Source: Stropharia rugosoannulata (taxonomy: Eukaryota; Basidiomycota; Agaricomycetes; Agaricales; Strophariaceae). Taken from it: a stretch of DNA of 64,000 nucleotides. The position numbers were made by a program, and so were the translations under genes. The stretch covers positions 868,001-932,000 of the forward strand of contig JANCIK010000008.1 of assembly GCA_028532985.1 (NCBI GenBank). The letters run 5' to 3'. Below are positions 1-64,000 of the stretch, in pieces (the first letter of the stretch is position 1; each line of letters opens with the position of its first letter). Under the pieces are notes generated by a model. The model was not told where the DNA came from. It made no database searches and worked only from the letters and a program-made list of their open reading frames with translations.

Positions 1-220
1 CATAGGTAACCATGTTTCCTAAAAGGGAATGAATACATTCCTAAAGGGGAATCAACACATCTGCAATATACAGATCTCGGTCTTTGTGGCCGCGCATTTA
101 TAAATATGGGCAGCTTCTCATTATGTGCGCTGTTAGTCTCTCTTGTGTGTAAACCCCCCATAAACCACGAATAAGAGAGCTGCACAGTCTGTCAATACTT
201 CAGTATCCACAGACTGTACA

Positions 221-532
221 ATGTCTGATCCTCATGGTATGTCACCGTTCTGACCTCCACTATTTGATTCACATTTTACACTCATCTAGAAACTCAAGCT
301 CAAGAGTACCACCATGCAGTGTTTGTGGGATGGGAGCCTGGTATCTATCGCAGCAGGTATGTAATCTATTTGATCGTTTTCTCATAGCTATATTTGTTCT
401 GACAAATGAACTAGCAACGACATTTCGTCTAAGGTCAGCCATATACCTGGGAGCGCAGTCGTTAAGTTTATTACTGAAGAAGACGCACGCTCCCACTACT
501 CTTTAGCCGCCAGGAACAACTGCGTGTACTAG
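221..532 (+). CDS. Small RNase H1 N-terminal (viroplasmin-like) domain protein, spliced
   Basis: Three exons (221-236, 290-356, 439-532) join in phase to give 58 residues. The product has the core of the RNase H1 N-terminal domain: AVFVGWEPGIYRS, then VKFITEEDA, matching the family pattern in which a strand with VGxxPGIY is followed by a KxFxTxEEA helix. In known proteins this domain binds RNA/DNA hybrids or dsRNA. No catalytic RNase H domain follows; the frame ends at TAG. Introns are GT-AG, 53 and 82 nt. The ATG at 221 is the first in frame. A second copy of the same domain begins 40 bp downstream, so this may be one half of a broken two-domain gene. Domain identity is fairly sure; function in the cell is unknown. 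Confidence 0.6.
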
Positions 533-571
533 TTTAACTTTACATAGAATTGCACCACACTGAGCGAGTCT

Positions 572-970
572 ATGATTGACAGTATCCCCGGTTTGCTCCC
601 ATCTGGTACGCATTCTTGTATATGTCATAGCAATGTTTAGTAATTAAACAAGCCTGCAGGATTGAATGTCGTCTCATCATTGCACCGCTGGTACGGTGTC
701 ACTGTGGGGCGTGAAACCGGCGTCTTTAACGGGCCGTAAGTTCGCATTTTCTATCTGCACATTCAATGACCTTATTACTCACCCAAATACATTATCAGGA
801 ACACTGTCTCCCTCAATGTCATGAACATACAAGGTGCTCGTAGCCCCAAGTTCTCGATGCAGGAAGCTGCTGTTGCTGACTTTAAAGCTGCTCTCTTAGC
901 TAAACAAATAGTTCAAGTAGAGTACACTCATGAGCGCTTCATGGTAACAGACTATATAGTTACGGCTTGA
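572..970 (+). CDS. Second RNase H1 N-terminal-like domain protein, spliced
   Basis: Exons 572-605, 660-735 and 799-970 join in phase into 93 residues. The hallmark is WYGVTVGRETGVFNGP, the start of an RNase H1 N-terminal/viroplasmin-like fold, followed by a region with FSMQEAAVADFKAALL that fits the domain's helix. Both introns (54 and 63 nt) have GT-AG ends. No RNase H catalytic motif follows. It lies in tandem with the preceding copy on the same strand, which suggests duplication or two domains of one ancestral gene. Role inferred only from the fold: nucleic-acid hybrid binding. Confidence 0.55.
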
Positions 971-1174
971 TTGTGTACCATTTATATTATAATTATATTA
1001 AATTTTCACTTTTGTTTTGCGATCTTTAATTGTTAACAGTGTCTCTTCTTATAATCTGGGTAAAAATGAGTCTATATGGCCCCTACACGACTCCTGCCAA
1101 ATGGGTTATCATATATAATTATGTCACATTCTGCAAAATTGTACTGAACTTCCTATTCTCTACGACCATCGACA

Positions 1175-2410
1175 ATGGGCGGAAACAATCTTGAGAAGCC
1201 AAAGTACCCGATAGGTCCCGATGGTCTTAACAGAAACCAGTGGTACTACCGTAACAAGAAGAAGAAGGAGATGAAAAGACAGGCAAGTTGTTTTTCCATC
1301 CAAGCATGTAATTTTAGCTGGTGCTTACATTTGATTCACGTATGTAGACCTCTACGACACAGACCCGTGTCATGGAAGAGCAAAGCTCAAACTATATTTC
1401 TCGCCAGTCTCAGGTAACATTTCGCCATTTTAAAATCTCCACATTTGCTAAGTACAACCCCAATGTAAAGGGGGCCAACGACGAGTACAAATTGAAAGCA
1501 GTACTTTCTGACGCAGATTGGACAGAATTCCAGTTACAGAGTATGGTCTCTCCCTCGCCAGGACACAGCCGAAAGACCTTCTCTTCCCAAAATGTAAATG
1601 GGATCACATCAAAGTCTACAGCTACCCATTACAGTCCTGACAGTCAGGGACACTTTTCCTTGACCAGCGCTTGCGATGTAGCGAACGACGTAAGTGTCCA
1701 ATTTTAACTAACAATTAGACAAATTAAAATATGCTTTCATACAGATTAACCACTCCCACCGGCCTCATGAAGACGTCGTTGGTGAGACTCCAATGAAGAT
1801 AGTTGACGATGGGTTTAGCATACCGAGGCTACCCAAAGTAATTGAAGCTCAAAGAAAGATCAGCCCAGAGTCAACGCAACTTCTCCGCAAAGAGTTCAAT
1901 CTTTATGAAGAATACCTCGAGATGAGGGAGCACATCAGGACATGGACTATCTCCATGGGCGGCATAGAGAACTGGCCTGACTCTATAGAAAAACGCTTTA
2001 AAGATGCAAAGGTCAAAGGTCTTCCATCTCTCATATGTTTCTACAACCGCATCTTCGATCTGGAGACAAGAGGCCGTAGGTTCATGGCAACTTTATTACT
2101 CGCTGGAGGTTCCCTACCACAGAGCACGGAGGCAGTGGAACGCCTCTGGTACTTGCAGCAAGAGCAGGTTCAAGTTCTCTCCAGGGGACTTACTATTCTC
2201 GAGCTTTCGGCGTCCATCACAAAGCGCAGCATATTCTCCCTTGGACACGGAGAATACTTCAATGCGGCACCGCACGCACTTGTTCAAGTTGGCACAGAGG
2301 AAGTTACGAGATCAGATACTATTGACCTGCCGCTGGAAAGTCATGGTGAGGCAGACAAGGGGGATGAAAATGAAGTCGAAGAGTATTTACAGTCCTACGA
2401 GTTTTACTAG
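1175..2410 (+). CDS. Unrecognised spliced gene, 371 aa
   Basis: Exons 1175-1282, 1348-1689 and 1745-2410 are all multiples of three and join in phase 0 into about 371 residues. I do not recognise the family. The start has a basic KKKKEMKR run (about residues 28-35), the middle is Ser/Thr/Gln-rich, and the third exon looks helical and charged (EFNLYEEYLEMREHI), ending in an acidic tail. A 39-nt stretch after 1413 has possible splice ends and a length divisible by three, so an isoform lacking it is possible. The first intron appears to be GC-AG (CAG then GCAAGT), a rare but known class with this strong donor. It follows the two RNase H1-N-like genes on the same strand. Coding status is supported by the phase agreement of three exons. 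Confidence 0.6.
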
Positions 2411-3603
2411 ACTTACTGTTGTATCGTTGCAGAATGAACCAGATATCAGACTGATTTAAATGGGTTGCTAGTATTACTGGTCGTGCGCTAGACCAATGTG
2501 TCATAATAGAACTTGAGGTTGTTATAGTAAAGGAATATGGAACAGAACAGATTAGAAAAGTGTTGGTGGAACCCGACATGGAATGTGTTCTTAATGATGA
2601 TAATGACGGTCCGACGGTCATATTCTGATGACTATGACTCTCTCTCGTGTAATCATTATTAATCATTATGATGATTATGATGGTGTTCCCATAAATATGT
2701 GATGATTATGACTGTCATTAGATGATTTATGAGCCTCAGACTGAGCTCAAGCATACTTGATTTTCTGGTGTCTACTGAACGGATTACTAAAGGGCATAGA
2801 GCTGCCCGCAGCACCTTTATTCGCATTCATTCTCCTCGTGCTACACAGACTTGTATGCTGATTCTCTTCCTGATACAAGGCTGCGTAGCTTATTTGGGGA
2901 ATGTGAGACTAGAGGGTCTGCACGGGTAGTGTATCAGCAGTTCTGGAGGCTGGTGCAGGGACTCTAATTGGAGATTCCTTGGAGTGGTTTATGATGCGCT
3001 GTGTCGTTCATAAACTACTTATCTTTACTTTGTTGCTGTCCTCGAGACCCACTACATATTGAGTTCTAGTATCCTGACTAGCACCGAAAAAGATAGGTAG
3101 ACGGGATGTGGTACATGTAGAAGTTAGAAGGTGCTGTACATTCATGCATGCTCGCTCACAACTTAACTACAAAGGCAGAATCATGCAGACCCATAATGAA
3201 AATGTTCATTGTATATATCACGTATTACATAGAGTTGATGTAACTATTAGAAGACACATGGTCAAGACAAATCTGGATAGTCAGAGGCGGACATCGTCTC
3301 AATAATTTGCACTACAGACACCCGGTATACCCTGCCAGTAAATAGTGCTCTAAGAAAGTATCGCATCGCATCTGCGCGATTTCGAAAGGTTGCAGTGGCC
3401 CCTCCATCTATGTGGAATACATTTGCATCTATGTTGGGGGTGCACCTAGGTGAATATATTCTTCTTAGAAACTATTATCCCGCTATGAAATGGATGTTAC
3501 CCTGTGCGATATACTCCTGGACAGCGGCCCACAACTACTGCACTCCACCATTCAGGCCCCCCGGCTCCATAATCTGTTGAACAGTCAACAAAGGCATTCA
3601 TAG
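2411..3603. other. No gene recognised
   Basis: About 1.2 kb with only short ORFs. An AT-rich patch near 2600-2720 repeats GATGATTATGA-like words. I see no convincing splice-linked coding series on either strand. Confidence 0.4.
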
Positions 3604-4323
3604 TCATACTGGGAACATACCTCTTGATGCCCCAATGAGTTTATCATATTCATTTACCTTCTCGCGCCGAACATGTGTACGCTTACACTTTACGAGCCCA
3701 TCTTCAAGTGCTCGAGCAAACGCCAACTTGGCTTCGGTGAAACTTTCATAGACTATAGGGTCTCCCTCAATAAGATCTTCTGGCATGTTGTCGTTATCAT
3801 CTCTGAAGTTAAAGAGCTTGTTATTTCAAACAGCTCAAGTGTGATCCACTACTTACATTACGTCGTACACTCCTGGGTTTTTTCCCACCAGAATAATCTG
3901 AAATTCACAATCGATGTCATATGTGGGTCCATCAGTGAAGTTCCAGGGTACACGAGGCATGGTAGGGAGTCCATAGTCAATTGTGGTCTCCCTGGAAGCG
4001 CCGGGCAGGCAAAAACGAAGTATGATATCTGTGAATAATAAACCATAAATGTCAGAACGGTTATACTAAATATAATTTATAGTAGGTTCTACGTTTATTG
4101 GAGTAGAATTTATGCCTTCGACCAACATCAAGTAGGTGTAAAATTTCGTGTTTCTCCAAAGGTCCTGTCGAGCTGGGTTATATTTTGGGACTTGGAATAA
4201 ATTCAGTAGATTACCTGTATTTGACCGTCTAACCAGAGCTTGAGCGTTAGCGTAGAAAGGATCTATGACACACGATGTCTCTCCTGTAGGGCTGATATGA
4301 ACCTTCGAGGCGCAGGCGGTCAT
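3604..4323 (-). CDS. RNase H1 N-terminal-like domain protein, four exons, 183 aa
   Basis: Exons on the minus strand at 4215-4323, 4093-4164, 3857-4028 and 3604-3802 join in phase (109, 72, 172, 199 nt) to give 183 residues. The C-terminal half carries the domain: FQIILVGKNPGVYD, then DPIVYESFTEAKLAFARAL, the classic VGxxPGVY strand plus KxFxxxxEAxxA helix. After it comes a basic segment (VKCKRTHVRREKV) that could contact nucleic acid. The N-terminal half (MTACASKVHISPTGE...) is unrecognised. Introns are 50, 64 and 54 nt with GT-AG ends. There is no catalytic RNase H domain. This is the third such domain within 4 kb. An upstream non-coding exon cannot be excluded (a GTGAGT donor lies near 4379). 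Confidence 0.65.
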
Positions 4324-5171
4324 GAAAGCAGTAAACGGTAGACAGAGTAGTGGGAAAATAGTGTAGTTCTCTACTCACATGGGATCAATTCACACTCTCC
4401 ATTCCTTGCGCAATCAATACTCGGTTAGGTTACTAGCAGATTCGCGTCAGAAATTCTGATAGAAACTGGTTTTATCACCACTATCGAACACGACATATGG
4501 ACCTGGTCAGGGCAGGTCAGGGCCTGTATCATGCACAGTGCTATGGGGACAGATAAATTTGTGATCTACATCTAACACCAAGGGTCTATATGTCCCATGG
4601 TGCTATGTTTCTGTTTGAGATAGCCTTACATGTGGTGCATTTTGCAGTGTCTGTAACATCTCATTGACTGTACGTTACCGTTACATACTATGCATCCCAG
4701 TTGGGCTCCAGCTTCACGAGCTATTAGGGAATGTAGGTATGTGTCACAGTACCATTGTCATGATGATCCAAAGATGATCTCATATTCATTTGGCTAGTCA
4801 ATGTTCCAGGTTGTTTCACCCTGGTTTCGCCGTGTGCATCCATGTGCCGCATCTGGGAGATAGTAGATACGCTTACAACATCAGCGTGGTCTCCGGACAA
4901 TGAAACGACGGCAGTCAAGCTGGCCGAGATTAAGTAAAGCACATGAAAACATATGTGTGGGGCAGGTCCATGCCCGGTGCAGGACTCGAGTATTATTCAT
5001 TGCAGCTAGCGAGCAGTACTGCGTGCATGCGTGGCCTGATAGTCGCTGGGAACACTTGTGACAGTGGTAAGGTTTTGGTTGCTAATGAATTTCGGCAATG
5101 AAGTCCAGTATGTTGGTATGTAGCTACAGAAATAACAGTAAGGTTGTATAGATACTAGGCTGGCCAATTCG
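4324..5171. other. No gene recognised
   Basis: About 850 bp between two minus-strand genes. A 72-codon minus ORF at 4724-4942 opens with a hydrophobic stretch, but no exon could be linked to it in phase, so I do not call it. Confidence 0.35.
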
Positions 5172-6741
5172 TCAATGAGCTCCAGAAGCTAGCATGCTAT
5201 CAAAACATGCTTGCTCTTCAAGTCGTGCGATACGTTCCTTTGCATCTGCAAGCCGTGCTTCGAGTAAACGACTTCTCTCCTGTTCGATTTTGAGCTTCTC
5301 TGCCTGTTTTACTGCATCTATGCGCCTGGACTTTAGCATCTCTGTTATTTGATGGTTGAATTCGTTAACATTCTTCTTAGACCAATCTTTGGCTTCGAGG
5401 TGGAGACGAGGCGATGTATAATGAAGGGTAGGATGTCTTGCAGAAACATGTTGGGCACCGATGAACAGCCAACACGATGTTGCCGCACTTATATCCTCGC
5501 ACTTACTCTTCCGTGAGATTGAATTAGAGATTGAATGAGTATTTCATGCTTACCTTCTCAAGAAGAGAATTCATCATCTTCAAAAAACGTCCACTAGCTA
5601 CTGTTAAGTCATCTATTGGCTCTGGCTTACGATGTCGGCGAACAACCTCTACTCCACTTCTTGAGTATAGAAACTTGAAAGGCAAAACGTTCCACGCACT
5701 GTGTAATTTCCCGCCTCGCATTGCCCCATCAACGTATCCATAAAGAGGATTTTGCTCGTTTGCTCGTACTCGAGTTCTCGCGCCAGAGGATTTACGAAAT
5801 TGCTCTGACAATTGAGGAGACGAAGATTGATCGGAGTGCATGCTAATACCGGTGCTAGGAGAACTTCCTAGAGGGCTCGAAGAGAGTGCGGTGTCAGTCA
5901 GAGAATCGAGTCCGAGTTCAGGGTCATTGTCGTTGGAGCCACTTGTACCTTTCTTATGTGTTAATGAAGACAATTAAATAGGATAGACGAGATACCTGTG
6001 GGTGAGCTATCCATACTCCTCAAAAGAGGATCTATCTGATCAAAACTGTGAGCTGGGACATAGGTTGTTGCTTGCTTCGGCGTCGAGAATACATCTGATA
6101 CGCTCGGCTTAAACGGGAGAACAGGAGTTGTCGATGGCGGGGGGTCATTTGGAGACATGCTACCGCTGATAATGGGATGTTGATGTTGAGTGAATTGGAA
6201 TCCCGGTAGGCTTCGAATGTCCTATCAATAATATATAACTAAGGGCTCTGGATAGAGAAAACAGCGACAACGCACATTCATCACAGACATCTCCCTCATA
6301 AAGGATTTTCCTTTCTTCGAGTGTGCACACTCAGTCATAAGAGGTTGGCCCTCACACTTCCTGCACCTCTTAGGAGATCGTTTGCGCCCCGGAGACCCAT
6401 TAATCTTTTGAGTGTAAGTTATGGATGGTTCATGGTTAGAATGGCTGGTATATACCTTGTTATTAAGTATTGCTGCATTAACGGCAGCAGTGCGTTTCTG
6501 AGATGGTAGTATGGTGCAATATATCAGTCATAAAGGTATTAGAAGTAAGGTATAAGCTACGAACCTTGCGGGCTAACGGCGTCTGAGACTGGACGGTCTG
6601 CGGCTTAGTGACAGCGACGGGAACAGGCAGGACTTTGTCCCGCTTAGCACCGTGAATTGGACAAGTTGCCCTGAGAGGTTTATCCGGGCATTTCTGACAG
6701 CGCTGAGGTGCCCTGATTCGCTGCTTTGAAGGAGTAGGCAT
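5172..6741 (-). CDS. Two zinc-binding-like motifs plus C-terminal coiled coil, six exons, 434 aa
   Basis: Exons at 6565-6741, 6456-6497, 6276-6404, 5996-6221, 5554-5948 and 5172-5507 join in perfect phase to 434 residues. Near the N-terminus are two related Cys/His motifs: C15-x2-C18-x8-C27-x2-H30 and C87-x2-C90-x8-C99-x-H101, each within a basic context (RAPQRCQKCPDKPLRATC; SPKRCRKCEGQPLMTEC). The middle is Ser/Pro-rich and low in structure; then comes a WNVLPFKFLYSR segment and a final helix rich in Glu/Lys/Arg (QAEKLKIEQERSRLLEARL) that should form a coiled coil. The start is set at ATG 6741; a longer frame to 6801 would need a GTG start. It faces away from the KDZ transposase with only 322 bp between the two starts, so the pair may share a promoter and the product may serve the transposon. 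Function unknown. Confidence 0.6.
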
Positions 6742-7063
6742 TCCAGAAAAATGTTGCGACGTAGTCAAGGAGAAAGAGGTATCAATAGACGTAGAGCTCA
6801 CGCTCAGTCATTTTATTAGCATAATGTGCAGTGAGATAACACAGCTTATCAAAACTATGTAGATGCTGTAAGTAGCGACTGTATATTACAAGGAATCAAG
6901 AACAGTTATATATTACAGCATGCTGAAGATGTGCCAATCTACAGTTAAATATAGCCGCATCCAATGGATCAAGTGCTCTACAGTCAACATTTACTGTAGT
7001 ACTGGTACAGTAATATCAAACACTGTACACGATCAAAGTCACTGGTCCCAAGCAACGTCCACC
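6742..7063. promoter_or_regulatory. Divergent promoter region between zinc-motif gene and KDZ transposase
   Basis: The 322 bp spacer between two outward-facing starts contains many ACTGTA/TACAGT words and close variants (about 6890-7030). It probably holds both promoters. The words may instead be subterminal repeats bound by the transposase; similar TACTGTA/TACTGCA words recur downstream of the transposase at 10,370-10,620. Confidence 0.35.
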
Positions 7064-10000
7064 ATGGAGTATTCGAACACCATTATTTCCCTGCCAGATC
7101 GTGTTTTGGATACTACATCAGAAGAAATCTCACTGGACATGGCATATACACAGGCCACAAGCTTGGTTACGCCATTGCGAAAACGACGTAGACCAAACAA
7201 GGCTACAAGTCAGAATGCTGGAGTAGTACCCAAACGGACCAAAGATCATCCTAAGTCGACAGCCCAGCCAGAAGTTCATCTTCCTACACTTGGCCTCACA
7301 ACTACACCAGAGCCTTCCTTAGAAAACGTAGACAAGGTCCAAGAAATGGTTCTTCCACAGGTGGTAAGTATATCCTAAGCAACAGTTCTTTACGCTGATT
7401 CATCCACCCATTCACAGCCCCAATTAGCCAATATGGACTATTTTGCCTCACAAGAAGACCCCCCAGACGATTTCCCTCATGCCCACACGACCCACATGGA
7501 CGAAAATTCTAGTTACAATGGCGATGGCAACTCATATGACTGGTTCTTCGATGCCGTTATAAGCGGGAGTCTGTCGTTCTACCAACTGTCTAAGAAGACT
7601 TATGTGGCCAATGGATGGAATCACGAGAAAGCCGAAGCTGCAACAGTACGTTCTGATGTGTCTAGCAGGTCAGTACTAATTGGACTTATCTTTGTATGCA
7701 GAAGTTCTGGTACCATATACACGCCAGCAAAATAAATAATGTTACAACTGTCGTCTGCCTTTGTCCAGATTCGAAGAGATCAGCAAATTGCTTTCACTCA
7801 CGGTTCATTCAAGAGCATGGGAGTACATTCTTTCCTGATAATCCATCGATCCCATGTAAGTGAGACAAGCTCTGTCCCGTCTACCATGACATATATTTTG
7901 TTAGTAAATCACCAAGACCCTAAAATTATCTTGCGATATCCGTGGGGCAATAGCCGCGATGAATATGTCAACTATGTCTCGGTTCCACCCCCTATCGATG
8001 CCACCATTAAAAATACCACAGTCGTTGAGTATACCGGGAAAGATGATGGGTCAGGCCAGTGGAAATGCACCTTAGACTCGGCAAAATTATGTCCTCATAT
8101 CACCGTGGCTAAACGGATGCTGATGCACGGAGGAGTAAACGACGGGTCGGACACGTTCAAGCTCCTTCCTCACATAGAGGGTAAGAGCAAAGTTTTTAAA
8201 TCTCTCGGAATGTGGGACTCACTCTTGGACTCGATTATAGCTAGAAAAATCCAGAGATCATCAAGCAGTGATATCGATCTCAGCGAATCGGCAATTTCAT
8301 ACATGCCTGTACCCCCTCCTCTGTGGGCTTGTATTCCCTCCGATGCGCCACGGAAAGAATTAAACACCATTGAATACACCTCAGATACCATCATAAAAAT
8401 CACAGAGCAGTCATCCTGCAACTGTCAACAGCCCCGCACGATGTACCGGGCTGACACACCTGTTGAAAAACGATCCTGTACAGTATATGGTCTGCTTGGA
8501 CCATCGAAAATTACAATCGAAGTTCAACGATGCCCAGTCTGTAGGCTCGCGCGCATCGGACCTGACTGTGGAGAATATGGCCTATTCAACTATAATAACA
8601 GTGTATTAGTCCACCACGACGTCCTAAACGACTATATAAGTGCGTTTACCTCATCCGAGACGCCCTTCACCGCCTGGGTCACTGTAATTTCAAGACGATA
8701 CTCTACACTTTCCCCACCGCAGCGCTTTCTGGGCCAGAAAAAGTTCAGAGACGTTTGGTTCTCCTACGCACGGCTTCTGGATCTCGGACAGGACATGACA
8801 TGTACCAAATGCGGTCCTACGCCATCGGCAGTGATATGGGATGGAGTATCCATTTCATTCAATAGAAAGCATATCTTACCGTCATTACAGCCGCCTACTA
8901 CAATCAAGCCTCAATCCCCTACGTATGCGGACACAGTTCGCGTTAAACGTGCCCAAATAATACCAGATAGGGACTTACGGAAACGTCTGCGGGACTTTTT
9001 AACAAGTGCGGCACTTACAGATGGTCTGCCTGCGACGCCAGAGAAACAGGCCTCATCCGACACGGACTCTGATACAGAGGATATATCCGAAGCTTTAAAG
9101 CGCGAAGTCTTCGAAAACCAAAAGTCCTCTATGATGCGCCGATTTCAACTACTTCCCAAGCTTATATCCGACCTTAAATTGGTACATAACTCCCTGGGAC
9201 AAATATTCGAAACCTACTTTGGCACCCAGGCAGTACTCGATCGTCGGACTGCACCGATACAATACAAACAACTTCTCCTACAGGTGACGTCATCACACTC
9301 ATGATCATCTCAGTATGTACTCATTTCCTTAGATTGCAGCGGAGGAGAATGCAGTTCAAATGATAAACGGGACATCGCTTCCTTTGCTGTTGGATTTCCT
9401 GCAATTGCCATCCTATCAGACCGCCTCAAGACTGACTCACGTACCGAGTATTCTGAATGTATTGGAGTACGAGCTAAGTACACGTCAGTCTTTCAATCCA
9501 GAAACTCTGAATCTTTGTCTGTGGCTCTACATACGAGCCGAGTCTGTACGCCGGGAATATTTAACTCACAAGACAGTGGACCCATTGCCTAGTACAGTTG
9601 ATGTGAACAGCTCTGACTGGCGAAAGGTATGAAATAAATCTTATGAGTGGTATTGAGTAGTCCTGACGTCCGCAAACAGACAGGTTGTCATTACGCCATG
9701 CCCCAGATTCGGTACAGACCCTCCTATCCACGGCTCAAGGAAGAAACCAAAGACACAACATCAGAAAGGGCAAACGGCTGTCGAAAGTTCTACTCGACAT
9801 ATAGTCCCAAGAAGCTCACCGGTGGAATCATGGTATGTTGGTGCACCCACAGTGTTGCATACGGCTTCCATTGCATTCCACTTGGAGAAGGACGTGACGA
9901 CGTTTTCTCCGCAATGTATACAAGGTGGACCAAAGCCCCTGATGTCGTTGTTTATGATTTCGCCTGCGCACTACAGCCTTATTGCGTCCTGAGAGAGCCT

Positions 10001-10273
10001 GAATTCTTTCAAAATACGCTCTTTGCAATCGATGACTTTCACGCTGCCGATCACACCAAGTGCGCATCTGCGTGTTTTCTTAAAACTTACAAAACCTGCG
10101 ACCCAGAGCTACTGCGATTGAACACTAGCGCAGGAGAGTGTGGAAACCAAGGGCTATCTCGAATTCGCAAGACAATTGGGTACATGGGTCAAGAGCGGGC
10201 AATGGCTTTGACGAAGGTATTTTTGTCCATATGGAATAGACTACGTATCAGCAAGCTTTTTTCTTGTACATGA
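7064..10273 (+). CDS. KDZ-type (HMGXB3-like) DNA transposase, six exons, 982 aa
   Basis: Exons 7064-7363, 7418-7645, 7702-7855, 7905-9283, 9333-9626 and 9680-10273 join in phase to 982 residues, starting at ATG 7064 in the good context CACCATGG. About residues 397-455 form a cysteine cluster (CNC, CPVC, DCGEYG) and CTKCG lies near 526, the kind of Cys cluster that precedes KDZ transposase domains in fungi. The last exon holds the RNase H-fold core: YDFAC (about 877), DDFHAADHTKC (about 902) and GECGNQGLSRIRKTIGYM (about 936), giving a plausible D-D-E triad. GFHCIPLGEGRDDVFSAMYTRW matches the HMGXB3-like branch. No stop or frameshift was seen, so it may be functional. Terminal repeats and target duplications were not identified. 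KDZ elements are known in fungi to carry passenger genes such as TET/JBP; none is seen here. Confidence 0.8.
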
Positions 10274-10339
10274 ATACCATTGGTTCGGTCAAATATATTG
10301 CACTAATCGCAGCTCACACCTGCGATCTATACCTATCAC

Positions 10340-10640
10340 ACTTAGACAGCCCCAAAACCCAGATCAAATACTGTATGAACTATCTGTATATCTCAGTATT
10401 TTGGCTGGGACATTTTACGGATCTGAAATACTGCAAATTGTGTACAAATACTGTATTAATTATCCGCATATGAGATACATCAAATCAGCAGTCATAGATC
10501 ACAGTAGTTTCTCTCGGACTAATATGCTGATGCATATTACTGCAAATCTTATGGGCTACACGATGTCACATCTGCTTACAGTATTCCATCCCGCACTATT
10601 TTGCTGATTCATACTACTGCAGATTTTAGCGGTCTCCCAA
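10340..10640. repeat. Short TACTGTA/TACTGCA-type words 3' of the KDZ transposase
   Basis: AT-rich DNA carrying repeated words such as ATACTGCAAAT, AATACTGTA, ATTACTGCAAAT and ACTACTGCAGAT. Similar words in partly opposite orientation lie upstream of the transposase (6890-7030). This looks like subterminal repeat DNA of the element, but no end was located. Confidence 0.35.
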
Positions 10641-11199
10641 AGGTCGCATTTTCCCCAGTGAATCATCATTTGCACACGATGTATGTTCTCGAAACATTCA
10701 ATGCGGCAATGCACGCGCCTTATTAGCCGAGTTTCTGGTGGTTGATGAGCAAACATGTGAACGCCCACTCTTATTAGCCAGAGTCATGAAATGACAGTTC
10801 GGAGCATAGGGAGTCTTTCCTTTCTTCTGTGTGTGGACTTGTTGACTACGTACATCAAGGCAATCAAAACAGGGCTCATAACAGGTGTGAATTAACTGAC
10901 AAAGTTATTCGCGCCACGTGTGAATAAGCTGACATAGACATATGTGGTGCTTGCGTGTGCATGCAAACTTGTTGAAACACTACTATTAAGATTCGCAATA
11001 CATTTGTAATCAACGATGGTTAAGTTTGAAGTTTGAAGCTTGAAGCTCGCAGCTGGCTAACTAGCTCTATGGATGCAATTTTCCAGCCCTTCGATACATG
11101 GTTATCAACTACAGTCTGTACTTGCTTCATTCATTCTGGATTGTTTGCAAAAAAATTGACCTTTATATGGCGTGCACGAGAGGCGTACGAGCTAGCAAC
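10641..11199. other. No gene recognised
   Basis: Short ORFs only. A run of related words (AAGTTTGAAGTTTGAAGCTTGAAGCTCG, about 11,023-11,048) is a small degenerate direct repeat. Confidence 0.35.
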
Positions 11200-12620
11200 G
11201 ACATGAACGCATGCAGGACTAAATAACTGTAATTACTACGTCTACCGCACACAGGCGCCTACCACGTCCTCATTTACTTTACGTACATACAGTAGTGAGT
11301 TTCACATAATATTTACAGGTCTATTTATCTGCATATGATACGCCGAATACAATGCTGTGTGTACTCACAGCAACGGGTATGCGCGCTTGCAGGACCAGGT
11401 GACTGCAAATACGTCTACAGCACACCGGTGCCTACCATGTCCCTGCCTCATCCCCCGTCCCTCATGTACTCCTGGCACCTACCACGTCCCAGTCACTCCC
11501 CCCTCCTCCAGCACACCGTGTGTGTGACGGGAGCTCACCTCCCAATATGTATTGGCAGGTCGCTATGTTGTACTCCAGGTATGCTCTCATTTACTGTACG
11601 TACATACAGCAGTCAATCTCGCATAATATTTACAGGTTTATTTACCTGTATATGATACGCCGAATACAATGCCGCGTGCACTCACAGCAACGGGCGTGCA
11701 TGCTTGCAGAACCAGGTGACTGTAAATTAAATATGTCAATGGCATGTCTACGGCACAATAATGTCTACCATGTCCCCGTCCCCGTCCCTCATGTACTCCC
11801 GGTGCCTACCACGTCCCGGTCCCTCCCCCCTCCTCCAGCGCACCGTGTGTGGCGGGAGCTCACCTCCCAATATGTATTTGCAGGTTGCTATGTAGGACTC
11901 TAGGTATGTTCTCATTTACTGTACGTACATACAGTAGTGAGTCTCACATAGTATTTACAGGTTTATTTACCTGTATATGATATGCCGAATACAATGCTGC
12001 GTGTACTCACAGCAACAGGCATGCGTGCTTGCAGGACCAGGTAACTGCAAATACGTCTACAGTACATCGGTGCCTACCACGTCCCCGTCTCATCCCCGTC
12101 CCTCATGTACTCCCGGCGCCTACCACGTCCCAGTCTGTCCTCCCTCCTCTAGCGCACCGTGTGTGGCGGGAGCTCACCTCGCGATATGTATCGGCAAGTC
12201 GCCATGTAGTGCTGCAGGTATGTTCTCATTTACTGTACGTACATACAGCAGTCAATCTGACAAGATATTTACGGGTACATTTACCTGTATGTGATACCGC
12301 GTGCACTTAAAGCCACAACATCCGCGCTTGCAGGACTAGGTGACTGAAACTATTACATCTACCTCACACCGGCGCCTACCACGTCCACATCTCGTCCCCA
12401 TTCCTCCCCTACCCTTGTGTGTAGGGAGCTAAGATTGTGATATGTATCGATAAGTCGCTATGTGAGGATGTCAGTCCGGAGTAGTACAGGCAAAGGGGGT
12501 GAAATGCGGCTAAATACAGTCTATTTTCACTTACAGTGCGTAAATACAGCAGTTTTTCGCCCAAAATGTTTGCAGGTAAATATACCTGCACATGAAGGCT
12601 CCAGATACTGCTGTGTTGTT
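11200..12620. repeat. Tandem repeat, period about 320 bp, about four copies
   Basis: A unit containing GATACGCCGAATACAATGC followed by ...CAGCAACGGG..., GCTTGCAGGACCAGGTGACTG, GTCTAC...CACCGG and a C-rich middle recurs with starts at 11,335, 11,652 and 11,977. A degenerate copy begins near 12,290 and partial copies lie at both edges. Each unit ends in TTTACTGTACGTACATACAG then ATTTACAGGT. Spacings are 317 and 325 bp. ORFs inside are C-rich by-products. This is a local satellite-like array, or the remains of one. Confidence 0.75.
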
Positions 12621-13899
12621 TCATGGCACCAATGATAATGTTTGCAGGTTTAGATTACTGTGCTTCAAAAGGGTGTTCAACCACATAAACTGCAGTCCAT
12701 CTGCATTGTGGTGGACCAGATCTGGGCAGTAACCGCTCCGTTAGAAAGTGGGAGCGTTCCCCGGTTGGTACAGTATTAGTCTCCCTATACAGTGTCGTGA
12801 GATCCTGCAAATAGACGTTACACCACTTTAGAACGTCGCTGCAGATGTATAGTACTGTACTTTAGTTACTAAACTATTGTATGTTAAACCAGTAATATGC
12901 GCATTGCAATGCGGGGTCCGAATCTTGCGCAATGCAGGGTGTATGTTATGCGTGATGCGGGGTGTAATAAGTCAGCATGTTAGGTCGCCCCTACCCTAGT
13001 AAGTAGTACACTCTAAGGTTAAAATTCGGCAGATATAGACATATTTCTACAGATAAGACAGGCTTCAAAAAATGCACGTCCATTAGTGCAGGCGCACCTG
13101 CTGAAGGTTATGCGGCTGACTGTTGAGACAGGAACACTAACAGGTATGTCGCCCAGTGAATTGGTTATATATCCCCATTTAACAATACTGGCGCAATCTA
13201 ACAGCAGCCGTGGCGGTTGTATCTCTGATTCTTGTGTATGTGACAGAGCCGCGGCCGTACTGGCAAACGTCCATGTCATGCCTGTCGGAGATTTACAGCA
13301 CTGCGATGATGGCTGTTATTAACAGTCGCGTCCACTTCAAGGTCTGCCATGAATCAACCACGTGGAATGAGCATCACCACATACATGAAAGCCGGATTAC
13401 AGACGACACATCTATAGCATTTGCGACCGGAAGTGTAGAGTCTGTTTAGAAGTGATCGTGTTATTTATTTTAGCATGATGTAAAGGAGCTTGCTCAGTAA
13501 TTGAACTAGTTTATATGTACGCGGGATTGAGGACTGAGCTGGATGGACGGCTGGGCCTGTCGTATTTGAATGTGTACGTCTTTATTGAGCACGTATGCGT
13601 TAAATCGGGTGAACTGGGAACGAGGGCGCACTGCGTCATTGGAAAAGGACTTTCAACACAGATGTGCTTCCCTCTGAGTGACTTGGGAGCTGCGCGCTTC
13701 TTGTTTTCCCTTTATCTTCCCTTACAGGTATTTGACTTTGACCTTGAGCGTGTTTGAGCGTGACAATACAGCTGTAAAATCTGAATACAAGGATAACAAT
13801 GAATTGGAAACCGGACGAACCTTTTGACAAAGCCGCTTAGTGCAGGGTCACGAGACAAGTGACCTTGAGAAAACACGGCGCTCTCGCTCTTGACCGGTG
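12621..13899. other. No gene recognised
   Basis: Short ORFs on both strands without motif or splice support. A stretch near 12,900-12,965 repeats AATGCGGGGTG-like words. Confidence 0.35.
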
Positions 13900-16435
13900 A
13901 CCGGCTGTACTCTCCTAAACTTCTCCGCGGCGTACCGCTTCTCTCTCAAGTAATGTGCGTGCGCTCCACATCCCTTATCCTTCCTTCGAAACTCGTGCAT
14001 TAATAAACACATGCGCATTTAAAAACGACAGGTATCCGTGAGTCTTGACTGCACTCGTCTCCTCGTCACCCTGTCCCGCCCCCATCGCATTCACCACCCT
14101 TCTCAGAGGTCCTACATCCCGTTAACTATGCCCTATCTGCCACAACATTTCGGGCATGCCAAACTTTGGATCAAGAAATTGAAACTGCCACACCCATTCG
14201 TAACGCCTCCCCCTCTGCCTCAATGATGCGCGTGCCTTTTTGAAAATAGGCAGTCCTGGCGAACCTGTACATCTGTTCATGTCAATCCCCGAGTCTTCAT
14301 ATCTGCGACATCCGACTGTCTGACGGTTCCAATGGCCACCATGTGCAGGTTTCACGCGAAAAGTCCACGCCCCGTGTATGCTATCCGGTCGAAGATTCCT
14401 GAAAGGCGCACTGTATGGATGTATCGCTACCTCCATCTCATCATATCCCAGCACCGTCGACTCCCGCTTCCGCAGGCGTTTCGCATGATGCATCGCGCGG
14501 CCCGCCCTTTCCTCTGCGTACCAAAACTGGCTTCCGTCCCATTTCAGTGCGAGTCAGGGATGTATGCCTTTGCTCCGTCCCATACCTCTGTCCGCTCCCC
14601 ATGGGCCGCTCCTCTTCCGGCCACCATTCATACGTCCTCTACTTCGTCCCCCGTCCCCTTCTCTCATATGTATACCTCGTCTGGTCGCGTCCCGGGAAGG
14701 ATCCTATCACCCACTGCACACAAAATGGTTCAATGAAAGTTGCACCCGCCTCCCAACTCTATCTCACATCCATCATTAACCCGGACCAACTTCAAGTACT
14801 CATTCTTGCGACTGTTTCTCTAGTACCGACACCATCCCTGAGCTGCCTTAGCATCGGTCTCGTGCCTAGCAGTACTTCCGCACCAGTGCCCCGACCCCGT
14901 ACCACATGCACCCAGCGCATTACCCTCCTCATCACCCGCACCCACACGCTCAGGGTTACCCGCCATAGCCACCCTCACCCTCACCATCCGCATTCGCATG
15001 CCGGCCACCCGATGATACGCTGAAGCTCTCTATGAGCGCGTATGCGTGCGAGGCTGTTTCACACGGCTTCTAACCAACCCAAAACCATGCAGGACGAAGA
15101 CGAAGATGAGACACAAAATAAGACAAAACTACGAGGGAGTGTAAGCTGCAACGACAGCTTCGAACCACTCCTGGACGCGGGACGCAACGGGGACGCAAAC
15201 TAGAACGCAAACGGATGCGCTAAAACGACGCAAAACGAGGGGGAAACTATTCCATTTTTCTACTACCTACATCATAAGTATTTAAATATGTACATTAGTA
15301 ATACAGCTAAATGGAACAAGAAAAGTCTAGAAAATGAAAGGAACTGTAAGAGAGTATTGTAAAAGGAAAGCCAAGATGATAAGAATGGAGGGGAGGTGGA
15401 GTGGCGTACAGTTACTCCGAATGTGCATACGAGGCGCGTTGTGGCACGTGGCTGTGCGTCGTGAGAATCGGACTTGATGCGTGCGGTTTCCGTGAGCGTA
15501 GATGGGCACGGCTCATCACCGACTGCGTACCCGCACCGCAAGCGCCCCACCCACACGCACCCGCAGACAGAGAGGAGGCAGGGCGCAAGCTAGCGCCGTC
15601 GCCCATATGAGCATCATCATGACGCACCCAAGTCGTGACACCACCCTGTTTGAGCAACCACAATCAGGTCTCTTCGACTACCTGTCTACGATCCCAGGTG
15701 CTTGCTTGTCTGCATCTTTTATTAATCTGCCAGGCTGCTGATGTACATCTTGTGTGCTTTTGTCCCACCCTCCCGCCCGCCCCATTCTTGCATCCCCAGT
15801 CCCCATTCCCTCGCCCGCATAGTCAGTGCCACAGTATTCTGACCCGCCGTGCAGTTTTCACCGCTCTGTGCCTCTAGACCAAAGTTTGTAGCCCACCGCG
15901 ACCAAAGTCTGAAGCCCGCCACAGGAAGCGGCAAGTGCCCACCAGCCGCACCGTCTGACATCCATGCTTTTGTGGAATCCTTGATCCTTTACGCCTGCTT
16001 CCACTCTGTCCGTTCCTTCCCGCTTGCCTAGAGCTCACTGTAGACTGGGACGTTACGGTAAATTAAGTGCCCCCCGTTTTTAGTTGCATACGGTGGCGTT
16101 GCATAGCGTCCGGTCCCCGCCCTCCCAAATTGAATATATATATGGGTCACTTGTAGATGAACCGCAGTGGAGCCAGTACGAGCAAGTGCGGGAGTGGACG
16201 CTAGATAGACGGACAGGTTCGCATGTTATGTGCGACGGAAGGTGCAGGGCGTACAAAAGGAATAGTCCCATCGCGCTGCCCTTCATGTGCCCAACTTACC
16301 TCCTGTCCCATGTCGGCGACAGGCACGCCATCCCTGGTCCCGTCGCATGCGTCAGAGCGTCGAACATGTAACGCAATTCCGTCCATCGAGCAGGCACCCT
16401 CTTTCATCTCTTTGTTCCGCCCTGTCCTCTTACTG
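13900..16435. repeat. C-rich, strand-asymmetric repeat-like region
   Basis: The plus strand is rich in CCC, CCGTCCC and CCCTCACC words and poor in G runs over about 2.5 kb. Many overlapping ORFs of 60-200 codons here (for example 14,415-15,023) are Pro/Ser/His/Arg-rich and typical of composition, not genes. Similar C-rich blocks lie at 26,664-27,060, 58,380-59,745 and 61,080-61,740. The Gypsy element at 16,441 is inserted in this block. Confidence 0.45.
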
Positions 16436-16440
16436 CAGTC
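16436..16440. repeat. Target site duplication CAGTC (left)
   Basis: CAGTC directly precedes the left LTR at 16,441 and the same five bases follow the right LTR at 26,664-26,668. Confidence 0.9.
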
Positions 16441-17017
16441 TGTTAGAGTCTGTGGGAATCTAGTGTTGGTGTATTCGCGTGAATACACGGGGTAACAGGT
16501 AGTTAGAAAAAGTAGTAGATAGATCTGAATGAACTTAGTAATAACTCTTCAGCGTGACGCAGTGAAGTGAGATTACTCGAGGATATAAGTAGCGCAAGGC
16601 CGTACTTATGTCTTCGTTATGCTGGGCTGATGGGATCAGGCAGACAAAGATGGGGGTAAATCAGATTGATTCTTCTATCTACAAAGTACAGGATTTTTAT
16701 ACTACTACTGAGGGAATTTTAGGAAATAGTTGAGCATCTACAAGAATTATCAGTAATCTTGGAGAAAGAATGAGAATGTTCTTGATGCTTCTTGATGCTC
16801 CCTGAAGTTCCTGTTACTCACTGGTAAGTTCCTTGTAGATATTCTTAGCGAGACATTGATCAGCCGGGGATAGGCTATATTCTATCTAGGCTGATACATG
16901 TGTTTTTGGTATTTTACGTCGAGCGTAGTCGCTCGTTATGTTGTTCTTGAAGGGTTTTTGAACGCGTAAGTGTCTGCGCGTGACTAAGGTTGAGCCGAGA
17001 GATCACATACCATAACA
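16441..17017 (-). repeat. Gypsy-1 3' LTR
   Basis: 577 bp, TGTTAG to TAACA. It differs from the other LTR at three sites near the start (CTG/CCG, GTG/GCG, CAG/CGG). In each, the other LTR keeps a CpG and this one has TpG or CpA. Confidence 0.92.
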
Positions 17018-17032
17018 TAGCCCCCCCAGCGT
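17018..17032 (-). other. Polypurine tract of Gypsy-1
   Basis: On the minus strand GCTGGGGGGGCTA sits directly upstream of the 3' LTR, as expected for the plus-strand primer in reverse transcription. Confidence 0.65.
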
Positions 17033-17775
17033 TCATAACTCTTCAAGTACGTTGTTCTTCGTTACTGCAAATTTGTTTTTCGATATAGCCGTTGTCGACC
17101 AGGGTTTTCCCACCGTAAACATCGTGTTCCGGTAACGAAGGCAATATGCCGATGCTGTTGGGTGGAGTATTACCTTTCGGTCTGTAGAGAGAGAAGGGTT
17201 AATGTTGGATTCGGAGGTGGAGTAATAGCCCTCGTCATCGGTATCCATGTCGTCGGGACAGTAAGACGAGCCTCCGTCGCTTCCAGAATCGCTCTGGAAA
17301 TCCATGTCGTCAGCGTGATTAAGATCAGTCCAGCCGATGACACTAGCGTGAGCGTTTAAGGCAGTAGTTGTGTGGTGGTGCCTATCGTCGGACTGACTCT
17401 CGTCTCTCTGCGTCGCTTTAAAAGTATTCTTAGAATCTTTAAATAGTTTTGATTAAAATAGAACTCATACCGAAATTGGGCGCTTGTTCCTCAAGAACGT
17501 AATGACGATAGCCATCGAGGTATGTGCGCGCAGTGTTGAATGGTTTGTCCCAAACCCAGCCTGTTCTTGCTTCAGTAGTCAAGGCATTACGGGCTCGAGC
17601 TATAGCAATCCATTCGACGGCTTCTTGACCGATTTTCTGGAAGTCATGCCACAATGCCTGGATGGCGCTGTGAGGTGCGAAGTTGGGTAGGACGGGTCTA
17701 AAAAGCCTGTCTCTATAGTTCACAATGTGCGAAGGCAACGTGTGTACAACGATAGCACGTTGAAAAGGTTTTACT
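17033..17775 (-). CDS. Accessory ORF at the 3' end of Gypsy-1, spliced, function unknown
   Basis: Two reading segments (about 17,775-17,471 and 17,415-17,033) are joined in frame by a 55-nt GT-AG intron at 17,416-17,470. The first includes HSAIQALWHDFQKIGQEAVEW and AYLDGYRHYVLEEQ-like helices; the second is acidic and Ser-rich (DFQSDSGSDGGSS) and ends ...VLEEL. No ATG was found for the upstream exon; the frame opens after a stop near 17,785, so another exon or intron is likely. It lies between the chromodomain and the 3' LTR, the position where some LTR elements carry env-like or captured genes. No signal peptide or membrane segment is visible, so it is not env-like. Confidence 0.45.
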
Positions 17776-18573
17776 TGTTTTTAAAACAAGGAGCTTCCAG
17801 TGTACGAGGTTTAAACAACGGTTTCCGATGCGAGATGATATGATGTGTGTAGGTAGAATTTAACCCTGAAGGAAGCTAGAGAAGTACAGAGAAATTCTAC
17901 TCCTTAAATACCTGTCTGGTTGCCATGCCCAGATCGTACCATATACATCCACGAAGATCCGACCGCCCGTGCTGACTTTATCTCGTCGGAAACCATGCTG
18001 CACTACAGCATGCTTCATATCTTGGCCACAAATTTCCTTATCTTCGGAAACCAAGCCCAAGCACAAGAAATCTTCCTGTGGCCAGATCAACTCCATGTTC
18101 ACCCCTAAACACACATCTCCTCCGACCCTCTTTCCACACCTATGTCCCTTGTGTTTGTGTCGAGATTCTTCTGCTTTCTGCTACCACATGCCTGCATGTT
18201 GTCGGAAACCCTTGCATATCGTCGGAATCCGTCACCATTTTTGTCCCAGGTCGTATGTATGAGTATTACCATGTGATTGACTTCCTTGTGAGTCCATAGT
18301 TACATCAGATTGTTAATATTGATCTGATGTTTTCGGCATCAGAAGTCCAATATTGCTCTGATGCTGTTGTCATTCTTGATCTGCCATTGAGTTGTAATAA
18401 CATCTTGAGTCTTCCTTGTGCTTGTCTTCTTGTTTCATCATGTACATATTTCATATCTTCGAATAAACTTGCATCTTCATATCTCAGTCTTCATATTTCG
18501 TGCTTCTTCTTATTCTTTCAGTTTCCGATAGTAGTTTCCGATCGTTATGGCGGATATGTCGCTTCTTGTGTAT
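17776..18573 (-). other. Uncertain region between Gypsy-1 accessory ORFs
   Basis: On the minus strand a region with repeated TTTCCGACGA/TTTCCGACAA and ATCAGA words and an 84-codon ORF (17,860-18,114). It may be intron, spacer or part of a longer accessory gene; I could not link it in phase. Confidence 0.3.
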
Positions 18574-19035
18574 CTATGTTGTAAATCTTATGGTTATTCT
18601 TGTTTTCACGAGGGGCCAGCCCCAGCCCCTCACAGCGCGTTTAGGAGCGTAAGCCTGGAGAATCCCGAAGGCACGGGGGTCTACGGCAACTAGAACACGA
18701 GGTCGGCTGAGCCCAAGTTGGCTGAATCGTTGATCTGGAATGTAGAGGCGCAGGGGAGGTGGAATAGACTCGTCATGCATCGTATGGTAAGCTCCAGCGA
18801 GTGTAATAGTTTTCGCGAGTTGTTTGAGCATATTGAACATTCCCATGCCGAGGCTTGGATCGATGCAGTAAAGAGGTGCGCTTCCAGGGAGGTTAAGAAT
18901 GAGGTAGTCGTCGTCACGGAGGTCGTGGAATAGAGGGGAGTTCTCGTTATGTACATCCTGCAGAGCGTCGGCTAAGGTGGAGAGAAAATGTCGGCTGACA
19001 TTGGAGTGCGTCTCATAGGGATAAGTGAATGACAT
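18574..19035 (-). CDS. Accessory ORF of Gypsy-1, 153 aa, function unknown
   Basis: A single open frame from ATG 19,035 to a stop at 18,574. It includes NVSRHFLSTLADALQDVH, DDDYLILNLPGSAPLY and ISL-like hydrophobic patches, ending in a basic tail. No family recognised. It follows the chromodomain ORF with about 100 bp between and has the same strand, so it is likely the start of an extra gene of the element that continues through splicing towards 17,033. It carries no in-frame stop, unlike the gag and pol of the same copy. Confidence 0.45.
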   Translation of the reverse strand: MSFTYPYETHSNVSRHFLSTLADALQDVHNENSPLFHDLRDDDYLILNLPGSAPLYCIDPSLGMGMFNMLKQLAKTITLAGAYHTMHDESIPPPLRLYIPDQRFSQLGLSRPRVLVAVDPRAFGILQAYAPKRAVRGWGWPLVKTRITIRFTT

Positions 19036-19131
19036 GATGATGCGAAGGGAGCGTGGTTTGTGTTTTTTGGATTTTAGAATGAAGACAGTGGGTTGATTTT
19101 TTCTTAATCATAAGACGCTCCTTTTTATATC

Positions 19132-19377
19132 TTATTGTATGTGTGCGCTTTTGAATTTTCCTCCCACTAGATTTTTACTATTCTGCCATTCCTGCAGTAA
19201 TTCTGGCGCATTCTTCAATCCCTTTTTCGTGAGCCATTCGTCATCCTCAGGGCCATATCCTCTGTACCTCACACGATATCGTGCTGTCCGTCGACCACGA
19301 GGACCTTTGTGCCACTTTTCAGAGACAATCTTCTCTACTTCGACTTCGTGATGTTTATCTGATTCAAATCCCATTCA
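19132..19377 (-). pseudogene. Gypsy-1 chromodomain (C-terminus of polyprotein), cut off by TGA
   Basis: The minus frame reads EVEVEKIVSEKWHKG..., then YRVRYRGYGPEDDEWLT and LKNAPELLQEW, the chromodomain pattern (V-E-K-I, RYRVRYRGYG, DEW, LxNAxELLxEW). In known chromoviruses this domain tethers integrase to modified histones. It is in the same frame as the integrase but separated from it by a TGA at 19,375-19,377, where an Arg codon is expected. It terminates at 19,132. Confidence 0.85.
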
Positions 19378-20907
19378 CTGGAGAGGTATATTTTCTCGCG
19401 CACCAAATTCTGGTGGGGAAATAGAGTATCTTTCGAGGTGAGATATGTTCAGCACCGGGTGAATACCGTAGGAATGTGGCATTCGAAGTCTATACGCGAC
19501 TGGGCTGACCTTCTTTATGATTTCAAAAGGTCCGTCGTACTTAGGTAATAGCTTGAGCCCCTTCCCTTTATCTGACCATGTTAAGCCAAGGCTTTGTCGA
19601 TTAATAACCACCAATTCTCCTTCATTAAACTCAGTGGTTAATCTTCCTTTATTATAGTATTTTTGTTGAGCTATTTGGCCTAGTAGAAGTGCATCTTTTG
19701 CTTGACGTCGCTCTGCTTCGAAGCGTTCAATCATTAAGTGTGCATCTACGTCGGGAATGTCAAGATTGTCATTTTTATTTTGGCCATTCTTGTTATCAGA
19801 TGTTCGGGAATGATCTAGCATAGTAGCGGTTAAGGGTTGATATCCTCTCAGTAAGTAAGCTGGGGAATATCCTGTCGAAGTGTGAGCAGAGGTATTGTAA
19901 GACAATGCCAGCTGATCTAACATACTCTCCCAATTATCTCTATCATTATTAAGGTACGCCCTAATAGAAATTTCCAATGTTTGATTGAGAATTTCTGTTT
20001 GACCGTCTGCTTGAGGATGATACGCAGTGGTCAACGAACGTTTGGTACCCATAAGCCAACAGATTTCCTTCCAGAATTCCCCGCTCCATCTGGTATCTCT
20101 ATCTGATATGAATTGTCTCGGTAATCCAAATTTACTGATTACATGTTTGAATATGAGTTCGGCCGTTTGATATTTTGTAACGTTGGTATTAGTAGGTATA
20201 AATACTCTGTACTTGGTGAATTTATCAACCACTACTAAAATACTATCGTAACCGTTTGATTCAGGTAATTCTGTTATAAAATCCATACTGATTACCTCGA
20301 ATGGTTGAGATGGTATAGGAATAGATTGTAATAGTCCAACTGATCCGTGTCTTCATGGTTTAATCTTTTGACAAACATCACAAGAATTGACGAACTTCTT
20401 GATATCTCTAGACATTCAGGGCCAATAATAGATAGTGCTGATCCGATTGTAGGTCTTATAATATCCCCCGTGGGCTGATTCAGTGATCACATCATGTTTT
20501 TCTTGTAATATATCTTTGCGTAGGCTCTCCGGGACACATAGTCGTGTGTTCCCTTCCGAATCTTCAAAGTAAATTAGCCCATTATCACCGTGGTGGTATT
20601 GTGGGAAAACATCGGAGCTAGAGTTATTTTTAACACCTTCAAGTATTCTTGAGAAGTGCCTGTCCGCTTGATAAGCCTTTGTCCAATTGTTGATTTCTTC
20701 CGTGGCGAGATTTACAAGAGTATGATAGTTGCGTGCTGTACTATATGACATATGCATACTTTGCTCATTATCATCATAGGAACCTATGAGGATATCCAGA
20801 GTTCTACATGACTCTGAGTCATCCTCGAGCATTTCTGAGAGTACGAAGTTATTTGCTATAGTTAAAAGTCGTTCTTCGAATTGGGGAGTTAGTTCGTCAT
20901 ACATAGC
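19375..20907 (-). pseudogene. Gypsy-1 integrase, interrupted by TGA codons
   Basis: This continues the pol frame. The zinc-binding end has HDVITESAHGGYYKTYNRI then SCDVCQK (HHCC). The catalytic core starts MDFITELPESNGYDSILVVVD, followed by ISDRDTRW and HPQADGQTEILNQ, giving the D-D-E triad. A GPY/F-like tail (PKYDGPFEIIKKVSPVAYRL) follows. In-frame TGA codons lie at 20,416-20,418 and 20,353-20,355, both at positions that are Arg in the family (YYWP-R and KIKP-R), and a further one at 20,908-20,910 separates it from RT-RNase H. No other type of stop occurs. Confidence 0.88.
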
Positions 20908-23844
20908 TCATAACGGATCATTGAATCCTTTGAATGAAAGCTCTCGCTCAATTCCTTGTGGATCGTGTGTCTTGTCAGGACCTTCTTGATGTGGTATGCG
21001 GCGTCGCAAACGAGATATAGGATCAACATTAGAATGTACCCGTCCAGCCCGATGTATTATTCTCATGTTAGGGAAGGCAGCGTATACTAAACCCCAGGTA
21101 AGAAGTCGCCTATTCACATTCTGGAAGGTTCTGCTCCAGGTGAGAGCGGCATGGTCAGTTATAGCATATATTTGCTCACCCTCTAGCAGTGATTGAAATT
21201 TAATTAATCCTTCTTTGAGAGCTAAAGCCTCGCGTTCTGTAGGGGAGTAATTCCGTTCGGCCGTCTGCAGTACACGAGACCAGTAGGCTATTACTCGTTC
21301 CACAAGTACTGTAGTTTCTTCAAATTCTTCATCCCATTCCTGAGTTTCAGAGGCGTCATCAGTTCCGTTAGCTAGGCGGATTACTAAATTAGGTACAGGC
21401 TCTTTGTTTTTAAAGGCTCGTTCTAATTTTTCATAAGTTTTAGTTCCTTTCAGATCTCGGATTTTGATGGGTTGAACTTGTTGAAGTATTGCTGCGAGGG
21501 CGAAATCACAAGCATCAGTGTATAAACGATAAGGTCTTCCGGGCATAGCGTGTGCGCGAACGGGGGCTTGTGTTAATACCTCTTTACACAACGAGAATGC
21601 TCGTTCTTCATTTATTCCCCAATTCCATCGGTTCTCCTTCTTGAGTAGTTGAAATAACGGATGAACTATCCAAGCATAGAACGGGATGTACGCAGAGAAA
21701 TAAACCATCATACCTAAAAATATTTGTAAGTCATGTATATTTTTAGGTGATTCTAATTCTAGAATGGCGTCGATTTTTTCCTTATGCGTAGATAGCCCTA
21801 ATCTGGATACTCTTTGACCTAATAATAGAATGGATTGGTAACCGAAGTGACATTTGGAGGGCGACAAGGTAATTTTTGCCTGTTCAATAGCTTCTAATAC
21901 GAGATTGACATGTGTTAAATGTTCCTCGAACGTTTTGGAAAAAATAACTATGTCATCGATGTATACGAGCGTAAAGGTCCATAAATATGGAGCCAGCACT
22001 TCTTGCATTACTCTCTGGAATACAGCGGGGCCGTTACGGTAGCCAAATGGCATGTGCGCGAACTGGTATAACCCTTTATGTGTGCGAAACGCAAGTTTAT
22101 CTCTATCTTCTGGTCTAATGGTCAATTGAGTGAATCCTGATAAGGCATCTAGACTAGATAGATATTGACAACCTTCCAGTGATTGCAAAATATCCTCTTG
22201 TCGTGGTAAAGGGAATTCATCTGGTATAACACGTTCGTTGAGCCTTCTTAAGTCAATCACCATTCGAGGTTTATTATTTCGTTGAACAATGAATACGGGA
22301 GCGGCCCAAGGACTCCTGGATTCCTCTATTACTCCTAGTTTTAACCATGTGTCCATTTGTTTATTTATAATATCTCTTTTCTCAGGTGAAGCGTTGAATG
22401 GTGGAATGGATATAGGTTTAGTGCCGGGCATTAGAGGTATGTCAATTTCAGCCGGATAGTTTCCAAGTCGCCCGCTCAGACTGAATGCATTTTGTCTCTT
22501 CCATAATATTTGTTTAAGGGCCTCTCGTTTGACCGTTGGTAATTTTAAATTGATGTCTACTTGCTCCTGGAATTCGGTCTCAGATATTTCCTCTTCTGGT
22601 ACATAAGAAGTCTTAGGACCTCCTTCTACTGCTGGATCTCCAGGTCGGTCGTTTTCCATTGCTCGTTTGTTCATGTTTGTTAGTTTATCAACTTGTGAGG
22701 AATGAAATGCGCTGTTAACAGTACGCTGATTTTCCAAAAGTTGTTTGATAAGTAGTCCTCGTTGTTCTATTCTTAGCCTTTCTTCTAATTGAGTATCCTT
22801 TAGGCGTTTAAATGCTTTCTCTGGATCGTAGGCATAGGACACGATTTGGTCCTTGTTTATAGATATAGGTGTTTTTGAGAAATTGGTTATGTATAACCGT
22901 GGGTCTTTGTGGTTGATGATGATATCTGGGCAGCCATATGGTACTTGTAGAGACTTTTGATACGTGATATTTCGTTCTACGTACATATCTGGATTAACAA
23001 ATTCCAAGTTTACAGGAATTATTCGAGAGGTAAGCGGAGGGATTATTACTGAGAAACCTGCGGTTACACGGGTGTCTTTGTGTTTCTTACGCAATCGTTG
23101 CTTGTAACTTTGTTTTCTTCGATGTATCTTGGCTTTGGAGATTTTAACTTCGTAATCCGGTCGTTTAGATATTCTGAACGCATGCCCATCTTGAGCCATA
23201 AGGGAAGAACCCGACAGAGAGTTGTATACCTCTGCTAATCTTCCGGATTCGCCAAATTTGACGTAGCTATGATTGTTTTCTCGTAGAATAGATACTGAGT
23301 ACTGATCCATGAAATCATTGCCAAGTATAAATGGGGTAGTCATTCCTTTGACTACATATGCCTCTACATTCATTTTAACTGGCCCCTGAGGAGTGTCAAA
23401 GTAAAGGTCAATTATGATTAACCCATTTATTGTAGCCTTTCCTGTGACTTGTAATAAATTGATCTTTTGACCGGTCTTCACCTTGGGTTTATTTAACAGC
23501 TTATCTAACGCATCTTGCGAGATTAGTGTTATGTCTGATCCTGAATCTATAATTACTGAGATTTGGTTAGTTATTAGAGAGTTAACATGTCCTTGAATTT
23601 CGGTAGCTTTTGATCCCAAAAACACGCATCCAGCTGGGCAAGCCATGATTCTTTCAAGTTCAACTAATTCTCCTAGATCTGTCTTGGTCGCAGCTCTATA
23701 TGCATATTTCATAATTTCTTTAGCTAGTTTCCGTCTGGTTTTTCGATTTTCTTGAGTGACAGGAGGAGCGATGCCTTGTTTGTTGATGGTTTTGACTACC
23801 TTTACATTGAGCGTAGTAGAGTTGAGGCCCAATTCAGTGCTCAA
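20908..23844 (-). CDS. Gypsy-1 pol: aspartic protease, reverse transcriptase, RNase H
   Basis: A 978-codon open frame. Protease active site: IIDSGSDITLIS (about residues 98-109). Reverse transcriptase: MVIDLRRLNERVIPDEFPLP, then TFTLVYIDDIVIFS with the YIDD active site. RNase H: RLYTDACDFALAAILQ, then REALALKEGL and ITDHAALTW; it ends near VDPISRL. The frame is -1 relative to gag (gag ends with TGA overlapping TTGAGC), which suggests programmed -1 frameshifting or reinitiation. It ends in TGA at 20,908, where the family usually carries Arg before the MYDEL segment, so this stop is probably a mutation and not the natural end. Confidence 0.88.
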   Translation of the reverse strand: MSTELGLNSTTLNVKVVKTINKQGIAPPVTQENRKTRRKLAKEIMKYAYRAATKTDLGELVELERIMACPAGCVFLGSKATEIQGHVNSLITNQISVIIDSGSDITLISQDALDKLLNKPKVKTGQKINLLQVTGKATINGLIIIDLYFDTPQGPVKMNVEAYVVKGMTTPFILGNDFMDQYSVSILRENNHSYVKFGESGRLAEVYNSLSGSSLMAQDGHAFRISKRPDYEVKISKAKIHRRKQSYKQRLRKKHKDTRVTAGFSVIIPPLTSRIIPVNLEFVNPDMYVERNITYQKSLQVPYGCPDIIINHKDPRLYITNFSKTPISINKDQIVSYAYDPEKAFKRLKDTQLEERLRIEQRGLLIKQLLENQRTVNSAFHSSQVDKLTNMNKRAMENDRPGDPAVEGGPKTSYVPEEEISETEFQEQVDINLKLPTVKREALKQILWKRQNAFSLSGRLGNYPAEIDIPLMPGTKPISIPPFNASPEKRDIINKQMDTWLKLGVIEESRSPWAAPVFIVQRNNKPRMVIDLRRLNERVIPDEFPLPRQEDILQSLEGCQYLSSLDALSGFTQLTIRPEDRDKLAFRTHKGLYQFAHMPFGYRNGPAVFQRVMQEVLAPYLWTFTLVYIDDIVIFSKTFEEHLTHVNLVLEAIEQAKITLSPSKCHFGYQSILLLGQRVSRLGLSTHKEKIDAILELESPKNIHDLQIFLGMMVYFSAYIPFYAWIVHPLFQLLKKENRWNWGINEERAFSLCKEVLTQAPVRAHAMPGRPYRLYTDACDFALAAILQQVQPIKIRDLKGTKTYEKLERAFKNKEPVPNLVIRLANGTDDASETQEWDEEFEETTVLVERVIAYWSRVLQTAERNYSPTEREALALKEGLIKFQSLLEGEQIYAITDHAALTWSRTFQNVNRRLLTWGLVYAAFPNMRIIHRAGRVHSNVDPISRLRRRIPHQEGPDKTHDPQGIERELSFKGFNDPL

Positions 23845-26032
23845 TGCTGGACTGATTGGGCGTTCTGAAAATCCTCTTCATCGTCCGTGATTAGTCCATA
23901 GTACAAGTCGTCGTATTCATTTTGAGCAGTTTCTTCGTCTGAAGAAGTCATAGCCAGGTTAACACGTGCTCTCTTTTCACCTTTGCGAGCGTATTTGCAT
24001 TCAGGATCCCAATGATTATCGCTACCACAATGATGGCATGGGCGTCCTCCTTTAGAAACTGGTGTCCCTTTAGGAGATACATTAGAGTCATCTTTGGGAA
24101 AGGGAGGATTGGCCGTCTTTGTACTCCATCCTACCAAATTAACACGAGCTTCTCGAGGAATATTGAAGGGGTTTTTGCTTCTGTCACGGTTAGAGTATCG
24201 ATAGGGATTATTACTTGAATAGATGGGATTTCCCTGTAACAAGTTTTCCTCGTGGAATTTGACAGCAAGTTGAAATTCTTCAAGAGTGTGATAAAGGTGT
24301 GGTGTTAAAATACTAACCCAGTATGTTGGAGCTCCACTCATTATTTCGTTAATGAGTTCAGCATCGTTGTAGTTGTATACGAGCTCCAGCAGATTAAGTT
24401 TCCTAATATAATATTCACTTGGAGTTTCTTTGGAATGTTCGTAATCCCTATATGAAGCTTTATTGGCTCAACTTTTCTGTTTGTTAATGTACGCTCTGTT
24501 CATGAAGTAATTGGTTATGCCATCTCTTAGCGTTCCCCAATTAGATTCCATTCGTACACGAGAAACAAGTGGTAAGCTATAATACCACGTATCCGCTATG
24601 CTCTGTAGCCAAGTGGGTACTATAGTACACCTAATTGCTTGTATACCATTGGGGATCATTCAGATAGTCGATTAATCTTTAAAATCCAATGCCCTAATTC
24701 GTCAACGTTGCCATCCCAAGTAGGAATAATATCTATTTTAAGCTTATTATCAAACTCAGGTAAACGAGCAGTATGATTGTCGTCATTTCTGGGTATGTTC
24801 CTAGGCTTAGCAGGGTCTGTAATTCTTCGATGTCGCTTATCAGCCCTATTTCGTCGGTCGTCTCCTGATCCGTCGGAATCATCAGGGTCTGATCCGGGTG
24901 GTGATCTGTTATGTCTTGACCGAGGATTTCGGTCTTCTCAAGAACCTTGACTGGTTCTTCGTCATTCGTTTGACGCTTTTCTATCTTCATCTCTGGGAGT
25001 CCTGGATCCCGAAGACTCATCATTTCCTTCCTTTGAAGAGCCTAAATGAGGAGCAGTTTCTCTCTGAAAACTACTAGAGCTGCTTGGTGCATCCATAGGT
25101 GTATTGAAGATGTCAGAAAAACGTCGCCCGGTACTTAATCCTTGGCTTCCGAGCCCAAACATTCGCCTGCGACGTTCAGTGAATCTTTTAGTTTCCTTTC
25201 GTTCCTTGGCAGTGGATATGCTCTCGGTACTGGCATTTTCACTTTCTTCAGGAATAGTTTCTAAAAATGGGTTGGAGGGGGAGTGAAAGTTATGAGCCTT
25301 CGCGAGTTCTTGAAGAAACATCTCTATTTCTGCTCGGTAGATAGCGGCCAAAATTTCGAAATCATTAAGATTCCAATACAGTTTGAGATGACCATTGGCT
25401 CCCCAGTAAGGTAATCCTGGTATTCCGTTGCCTCTAACTATAAGGTCATCCTGTGCTTCCAGTCTCTTAGCAATAAGCATTTGATTGAAAGTTTCATACA
25501 CGTCCTTCCTGAGAGAGTATCCTACGGTTCCATCCTTGTCGTCGTATTTAATGATATGGGTAAGTAAAGTATTTAAAACTTCCATCTCGTTCTTGAATAT
25601 TCGTCTCTCTTGATTCCGGGAGAGATGAGGATATCCTTCGATTAAGGCGCTTTTTCCTAGTGAAGCGGCACCTAGAGTGATGGCAGTAGAAATACGATCT
25701 AGATAAGATTGTTTACTTATCTCGTTGAACTTGTGATACGCGTTTCGAGAAGCTGCACTGGGTATGTGAACCACATGGGGGGCGTAATATTCCTCGGAAG
25801 AGAAAATAGTTGCGATACTGATTCCTAATGGTTCTAGAGGAGGGAACCCGGTAATATCGGTACAAGGGGGAGGGGGAATGTTCTCATTTCCCGCAGTGTT
25901 AAGAGCGGTTGCCATATCTGGGATATCAGTGGCTGAGAAAAACGAGATTTCGGGGGAGTTTGGGGTGATAGATGATTCTGGGGCAAAGGAGAATGTTTCT
26001 CTGTCAGTGCTCCAAACAACAGTCCTTTTCAT
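23841..26032 (-). pseudogene. Gypsy-1 gag, broken by three TGA codons and a frameshift
   Basis: Starts at ATG 26,032. The first 356 codons run to a TGA at 24,962; the same frame continues with another TGA at 24,938-24,940 through an Arg/Asp-rich linker to a gag core (IDIIPTWDGNVDELGHWI). Near 24,660 a 1-nt loss moves the frame to one containing TWLQSIADTWYYSLP and NWGTLRDGITNYFMNR, typical of fungal Gypsy gag. A third TGA lies at 24,468-24,470. The last part carries the zinc knuckle CHHCGSDNHWDPEC (CX2CX4HX4C) and an acidic tail. The capsid protein would package element RNA. Confidence 0.8.
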
Positions 26033-26086
26033 TCACGAACTAGAGTACTACAAATTTGCGTAACTAGTTCCAAATGCATCCACCAA

Positions 26087-26663
26087 TGTTAGAGTCCGTG
26101 GGAATCTAGCGTTGGTGTATTCGCGTGAATACACGGGGTAACGGGTAGTTAGAAAAAGTAGTAGATAGATCTGAATGAACTTAGTAATAACTCTTCAGCG
26201 TGACGCAGTGAAGTGAGATTACTCGAGGATATAAGTAGCGCAAGGCCGTACTTATGTCTTCGTTATGCTGGGCTGATGGGATCAGGCAGACAAAGATGGG
26301 GGTAAATCAGATTGATTCTTCTATCTACAAAGTACAGGATTTTTATACTACTACTGAGGGAATTTTAGGAAATAGTTGAGCATCTACAAGAATTATCAGT
26401 AATCTTGGAGAAAGAATGAGAATGTTCTTGATGCTTCTTGATGCTCCCTGAAGTTCCTGTTACTCACTGGTAAGTTCCTTGTAGATATTCTTAGCGAGAC
26501 ATTGATCAGCCGGGGATAGGCTATATTCTATCTAGGCTGATACATGTGTTTTTGGTATTTTACGTCGAGCGTAGTCGCTCGTTATGTTGTTCTTGAAGGG
26601 TTTTTGAACGCGTAAGTGTCTGCGCGTGACTAAGGTTGAGCCGAGAGATCACATACCATAACA
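26087..26663 (-). repeat. Gypsy-1 5' LTR
   Basis: 577 bp, the partner of 16,441-17,017, and followed by the TSD CAGTC at 26,664-26,668. It keeps CpG at the three sites where the partner has TpG/CpA. Inside the element it is followed on the minus strand by TTGGTGGATGCATTTGG, a possible primer-binding site starting with TGG; the matching tRNA was not identified. Confidence 0.92.
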
Positions 26664-27067
26664 CAGTCACTTGCATTCGCCATCCCTGGCTCCCCTTTGC
26701 CCGTCACTGACATTCATACCCCGTCTCGTTGCCCACCACTGCACCTGATCACTCATTGCGTCCCGGCAGGGATCCAATCACCCGAGAAGTCCAAATATAA
26801 TTTGCACTTTCCTGGCCATGCACCTTCGCCCTCGCGCCAGGCAATTCAAATTTCATCTATCCTTTCTCTTTATGCATGTCTCCCCACATCCAATCTGTAC
26901 ACAGAACCCAGGTGCTGTGCCAACCAACGGAACCAGGCCTTTTTAGCCGGGAACGTACTTCGATGTGGGACCCTTACAATACATCCATTCGCAATCCAGT
27001 GCTTCTACAGACAGCACGAGAAAAAACATTTTATAATTCAAGCTTGGTGAGAACTCAAATGTAGTCG
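26664..27067. other. C-rich flank, no gene
   Basis: Begins with the TSD and continues the C-rich composition interrupted at 16,440. ORFs here are by-products of composition. Confidence 0.4.
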
Positions 27068-27448
27068 TTACTTTGCGTCGTAAGTTGCATACGTTCCGTC
27101 TTCCCATAGGACATAGTGAATATCAATGTAGAAGCCGTCAGAAAGTACGTCTAGCAGCTCCTCAACCGCCATCACATCCTCCGCCTTGACAGTAATGGCA
27201 AGCCTCAGGAACTTCCACGCTGCCAACTTGCCGGGGACGGCGCGCTTCTGCATAAGAAAGGCATGGAAAGTGCTGAAACAGAGGATGGGAAACACCTCTC
27301 GTATGTCCAAGTACTCTAGCTTCAGACATATTATATTGCCTGCGTTATCTGCATCAACCAGTCTTGTCATCAACTTGTCATAAGCCACGTCCCAATGTGA
27401 TCTGTCCTCCGTAAATGATGGAATGTTAGTCGCACGGATGAGATGCGG
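27068..27448 (-). pseudogene. F-box protein 1, C-terminal fragment cut off by E2
   Basis: About 126 codons on the minus strand ending at 27,068, including FPILCFSTFHAFLMQKRAV and VMAVEELLDVLSDGFYIDIHYV. The open frame runs upstream without a start right up to the E2 left LTR. Removing E2 and one GCGG copy joins this frame exactly to the F-box ORF ending at 43,463: ...ALRYCP meets HLIRATNIPSF in phase. It is therefore the missing 3' end of that gene, 16 kb away. Confidence 0.88.
27445..27448. repeat. Target site duplication GCGG (left) of E2
   Basis: GCGG precedes the left LTR and recurs at 43,463-43,466 after the right LTR. A 4 bp TSD is short for Gypsy (5 bp is usual) but is confirmed by the reading frame of the interrupted gene. 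Confidence 0.85.
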
Positions 27449-28660
27449 TGACAGGGCTGCTTTTTGGCTACGGGTGTAAACAGCCAGGAGTTCCGTTAAT
27501 GGGATAGCTGCGCGCAGGAAACACAGAGGGACTAGAGTGGCGCCTGACTCGTAGTCTGCAGCTATCAGCGCGCCTTATGACGATAAGCGCCTGCGCGCAC
27601 CGTATTGCGAGAGAGATCGGTCAGCGAGCTGCACAGCCTAAAGTGCATAGTCTGGTCATCCGTGCGAGCGATCGGAGAGGCGTAGAACGGTTAAGCACCA
27701 GCAAAGTGCGGTGTGAGTACAGCTGAGCGAGTACCAAGGGCGGTGTGAAGGGCTGTGCGCGCATCTCATGTGCGCGCATCGCAAAAGGCAGAATTTGCCT
27801 AAGTCCACACATCATGTGACCGTGGCGGCGCGCATCAAAAGAGACGCGCAAAAGCCCGAGGGAACAAACGACATGCGCGCAGCGAATGCCAAGGGATCAG
27901 GACACTCGAAGGGAAGCCCGGATGCGATGCGCGGACCTTTGGCCGCGCGTTGCTAGTATTTACTTCACCTTATTATTAGTACACATGCGCGCATCGCATA
28001 TAAACCTGTATCCTTGTCTATAGTAATTTAAGCAATTGTCTACCCACTAGATCTGTGTGCTGGGTTCTGTCCCAGGCCGTCGGCGGGCTGTGTTTAGCTT
28101 TTGTTAGGGTTTTAACTGTGAAGTAATTGTGAATCATAGGAGTTTTGGATAGCTTCTGGCCACCGGGTCATTTGGAGAGCTCAGTGAGGAGTCAGTACAA
28201 CCGTGTACGGAAACTCGCACTGTAGTGTTTAGACTGTGAGACTGCACCGCCAGGTGAAAGACTTTGGAGAGTCTTGGATTGTTGGACTTTGGAGAGTCCG
28301 CGCATCGCACGAGGTCACCGGACCCGGAAGTGCGCGCAGCGGCCTTTCGCTAAAAACAACTTATTTCATTTATCATTTTGCCTAGCGCACGCCACTAGCA
28401 ACCGGGCTCTATTCGAGATTTACTAGAATTAAACCCCTCCTTACAAACGAATTTGCAGGCACTACTTGCTATTACAAAGACTAGAGGACACGAGGTGCGC
28501 GCATCGCACTCCCAGAACGGGAACCAGAGCAGAGCATAGATTATACTAGCCGTTTAGTTGAGGGCGTTCGCTCGATCTAAGGGATAGGATCTCGCTCCGC
28601 TGGGTGTGCGTGTGTGTTGTGTTTCGCGATTTCGAGTCTAGCTACGCAGTAGACCTCTCA
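27449..28660 (+). repeat. E2 5' LTR
   Basis: 1,212 bp, TGACAGGG to CCTCTCA. It contains eight copies of TGCGCGCA (for example 27,509; 27,592; 27,756; 27,771; 27,874; 27,986; 28,331; 28,496). Inside the element it is followed by TC then TGGAGCCCACCG, a possible primer-binding site beginning with TGG; the tRNA was not identified. Confidence 0.92.
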
Positions 28661-28844
28661 TCTGGAGCCCACCGCGAGGGGAAGGTTCAGAAATCTCACT
28701 TAGTGTTTCGGGAACTACGGCTTGCGCCTATTACAATAAATTACAAAAATTTCAAATAAAACGGGGACGAGTAACAAGCGAGGCAAATTTCCTGCGCCTT
28801 CATCGCTCGCCGAGCCAGAAGAAGCCAGACCATCCTTTGGAACG

Positions 28845-30797
28845 GTGCCTTCACGCGAGAGAACCACGAGGAGCAAGAAAGACGCTGAGCTGGTAGAGCC
28901 GTTGGTAATTACACCGACGCGAGACAGAAAAGCAAAGAAAAGAGCGAGGGAGGAAGCGCAGTTGCATATCGAGACTCAGGGATTAGCGCAGCGCATCCCA
29001 GGTGCGCTCACCGAAAGCGACTCGGAGTTAAGAGTAGGGACTAGTGGATTTTGGGGACCACCATCGGGCATCGAAACAGAAGACCAATTAGTGGACGGTG
29101 ATATTACACTCGAAACCGCACCATTCGGTACTTCTGATAGCCAAGCTACCCAAGACACCCCTCCTCCATTCTCGGAAGTATTTGGAACTGCTAAGACATC
29201 CGCGCAGCGCACGGCGGAAAATAGCGAAAGCGAGGCAGAGCGCGTAGCGAGAGATATATTTGGAGGAGACTTGTCAGATCTCTCAGAAAGCGAACGAAAT
29301 TCACCCCCACGAGAACCAGAAACTATGCCTAAGGACATGTCCATGCCAGTACGCGGTGCGCGCGGCGCGCCGAGCTTCGATCCTGCTGCAGAGCGCGATG
29401 AGCTGCCGCGGTACTTCGAGGATCTGGAGGATTGGTTTAAGCGCGCGGAGGTGACGGAGGACGATGAGAAAAGAGGATATGTAATCAAATATGTACCCAT
29501 GCAGACGGCGGAGGAGTGGAAGAATTTACCAGGTTATGATACCAAGGGGTACGCGGAGCTCAAGAAAATGATTCTCAACGAGTACCCGGAGGTGATCAGC
29601 ATTCAGACAGGGTCCATTGCGCGGCTCAAGAAGCTCTGCAAGGAGAATCAGCGCATCTCGGAGGAAGACCTCCAGGTGTTGCTGGACTTCAAGCGCGCGT
29701 TCTTGGCCGAGGCCGCTAAGCTCACGAAGGCGCCTACCCTGCTCGCGAATCATACCTTGGTGACTTACTTCACCAATAGTCTCACTGCGGGGTTCAGGGA
29801 TCGATTATTTAATAAACTGGACATTGATTACACGACGCGCGCATCGTTCGACAAGTTCTTAACTGAGCGCAATATACAGTTCACCGCACCTACTGGGGTG
29901 ACGGTAGAAGCGCGCACTGAGGACATGTACCCTCTCAAACAAGTAGCCGAGATGGCGGAACAAATGGCCCGTACTAGGAACCCGAGCACGACGCTGAGCC
30001 TAGGGCGCGAGAGCACTGATGGACTTATGCCGGTGCCCGCCATCAAGACTGAGGCCGCGGATGTTGGTTCGCTGCGCGGAGAGATTGAGGACCTGAAAGG
30101 GTTCGTCGCCTCCTTCAAGGATACCTTGTCGTTAGTGGAGAAGACAGTGGCGAAGTCAAAGGAGTCGAGTAAGAAAGAGTTGGAGGACATTATCCGCAAT
30201 GTCATGGCTGCGCGCGCCGCACCGATGTCGGTGCCTGTGCAACCAGTAGCCCCCATGATGCCCATGAGCGCACCGAGTTTTGGTGGACCGCCACCTAGGC
30301 CCTTCCAATACCAACAACGCCCGGAGCCTCGCTGCTTCTACTGCAAGCAGACGGGACATGTGGTTGCTGAGTGCATCGTACGGCAGCAAGACTTGTCAGC
30401 TGGAAGGATTGTCATCACGGAGGCGGGGCGCTTACAGTTACCTGATGGGTCGTCGATACCTTGGGACCCTTCGCGCGCGATCAAAGAGCGCGTCGACGAA
30501 TGGCATAAGAAGAACGGGCCGCCCGCGCAGCAAGCGTATATGGCACCCGCCCATCCCTCGTACATGGGTATGCCTCCGAGCATGGTATATTCGCAGATGT
30601 ACCAGCCAGCCAGTTCCTTGGACGAGACCTACGAAGAACAGATACGCGCACTTCAGCAAGAGCTGGAGAGTAAGAAGGCGTTCTTGAAGGAGCGCGCATC
30701 GGCGAAGACGCCTGAGGAGGTGATAGAGGAACAGCGTCAGCTAATAGCGACTATGAAAGCCGAACGCGACGCTGCGCTCAGTCAGGGTTTCGATTGA
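28845..30797 (+). CDS. E2 gag-like protein
   Basis: An open frame of about 650 codons that begins after a stop near 28,738 with no upstream ATG; the first in-frame ATG is at 29,325. Protein-like sequence exists before it, so the start is a mutated ATG (ACG at 28,842 is a candidate), a non-AUG codon or spliced. The core has LPRYFEDLEDWFKRAEVTED and a helical capsid region; near 30,342-30,383 is the zinc knuckle CFYCKQTGHVVAEC (CX2CX4HX4C) that binds element RNA. A Met/Pro-rich stretch and a coiled coil (YEEQIRALQQELESKKAFL) follow. It ends in TGA at 30,795; the next ORF starts 6 nt later in the -1 frame. Confidence 0.8.
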   Translation: MPSRERTTRSKKDAELVEPLVITPTRDRKAKKRAREEAQLHIETQGLAQRIPGALTESDSELRVGTSGFWGPPSGIETEDQLVDGDITLETAPFGTSDSQATQDTPPPFSEVFGTAKTSAQRTAENSESEAERVARDIFGGDLSDLSESERNSPPREPETMPKDMSMPVRGARGAPSFDPAAERDELPRYFEDLEDWFKRAEVTEDDEKRGYVIKYVPMQTAEEWKNLPGYDTKGYAELKKMILNEYPEVISIQTGSIARLKKLCKENQRISEEDLQVLLDFKRAFLAEAAKLTKAPTLLANHTLVTYFTNSLTAGFRDRLFNKLDIDYTTRASFDKFLTERNIQFTAPTGVTVEARTEDMYPLKQVAEMAEQMARTRNPSTTLSLGRESTDGLMPVPAIKTEAADVGSLRGEIEDLKGFVASFKDTLSLVEKTVAKSKESSKKELEDIIRNVMAARAAPMSVPVQPVAPMMPMSAPSFGGPPPRPFQYQQRPEPRCFYCKQTGHVVAECIVRQQDLSAGRIVITEAGRLQLPDGSSIPWDPSRAIKERVDEWHKKNGPPAQQAYMAPAHPSYMGMPPSMVYSQMYQPASSLDETYEEQIRALQQELESKKAFLKERASAKTPEEVIEEQRQLIATMKAERDAALSQGFD

Positions 30798-30802
30798 GTC
30801 TG

Positions 30803-31585
30803 ATGAAGGGAAACGCGGGCAGAGTTATGCGTAGCGGCTCTGATAAACCCAAGAACCCGGAGGGCGCAAACAAGAAGTTACCAATCAAGAATATACCTAG
30901 AGCATCAGTTGAGGACGCGAGTGACGATGAGGAAGATGAGTTGCGAGAGGTAGGGGAGGAGCAAGGTGCGCGCAGCGCACCAGTGAAGAAGAAAGTAGTG
31001 TTCGAGGTTCCTGCAAAAGCTGGGCCTAGTGCACGACCAGCAGCAGTGCCATATGTAATGGTACCTCCGCTGCGCGTTCCGGAGAAAGTAAAACCTAAGG
31101 TTAGGGAAGAACCCATACCTGTAGTAGAGAAGAGGAAACCTGCTTATAAGCTGCGCGCACCTATCGAAGATGAAGCGCAGGCTGACGCAGTCCTCAAACA
31201 CTTAGAAAATCAGAAGATTGAGATCACGCAGGGCCAGTTGTTAGGCATATCGACTGCAGGTTTCAGAAGAAAGTTCGTTGAGCGCATAGTACCAAGAAAG
31301 GTACCATTGGATTTGAACACGATGCGCGTACTACAATTAGACTACGATGAAGAAGAGCGCGAAGTAGATGAGGCGATTGCGCAGTTAGCAGAAGAAGAGG
31401 AAGAAGAGGAGTTTATGCAGATGGATGAGCTACCAGTGGCCACTTTCCTTACTTGCTCAGATGAGCGCAGCGGACTGCAACCGGTACCATCATCATGGAA
31501 GACCCGTACGAGCAGTACGTCTCGACTCTGCAGCCGGGCGAAAAGCCTAAGGGACTTATTGTGGCGCGCGAATCGCACCATCTGA
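30803..31585 (+). CDS. E2 linker ORF between gag and protease
   Basis: ATG at 30,803, in the -1 frame relative to gag. It is a charged, Glu/Lys/Pro-rich segment (DASDDEEDELREVGEEQG; a run of Glu near its end) with KFVERIVPRKVPLDLNTMRV. It overlaps the protease ORF by 91 nt; the real coding content probably passes into that frame near 31,490 (a -1 relation), so this is likely the N-terminal part of pol. No enzymatic motif. Confidence 0.6.
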   Translation: MKGNAGRVMRSGSDKPKNPEGANKKLPIKNIPRASVEDASDDEEDELREVGEEQGARSAPVKKKVVFEVPAKAGPSARPAAVPYVMVPPLRVPEKVKPKVREEPIPVVEKRKPAYKLRAPIEDEAQADAVLKHLENQKIEITQGQLLGISTAGFRRKFVERIVPRKVPLDLNTMRVLQLDYDEEEREVDEAIAQLAEEEEEEEFMQMDELPVATFLTCSDERSGLQPVPSSWKTRTSSTSRLCSRAKSLRDLLWRANRTI

Positions 31586-32070
31586 AGGCGGTATTTCCGC
31601 TCATCAACGGCAAGGGACACGCGGAGACGTTGCTCGACAGTGGGTCGCAGATTGTGTCAATGGCACAGGACACCGCTGAGCGCTTAGGACTTAGTTGGGA
31701 CCCGGACTTCACTATACGAATGCAGAGCGCGAATAAGCAGGTGGAATCCACCAAGGGCTTAGCGCGCAACGTACCATTTGTGTTTAACGGGCTGACAGTG
31801 TACTTACAAGTGCATGTCATTAGCGCAGCGGCTTACGAGGTGCTCTTGGGCAGGCCGTTCGAGATCCTCACGGAGAGCAATGTGAAGACGCGCGGCGATG
31901 GAACGGTTGAGCTTACGCTCACCGATCCCAACACGCAGCGCAAACTGGTTGTACCCACCTATAACCGAGGGTGCGGTCCCAAGATTGTGCAGCGCGAACC
32001 TAAGTTGCAGGACCCTGGCACAACGGAAAACCCTAACGCAGATCAGGATTTTCAATCCTCGATGATTTGA
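31495..32070 (+). CDS. E2 aspartic protease
   Basis: ATG at 31,495, about 191 codons. It opens MEDPYEQYVSTLQPGEKPKG. The active site is ETLLDSGSQIVSM, with the retropepsin D-S/T-G triad, followed by RNVPFVFNGLTVYLQVHVI and YEVLLGRPF, the flap and second hydrophobic-GRP region of fungal Gypsy proteases. It would cleave the polyprotein. It ends in TGA at 32,068-32,070, which overlaps the next ATG as TGATG, a stop-start arrangement compatible with reinitiation. Confidence 0.8.
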   Translation: MEDPYEQYVSTLQPGEKPKGLIVARESHHLKAVFPLINGKGHAETLLDSGSQIVSMAQDTAERLGLSWDPDFTIRMQSANKQVESTKGLARNVPFVFNGLTVYLQVHVISAAAYEVLLGRPFEILTESNVKTRGDGTVELTLTDPNTQRKLVVPTYNRGCGPKIVQREPKLQDPGTTENPNADQDFQSSMI

Positions 32071-33620
32071 TGCGTCAAGGAGAGGTCGCGTTGATGTTTG
32101 ACAGAGATGATCGCACGGGGAAAATAGAGATAGCGGGGTACGCGCTACCAAAGAATAAGAAGCGATTTGGGAGCGCTGAGCTCAGGGATGTATACATGGC
32201 TCAAGCAGTACATGAAGCTAAGATGGAGGATGATGAAAAAGAAAGGATATACAAATATTTTCAGCAGCGCGAATGGCGCAAAGAGGAAGTAGTCAAGGGA
32301 GAGCCTAGAGGGCAGTTCCGCGCCTCGCACGAGGAACAGGTCCCTAGTAAGAGACAAGGAGTAACGCGTAAGCGTTTGACTGGCAAGAATGCCACAACAG
32401 TTACGGTGCTCGCAGGAAAGAAGTATAAGCCAGTGGCTGAGAAAGTCAGGCCCGTTTATCAAGATTTACCAGAGAAGTTTAGAATAGTAAGGGAGATTAA
32501 AGGAGACCCACTAAAGGACATGCCGCAATTGTCACCACATCCGCCAGACTTCGTACCCACAGGTCGGTACACCGCTGAGCGCATGGAAGGGATTGACAAG
32601 GCGCATGAAGGGGATTTCCTGTGGGCCGAGGAGCGCAAGTTGGTGCATCAAGTTTTCATGCAGCAGAACGAGGCGTTCGCGTGGGATGACACAGAAAAGG
32701 GTAGATTCCGTACGGACTTCTTCCCTCCAGTAGATATTCCCACTGTAGAACACACGCCTTGGGTATTGAAGAACATTCCAATACCACCTGGGATGTATGA
32801 GCGCGTCTGTGAATTCATCGCCACCAAGATCCGCGCAGGCACGTATGAGCCCTCGAGCTCATCGTACCGGTCGCGCTGGTTTACAGTGACTAAGAAAGAC
32901 GGGGTCTCATTCAGAATTGTGCACAGTCTTGAACCGTTAAATGCGGTAACCATTGCACATTCAGGACTACCTCCAGCAGCGGAGAGTCTAGCGGAACACT
33001 TTGCGGGGCGCGCATGTGGCGGCATCCTGGACTTGTATGTTGGGTACGATGAGCGGCTGCTAGCTGAGTCCTCTAGAGACCTGACTACATTCCAAACGCC
33101 GTTCGGTGCGCTGCGCCTAGTAACCCTACCTATGGGATGGACGAACTCCGTGCCCATCTTTCATGAGGATGTCGCCTATATATTACGCGATGAGATACCT
33201 GAAGTTACAGAACCCTACATAGATGATGTACCTATTAGGGGACCTAAAACGCGCTATGAGTTAGAAGGAGGAGGATACGAGACGATACCAGAGAATAAGG
33301 GAATAAGGAGATTTGTGTGGGAGCATATGTTGAATGTCAACAGGATCGTGCAGCGCATGAAGTACTCAGGAGGAACATTTAGTGGAAAGAAGTCCATACT
33401 GTGCGCGGCTGAGATAGTAGTGGTGGGGCACTTGTGCACATACGAAGGGCGAAAGCCAGCACCTGATAAAGTGCATGCGATCCTCAATTGGGGACCATGC
33501 AAGAATATCAGTGATGTGCGCGCATTCATGGGCACAATGGGTCTACTACGGATTTACATCTCGGATTACGCGAAGCGCAGAGCACATACAACGGCTATTG
33601 CGTGGGAAAGAGCCCTTTGA
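32070..33620 (+). CDS. E2 reverse transcriptase
   Basis: ATG at 32,070, in the -1 frame relative to protease. RT motifs: EHTPWVLKNIPIPPGMYERV, YRSRWFTVTKKDGVSFRIVH, GGILDLYVGYDERL, TTFQTPFGALRLVTLPMGW, and the active site EPYIDDVPIRG (YIDD). The thumb includes FVWEHMLNVNRIVQRMKY and VVGHLCTYEGR. The frame is lost near 33,570-33,600, where a likely loss of two bases in a GCGC tract moves the reading to the next ORF; the last residues here are out of frame. Confidence 0.85.
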   Translation: MRQGEVALMFDRDDRTGKIEIAGYALPKNKKRFGSAELRDVYMAQAVHEAKMEDDEKERIYKYFQQREWRKEEVVKGEPRGQFRASHEEQVPSKRQGVTRKRLTGKNATTVTVLAGKKYKPVAEKVRPVYQDLPEKFRIVREIKGDPLKDMPQLSPHPPDFVPTGRYTAERMEGIDKAHEGDFLWAEERKLVHQVFMQQNEAFAWDDTEKGRFRTDFFPPVDIPTVEHTPWVLKNIPIPPGMYERVCEFIATKIRAGTYEPSSSSYRSRWFTVTKKDGVSFRIVHSLEPLNAVTIAHSGLPPAAESLAEHFAGRACGGILDLYVGYDERLLAESSRDLTTFQTPFGALRLVTLPMGWTNSVPIFHEDVAYILRDEIPEVTEPYIDDVPIRGPKTRYELEGGGYETIPENKGIRRFVWEHMLNVNRIVQRMKYSGGTFSGKKSILCAAEIVVVGHLCTYEGRKPAPDKVHAILNWGPCKNISDVRAFMGTMGLLRIYISDYAKRRAHTTAIAWERAL

Positions 33621-36000
33621 GTGGGGGCCCGCTCAGCAAGCTAGCATGGACTCGCTGAAAGACGGTGCGCGCAATGCACATTGCGTGAAACCACTGGACT
33701 ACACACTACCAGGGCCGATTACTTTGGCTGTAGACACATCATGGCGAGCAGTAGGATTCTATATTTACCAGCAGGACCCACAAGATTCGAAAAAGAGGGT
33801 ATATGCGCGCGGATCAATACTGTTAACGGAACGCGAGCAGCGCTTCTCACAGCCCAAGCGGGAGCTGTACGGACTCTTACGTGCGCTACAAGCCTGTTAT
33901 TACTGGCTCATCGGTGCGCGCACGCTGGTGGTGGAAACGGATGCCAAATACCTGAAGGGCATGTTGGATAATCCGGGCATGGGTCCTAATGCGACTATTA
34001 ATCGCTGGATAGATAAAATACTTATGTATCACTTCCAGTTGAAACATGTTGCGGGAAAGACTTTTGGTGCAGATGGTTTATCACGCAGAGAAGGGCAACC
34101 GGGAGATGAGGCGTACGCGCACTCCGAAGAAGATGATGATCAGGAGGTGGGACCGCTCGAATACGAGAAAGTCTATGAAGATGACCCGGATCCCCTGGAC
34201 TTTGCGGAGTTCAAAGAACAGATCGATGATCGCGGTGGGTATCTATACACAGGACTCCTCAACGAGTTGTTTGAAGGTCCCACTGCGCGCAAGTTACCAG
34301 AAGCGCGCTCTATAGGCTGTTTCCAGCAAGAGCTCGAGCGCGCACGGAAAGAGACGGAAGCGGAAAAGCGGGCCGTGCGGGACTTCATACAGAAAGAGAG
34401 TGTGCCGCTCGCGCAGCGCGAGTATTTAGAGAAATTTATACTAGCGCATGCGATACCCGACTCCCGAATAGAGGATCTGGAGGATGAAGAGTACGATGAG
34501 CGCAACAGGACGTCTGCAGGAAAAGATATGGATGAGAAATTGCCGATGATACGCTACTGGTTGCAGAATCCGACCACTAGGCCTAAAGGCATGACGGAGC
34601 GAGAATATCAGAACTTTACGAGGAATGCTCGTAACTTCTTCTTAGACAAGGATGGGCGGATGTACAGGAGATCCATAGATGACGCGCATAAGTTGGTGAT
34701 AGATCAGGCGCAGCGGACACGCATGCTGCGCTCAGCGCATGACAGCTTGGGGCACAGAGGAGCGTACGCTACGCGCAAACTGCTAGCTGAGCGCTTCTGG
34801 TGGCCTGAGTTGGAAAGGGATGTCTACTGGTATGTGAAAACATGTCATGTCTGTCAGTTAAGGCAGAAGACGATCATCCAGATCCCGCGCACCGAGACAC
34901 ACACGCCGTCTATCTTCCAGCAATTGCACGCGGACACTATGCACATGTCCCCGGCCTCCAATGGGTATAATTATATAGTGCACGGAAGATGTGCGCTGAG
35001 CTCATGGGCGGAAGGACGGCCATTAAAGAAAGAGAATGCCCGCGCGATAGCGCAGTGGATATTCGAGGACATTATCTGCCGTTGGGGTTGTCTGCAAGAA
35101 ATCATCACAGACAATGGGGGACCGTTCCGCGCAGCGCTTAAGTATTTAGAAAAGAAGTATGGGATTACAGGGATTACCATCTCAGCGTACAACTCGCAAG
35201 CGAATGGCAAGATAGAGCGTCCTCATTGGGACATAAGACAGATGTTGTGGAAAGCGTGTGGGGGGACAGAAGGCGCGCACAAGCGTTGGAGTAGATTCTT
35301 CTACCATGTGTTATGGGCTGATCGTATCACTGTGCGACGAGGATTCGGGTGTTCCCCATTCTTCATGGTAACGGGCGCGCACCCCATACTACCCTTTGAC
35401 ATAGCGGAAGCGACTTGGTTGGTGAAACTGCCAGATCGCGTACTGACTACGGAGGAGTTAGTAGGGTATCGAGCGCGCGCACTAGCCAAACATCGCGACA
35501 CAGTAGAAGAGATGCGCGCACGAGTGTCAAAGACGAAAAGAGATGCGATCAGGACATTTGAAAAGAAGCACTCGGCTAAAATCCGTGACTATGTGTTTAA
35601 GCCAGGAGATGTAGTACTAATGAGGAACTCGGGCATAGAATCCAGTCTGAACCGTAAGATGCTCGCACGATGGAACGGGCCTTACATCATTATCGCACGA
35701 AAAGATGGTGGAGCATACTTAGTGGCAGAGATGGATGGCTCTGTGTTGAAGGATAAGGTGGCGGCGTTCCGCCTCATTCCTTACTTTGCACGAAGGCAGC
35801 TGCGCTTACCGGACGGCTTGGATGATATAATTGATCAGACCAAGGAGAACCTCGCTAAAATGTTAGAGGCACCGGATTACGAGCCAGCTATTCCCAAAGA
35901 TTATATCTTTGATGAGCCCGGTGTACCCTCGGGTAGCGGTGCGCTTACAGTGGAAGAAGATGAAGAAGACGAGGATGACTGGAGCGAAGAAGACACTTAG
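33475..36000 (+). CDS. E2 RNase H and integrase
   Basis: The frame is open from 33,475, but family-like sequence begins about 33,590 (LLRGKEPFEWGPAQQASMDSL). RNase H: ITLAVDTSWRAVGFYIYQQD, RFSQPKRELYGLLRAL, VVETDAKYLKGML, FGADGLSR. Integrase zinc finger: SAHDSLGHRG...TCHVCQL. Catalytic core: QLHADTMHM, IITDNGGPFRAAL and NSQANGKIERPHW give D-D-E. The tail has FKPGDVVLMRNSGIESSL and RWNGPYIII; no chromodomain is visible. It ends at 36,000 with a Glu/Asp-rich end. It is uninterrupted apart from the upstream frameshift. Confidence 0.85.
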   Translation: MRSSIGDHARISVMCAHSWAQWVYYGFTSRITRSAEHIQRLLRGKEPFEWGPAQQASMDSLKDGARNAHCVKPLDYTLPGPITLAVDTSWRAVGFYIYQQDPQDSKKRVYARGSILLTEREQRFSQPKRELYGLLRALQACYYWLIGARTLVVETDAKYLKGMLDNPGMGPNATINRWIDKILMYHFQLKHVAGKTFGADGLSRREGQPGDEAYAHSEEDDDQEVGPLEYEKVYEDDPDPLDFAEFKEQIDDRGGYLYTGLLNELFEGPTARKLPEARSIGCFQQELERARKETEAEKRAVRDFIQKESVPLAQREYLEKFILAHAIPDSRIEDLEDEEYDERNRTSAGKDMDEKLPMIRYWLQNPTTRPKGMTEREYQNFTRNARNFFLDKDGRMYRRSIDDAHKLVIDQAQRTRMLRSAHDSLGHRGAYATRKLLAERFWWPELERDVYWYVKTCHVCQLRQKTIIQIPRTETHTPSIFQQLHADTMHMSPASNGYNYIVHGRCALSSWAEGRPLKKENARAIAQWIFEDIICRWGCLQEIITDNGGPFRAALKYLEKKYGITGITISAYNSQANGKIERPHWDIRQMLWKACGGTEGAHKRWSRFFYHVLWADRITVRRGFGCSPFFMVTGAHPILPFDIAEATWLVKLPDRVLTTEELVGYRARALAKHRDTVEEMRARVSKTKRDAIRTFEKKHSAKIRDYVFKPGDVVLMRNSGIESSLNRKMLARWNGPYIIIARKDGGAYLVAEMDGSVLKDKVAAFRLIPYFARRQLRLPDGLDDIIDQTKENLAKMLEAPDYEPAIPKDYIFDEPGVPSGSGALTVEEDEEDEDDWSEEDT

Positions 36001-36127
36001 ATGTGCGAGCACCGTAGGAAGAAAAGTGACCACAATATAATATATTGGGTAAAGAAGATGGGGAATACAAAGAAAGCTAGCTACAGACGCCCCTTTAAGG
36101 CGCGCAGCGCACATTGAGCCAGGCTAT

Positions 36128-37444
36128 CTACTGGGCAGGTTTGTCCTCAGTGGCGGCAACACCAGTAACGTCGAGGCTGCGCTGCAAGATGACAAGCTGC
36201 TCGACAAGGAGCGCGCGGCGCTTGAGAATGAAGTCGACCTTGTGGAGATCACAAATGATCTCAGCCTGTAAATCGCCAATGAGGCGGCGCGTCACCAACT
36301 CGGAAGGGTTACCCGTGTTGAGGGGTTCCTTCAGGAGGTTAGCGGCGGCATCAAGACAAGCATTGACCTTGTCGTTGTCCAAAACGAGAGAAGTACCTGA
36401 GGGAGAATAGTTAGAAGAGATCAGTAAGAAAATGGTGCGGTGCGCGCACCTTGCATAATAAAAGGAGAGTCGGGGAACGTGGGAACGCCCTCTGAGCCCA
36501 GCCTGGCTTTCTTAGGAGAAGCCTCACCTGCGGCGGCGTCACGGAATGAGCGACGAAGCTCGGTCTGGCGATAAGTCATGCCTCGACCAAGGGGACGAGA
36601 GCGGTAACCAGGAGTGTCTCCGCGCTCGCGCTGGTATTTCTATAAGAATCTAAGTGCGCGCAGCGGAGACAAGTCAAACACACACCTGCTTGGGAGTATC
36701 AGGTGGCGCGGCGCGCTTCTTGTTAGGACTCGGCTCGGGTGTATGCTGCCTGCTGGGAGGACCTCCCTCAGTCGCGGCTTCAACCTTATCATCAAGGGCC
36801 ATCTTTTTGAGGAGCATGTAAAGTTGCATGTTAGTGATGTCTGGTAAAGAAGCTAAGGTTAGCCACACCTTGTCATCGTCAGAATCAGGGGATGTAGTAC
36901 CTCCAGGCGCGGAGGCGGTCTCAAGGTCCGCAGTTGCGGAACGCGTCAGAACGCGAACGTTGCGCTGCGCGCACCAAAAGGGGGATTAAGTATAGAAAGG
37001 GTTAAGAGAGGAAGATGAGCGCACAGGTCCAGTAGGGGTATGGGTGTGCTGACGAGAAGCGGCAGCCTTGGCCTTGAGGACTTGTTCATGCAAGTTGATA
37101 AATGCGTTGGCGGCAGGGGAGAAGGAGCGAATGTGGTGATCAGCCTCGAGTGACGTATATATGGCGCGAGTCTCATTGAGGATCTCGATAGCTTCATTGT
37201 TATTTATAACGCGAGTGATACCGCCGTGCGCGTCGCGCCAGCGGTTCTGCAATCGTGCCAGACGAAGTCAGTAACATACAACAAAGGAACCGCGCGATGC
37301 GCGCACCAGATCGGCAGCAAGCAGCTCCAAGCTGCCAGTATAATTCGCAGGAGTGGCAGAGGCCAACCCACGAATGTCCTGGATCAGCGAGAGCTGATGC
37401 TTGACATTGGTGAAGTTAAAAAGAGGAGCATGAGTAGTAGCCAT
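36128..37444 (-). CDS. E2 antisense gene B, six exons, 343 aa, function unknown
   Basis: Exons 37307-37444, 37025-37246, 36869-36964, 36686-36802, 36450-36639 and 36128-36396 join in perfect phase to 344 codons including the stop. It opens MATTHAPLFNFTNVKHQLSL. Features: a helical N-terminus (INNNEAIEILNETRAIYTSL), a Ser/Pro/basic middle (EPSPNKKRAAPPDTPKQ), an Arg-rich segment (QRERGDTPGYRSRPLGRG) and a helical C-terminus (KVDFILKRRALLVEQLVIL). No known domain. The pattern would suit a nuclear nucleic-acid-binding protein (inference). All four TGCGCGCA words in this gene lie in introns: at the donors of introns 1 and 5, at the acceptor of intron 2, and inside intron 4. Confidence 0.7.
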
Positions 37445-37949
37445 AGTGGTGGTTGAGAACAGTAGGAATAAAGTGCGATGCGCTCATACAGAGACGGTGA
37501 GCGCTTATATAGCATTCGCTGGGATGATCAGCGCTGCGCGCAGCTGGTGACCGACCGAACAGCAGGCCCAAGGAGTAAGGAAGGAGGGACTTTACAAAAG
37601 GTCCAGATGGGTCATAGCACAGGGCTGCACCTGTCTGACGTTACATTCACGGAGATTGAGTGGGATGGAGGGGACCTGAATACAAGAGCCCATATAGCAA
37701 CAAGAGGTGGGAGGATTGTGCGCGCATCGCAGCAAAAAGGTGCGCGCATCAAGGGAGATGCAGGTCTTTCCCCGTTTGGCAAAATGATGTCCGCTTTGGG
37801 AATTGATGCCGAAAATGCATAACAATGTTACCCGACAGTCTTATTTCAAATACAGGGTCATGACACATGTACCAAGAAATAGATGCTAGCTATGAGTATA
37901 GATAGTTATCAATGAAAAGACAGCAGAGTGTCAGTTCGGGAATTAAACA

Positions 37950-39039
37950 TCCTAAGAAGTGATTGTCAGGGTCAGCGCAGCGCATGGGAAGAAGAGGCTT
38001 ACAGGAAAGAATTCCTCCTGATAAAAGACCTGGGCGGCATAATGAAGTTGTTGGAAGTGTTCAGAGTGAGGGAGGGTGCCGTAGCGTTCAGCATCGGTAG
38101 TGCCGCACAAGCGCAGGACGAGCTCGCTATAGTGAAGCTGAGCGCACAAGTGCGAGATGCGGGGCGAGTGGCAGGTAGCTTCGGTCAGCGCCAAAGCCCG
38201 CTGCAAAGGATGTCAGAACGGTGCATAAGAACGGTAGCGAAGGGGACATGCGCGCACCGCATGGTCTTGAACATGACGCATCATGTCTAGGCAGATGGTC
38301 ATGGAAGCAGCAGCGGTTCAGTCGCAGACTCGAGAACAAAGTGAAGGGCGCCTATGTAGATGCGGCAGACGCGCTCATGGTCATCGAGCGGAATATCAGC
38401 TAGCGCCCGCTTGGTAGAGCAGCTAAGCGTGAAAGGCAGGATCAGACCTCGCGCTGAAGGAGATTACTTTCGGTATTAAGGGAGGGCATGATGATGAAAG
38501 ACAGGGTCATGGCTGGACCATATATATTACAAGACCATCCATCAGAAATGGTGCGCGGACTCAATCGTAGCTGATATCATCTACTACAAGAGCGGCGTCA
38601 GGATCTACGTCTAGAACGGTGGTGCCTGTTGGTTCAGAAGGTGGGAGGTTGTGAAAAGGCATGCCAAGATGGCTGTACCGATCGAGAAGGTGAAGGGCGG
38701 CGTTACTGAGCATGCGCGCATCGAAATGATCATCGCTGAATCTGCGCTGAGCGGCCTTCGTAAAACACGATGGTCATGACTAAAGGCAGGAATTGGCGGT
38801 TGAAGTCGATAAAACGCAAGGGCAGTGTGATACGATCCTAGAGGAACGTTTAGCAGAAGGAGCGCTTGCATGAACCTAAGAAGTTTACCAGTGCGCGCAC
38901 GAGGACTGAGCAGACTGTAGGGGAAAGTGAAAAGGCCCGTTGTTACAGTCCTCTCTGCGAGCTCCGCATGAAGGGTGAGTTGTCTCAATAGCATGGTAAA
39001 TTGGCGAGCAACAGCGGTGCGCTGATATCGGAGAGCCAT
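37950..39039 (-). CDS. E2 antisense gene C, partly resolved
   Basis: Protein-like segments on the minus strand include one starting MALRYQRTAVARQFTMLLRQ at 39,039 and another reading RRFSDDHFDARMLSNAALHL, then MPFHNLPPSEPTGTTVLDVD, ending near 38,573. I could not join them in a single phased model, although introns are clearly needed. A further stretch at 37,952-38,206 (LVLRLCGTTDAERYG) may belong. No domain recognised. It lies between antisense genes B and A and has the same strand. Confidence 0.4.
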
Positions 39040-39083
39040 AACGGAGAATACAAGAAACTGTCAACTGGGGACAGTTGAATTTA

Positions 39084-39100
39084 TAGTGGGGGGGAGAAAG
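39084..39100 (+). other. Second polypurine-tract-like sequence inside E2
   Basis: TATAGTGGGGGGGAGAAAGG preceded by GGGACAGTTGAATT closely resembles the true tract before the 3' LTR (TTAGTGGGGGGGAGA preceded by GGACAGTCAAGATT), about 3.15 kb further right. It could be an internal plus-strand primer or the scar of a duplication. Confidence 0.5.
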
Positions 39101-39540
39101 GGCCTAGCCAAGGAGAGATAGATCTAGGAGCTTAAGGAGATAAGGAGATAATACAAAAAGGTCAGAAGGGCAGGGCAGAAGTAGCAGTTGGCTAGCGTAT
39201 ACGCATAGGCACATCTTTCATATGCGCGCATCGCACTTATACTCGCCCACAGTAGAAAGACAGGAGCAAAGTGGACATTGGTCATATGCGCACATGGCAC
39301 TTGTAACTGCTCAAGAGGAACCAGGCTATTAGACATCTTAAAAAGACAGAAAGAACTTAGGTTCACACAAGAAAGAGAAAAGAAAAGCATATATAAAAGC
39401 ATATCTTAATACATAATGTAGGCCTATTTTACATATGCTAGATAAAATAGGGACAAGACAAGGAAGAAAAGAGAGGGCAAGAAAAGAAAAGAAAAGGAAG
39501 TCCAAAAGGAGGGGCGTTCAATGCGCGCATCGCGAAACAC

Positions 39541-41628
39541 CTAAGCCTCCGTTGCGTGCCCGTCCTCATCACAGGAAGCCTCAGGGCTCGACTCGGGAAC
39601 AACGGACGCGGACTTATAGGGACGAGAGGGAGCTTTCCCCTTGCCCTTCGAAGAACTCGCCTTGGAGGCGGCGGGACTGGAAGCGCGCTGCGCGCGCGGG
39701 ACTGCTTTGGTGGTAGTGGACGATGGGCCGGCGGACTCCGAGTTAGAAGGGTCGAAACGGGGATGCGCGGGATCATAGAAAGAAGTGAGGGGAACGAAGT
39801 CAATGGGACGCTCGGGATCCAGGGGTTGGCAAAGCGCATCATACGAGGCGCAGAGGGCAGTAAGATCCATGGACCTGAGAGCGTCAAAAGTCTCACAATC
39901 GGCAAAACGGGATCCAATGATAACATTAGTAGGCATGGTCGCTGCCATTGCCTGAGTCAATTGCACGAGCTGGATGAGCTCAGCAAAGTGTAGACGCTCG
40001 AGGCCTCGACGGGCCTCCTCCGCAGCGCGCGCCTGTTGGCGGTAGGCCTCGAGACGAGCGAACGATGCGCGCAGCTCTAAAAAAGAACGAGTCAGCAAAG
40101 GATAAAGTAAGAAAGAAGAATGCGCGCACCGGCGGGGGACGTACGATGCCAACCGGCAGACCCCTCCAAGGCGCGGTCGAGCTCAGGACCAGTCATCGCC
40201 TGAAAACAAGGACCGCGGCTATCGAGGCGGCATTTGGCGCACTTTTTACCAGGGCCGCGCAGCAAGCAGAAGATGCGATGTGGTGCCAACTTGCCGGAAC
40301 TATTGGAAGAGCGGTCACATAGAGAGCAGGAAAGCCCAGGCTAGATAAAACACAAGTTAAAACAACAGGAAGTAACCCAAAAGAAAAGGAAAAGCTTACC
40401 ACAACTGCAGCCTCTAATTGGTTTTGAGAAGGGAGCTGAGCCATGGAGATGGCATCAGGGAGGGTTTGCCAGCTAAGGCCAGAGAAGCTGAGTAAACTCC
40501 GGGAGCAGATTGTACACGGGATATGTGGATTCATAGGTAGCCTTAGAGGAATCGACTCCCTCGAGACGGGAGAGCTCGGACACGCCGCTTGAAGAAGGGA
40601 CCAGGGGGACGACCTTGGTGCGCGCACCTTTTGAAGAAGTAGGGGCCGACGCGCGCTTCTTAGAAGGCCCAGCCACAGCCTGTGGGGTAGCTAGAGAGGT
40701 ATTAAGTACGAGACAAAAGTTGAGGAAAAGATCACATACCGGTTTGGGCAGCGTCTCTGCGCGCGCGCTTGGCCTTGGGAACGGGAGGCACGGGCAAAGA
40801 CGAGATGGGGACAAGGGCAGTGGCTTACGCTGACGGAAGCGGCGATAGGAGCATCAACCACTTCCGGTGAGGCGCGCGCAGAAGGTGGTGGAGGGGCGGC
40901 AGGAGAAGAGCGCCTACGTTTGGTAGGCGCAGCAGGGGTCGGATCGACGACTATGGGGGAAAGGGGTCTAGAAGGGGGATCAGGGGAAGGGGGCGGAGGC
41001 GTAGACGAGGCGCGCGTCTGCTCGGGTGGAGGCGTGCCTATTGCTCCGGCAGGGCCTCTCATCTCCGCCTCTGGCCCCAGCATCTCCACGTCGCGTTCGG
41101 GCGGCTCGAGGGGCAGGTACTGAAGTCGGGGCTCTGGCTGAGCCCCAGGCGACCAAGAAAGAGGGAAGGCGCTAGCGAAAGCGACCTTGTAAGAAGTCAG
41201 CTGTAGAGGAACCGTTAGCGCACATTATAAAGAAAATGGAACAGGGGACTTACGGGTTTCAACTCGGGCCCGGGCTCGAAGAACCATAATGCGCGCTGAG
41301 TTATGTCCTCAGAACTCCATCCGAAAATGGGGTCGTCATCACCAATGGCCAGGAGGGACAACAAGAGGACCAATTCGCGCGTTCCCGCGTGGTGAGTGGC
41401 GTCGATAGGGAATGCGCGCACATGGTTTTCGACGGCGAGGCCGAACTGTTCGCGGAGGGACACGAACTGGTCGACGTCCTCGGGGCTCAGTTTGTCACGA
41501 CCGCCCAAGTCCTCGAAAGTGTCGTACTGGGCTAGCACGGGGCGGAGCCTATGGAAATGGTCTGCGCGGTCCAAAGAGCGCTCGGCCTTTTGCGTCTTGA
41601 GAAACTTGTCGACACCGCGGAAAGCCAT
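39541..41628 (-). CDS. E2 antisense gene A, about seven exons, zinc-like motif
   Basis: Phased exons: 41254-41628, 40829-41200, 40740-40773, from 40690 downwards, a segment ending 40400, 40130-40289 and 39541-40076. One junction near 40,490 is unresolved (frameshift or missed intron). The start is MAFRGVDKFLKTQKAERSL. A helical N-terminal region (LREQFGLAVENHVRAFPID; WSSEDITQRALWFF) is followed by a long Pro/Ser/Arg-rich part with nuclear-signal-like clusters (KRRRSS, KKRAS). Exon 6 holds C-x8-C-x2-C-x7-C (FCLLRGPGKKCAKCRLDSRG then PC), a possible zinc-binding knot. The last exon has a coiled coil (FARLEAYRQQARAAEEARRG) and an acidic Ser-rich end. No family recognised. A DNA- or RNA-binding role for the element is inference. 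Confidence 0.6.
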
Positions 41629-42234
41629 GACGCTTTTGTGATCCAGAGTAGAAGAAGTAAGAGAGGAAAGCAGTTAGGACTGGTGAGCAAGGAGAGAGGA
41701 AAGCGAAAGAAAGGAAGAACAGGAGGGCCGTTGGAACCCGTTATATACAGCAGGGGAGAATAGAGAAAGAAAATTCTGGAGCATGAGAGAAGTGGGGCGG
41801 CGATGAGCGCATGTCGAATAAACTAGCCGGTGACCTACTAGAACAGCGTACAGTAAGAAAGAAGGCCTGGCATGACACAGAAAGGAAGAGGAAAGGCCCA
41901 ACTAGGAATGTGACTCAGGAAGAAATTAAAGGCTGACCAGAAACGGCAATGGCATGCCCATTATAAGCAGCGGATCAAATTGTAGCGAAGTGTGCGGTGC
42001 GCGTATGAGTGCGGTGGCGGTTGTCTGAGAACGGTTTAGTTCAGGAGAAGTCCGGTAGGAAATACCTAAAGAGGGAAACGAGAGGATTGGATAAGGAAAG
42101 TGGCGCAGAAGGGGGGCTCCGTATTGACCTCATAAGGCAGTAGCTGAGCCATAGTACGGGAGGAAGGAAGAATGGTGAACTACGATCAAGGGTGCGATGC
42201 GCGCGTCTGGCATTGACTGAGGACAGTCAAGATT

Positions 42235-42250
42235 TTTAGTGGGGGGGAGA
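42235..42250 (+). other. Polypurine tract of E2
   Basis: AGTGGGGGGGAGA immediately upstream of the 3' LTR TGACAGGG, the expected plus-strand primer. Confidence 0.75.
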
Positions 42251-43462
42251 TGACAGGGCTGCTTTTTGGCTACGGGTGTAAACAGCCAGGAGTTCCGTTA
42301 ATGGGATAGCTGCGCGCAGGAAACACAGAGGGACTAGAGTGGCGCCTGACTCGTAGTCTGCAGCTATCAGCGCGCCTTATGACGATAAGCGCCTGCGCGC
42401 ACCGTATTGCGAGAGAGATCGGTCAGCGAGCTGCACAGCCTAAAGTGCATAGTCTGGTCATCCGTGCGAGCGATCGGAGAGGCGTAGAACGGTTAAGCAC
42501 CAGCAAAGTGCGGTGTGAGTACAGCTGAGCGAGTACCAAGGGCGGTGTGAAGGGCTGTGCGCGCATCTCATGTGCGCGCATCGCAAAAGGCAGAATTTGC
42601 CTAAGTCCACACATCATGTGACCGTGGCGGCGCGCATCAAAAGAGACGCGCAAAAGCCCGAGGGAACAAACGACATGCGCGCAGCGAATGCCAAGGGATC
42701 AGGACACTCGAAGGGAAGCCCGGATGCGATCGCGGACCTTTGGCGCGCGTTGCTAGTATTTACTTCACCTTATTATTAGTACACATGCGCGCATTGCATA
42801 TAAACCTGTATCCTTGTCTATAGTAATTTAAGCAATTGTCTACCCACTAGATCTGTGTGCTGGGTTCTGTCCCAGGCCGTCGGCGGGCTGTGTTTAGCTT
42901 TTGTTAGGGTTTTAACTGTGAAGTAATTGTGAATCATAGGAGTTTTGGATAGCTTCTGGCCACCGGGTCATTTGGAGAGCTCAGTGAGGAGTCAGTACAA
43001 CCGTGTACGGAAACTCGCACTGTAGTGTTTAGACTGTGAGACTGCACCGCCGGGTGAAAGACTTTGGAGAGTCTTGGATTGTTGGACTTTGGAGAGTCCG
43101 CGCATCGCACGAGGTCACCGGACCCGGAAGTGCGCGCAGCGAAGCCGTTCGCTAAAAACAACTTATTTCATTTATCATTTTGCCTAGCGCACGCCACTAG
43201 CAACCGGGCTCTATTCGAGATTTACTAGAATTAAACCCCTCCTTACAAACGAATTTGCAGGCACTACTTGCTATTACAAAGACTAGAGGACACGAGGTGC
43301 GCGCATCGCACTCCCAGAACGGGAACCAGAGCAGAGCATAGATTATACTAGCCGTTTAGTTGAGGGCGTTCGCTCGATCTAAGGGATAGGATCTCGCTCC
43401 GCTGGGTGTGCGTGTGTGTTGTGTTTCGCGATTTCGAGTCTAGCTACGCAGTAGACCTCTCA
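42251..43462 (+). repeat. E2 3' LTR
   Basis: 1,212 bp, the same length as the 5' LTR and nearly identical. It carries the same TGCGCGCA words. Differences include GCATTGCA versus GCATCGCA (CpG lost here), CCGGG versus CCAGG (CpG lost in the other), and small compensating indels. Confidence 0.92.
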
Positions 43463-44669
43463 GCGGGCAATAACGAAGTGCTTCAATGACGAGATCCGAG
43501 GCTGCCTCTGAGCGGATGTCCAGGGTTGTTATGTTTTGCCCGCACCGAAGAAAATCTGTGATGCTAGGATGAAGGAACTCCCTATAGTATTCAAGATGTT
43601 GCATGCTAGGCGCACGGATATATTCGGTAACAAGTGAGTTTGGATTAAAACCGTCCATTTCAATAGCATCCAAGAACTGCAGAGCTGGAAGCTCTATGCG
43701 AAGTTCTGTACTAGGACTGTCATCCGTCAGGCAGTATAAGCAGAGGCGAAGCTCAATGAGTGAAATACATTGGCATAGGGTGGTTACAATGTTGGATATA
43801 GAGCAACTCCATACATTAGCGGTGAGGTGAGTGAGATTCAGTGACATCAAGTGGCGTAATGAATCTGTGAACCTGTCCAAACAGAGCCCGGATATTGTCG
43901 TTAATGTAGGGCAAGTAAGGATTGGAATGAAATGAAATGGGATCACGTCGTGATCTCCTCCACCGGATGGTTTCAAGATCAGTGAACGAAGTACAGGGAG
44001 GTTATCCGGAGGCAATGGCTGCAGGTGTGATATCACCCTATCAAAGACTTGTTTCGAAAATGAAATAGTGATATCCCTCCACCGTGCATGACATGAAATC
44101 ACGACTCCCATTAGAGAAGCGTCTTCTGTTTCGCGAGATGAGCCGCAGTATATTGTAAGGTTCAAGGGCAATACCCCAGAACGTCGAAGAAGCCATTCCT
44201 CCACGCCATACTGTTGAACAGCCAAGGTGTCCACTGCATTACTGTCAATGCAGCTCAGCTTTGAAGGAACCTTAACGTTCACGGCAAGATCTGTCCACAA
44301 TGTAGGCATATGTAACGCAATGTCCCGCAAGCCGCTGGAAATGCGAGTAAGAAGAACGGGGAATGTTCTGCGGGACAATGTTGGCGGGTGGTGTGGATCA
44401 CGACAGTTTTCAAAAATACGGCATATGATGTCTTGCGGAACACGGCGTAATGGTGATAGAATAAAATTGAGGCTGGCTTTTGTCTCCTCGAGAATGATCA
44501 TCTGTGTATCAATCATTCTGCGCTGTACGTCCGAGTCTGTAGTAGTTTGTGCACCAAGCTCGACGATTTCGGTTTCGACGTGGGATAGAATGGCCTTTGC
44601 AGAAGCAATCTCGCAGTCATTTGGTGCTCTGTTTGTGCTGAGTAGGTCCGGGGAGAGAGAGCTGAGCAT
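43463..44669 (-). pseudogene. F-box protein 1, N-terminal part, disrupted by E2
   Basis: About 402 intronless codons from ATG 44,669. An N-terminal helical region is followed by an F-box-like stretch, LSPLRRVPQDIICRIFENC, then FPVLLTRISSGLRDIALHMP and leucine-rich repeats (LSLNLTHLTANVWSC-like and LIELRLCLYCL) typical of agaricomycete F-box/LRR proteins, substrate adaptors of SCF ubiquitin ligases. The frame enters the E2 LTR at 43,462 and picks up a false end. The true C-terminus is at 27,068-27,448; together they would give about 528 residues. It faces away from a paralogue at 45,102, with 432 bp between. Confidence 0.88.
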
Positions 44670-45101
44670 GTCCACAGGAAAGACGTACAACCCGTGAAAG
44701 CAGATACAAGACAGTTGCAAACCAACTTGCAAGACAGATAACAAACAGATATTGGCTCTATTTGGCAGATACACGACAACCAAACAATCCTGTATTTGGT
44801 TTGAATGGAGATACCACACAAGACGACTAAGAAACAATGGTCTGCTGCGGACTGCTTCCTGCCTGCCTTATCTCCTTGCCACACAACAGCCTCACCTTGC
44901 CTGATCTCTATATCAATAGTGTACGCCTACTGTGACAAAAAGCCTGCTCTACCAGTGTGCATAGCAAATCAAGTCCTCCTGTATTTCCAGTGAGTTGGAC
45001 CGAATCCCAATTCCGTCACGACTCACCATTGACTCTAACAATCGGATATCAGGATCAATTCAATAATACGCTCCTGAAAGTTATATAGATCGACAATTGA
45101 T
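44670..45101. promoter_or_regulatory. Shared intergenic region of head-to-head F-box genes
   Basis: 432 bp between the divergent starts of two paralogous F-box genes, likely a bidirectional promoter. No specific motif called. Confidence 0.4.
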
Positions 45102-46035
45102 ATGCTCAGCCCCCTCCCCCTTGATCTACTCCTCTCAAACAGAGCGCCAACTGACACCGAGTTGACCACTGCGAGGGCGATGTCTCTTCGCCTTGAGGAT
45201 GAAATCTCAAAGCTTCATGCACAAATTGCAGAAGCGGAGTCCCGACTTAGGAAGCTTAAATCTTCAAGGAAGGATCTTAAATGTATTTTGGCCCCAATCC
45301 GCCGTGTACCCCACGACATCATATGCCTTATCTTTGAACACTGTATCGATGAAGATTCTTTGCCCACTATGTCTACTAAAATGGTGTTAGAAACAGCTCG
45401 TCACTGTTGCTGAGATAGGGGCCTGGAAAGGGGGTGTACGGCACACTGCTGGTGTTGCAGGTGCAAGGGGTCGTCCAAACAGATCGACTAACCGGCCATC
45501 CTGGTGTGGGAATGGACACAAAGCGCCTGGGCTCGGGCGTGCGAGGGAAGAATGTGTGTATTCTGGTCGAGGTCTAATTTAGGATACATCGTGATGGTAA
45601 GCTTTGTATGTACGTGTTAGCACCGGAAGTCCATGAACACGTGATATTCAACAAATGGCGCCTTTACTTCTTACCCGCATATCTAGTGGCTTTCAGAGAA
45701 CTGCATTGGCTTTGCCTACTGTGTGGGCGGCAGTGAAATTTGAAATTGGAACATATGATGATTATAACGATCAATATCTGAAAGCTCTCGTCATTCAGAA
45801 ATCTGCAATGGAAGAATGGCTTCTCCGATCTGCTCCTTGTTCACTGCAAATTTCCATTGAATACATGTATTTCGAGGGCAAAACACACGACAAAGCGATA
45901 TCACTATATCTTGAATTGACAAATATCGTGATTTCATCTCACAGTTGTTGGAGAGACATCAGCATTACGTTCTGCGACAAGTTGCTTGATAACTTGCTAT
46001 ATCAACTAAATTCGCTTGATCCAGACGATAGATCC
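45102..46035 (+). pseudogene. F-box protein 2, broken by a solo LTR and truncated
   Basis: A paralogue of F-box protein 1: MLSPLPLDLLLSNRAPTDTE, then LAPIRRVPHDIICLIFEHC (F-box-like), then after the insertion LLLTRISSGFQRTALALP and SAMEEWLLRSAPCSLQIS. The coding frame stops at 45,384, is interrupted by 269 bp plus a 5 bp duplication, and resumes exactly in frame (TKM then APLLLTRIS). Similarity to F-box 1 ends at LDPDDR (46,035), where unrelated DNA begins, so the LRR half is missing. Confidence 0.85.
45385..45653. mobile_element. Solo LTR, 269 bp, TSD AATGG
   Basis: Starts TGTTAGAAAC and ends ATTCAACA, with AATGG on both sides (45,380-45,384 and 45,654-45,658). TG...CA ends, 5 bp duplication and the absence of internal genes fit an LTR left by recombination. 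Family not identified; it is not the Gypsy-1 LTR, although both start TGTTAG. Confidence 0.8.
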
Positions 46036-46206
46036 TGCGGTGTGTAGAGCTCAATATAGACCCGCCAGCGAAGTCCCTCATGGTTCGCAATACTGCTGCA
46101 TTTCATTACAACAACCACATAACCTCTCGATGTTGATCCCGCAAACTGAAGAACGGAACTAGACAGATGGCCGGCCCCTCTATGAACCTCGATAGAGGGA
46201 CCGGAC
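46036..46206. other. Sequence joined to truncated F-box 2
   Basis: No similarity to F-box 1 continues past 46,035, and no gene is recognised. The junction is probably another insertion or deletion edge. Confidence 0.35.
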
Positions 46207-46721
46207 TTTCTCGCAGAGATTTGAGGCACTGTCCGGTTTCCCACGCTTTCTGCCCCGGATTTGACTCGCCCTACAGTTCTAGGTCATGTTCTTGCTTATG
46301 TCATGTGAGCATCCTCTGTCTTCCTTGCTCCCTGAGGTGGTCGTAACACTCTGTAGCATGTTTGAGGTCACAAAAAATTTCTTTAGCATATATATTTCAT
46401 CTAAGAGCACTATTAGCTTTTTAAAATGAAATTAAGCGCTATCATGCCCCAGAATGAGTTACTTAGAGTGTTTAGAAAGGTTCTGATCATTATAAAATGT
46501 TCTGGGAGCATATAAGCATAATAGAACTTTTAAGTATAATATATTTCATTCTCAACAGACTTAAAAGAAAGGAAAGCAACCAATTTTAGTTGATTTATGT
46601 CCTGGAACGCGAGGATGCAGGCGCGTTGTTCTCAGTAACGTGACCTGATTTGCTTCAGGGCAGCCTTCAATCCGTCTCAAAGTGTGGGAAACCGGACGGC
46701 ACGTCAAATCTCTGCGAGAAA
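46207..46721. mobile_element. Inverted-repeat (MITE-like) element, 515 bp
   Basis: Arms at 46,207-46,249 and 46,679-46,721 are inverted copies (TTTCTCGCAGAGATTTGA...GTCCGGTTTCCCAC) with few mismatches over 43 bp. The interior from about 46,370 to 46,560 is AT-rich. No target duplication was found, because the Mutator-like element starts at the right edge. Coding content is not evident. Confidence 0.55.
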
Positions 46722-46730
46722 TGCTGGCCC
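46722..46730. repeat. 9 bp target site duplication TGCTGGCCC
   Basis: TGCTGGCCC lies here and again at 47,912-47,920, directly outside the 58 bp terminal inverted repeats. Confidence 0.85.
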
Positions 46731-47911
46731 AGTGAATGCTATTGACCCAGCAGTTTTGTCGCATCACGTGCGAACGGAACCTGCCGTGATGTGATCATGG
46801 CATAGAGTATATGAGCATCAAGGACTTAGCGCAACTGGCGCAAACCACCGCTAGTGCGAGGTCCTTGCTGGCAACGAAAATTTTCTGTAGTTACCTCCGA
46901 AATTTAGCAGTAGAAATGAAACATATGCCTATATACCTTAGCTTTCTATTCCATCTCGCAAAATGGACTCCGAGCAAAAGAATAAGAAATGTTCTGCATG
47001 CAAGTGCCAAAAAGAACTAAATGCAGACAATTTCAAGAAGACTCGCGACGGCTGTGCAAAAGTCTGCACAGAATGCTCGAGGATTCAGACGAGAGCAGTG
47101 ATGAAATATTGCGAGGAGAACTTGGTACCGTCAAGTTCAGTGATTTTATCAGGGCAGTTTCAAGTGAAGACGATGTTCATACCTTTTTGAGGGAGTTAAT
47201 GTTTCGTTATCAGACACCTCAGTATTTGATTATGGGAGTGAAGATGAGCAACAGGTAAGTACCAGCTTCATAATTCACAATATGTATGTACTTCCAAACA
47301 TTTACCAACAGGTTGATGAACTCTGTAAAGATATCTTGGGGACTGTGCAAAAAATGGAGCAAGCAGCATACATACTTTGCCAACAAGTTGGTAACTGCAA
47401 TCTCATGTGGTTAAAGACAGCCAAGGAGACGTTGGGGGACCATGTTTCTACATTTATGGAAGACATCAATCATATCTCGAAGACAGGGAAGAAAAGAGGG
47501 ACAACATGGGCTGAGGGTAAATCTCAGGACGAAAAGCGAAGGGCAAAACTGGCAATGGGGCTTATGCACACCTCATGAGTCTGCCACTTCCGCGTTGGCG
47601 GATCCTTCGTAGAATCCCGTGGCAAGTCCAGTTCAGGGTATTATGATACTATAGGGAAATAAAACTGGTTTTTATTTTCTACGGCATGTACATGATTAAG
47701 TAAACAGATATACTGAGACCTAGTTATTACTTTAGTGCCGCAGGAGCTTCAGTAACCTGATGCAAACATAAATGTTTTTAGAAAATTGAGCTGGAAGCTT
47801 GCGAGAAGCTTGACGACGTGAATATCACCAAGTCAATCTGGCGGAGCTCGAAACACGGCAGGTTCCGTTCGCACGTGATGCGACAAAAGTGCTGGGTCAA
47901 TAGCATTCACT
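46731..47911. mobile_element. Mutator-like DNA element, 58 bp TIRs, 1,181 bp
   Basis: TIRs at 46,731-46,788 and 47,854-47,911 start AGTGAATGCTATTGACCC and match with one mismatch I could see. The 9 bp TSD is the size usual for Mutator-like elements. It is too short for a transposase, so non-autonomous; it carries a zinc-finger gene fragment (Pack-MULE-like arrangement). Confidence 0.75.
46963..47578 (+). pseudogene. Zinc-finger gene fragment carried by the Mutator-like element
   Basis: ATG 46,963 opens MDSEQKNKKCSACKCQKELN, with a C-x2-C...C-x2-C finger (KKCSACK, then CAKVCTECS). The frame then goes out of register: the adjacent frame reads EDSDESSDEILRGELG and VKFSDFIRAVSSEDDVHTF, which looks like the true continuation, so a 1-2 nt shift is present near 47,080. 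A possible last exon at about 47,311-47,578 reads VDELCKDILGTVQKMEQAAY and ends in a basic tail. Fingers of this type occur in many agaricomycete uncharacterised proteins. Probably non-functional. Confidence 0.55.
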
Positions 47912-47920
47912 TGCTGGCCC

Positions 47921-48836
47921 GTCGCTATGTCCGTCCATAGACAGGCCGGTCTTCAGCCTAGAACGAAATGACCACAAAGTTGCAACACCCCTTGTTCACG
48001 CCATTCCGAGATATTGTCCTGTGCTGTCTCATCTACATCGTCCCTCCCGCTTTGCTCTTCCCGTGCCTGTCATTCTTTCTTGGTCGTACTCGGCGCGCTG
48101 TCCTTCCTGTCTGCTCCGTCACACCCTGCTGGAGACCAGAGGCAATATATCCCTGATGACCGGCACCCTGCCCTTTTACATTGCGCCCTCCTATCCTGCT
48201 GCGGCTCAAGATTGATATGCAAGCCCCTGGATGAATGAACACGTGCACATGATCTGCATGACAAGGCGAGTAAAACTATGCGCTGAGTAGAAATCAGTAT
48301 ACTCGTGGCATTGAGTAACCTTTGTCTACCCAGTGGGACACTCCACCACTGCTCACTATACCATGAGCACTGCAAACTGAAACCCGTACACTCGCTCCGT
48401 CTGCCTCATCTCGGGTGTCGAAAACAAACGAGGAAGATTTCACCAGAAATACGCTGCGGATTGTCACGGAGACAGGGGTGAATACACATTCTGCGGCAGT
48501 GCCTCATTGCTGTCTGGTCGCGTCCCCAGCGCCGGGTGATCGAACGCGAGGGCATGATCTGCGCGACAGCGGCGCAGAGCTAAGTATGGGCTCGAGTGAT
48601 ATCAGGCGCAGTATACGCCCAGTATTGAGATCTCATTTCTTGTCTGACACTCTGAGACCTTGGATTTCTCAGTTTGTGGACGCGATGGTTCTCGGCCAGT
48701 GGCAACAGCTCACTCAATACGGGATAAACCCTGCGACCCCCTCCAGTCTCAGCCCCCACGCATGCTGTAACCACCCCGTCCTGGCGTCCCACTTGAGCTT
48801 CCCCTTCAATTCACCGTCTGCTAAATTCGCTCCCGG
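47921..48836. other. No gene recognised
   Basis: C-rich in parts (48,030-48,230). A 175-codon open frame at 48,415-48,942 starts at GTG and runs into the relic LTR, so it is not called as a gene. Confidence 0.4.
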
Positions 48837-50007
48837 TGTGAGGTCTGCCGCGGGGCTAGACTCGAATCACAAGAAACACAACACACACAACCCCAGCGGA
48901 GCGAGATCCTATCCCTTAGATCGAGCGACGCTCTTCAGCTAAGCGGATTATAGATGTCTACGCTTCTCCTGGTCCTCTCCGCTGAGCGGACTGTGATGTT
49001 TAAGAGTCTCATAAGTTCAGTCCAGATGTCCGCTGTACAGTGCCTGCAAGTTCGTTTTTAAGGAGGGGTTTAATTCTAGAAGTCTCAGATTAATGTCTGG
49101 GTGACCTCCGCTGAGCGCCGGGTATCAATAGTAATGTATAGTTTTGATGGTGGCTCCGCGGGGCTTATTCCGCTGAGTGGGTTTGAGGTCCGGTGACCGA
49201 TGCAGATGCTCACACAAGCTGGTATTCCAATTGTGCCTCGCTCCGCTGACTATCCAAAGTCGTTCCGCTGGGACTGTCCAAAGTCCTATTCCGCTGAGGC
49301 TATCCAGAACCTCGTTCACCCGGTGGTGCAGTCTCAATTCACAAAACACTACAGCGCGAGTTTTCGTACACGGTTGCACTGACTCCCCGCTGAGCTCTCC
49401 AAATGACCCGGTGGCCAGAAGCTATCCAAAACTTCTATGATTCACAATACACTTCACAGTAAAGACCCTAACAAAAGCTAAACACAGCCCGCTGACGGTC
49501 TGGGACAGAGCCCAACACACAGATCTAGTGGGTAGACAATTGCCTGATTTCCGTAGTTACAATTACAAGTTTATATAGACGTGTGCTGTGTACTAATTTA
49601 GGTGGAGAGTAAATACTAGCAACGCCGGACCAAAGGTCCGCTGAGCGCATGTGCCTCCGCTGGGCGTTTTGATGACTACTCCGCTGAGCGCGACCTGATC
49701 CCGTTGCGCCGCCAGCCTCCGCCGAGAGACGCCGTTAAACTCCGCTGGGCGGTTCCTTCTTGGTCATCGAGGCCTGGTTACTGCTGCCAAAGTTCCCCAG
49801 CGGAGTCCGTGCCGTGTGCATTGTTCATTCCCTCGGGCATCACACGCTCCAGCGCGCGCACCACGGTCACCTGACGAGTGGACTTAGGCAAATTTCGCCT
49901 TCGTGATGTGTTCCGCTGAGCCCCTTGAGACGCCGTCTACACACAGTCCTGCTCGTCACCTTTGATATTTTCCACTCAGCTGTACTCCTGCCTTCCGCTG
50001 AGAAGAC
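48837..50007 (-). mobile_element. Relic LTR related to E2, first part, carrying CCGCTGA words
   Basis: Reverse-strand similarity to the E2 LTR runs through long shared blocks (for example AAGCTAAACACAGCCCG, ACAGATCTAGTGGGTAGACA, AAATGACCCGGTGGCCAG). It lacks TGCGCGCA but holds CCGCTGA eleven times here (for example 48,979; 49,108; 49,170; 49,243; 49,291; 49,387; 49,489; 49,638; 49,681; 49,913; 49,994). It is interrupted at 50,007 by the Copia element and resumes at 55,408. Solo or truncated; no target duplication identified. Confidence 0.8.
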
Positions 50008-50363
50008 TGTTGGGAAGTACGAGTGAATACTAACTCAGACGTTGACTAGAAGGTAAACGACTGATATACCTGTTGGGAAGTACGAGTGAATACTCAGACG
50101 TTGACTAGAAGGTAAACGACTGATATACCTGTTGGGAAGTACGAGTGAATACTAACTACAGGTATGTAAGTAAATAGAGATAAAATATATATGTAGGATG
50201 TACACACCTCAGACGTTGACTAGAAGGTAAACGACTGAGGTGTGTATGTTTGGTCGTCGAGAAAATAAAACCTACGTGCCATAACATAGGCAAAGAACGG
50301 AAGCAAAAGGTAAGTAAATATGGTAAGTATGTTGTATGGAGGTCGAGGGTTCAATTCTCGACA
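50008..50363 (-). repeat. Copia 3' LTR, 356 bp
   Basis: Contains an extra 59 bp tandem copy of the TGTTGGGAAGTACGAGTGAA unit relative to the other LTR (356 versus 297 bp). Its other end holds a perfect 6 bp stem, GTCGAG-GGTTCAATT-CTCGAC, resembling a tRNA T-arm. A purine tract (AGGGTTCAGGGGGAG on the minus strand) abuts it. Confidence 0.9.
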
Positions 50364-50425
50364 CTCCCCCTGAACCCTTGACCTCTTTTGTACGTAGGAG
50401 AAATAAAATAGAAATAAAAAAACTT

Positions 50426-53400
50426 TCAGATATCCAGTGGCCCCATACCAATCATCTCGGTGAACTTCTCGTGCTTCGGTCATCCAAGTGCTTTCGTGAA
50501 AATATCTGCTGGGTTATCCTCGGATGCGACATCCACCACCTCGATATCCTTCGACTCCACTGCCTCCCGGATCCAGTGCGTCCTCATTGCGACATGTTTG
50601 ATTTTCGAGTGACCGTTTGCAGTTTTAGCGAGAGATTTTGCGGCGTTGTTATCGCAGTACACGGTCACTGGAAGGTCGTAATACTGGTCCACCTCTTTAT
50701 ACCACGATGTCATCCACATAGCTTGTTTTCCTCCTTCGAACAGGCCAACATACTCTGCTTCCCCTGTAGACGCAGCAACCTTCTTCTGTGTCTTTGATTT
50801 CCAGCTAACTGCCCCTCCTGCTGACGTGAATATATATCCTGCTGATGATCGCCTAGTTTCGAGTTCATCCGCATATGACGAGTCTGTGTATCCAGTGGGT
50901 TTAATTGTTACGCCTCGCTTGTAGGTGATGCCATAGTTCATGGTCGCCTTGAGGTATGCTAGCACATGTTGAGCGAGTTTCCAGTGCACTGGTCGAGGGG
51001 CAGTGGCATAGCGCATAAGTAATCCGACTGCAAAGCTTATGTCGGGCCTTGTCCCATTCGCTAAGTGGTTGAGTGTTCCACAAACGCCCCTGTACGGCTT
51101 ATCCTTCATGTAGAGCTCGTCGGCGGGAGTAGCTGGCTCTAGTGATTCTGCAAGAGATAATGCGTTCAGAGGGAGGGGTGTATACTTTGGGTTACATTCC
51201 GCCATGCCAAACTCGCTAAGCGACTTCAGGATTAGCGCTTTCTGGTGCATTGAGATATCGCCATTCTTTTGGTACACGATGCCCATGCCAAGGACAATCT
51301 TGGGTTCTCCATGATTGGTGATATCAAATTTGCCCCCGATTTCGCCTATCGTTTGGTTCCCCGCATTGGTAGAGGAGCATACCATGGTAACGTCGTCAGT
51401 GTAGGTTCCTGATATAGTTGAGCCGCCGTCGCTGGTGTACTGAATACGGACGCATGAGTCTGCTCGAGACTTTCGGTGACCAAACTCCTTGTAAGTCTTG
51501 TCGAGCAGTCTCGCCCAGTTATTAGCTCCGTCCATGGTCCCGTAAATGTTCAGCTCCATCTTGAGTACGGTGTCAACACCTGGAATCTTGTAATGAGTTT
51601 CAAATCCTTCTGGAATTTCCAAGTAATTTTCTCCCTGCGGTTTGGCGTTTAGGAAGGCACCAACGACGTCGATAAGGCGTAATTCGTGACCTAGTGATGC
51701 TGCTAGGGCGACAAGCATCCTAATAGACTCATATCTGACAACTGCTGCAAAAGATTCAAAGTAGTGTTCGCCTAGTTTTTGTGTAAACCCTTTTACAACA
51801 CACCTGCCCCTTCTCTTGATTAGATTCCCTACTGCGTCGGTCTTCTCGTCATATACCCATCTAGTCTTGATCGTTTTTATGCCTTCAGGTCTTGCAACAG
51901 GTGTAACAACCCCTCGTTCATCCCATCTGTCGATCTCCTTTATCATGGCTGGCATCCAGAGGTGGCGTCGGGATAGGTCGAACGCTTCTGTAAAGTTCTG
52001 TGGGATGTATCTGTTAAGTGGTTCAGCAACAGGGATAATGTCTGCTGTAAAGGCACCAATCATTTTGGGTGTTATGGTGTCCTCCTCCTCTGATTCTGGT
52101 TCGTCCTGGACTAGGGCTATCTCAACCTCGCGTTGTTCCTCATCCTGACTATCACTTGCATTTGGCAGGGTGTTTTGTATGACATTTGTATTGGCCAGGC
52201 GAGCGGACGAGCGAGAGGCAGGAGGGTAGACAATACGCGGTCTGCTGATTTTTGGTTTTGGGTTAGGTTGGGCCGTTTCAGTGGTTTGGACTTGATTTGT
52301 GGCCGTGCTGTTCGGGGTTTGAGCGGTGCTAATTTTAGGTTTGGGTTGGTCTTCTTCAGCATTGTTCGTTGGCGGCTGGCAGTCGAGTAAGAAGTCATAG
52401 TTGTATTCCTCTTCTTCACCTACGAAATACTCCCCCTCAGCCGTCAAGGTACGGTGCCCAAGTCCCTCTTCAAATACAACATGTCGCGACCTGATGACTT
52501 GTCCAGTTTCCGGAATCAGCACCCGATAGATATCACGCGTTTCCATCCCCACGAGGCGGCCTTTCTGGCCACGGTTCCCTAACTTTCCTTCACCACGCTC
52601 CTTCGGTACATGGACATACGCAACACACCCCCACACACGAATATGCCCAACATCTTGCCGCTTTCCAGTCCATCGTTCGTCAGGTATCTGACCAGGGTGT
52701 CGTGCTGATGGCAATAAATTTTCAACCTTCTCAGAAAACGCCCATGCTTCAGCCCACCATTTCGGCGGCATTCCTGAGTCCTGCATCATCGCCCGTACAG
52801 ATGCTGTTGTCACGCCAATTGATCGTTCCGCTGTGCCGTTGGAGCTGGAGGATTGAGGAGCTGTAGGGACGAATATAAGCCCGTTTTCTTCGAAGAATTG
52901 ACGCCATATTTCGCTCAGGAACTCCTTAGCATTATCTGTGCGTACATACACCATTTTCCTCCCGGTTACTGATTCCGCTTGACTTTTGTATATGGTTAGT
53001 GCTCGAAGGGTCGTATCGGCTTCTCTGTTCGCGAGAAAGAATGACTGCCTGCGAGAAGTCGCACTATCGTGAAACTTCATGGCATAAATGGCTCCTCCTG
53101 CGGATGTAACACGAGCAGGGCCCCAAACGTCAATATTGGTGAGTCGCAAAGGATCTGATTCTGGGATTACCACCTCATCATATGGTCGTTGTTTCTGGTT
53201 CGCAATGATACAGTCCTCACATCGACCAGGTGCAACATCATCTGTGATGACTAGTCCGTCAACAAGGCCAGAAGCTTGAGTGATTCGCGATACGCCAAAA
53301 TGTGCATAGCGTCGGTGCCAGAGGGCAAGATTTGCTGGAGCATTTAAGGATCGTGCAGTTAAGGCAGTGGGTACGCAGGTCATTATCGATCCTGAGATTA

Positions 53401-55000
53401 GGTATAGTCCATTTCGTAGTGCTCCAGTGAAGATTTCGGTTTTGTCTTTGAAAAATCTGACCCGTTTGTTTCCAAAGACGACATCCCACCCAGCAAGGTC
53501 CATTCGGCTAATGGAGATCAAGTTAGCGGTTACGTCTGGAGCATGTAGCGCATTCACAAAGGTCAGAGTGTGTTCCTTTCCATCATGGACGACCTTGATC
53601 TCGACATTTCCAATTCCAAGGACTGTGAAGCTCGCGCCTTTCTTCGAGGACTGGCCTTGAAGATTGATCGTCTTATATGTCACAAATACAGACTTGTCCT
53701 TGAAGAAGTGAGTTGAGCAGCCGGAATCTGCTACGCAAGCTGACGAGATTGATTCAGTGTTTTCGCTCGCGATAAGCGCTCGTATTTTGTTGATGAATGG
53801 TTCATTTTCGACTATTAGGCGCCATATTTCATCTTCATTGTCGATCAGGTCCTGTGCCTCAGTATCGTCTTGATTTGGTAGAGGAGTTTCCAAAGCAATC
53901 AAGAAATTGATTTCGTTAATGTCAGGTACGATCGCCGATAATGCATAATGGACTCCAGCACTGATTGTTCCGTTATGGTCATTTGATGACAGTGCATCCA
54001 TGGTTGCCATGTTAGCTGTTACTGGCGTTCCTGTCCGGCGCCCTTTCCACCAATCGGGGTATTGCCCAGCTTTACCACCACCCGGCTTGAAACAATCTGC
54101 GATAAGATGCCCGCTTTTCCCGCAAGCTGTATTGGCACATTTGAGGTTCGGGTTTTTAGGGCCTTTACTTCGTAGGTTGCTAACTTCTGCCTTGAGGGCC
54201 AAGACGGTTGCTTCGAGGGCCCGTACAGCGTCATCAGGTTTTGTGGGTGCCTTGGATCTCGCTTCCCTTATTGCTAATCTCTCGGCATGAGTTGTTAGGT
54301 TCATGATGACTTTATTGAGGTCGATTTCCCCGTACATCGGAGTGATGATTGGGTCCCACGAGTCCGGGAATGAATCGAGGAGTTTTGTTATGAATCTTGT
54401 GTCCGAGATCTTTGCGCCAGCTTCATTGGCACGTTGGCGTAGTAAGCGCATCTTTTCTATATGGCCATCCTCCCCTGCTACCTTCCCGCCTTCGGTAAGT
54501 TTGCACGAAGCCAGTTCCTCCTCTCTGAGATTTCTAGCTCGGTCACTTGTTCTTCCGTACAGGTTTTGCAGGTGGTTCCACGCATAGTACGCCGATTTGC
54601 TTGGATCAATGCCCGATCCATGAATATCAACGACATTAATGAGAATCGAAGATAATGCTACATTCTCGCGTAGTTCGTACTCGAGGGCGCTTGGCGATGT
54701 GGAGTGGAGTGGTGTAGGTCCTATGACAGTGGGTACATTGGGTCTTTTGGACGTTCCTTTTGGGGTAGTAGTGGGCTCCTTTTCGGACGGTTTTGGATCA
54801 TCATCGGTATCGCTGTCAATGTCTTCCGAACTCTCAATACATTCCGGTGGGATATTGATCTTTCCACACCAGTACTTGTGTAGTCCCTTGGGTTTCCCAT
54901 GTGCTTCCATAAGAAGCTTCCAGTGAGTATAGTTCTCATAGCCTCGAAGACGGTCTTTCTCGGCTAGAGTGATGGGTGAGAGAATCGATGAAGACGACAT
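50426..55000 (-). CDS. Copia Gag-Pol polyprotein
   Basis: An open frame of 1,506 codons from ATG 55,000 to TGA 50,480; the same frame continues to a second TGA at 50,426. Gag with a CX2CX4HX4C knuckle (CANTACGKSGHLIADC, about residues 290-305); protease active site CVADSGCSTHFF; pre-integrase ALWHRRYAHFG; integrase core with NIDVWGPA, YVRTDNAKEF and NGTAERSIG (D-D-E); RT with RWVYDEKTDAVGNLIKRRGR, LIDVVGAFLNA and active site GTYTDDVTM; RNase H with GYTDSSYADE, STGEAEYVG and YCDNNAAKSL; then ADIFTKALG. The TGA at 50,480 replaces an expected Arg (KALG-R-PKHEKF), a C-to-T change at CpG, and removes only the last 17 residues, so activity may persist. Confidence 0.92.
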
Positions 55001-55096
55001 GCTCGTTTAGGTTTAATTTTGGTTCGGGTTCGGTATTTCGGGTTCAGTGAGTCAATAACTAGTCGTGTATGTCTGTTTTGAGTTAACACTTGCACA

Positions 55097-55110
55097 CAGG
55101 GCTCATAACC
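55097..55110 (-). other. Copia primer-binding site, half-tRNA-iMet type
   Basis: On the minus strand GGTTATGAGCCCTG follows the 5' LTR directly. It is complementary to the anticodon arm of initiator tRNA-Met (GGGCTCATAACC), as in Drosophila copia, where a tRNA-iMet half is the primer. Confidence 0.75.
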
Positions 55111-55407
55111 TGTTGGGAAGTACGAGTGAATACTAACTCAGACGTTGACTAGAAGGTAAACGACTGATATACCTGTTGGGAAGTACGAGTGAATACTAAC
55201 TACAGGTATGTAAGTAAATAGAGATAAAATATATATGTAGGATGTACACACCTCAGACGTTGACTAGAAGGTAAACGACTGAGGTGTGTATGTTTGGTCG
55301 TCGAGAAAATAAAACCTCCGTGCCATAACATAGGCAAAGAACGGAAGCAAAAGGTAAGTAAATATGGTAAGTATGTTGTATGGAGGTCGAGGGTTCAATT
55401 CTCGACA
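55111..55407 (-). repeat. Copia 5' LTR, 297 bp
   Basis: Partner of 50,008-50,363, with two copies of the TGTTGGGAAG unit where the other has three. Otherwise nearly identical (one A/C change seen in CCTACGTG/CCTCCGTG). Confidence 0.92.
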
Positions 55408-55653
55408 AAGACAGTAACCGTTATGTGCTCCGCTGACAGCTATTCCGGGTACTTCAACTGTGTACTCATGGCCTGTACAGTCCGCTGAACCCCACACAAC
55501 CGCCCGCTGAACACACGCGTGATGATTTGTGATGCACGCGCTGAGCGCTGAGACGGCTGACCAGGCTAGTCACCGCTCCGCTGTACCCCTGCACTTCAGC
55601 CCAATGCGCCCGCTATAGCCACTTACAGCCTTGGTGTAGACGCAGGCCTGTCA
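55408..55653 (-). mobile_element. Relic LTR related to E2, second part
   Basis: Continues the LTR interrupted at 50,007: three more CCGCTGA words (55,430; 55,482; 55,504) and an end ...GCAGGCCTGTCA that corresponds to the reverse of the E2 LTR start TGACAGGGCTGC. Confidence 0.65.
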
Positions 55654-56157
55654 CCAGACGCTCCTGGACCACGCAGTACTGTCCCCGGGCCTGTTGATTC
55701 AAGTTGTCATCATCGCATAGTCGGAAGTCCAGCCTCTTCACTCTCTGCACTCAACCTGTCCACTCTCCTTGGTTCCCATTCTCGTTCTTCCTTCGGTCTC
55801 GTCCCCCCTGTGTCCCTCCCCATTTGTTCCCACTCCTGATTTGCTCCCAAGCTATGTGAGTCGTGACTCTGATCTGTTCACTGTCTGCCTCGCCGTTTCC
55901 CAGCCGCCCTGAATTATATGGTCATAGACAACTCATAAGGGACATAGGGGCAATAAATTCTGATGTAATAACCCCCCTTCCTTCTCTTGTTCAATTTCAT
56001 AGAGAAACTCTGATATATTGTTCTCTGACTTTAGGTGATTCAGCAGCATTGATGTTATCTCGTCATCTTCTTCATGACATTTCACAAGACTCCTTGTAAT
56101 GAGTCGGAGCTGATGGCGTTAAATATACCCATTATCGTTAAAGTCCTATATCATACT
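55654..56157. other. No gene recognised
   Basis: About 500 bp at the 3' side of the NACHT gene; pyrimidine-rich in part. Short ORFs only. Confidence 0.35.
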
Positions 56158-57820
56158 TCATCGTTCGAACCAGCAATTGAAGAATTTGATGGAACTCACC
56201 AATTTTTTTATGCAATCCATGTATGACACACGAGAAACACGACTCAAACGTGAGGCGGGATCAAATGAGAAGATACACGCTTTTAGCTCAGGAGTAAGCG
56301 CAGCATACTCAAGCAAGAAGATGACTGTCATAATTTTATGTTGTGTTGGCCTCATGCATGTTACTACCTGCCCAATTTTTGCCTGAAAGCGGTACCACAG
56401 CACAGCCGCACAAGTACTCCAGATTGGGTCCCTCACAGAGTACTCTAGTGAACGAGTACAATCCATCAAGAAGTCAGGAAGTGATGCATGCAGGAATTGT
56501 AAACCTTCATTGCAAGAGATTATGGAAGTAAGGTCGACCAGGGCTACGGAAATATCGGCTTGCGACAGACCAGTAAAATCACTTATTTCATGGACTTTTT
56601 CTATATGGCCAATAATTGCCAGTGTTAAAATGATTTTCGCAGTATGTAGATCCTCAACATGGGAGAATATCTGGCGATATAGAGCATCCACCTGAGCGAA
56701 AGGAGTTGCAGTCTTCATAGGTTGCATCCCACGAACAATTTCAAGTTGCAAAACTGGGTTAGACCGCGGCAAGGATACAAAGTGCATGACAACCGACGCG
56801 TAGATGAATTGACTGGAGGACCTATGGACGATCTCTTCAATCAAATCCGATCCTGGCCAATTCTTGTCCAGATAAACATTGAAAGGGTGTGTCTCATGGA
56901 TACCACGGAAACCGTCAGTCAGAAAACAGCGAATATCGTCGTCAGGGCGGTAGTGTGCATCTAGTGGCATTCGGCGAAGGATATTGGAAACTGCAGGGGA
57001 GTTAAAGGTCGCTTGCAGTTGTACTTCATTCCGGCTAGCGAAGAGTGCAATGATTGGAATACTCTTGGATCCGAGAACTCTGGCCATTTCTTTAACTATT
57101 GTCGTCTGATTGTCATGGTCGTCACATTCATCTACTCCATCGATAAGCAGGAGCAACTGGAAACTCGGTCTGTCACTCAACAGAGCTTGAAGAGGGCGAA
57201 CAATGAGTTGATCGAGTTGGGATGCAAAAGTTTGTTTGAAAATCAGGGGGTTATTCTCGATGGTTTGAACCATTGCAGATTTTATTTCGGGGACAAGACG
57301 AATGATCTGATATGCTAGCGTAGGGATAAGGGAGCTTATGGTATTCCTCGTGGAGTCCGTTCGGAAGAAGAAAAAACTTGCGACCAGAACACCCTTTCGG
57401 ATGGAAACTTCTGCTATTGTTTGCCCTATGGCCGACTTTCCTGCTCCCGCGGCGCCGTTCAACCACACAATCCATGTAGTTCTGACAGCTTTCTCTTCTG
57501 CTATCCAACTGAGCAAGTCTTGCAGTACCGCTTCGCGTGTGTTCTCGTGACAGCATGGTGGGTCTACGCGCTGTGCTGAATCATGGAACGCAGCGCTTGC
57601 CACGTGTTTCTGCAACCACTGGAACCCATCTGGTAAACAGTGACAAATCAGGTTCTTTTACATTCAGAATCGTCAGAGGCGCACCAATTGACTTCTTTTG
57701 CTTGCTTTTGATGACATTCGTAAAATGTCCTCCAGTAATTACAGTATTGCTTGCGTTTGGTAAGAATAGTAGCTGAGCGCGCTGATCAGAAGCACACGCC
57801 AATGAACTTGTCGAGCTCAT
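56158..57820 (-). CDS. NACHT-domain P-loop NTPase, two exons, 535 aa
   Basis: Exons 57685-57820 and 56158-57629 join in phase across a 55-nt intron. The N-terminus is short (MSSTSSLACASDQRAQLLFL), then LQKHVASAAFHDSAQRVDPP, the usual lead-in of agaricomycete NACHT proteins. Walker A: WLNGAAGAGKSAIGQT (about residue 100). Walker B-like: LLLLIDGVDECDD (about 205). A sensor-like FASRNEVQLQ and a winged-helix-like region with HASLPDFLMD follow. No WD40 or ankyrin repeats are found before the stop, so it is a short form without a sensor domain. In fungi such NLR-like proteins act in self/non-self recognition and programmed cell death; the role here is inferred. No lesion seen. Confidence 0.85.
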
Positions 57821-58379
57821 GTGAAATGAAACGGTGGTGGTCAGGTAGGATTATCGTTGTAGCGGATTGGATGTATGCAATGCTCAGAGAGGAGCCAATA
57901 TAGTCATAGCTCAAGCGGAGCAAATGGTGGGGGTGAGACCAGACAAAATCGTGATGGTTTGCTCTAAGTAATGGCAAGCACTGCATTGGCACCGCATGCA
58001 TGCTGCATGCTGCACCTAAAAATAACTTATCTCTTGTCTTATGTACTTTGAGAATACTTGGCCAGCCCTATCAGCCTAAAATATTCAGATTCCCCTGCAG
58101 GTAGATTGATGGTAAACATGCAAAACAATAGGAGCTGTAGACACGACGTGTCATAATAATAAGAGCCAGGTATATGTATTGTTTGTGTAAATAAGATAAG
58201 TGCCAATTCTAATCTCCTCTTAAAAGTAGGCCCGGATAAATTTGTCAACTGCCGGTGCCTACTTTCTACTCTAGAGCGCGAACGGTGCCGCTTCCTCTTG
58301 GTCCCACCGCTGTACACTATCCCCACACGTGCATGAAACAGCTCTGCTCCTGAGCTACGTGTAGTTTTTCATACCAACA
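57821..58379. other. No gene recognised
   Basis: Upstream region of the NACHT gene, presumably including its promoter. Only short ORFs. Confidence 0.35.
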
Positions 58380-59745
58380 TTGACAGCATCGCACTGTCTG
58401 TGCATCTGGTCCCGAGCACTTGCCATCACCACGTCCCGCAGTCCCACGCCTATTCGCCCCGCGCTGGATGAACATCTTCCTTTAGTCCCTTCCCCTGTCC
58501 CTCTGTGGCTCCGGCTGCTGCATATCGTCACCCATCAGCACACGCCCCGACTCAAAAGGGGCAGCGTACGGTAGTGCTTATTATGAGCTGCTGGTCACTC
58601 ACCCCCAGTCCGCCCCGCAAGGACCCTGCCCCCGCCCACCGCGCCTCTCCGCACTACACTTCCTCTAAAAAGCCTCCCTCATCCCCTCACTAGTAGCTTG
58701 TTCCGATCCGTCAATTGCCCTTGCTCGAACCTGTTGTCAGACGGTCAGCCCGTTCACAAGCGTGAACAGTTATTGCTCATCCTACCTTGTTACTCCCCTT
58801 CACATGGTCACCTTTCCTCTGCGCCCGTTTGTATCTACGCCCTGATGAAGCAGCCCCGCCCACCAGATATACATAACACGTCGTAACCTACTAAGATCCC
58901 TGTACCAATATCTACAGCATTGCACAGAGTCCGCTCCGCCGAGCCGTGCATGTCGCCCCGGGCCGGCTAAATACCCCTTTTTCCTCTTCCACTCTCCCTC
59001 GGTCTCGCCGCCGGCCGCTTGTCCCCATTGCCCGTCGCCCTGAGCTCACGCATCACACACGTCCCCCCATCAGACTACGCCCGTCCCCATCAAATCATGC
59101 CCGGAACAGAAGCAGCAGCATACCGTAGAGCATATCGACGCCATCTGTAATTCCATCCGTCCCTCTAGACCAATGACCGTTCTCGCCCGTCCCTGTACCC
59201 ACGCCCCAAGCCCCATGTCCCACGTGCCTACCGCATGCGCCACGCCCTGCACGAGCTTCGAAGTAGCTCAGAGGTATAACCGGTCAGTCCTATTTAGACC
59301 ACGCTACGCTGATCCGCGCTGGGCGGATTAGCACCCGCCCCCGACCCGCCACATATTGGAATGTTGCGTATATCATGCATCATCCTAATCCCCTGTAGTC
59401 CCTGCGGTCCCTGGCCGACGAGCTCGATCATGCACGCACACCCTGGACGGCCTGACTCAGCGCTCAAGCGCTCAACACTTAACACGCGCCCCGTGGGCCA
59501 TACACAATCCCATTCTGAAGGCCCATCGCCCATGCATGAGCACGTATGTCCCTCACCCTCACCCTCACCCTCGCCCTCGCCCCCGCCCACTGTGCTCCAC
59601 GTCCGGCCGCGACTGTCCGCACTCCTCTGCCTCTATCCGCGCCGCACGCCACACGCACCACGCGCCTACTGAGTCTGAGTACTCCCTGCCCCGCCTCGCC
59701 CCGAACCAACTCATTGCGCGCACATCAGCAAATCTGGGACTTACT
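58380..59745. repeat. C-rich repeat, copy 1
   Basis: C-rich plus strand with a CCCTCACC/CCCTCGCC hexamer run at about 59,550-59,585. It shares diverged blocks with 61,080-61,740, for example ACTAGTAGCTTG...CCGTCAATT and TTGCGTATATCATGCATCAT. ORFs here are compositional. Confidence 0.6.
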
Positions 59746-60050
59746 ATATAGTACCTACTAGCATTATATAATACCATAGCACCATAGTAAGGGTTCTTAT
59801 CTATTTAGCACGGCATAGCATAGGCTCATATCTACATAGTAACTCGGCTACATTATGTAGTATTATATAACACTCTGTAGAATTACATAGTACAGTACCA
59901 GTACTTAAATTCGAGCAGCATTTAGGTAGATCAAGGGCTATAATATTGTTTATTACTTATTCACACTTTACGTCTATTACAAACAACATAATATTAAACT
60001 TATATATATATATATGTAAGTACATTAAGAGCACGGGCTAGACAGGGGCT
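59746..60050. repeat. AT-rich repeat patch
   Basis: Repeated words such as ATTATATAATAC, CATAGTA, TATGTAGTATTATATAAC, and a (TA)n run near 60,001-60,015. No coding content. Confidence 0.5.
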
Positions 60051-60454
60051 GTTTCGTGATGCAGTGGGGTCGTATATGGCATGGCATGGGTCTTGTGGTA
60101 GTCGTTTTTCAATATGGCAGGGTCATGGGGTGGTTGGGACATACGAGGCAGTGGGACCTGCATGGACAGATTGGGGGATTCGGTTACTCACCTATGCTTC
60201 ACCCCTTTTCGTGCCTGTTCCCTGCTCCCTGCAGCTTCATTGTCATCTTGTCATTGGCGTCATTGGCGTCATCAACATTGTTAGGGTGGTTGCACTATGG
60301 GGGAGAGGGAAGGGGAATTCGGCATGGTGGTGGTAGTGGATGAAGAGGGAACGGCTGCGACGTGGCAAGAAATATCCATAACACAGCCTTGACACAGCCT
60401 TCGGAAATAGCCGAGAAAAAGCGGTATATGTATTCTTTAGTTCAATCAAAATAA
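60051..60454. other. No gene recognised
   Basis: Short overlapping ORFs without motifs. A CATTGGCGTCATTGGCGTCATC micro-repeat lies near 60,253-60,274. Confidence 0.35.
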
Positions 60455-60545
60455 ATGGTGGTATGGCCTAGGTGGTTTATTACGGCCTTCTACTACATAA
60501 GTCCCTTGAGGCTTGGGGTTCAATTCTTGCTGGTCGCATTTTTTA
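60455..60545 (+). repeat. tRNA-derived SINE-like unit (pol III A and B boxes)
   Basis: TGGCCTAGGTGG at 60,464-60,475 matches the A-box consensus (TRGCNNAGYNGG), and GGTTCAATTC at 60,517-60,526 matches the B box. A T run follows at about 60,539. The stems do not pair as in an intact tRNA, so it looks like a tRNA-derived SINE head or a decayed tRNA, not a working tRNA gene. Confidence 0.5.
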
Positions 60546-60719
60546 ATAAGTTAGCATACATGAAATTTGGCTTACTGCTGGTTGTAACTTGTACGATATG
60601 TCGATATCATTATATCTACACACAGTATACTTTATTTAACTTAGTATATAGCGGTTCGAAAGCCTGGAAAGATATAAAAATGAGCCAAAGACATAACAAG
60701 ATCTACGAACTTTGAAAAC

Positions 60720-60960
60720 TGCTGAAGCTATAACTATAGTCGTTATTAGATTAGTATTTATGGCATGACTTGCAGAGCTTATTATAGAGTACTACAACAT
60801 GCTATATAACGATTATAATTATACTATATAGTGCTACGTGACTATGGGCCATTATAAGCCTAGTCTAATTACTATAACATGCTATGAGATTGTACGGTAT
60901 TACTATGCCATTCTATGAGATCATGTGGTATTATTATGACATGCTATGAGAAAATGGTTG
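60720..60960. repeat. AT-rich short tandem repeat, period about 31 bp
   Basis: Between about 60,880 and 60,955 the word GCTATGAGA/TCTATGAGA recurs three times with GGTATTACTATG/GGTATTATTATG between. Flanking DNA has further TATAGT-type words. Confidence 0.55.
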
Positions 60961-61079
60961 GATTTGCTGATGCAGTCCCTGCGGCACTCAGCACAGCGCT
61001 GTGAGTTCCGAGTCCCTGCCATGACCGAGTTCCTGCCACCCGCCCCTGCGACAAGGTGTCTCCTTCTCGCTAGTTAAAA

Positions 61080-61740
61080 ACCTCTCACGTCCCCTCAGTA
61101 ACTAGTAGCTTGCTCCCATCTGTCAATTACACGTTGCTCGAAGCTGGTCTCTCCGGCGGCCGCCTGTCTCATCCCTCGTCTCCCCGTTATCTCATACCCG
61201 TCCCCATCACATTATGCCCATCACATTATGCCCATAACAGAAGCGGCAGCGTACTGTAGGGTGTATCGAATTCCATTCGTCTGTTGCACATGCATGGGCA
61301 CGTACTTCCCTCGCCCTCGCCATCGCCCTTCCGCACTCCTCAGCACTCCTCTGTCTCTACCCGCGCCCGTCCGCCTCCACTTACGCCCAACCACTGCGCG
61401 CCTACTGCGTATGTACGCCCGAGCCCTGAGGTATAACGATACTACGCTGATTGGCGGTGGGCGGATTAGCACCCACCCCCGTCCCTCCCGCTTCGGAATA
61501 TTGCGTATATCATGCATCATTCTCGTCACCTGCAGTCCAGGCTGTGGTCCCGGCCGACGTTCACACTCGCTCTCGCACCCGACCTGCTCGCTCTTACTCC
61601 CTACTGAACTGCTCACTTATGCATATATGTACACAACTGATGTTCGCACCCAGCAGTGACCATGCGCCCCGTGAATCGCTGGGCACAGCGTTCCGGGACG
61701 CGGATGGAGGGCACGACTCTGCTGACGCGTCGTTAGTCGC
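61080..61740. repeat. C-rich repeat, copy 2
   Basis: Diverged copy of 58,680-59,700 in the same orientation: AACTAGTAGCTTGCTCCCAT, then CCGTCCCCATCACATTATGC, TTGCGTATATCATGCATCAT. Interrupted at 61,749 by an LTR element. Confidence 0.6.
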
Positions 61741-61748
61741 TCACCCAC

Positions 61749-62292
61749 TGTTAGGACTTCGAAGACAGAGTCTATAAGTCCTGAACAGACGACCTGGTCC
61801 GACGTTATCTAATCAAAGGTTCAAGGTAATCTCTTGACGAATGTCTTTGCAAGATGCGAAGACAGAGTCGTGAAGAGAGAGCTAGCTGACTTATGAGCCC
61901 TAAGTCAGAGAAAGGTAGAAGAGGTATGATTCTCAAAGAACTAACTGGAGAGTTAGCTCGGTATCTACTACATCTTATATACCTATCGATGTATGGTATA
62001 AATAGTGGCGCGCGCACACGTAGTCCAAAGGGGAAAGGGGGCGCAGTAAGAAGTAAGTAATATTCGGGTTCCTCTGCCACGGGTGTGGGACGAGGTTCCA
62101 CGAGTGCGAGAGAGAGAAGTAACTATTGTTCTCTCTCCAACGAGAAGGTTCGTAAGTAGAAATACAATTGCGAGATCGTTCGCTTAAGTAAACGGGGAAT
62201 AGCGCGACGTGATAAGATAAGAAGGATTGATAAGAAGGGATTGTATCACGATAAGATAAGAGGGGAAAAAGAATAGTACAGGTTTTGTAACA
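61749..62292 (-). repeat. 3' LTR of the gag-only element, 544 bp
   Basis: TGTTAGGACTTCG to TTTTGTAACA. The left flank CCCAC (61,744-61,748) is the candidate target duplication; the partner lies outside the window. Confidence 0.65.
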
Positions 62293-62326
62293 TTACCCCC
62301 GTATTAGCATCGATGCTCTGCATTGA

Positions 62327-63964
62327 TCAGAGGTTGTCGGTCCATTCCGCGAGTATGTCATAGAGGGTCGGGGCGTTGTTGTTAGCGATTTCTTCGCGAT
62401 TGGTTTGTAGTTCGGAAGGGGTCGGGGGGCGGTCAAACTGTGCAATAAGTTCACTTATGTCTTGCGCGGGGGTGAAGAAAGGCGAGGACTCTCTCGAGGG
62501 TATTTCGATTGGTCTGAGGGTCGGAGGGGAACGTTGGTGGACTCGTTCTTGTGGGAGTAGAAGTCGAGGGGGAAGTTTCCAATCTTCTGGGAGTAGGTTG
62601 CAGGTAAGGACGAGATGGCCGATCTGGTTACAGCTTCCGCAGGGGTGTCTGCAGAGCCGAGTCATGTGACCGTACGACCCACAATTGATACACATGGTCT
62701 GCCCAGGCTCGGGCGATGACCTTGGGTTGCGTGGCGGGAGTGAGTGTCTTCGGGCGATTCGTCGGTATTGGCCGGGGAGCATTACGCGCTCTACCTGTTC
62801 TCTTAGTAGACTTTCGACTGTTTCGGTGTAGGGTGTTGGTTCTAAGCCAACCGGTAGGGTTGGCGCGTGCGTGGGTGGTATCTGAGTCAGGATTTCGTAT
62901 GGGAATTGGTTTTCTATTTCTTCCGGGCATGGTGAAAGTCGAATCAACCGGGGTTCAGGGGAAGGGATTGGTGAGTCCTCCAGCGGGTTTTCTTCAGCTG
63001 CCTCCAGTGCTCGGATTCGGCGTCGTGGGTATGGGGAGAAGCGATGTCTGGGTGTGGGTAAGTGGTGCCTCGTTACGATTCCTATGGGCGCGTCTTCTTC
63101 TCCTGACGATTCTTCCGTGTTTGCGAAGTCGGGATATGGGTGATGGAGGAATCGCCGCGAGTATCGTACTACGGGTTTCGTCTTTCTGGGGCGGTAGTAA
63201 GGATAGCGTGTCGTTCGGTTAACACGCGGGTTTGGAAGTCGGGGTTTCGGTTTAGCTCCTGCCAGAGCTGCTCCCTTGTTCGAGTGAGGATAGATGTCTC
63301 CACTTGGTGTCTTTCAATTGTTCTGTTGACGTCGTCCAGATGGTTCATGGTGGGAATTAATGTGCCCGGGATTCGGGCGGTAATCCTTTGAAAGCTTATT
63401 CTGGGGTCGATCATTTCGATGAACTCGTCAAGGGAGACGTATGGGTCGGGAGATTCGATGGGAACGGACATGGGAGACGGGGTGTCGATTTCGGTTTGGT
63501 CATCGTCATCGATGGTGAGCTGGTTTTGATTTGCTCGGATGTACAAGCGGACTCCAGTGAGGGTGGCGCGGAGATTTAGCCTGTGTGCGAGATTTCTTTC
63601 TGACTCGGGTTCGAATGCCTGGTTGACCAGAGAGGAGGTACTCAATCTCGTTTAGTTTTTCCCGGTAGCTCGCTTGTTGGAATTGCGAGCACGTCTGTCC
63701 AATCTGGGGCGGGTCTAGTGCGATGGGGGTGCCGTATACGGCCGCGATTTCTGGCATGGGATAGGGCCATTCGTTCAGGTTTGGATGGGTTATTTCGTCT
63801 GTGCCTAGAGCCAGAAGGTATCGCGTAATCCTTCCTAGTATGATATAGCGGGCTCGTTCTCCAGCGCAGTAGCTCCCGTTGGTACGGGGATTAAGCTGGT
63901 TGGCGAAGCGGGTAAGGGTATCCTCGAAGCTAGTAAGGTGCGAAGCTGGAGCAGAGGAGGTCAT
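62327..63964 (-). pseudogene. Gag-like protein with two zinc knuckles, frameshifted
   Basis: ATG 63,964 opens MTSSAPASHLTSFEDTLTRF. Protein-like sequence passes through three frames without introns: the first to about 63,630 (YREKLNEIEYLLS), the second (LVNQAFEPESERNLAHRLN to EQLWQELNRNPDF) to about 63,200, the third (YRPRKTKPVVRYSRRF, then EPTPYTETVESLLREQVER) to the stop at 62,327. Two small indels therefore break it. The C-terminal part has tandem knuckles CINCGSYGHMTRLC and CGSCNQIGHLVLTC (CX2CX4HX4C). It would bind element RNA. No protease or RT follows. Confidence 0.7.
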
Positions 63965-64000
63965 CTTTTATCGCTTTGGTGGGGTGTTTGGGGAGTGAGC

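Follow-up and report, generated by a model that had tools for sequence, protein, structure and literature searches.

Two sister families of large (~16 kb) fungal Ty3/Gypsy LTR retrotransposons, E and F, and a more distant family, H, each have their own family-specific short word. An earlier reading of the sequence alone had described a word swap between a relic LTR and the LTR of an element in the same window (the whole 64-kb stretch of DNA that was analysed); this swap is confirmed, and is larger than first described. We infer, at a probability of about one half, that the words are bound by a family-specific protein that the element itself encodes, with self-activation or anti-silencing as the likely purpose, the inference extending to the binding, the binder and the effect alike.

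Family-specific words in E, F and H

The relic LTR is one copy of family F, and the E element of the window is referred to as E2. Their features are as follows.

27448..28660, + strand: E2 5' LTR, with 8 TGCGCGCA
28845..30797, + strand: E2 gag-like ORF, with a zinc knuckle match under the Pfam cut-off
32067..36000, + strand: E2 pol region, with RNase H and integrase H2C2, in two overlapping frames in the E2 copy
36128..37456, - strand: antisense gene A, multi-exon, its exons set by hand from conserved frames
38561..39060, - strand: antisense gene M, conserved exons, with more conserved antisense exons down to ~37990
39541..41628, - strand: antisense gene B, multi-exon with a fast-changing cassette; the conserved reading shifts frame within exon 3 in E2
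40119..40340, - strand: six-cysteine exon of gene B (CX2CX16CX8CX2CX7C), zinc-cluster-like by pattern alone
42250..43462, + strand: E2 3' LTR, with 8 TGCGCGCA, 99.4% identical to the 5' LTR
48837..50010, - strand: first piece of the relic family F LTR, its 3' part in element sense, with 11 CCGCTGA and 95.4% identity to the LTR of the full-length F element F1 (census row L031)
50011..55407 (about), - strand: Copia element inside the F LTR, with repeats at ~50068-50363 and 55108-55407 and an ORF at 50480-55000
55408..55653, - strand: second piece of the F LTR, its 5' part, starting TGACAGG in element sense, with 3 CCGCTGA; ends read off the sequence

The Copia element (about 50011-55407) thus splits the relic LTR within the interval 48837..55653. 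Membership of E2 in Ty3/Gypsy follows from its LTR pair (99.4%) and its Gypsy-type RNase H and integrase (Pfam PF17917, PF17919 and PF17921); Pfam returned no reverse transcriptase match for 32067-33620, and pol, whose frame is split in the E2 copy, is a single 1322-aa frame in many other copies. Antisense ORFs lie between pol and the 3' LTR in E2, in F1, and in the second elements of F type (G) and of E type (I), and antisense frames occur in H too.

The sequence-only reading had claimed 14 CCGCTGA and no TGCGCGCA in the relic LTR, and the reverse in the E2 LTR, and our counts bear this out. All 14 CCGCTGA of the relic LTR are on the + strand (11 in 48837-50010, 3 in 55408-55653) and TGCGCGCA is absent from it, while E2 (27448-43462) holds 39 of the 41 TGCGCGCA of the 64-kb window, only two CCGCTGA, both outside the LTRs, and no TCAGCGG. 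Shuffling gives an expectation for the window of 1.2 TGCGCGCA (41 observed) and 7.9 CCGCTGA (18 observed). The top 8-mer score was 60.6 in E2 and 94.4 in F1, compared with 7.8-15.1 in six control stretches of the window (two of which overlap), where no word comparable to those of E or F was found, and at most 14.0 in Markov shuffles (12 shuffles of each of ten segments). Chance or composition as the source of the words is rejected on these grounds.

The same opposition holds across whole elements and across the genome. F1 carries 55 TCAGCGG and 14 CCGCTGA, with TGCGCGCA never seen, and G carries 58 and 11; TGCGCGCA occurs 39 times in E2 and 30 times in I, and each of the four elements has 0-2 of the other family's word. 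In a census of LTRs, 31 of the 33 E-like rows have 4-8 TGCGCGCA, the other two, which are CpG-decayed, having none, and all 33 have 0-1 TCAGCGG; 30 of the 31 F-like rows have 6-14 TCAGCGG, the remaining one, again CpG-decayed, having 2, and TGCGCGCA is absent from all 31. Family H, whose pol is 57% identical and found at 9 places at 97-100%, has a third word, TTATACCGGGYTA, present at 215 genome places as against 2 for the reversed pattern; of its 18 TTATACCGG, 16 are in LTRs, several of them in tandem arrays. E, F and H represent few independent lineages. Because the two LTRs of each of E2, F1, G, H and I are 99.1-100% identical, all five elements inserted recently. In old copies the words show CpG decay, which is what methylated repeats would show.

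Within E and F elements the words are densest in the LTRs (6.6 per kb in E2, 9.2 per kb in F1) and are also scattered through the remainder, coding parts included, although in the gene A span of E2 all four words lie outside the predicted exons. The LTRs are where host factors would act, and CGG, which is bound by many fungal zinc-cluster factors, is present in two of the three words, so the words could be sites for transcription factors or silencing nucleators of the host that are used by, or that catch, each family. We regard this as improbable, since dozens of sites across gag, pol, introns and intergenic parts exceed the needs of a promoter, and since recently inserted families in one host use different words, E and F holding next to none of each other's.

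A still smaller likelihood attaches to the words acting as RNA signals, for example as family-specific packaging sites read by Gag. F words in LTRs are all on the sense strand (13 of 13 in F1, 14 of 14 in G), and counts for the entire element favour that strand by 55:14 and 58:11, respectively. However, in gag-pol the strand bias is not significant (16:10 and 16:9), and the E word is a palindrome. Same-orientation arrays are moreover reported for DNA sites, those of VANC21 (PMC5735166, available portion), VANC being the anti-silencing proteins of the Arabidopsis DNA transposons called VANDAL (Hosaka et al. 2017, PMC5735166; Sasaki et al. 2023, PMC10398659; both in the portions available).

Origin and retention of word sites

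An exchange of words at homologous places had also been proposed, and the three pairs quoted for it are exact: AAGGTCCGCGCATCGCAT (27922, - strand) and AAGGTCCGCTGAGCGCAT (49633, + strand); GTGCGATGCGCGGACT (28295 and 43095, - strand) and GCTCCGCTGACT (49240, + strand); and CTCACTGAGC (28179 and 42979, - strand) and CCCGCTGAGC (49386, + strand). Such exchange concerns a minority of sites, 13 of the 39 E2 words lying within 15 alignment columns of TCAGCGG or CCGCTGA in F1 (5.6 expected under local shifts, p 0.0015). Within 4 columns 4 E2 words were near an F1 word (1.6 expected, p 0.07), and with the looser F word CAGCGG 13 lay within 12 columns (8.5 expected, p 0.06), an excess that is not significant. 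Since TGAGCG is present both in the F sequence CCGCTGAGCG and in a further enriched E word, TGAGCGCA, the data are as compatible with drift as with replacement, and the words of the two families may both have drifted from a single motif. A partnership of the TGAGCGCA sites of E2 with the F word sites found no support, as 1 of 13 has an F CAGCGG within 12 columns (2.3 expected). A search for a third family, in which the shared LTR block would be retained and the base that is C in E and T in F would be A or G, gave no exact match, and among the 100 of 310 matches listed (at most 2 mismatches) the base at that position was C or T.

Simple expansion by slippage, which the sequence-only reading had set against its own interpretation, does not account for the words of E and F, which hardly sit in arrays, whereas in H part of the words do. 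Tandem Repeats Finder reported no word array in E2 or I, one short array with the F word in the LTRs of each of F1 and G (24-26-bp unit, 2.1-2.3 copies), and clear arrays with CCCGGTATA in the H LTRs (26-bp unit, 4.5 copies, and 15-bp unit, 2.1 copies). We consequently reject slippage or tandem expansion as the origin of the words in E2 and I; in F1 and G it accounts for a minor share of the LTR words, and in H it plays a real part. VANC sites also spread by tandem units, as described in the available portion of that article (PMC5735166), and arrays are thus compatible with a reader.

The local tandem units in H, F1 and G are what would be expected if the words were a neutral by-product, mutation bias, gene conversion or slippage having multiplied lineage-specific words that nothing reads. 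We consider this the least probable of the explanations, and very unlikely: E2 and I lack word arrays, the control stretches show nothing similar, and in both E and F retention is higher at word sites than at k-mers matched for CpG and GC content. With each site counted once, 21 of 27 TGCGCGCA are kept between E2 and I (matched k-mers 291/523, p 0.017), and between F1 and G 45 of 60 TCAGCGG (1003/1676, p 0.011) and 95 of 111 CAGCGG (687/1097, p 3e-7). At non-CpG columns F1 and G differ at 5 of 439 within CAGCGG and at 292 of 9665 outside it. In the LTR alignments alone non-CpG change is lower at words (0.013 vs 0.026; 0.010 vs 0.021), a difference that is not significant by rotation (p 0.22 and 0.11). 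Protection of word CpGs from decay was not seen, decay within words being not clearly below that outside.

Antisense genes and the six-cysteine exon

Identical antisense proteins in families with different words had been named as evidence against co-evolution; what we found is that the proteins of E and F differ. Gene B blocks are 37-56% identical between E and F, those of gene A 59-83% and those of gene M 55-80%, as against 79-87% for the large blocks of gag-pol (87% for the large pol block). Antisense frames of H do not significantly resemble any in E, F or G. Outside the gene B segment E2 and I, and likewise F1 and G, are 94-96% identical in nucleotides, yet gene B blocks within one word family, where the word is the same, are 43-77% identical. 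With gene B this divergent inside a word family, most of it does not track the word, and the proposal that gene B as a whole does so is rejected, since E2 and I, and F1 and G, share words and not gene B.

The six-cysteine exon of gene B behaves differently. It occurs at 95 places in the genome, including one partial match left out of the typing, and the remaining copies fall into 63 of E type and 31 of F type with a clear gap between the types. Exon type equals LTR type in 44 of 44 linkable loci and pol type in 29 of 30, in each case out of 94; the single discordant pol link (C7:408135) is 11 kb away, and an F-type exon (C7:414742) is nearer to that pol. In the five E/F-type exons read, those of E, I and J share C[LI]LRGPG[KR]KCA[KS]CRL...GPC, and those of F and G share HQCICRGWA[KR]xCCTCSxQxKGxC.

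Pfam gave no match near the cut-off for spliced F1 gene B, the I cysteine exon, E2 gene A or F1 gene M. The cysteine spacing differs from that usual in Zn2Cys6 zinc clusters, and there was no Pfam zinc-cluster match. No solved relative of the exon was found (best E 0.21) and its AlphaFold2 model is unusable (mean pLDDT 45.6), so that a DNA-binding role for it would rest on the cysteine pattern. Homologs of spliced F1 gene B were absent at E 0.001 from 7996 protein candidates, to which we attach little weight as the collection is probably poor in spliced proteins, and among viral contigs 14 stretches matched a pattern, none being a relative.

Across the four elements read, the word is inherited together with genes A and M too, and because this holds equally for them the reader is not pinned to gene B. 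The same system might accordingly be read by A or M, with the hypervariable cassette of gene B doing something else, such as blocking host defence. Inside a word family A and M share in the general conservation of the element (94-96%) and they differ between families, as would be expected of a word reader, and the strong divergence of gene B occurs in elements carrying the same word. On the other hand the divergence of A and M between E and F hardly exceeds that of gag-pol, no domain was found in them, and the cysteine exon, whose type tracks the LTR type, is in gene B alone. We consider a reader in A or M rather unlikely, if a good deal less so than host-factor sites.

The proposed co-evolution with a fast-changing DNA-binding protein is therefore upheld in part: the different words, their better retention, the differing antisense proteins of E and F and the cysteine exon that tracks the word speak for it, and the greater part of gene B, which does not track the word, and the co-segregation of A and M speak against it.

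A putative self-addressing system and its closest parallels

In our favoured reading the words would serve as binding sites for one of the element's own proteins, which would act on its own family rather than on the host or on sister families, its likeliest effect being to open the chromatin of the element or keep it open (anti-silencing or self-activation). Among the antisense genes, B with its six-cysteine exon is the first candidate reader. As reader specificity shifted the words would follow, leaving sister families with different words. More specifically, and with somewhat less than even confidence, an antisense-encoded cysteine-cluster protein may read a private word (30-70 per element), its exchangeable cassette being swapped within and not across word families, and sister words having diverged with the reader.

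As far as the available portions of the VANDAL articles go (PMC5735166, PMC10398659), that system is similar in having a short motif that is dense in one family, rare in sister families and different between sisters, in placing its motifs outside coding sequence, among other places in introns of the additional genes that the element carries, with arrays in the same orientation, and in element proteins that changed target. However, VANDALs are plant DNA transposons (Mutator-like) whereas the present elements are Ty3/Gypsy LTR retrotransposons of a fungus, and VANC motifs spread by tandem repeats while the E and F words are mostly single, dispersed and found also in coding parts, the H arrays being the closer to VANDAL in this respect. 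Binding and loss of methylation have been demonstrated for VANC; for the fungal elements they are presumed.

Retand, a plant Ty3/Gypsy group, likewise has a large region between pol and the 3' LTR with antisense genes, a predicted DNA-binding capacity and a proposed regulatory role, according to the available part of the article (PMC11963269). As described there, its antisense protein usually has TRP28 (PF04195), a domain absent from the Pfam matches up to E 1 for spliced F1 gene B, E2 gene A and F1 gene M, and tandem repeats occur in about half, that part of the article describing no family-specific dispersed word. The TET/JBP dioxygenases on fungal DNA transposons share the principle of a transposon-borne gene acting on methylcytosine, but, as presented in the available part of the source (PMC12730594), they are enzymes rather than sequence-specific readers and belong to another transposon class; no TET/JBP-type domain was among the Pfam matches obtained for the proteins of the fungal elements.

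If a cysteine-cluster reader of private words is real, it would to our knowledge be the first address system of the VANC kind seen either in LTR retrotransposons or in fungi, none having been found in the literature searched. Self-addressed activation or anti-silencing would then not be peculiar to one group of plant DNA transposons and would have evolved in retrotransposons from a different kingdom. Three words, several gene B cassettes and 95 cysteine-exon places in one genome would form a natural series of reader-word pairs, from which one could learn how a DNA-binding protein changes in step with its dispersed sites, and which might be a source of sequence-specific chromatin tools.

Two related element families and their words

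The window (G000:C8:868001-932000) belongs to a genome of 48 Mb in 20 contigs. Its NACHT-type genes and a CxC4 domain of the KDZ-associated kind suggest a basidiomycete fungus, and it has the following features:

11194-12406: four units of ~317 bp, head-to-tail, with 65-90% identity to one of them
16441-26666: separate Gypsy-type element with a 978-aa RT frame and 580-bp LTRs at 99.3% identity
27448-43462: E2, 16.0 kb long and Ty3/Gypsy-like; its two 1213-bp LTRs agree at 99.4% identity, and its + strand bears gag-like and pol frames
32067-36000, + strand: E2 pol, in two overlapping frames (a single frame of 1322 aa in many other E-type copies)
39541-41628, opposite strand: gene B of E2, whose conserved reading shifts frame inside exon 3
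48837-50010 and 55408-55653, - strand: relic LTR of ~1.4 kb, interrupted by a Copia element

The opposite-strand genes of E2 occupy 6.2 kb, from pol to the 3' LTR, and are read as spliced; we refer to them as A, M and B.

The sequence-only reading held that the relic LTR had exchanged the dispersed word of E2, TGCGCGCA, for another, and its particulars were borne out: CCGCTGA occurs 14 times in the relic LTR, every one on the + strand, TGCGCGCA is missing, and the sequence pairs cited for the two LTRs are exact. As a query the relic LTR gave 334 first-look candidates, of which the 40 scored were all 94-100% identical and included pairs spaced 14.6-14.7 kb; it is one copy of a family (F) and not a lone relic. 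The E2 LTR block likewise gave 329 candidates (40 scored, 96-100%). A full F element, F1 (C7:2539928-2556044), holds 55 TCAGCGG, 14 CCGCTGA (the same word on the other strand) and no TGCGCGCA, whereas E2 holds 39 TGCGCGCA, 2 CCGCTGA and no TCAGCGG. Counts for a second F-type element, G, were 58 + 11 of the F word and 0 TGCGCGCA, and for a second E-type element, I, 30 TGCGCGCA and 0 of the F word. F1 and E2 share 86% identity in pol protein and 76% in DNA, the latter across the 9.1 kb that run from the end of the LTR to gag-pol inclusive.

We found TGCGCGCA 4-8 times in 31 of 33 E-like LTRs (none in the other two), and TCAGCGG 6-14 times in 30 of 31 F-like LTRs (twice in the remaining one). These three word-poor LTRs are CpG-decayed, and their words read TGCATGCA, TGCGTGCA or TCAGCAG. 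The old LTR copies L033, L036 and L037 decayed chiefly by C-to-T (or G-to-A) change at CpG, a pattern suggesting that the fungus methylates these elements at CpG. Genome-wide, TGCGCGCA occurs 2784 times versus 633 for the reversed pattern, and CTCAGCGGA 1471 versus 280.

The LTRs of E and F, elsewhere about 70-83% alike where alignable, have one 26-base block in common without a difference, AATTGTCTACCCACTAGATCTGTGTG (28033-28058 of the window in E2). It is found at 314 genome places at up to 3 mismatches, and may serve as a core promoter or as a signal of the R region.

Retention and placement of the words

The best 8-mer scores were 60.6 (E2), 94.4 (F1), 92.0 (G) and 25.0 (H, a more distant family). 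Six stretches taken from the window as controls, a Copia element and a second Gypsy element among them, scored 7.8-15.1, and Markov shuffles no higher than 14.0; the Gypsy-type element at 16441-26666 has no comparable word (best 8-mer score 12.4). Measured within E and within F against k-mers matched for CpG and GC content, word sites are retained better than the matched k-mers: TGCGCGCA was kept at 21/27 sites between E2 and I (matched 291/523; p 0.017), and between F1 and G TCAGCGG at 45/60 (1003/1676; p 0.011) and CAGCGG at 95/111 (687/1097; p 3e-7). LTR alignments alone gave the same trend without significance, and in them CpGs inside words decay much as other CpGs.

Word density per kb is 6.6 in the LTRs, 2.6 in the antisense region and 1.0 in gag-pol of E2, and 9.2, 2.9 and 3.5 in F1, both strands counted. 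All 13 F1 LTR words run in one direction; the 16:10 strand bias in F1 gag-pol is not significant. In gene A of E2, all four words lie outside the hand-predicted exons. These words (36441, 36655, 36966 and 37298) are in predicted introns, touching or adjoining predicted splice sites, and a near-word, CGCTGAGCGG, stands in the F element at the same predicted acceptor as the word at 36966.

The claim that words are swapped at homologous places stood in part: of the 39 words of E2, 13 have an F1 word no more than 15 columns away (5.6 expected, p 0.0015), but most have no partner, and with the looser F word CAGCGG the excess fades (p 0.06). A further word, TGAGCGCA, one base different from TGCGCGCA, is enriched in E-type elements (13 and 14 copies versus 1.4); the gene B segment of I holds it five times and TGCGCGCA once. 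Since TGAGCGCA shares TGAGCG with the CCGCTGAGCG of F, and both families have an excess of GCTGAGCG (8 versus 1.1 in E2; 22 versus 1.8 in F1), the E and F words may have arisen from a single motif by drift.

Antisense genes and gene B cassettes

The word switch had been read as the trace expected of co-evolution with a fast-changing DNA-binding protein, and the antisense proteins of families with different words are indeed not identical: E2 and F1 agree by blocks at 59-83% in A, 55-80% in M and 37-56% in B (35% in its cysteine exon), versus 79-87% in the large pol and gag blocks. Gene B is also strongly divergent between elements that have the same word. The DNA of E2 matches that of I at 94% up to 12.0 kb, then has no megablast match until 14.5 kb, with gene B protein blocks at 43-77%; F1 and G are 96% identical to 11.9 kb, and the longest alignable part of the gene B segment is at about 66%. 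Because the introns of this segment differ as well (E2/I, F1/G), whole gene B cassettes seem to have been exchanged.

The gene B segment is sharp-edged and behaves like an exchangeable cassette in elements otherwise 94-96% identical (L063-L064 versus L061-L062; L067-L068 versus window 27448-43462).

Six cysteines in one gene B exon are invariant in E2, I, J (a further E-type copy), F1 and G. A genome census with the E2 exon gave 95 matches, namely 63 E-type, 31 F-type and one partial, which was excluded. The E-type exons are 47-100% identical to E2 (subtypes at 90-100, 68-78 and 51-61%, one exon at 47%) and the F-type 62-100% to F1. Exon type equals downstream LTR type in 44/44 cases (those of the 94 with an LTR in the lists) and pol type in 29/30 (those with pol in the lists), LTR type being our proxy for word type through the 64 LTRs counted for words. 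Given this 44/44 agreement and the divergence within families, gene B cassettes appear, in this sample, to be swapped within word families and not across them.

A third family and comparison with known systems

Family H came from a search with P0045, a distant pol; the pol of H is 56-57% identical to E/F pol and is found at nine places at 97-100%. The H element on C10 (L065+L066; LTR of 1.86 kb, pair 99.1% identical) lacks TGCGCGCA, has a single TCAGCGG and bears a private word, ATTATACCGGGYTAA; CCCGGTATAA occurs 15 times over both strands (0.1 expected), 16 of 18 TTATACCGG sit in the LTRs, and 9 of the 21 copies of the core CCGGGYTAA are internal. Genome-wide, TTATACCGGGYTA has 215 places versus 2 for its reverse, and among the first 100 matches listed its clusters adjoin 4/4 H pol places on C1-C9. 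In the H LTRs some of the words are arranged in tandem, in units of 26 and 15 bp (L065 1487-1726, L066 7743-7992), like the VANC sites of VANDAL transposons and unlike the dispersed E and F words. Antisense frames of H occupy the same position as in E/F elements, with no significant tblastx similarity to those of E, F and G (best E 0.019); one holds a cysteine-rich stretch, CAACLLLGLEDRCEVQEGEDRCTPCIVRKSTTFPC, like that of gene B in style only.

Plant Retand elements likewise have antisense genes in the interval from pol to the 3' LTR (PMC11963269). Those genes usually have a TRP28 domain, which was not found in the E/F antisense genes, and the parts of the Retand description consulted mention no family word. 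Among the titles listed in searches of the open PMC literature, none reports family-specific dispersed words, or sequence-specific anti-silencing encoded by the element itself, for LTR retrotransposons or for fungi.

Pfam gave no recognised domain in the antisense proteins compared (B and M of F1, A of E2) or in the cysteine exon of I; for the cysteine exon there was no solved relative, and a structure model gave no usable fold. The cysteine exon of gene B would be the first candidate for a putative word reader, a role that gene A or M might hold instead.

VANC proteins are described as binding family-specific motifs in noncoding parts of VANDALs and removing silencing (PMC5735166, PMC10398659). 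The E/F elements are not members of that group, but they likewise combine a dispersed family-private word with fast-changing extra genes. Because dispersed, retained, family-private words beside such genes make up the VANDAL pattern, the E/F elements most likely work in a VANC-like way, by binding of the family word and removal of silencing.
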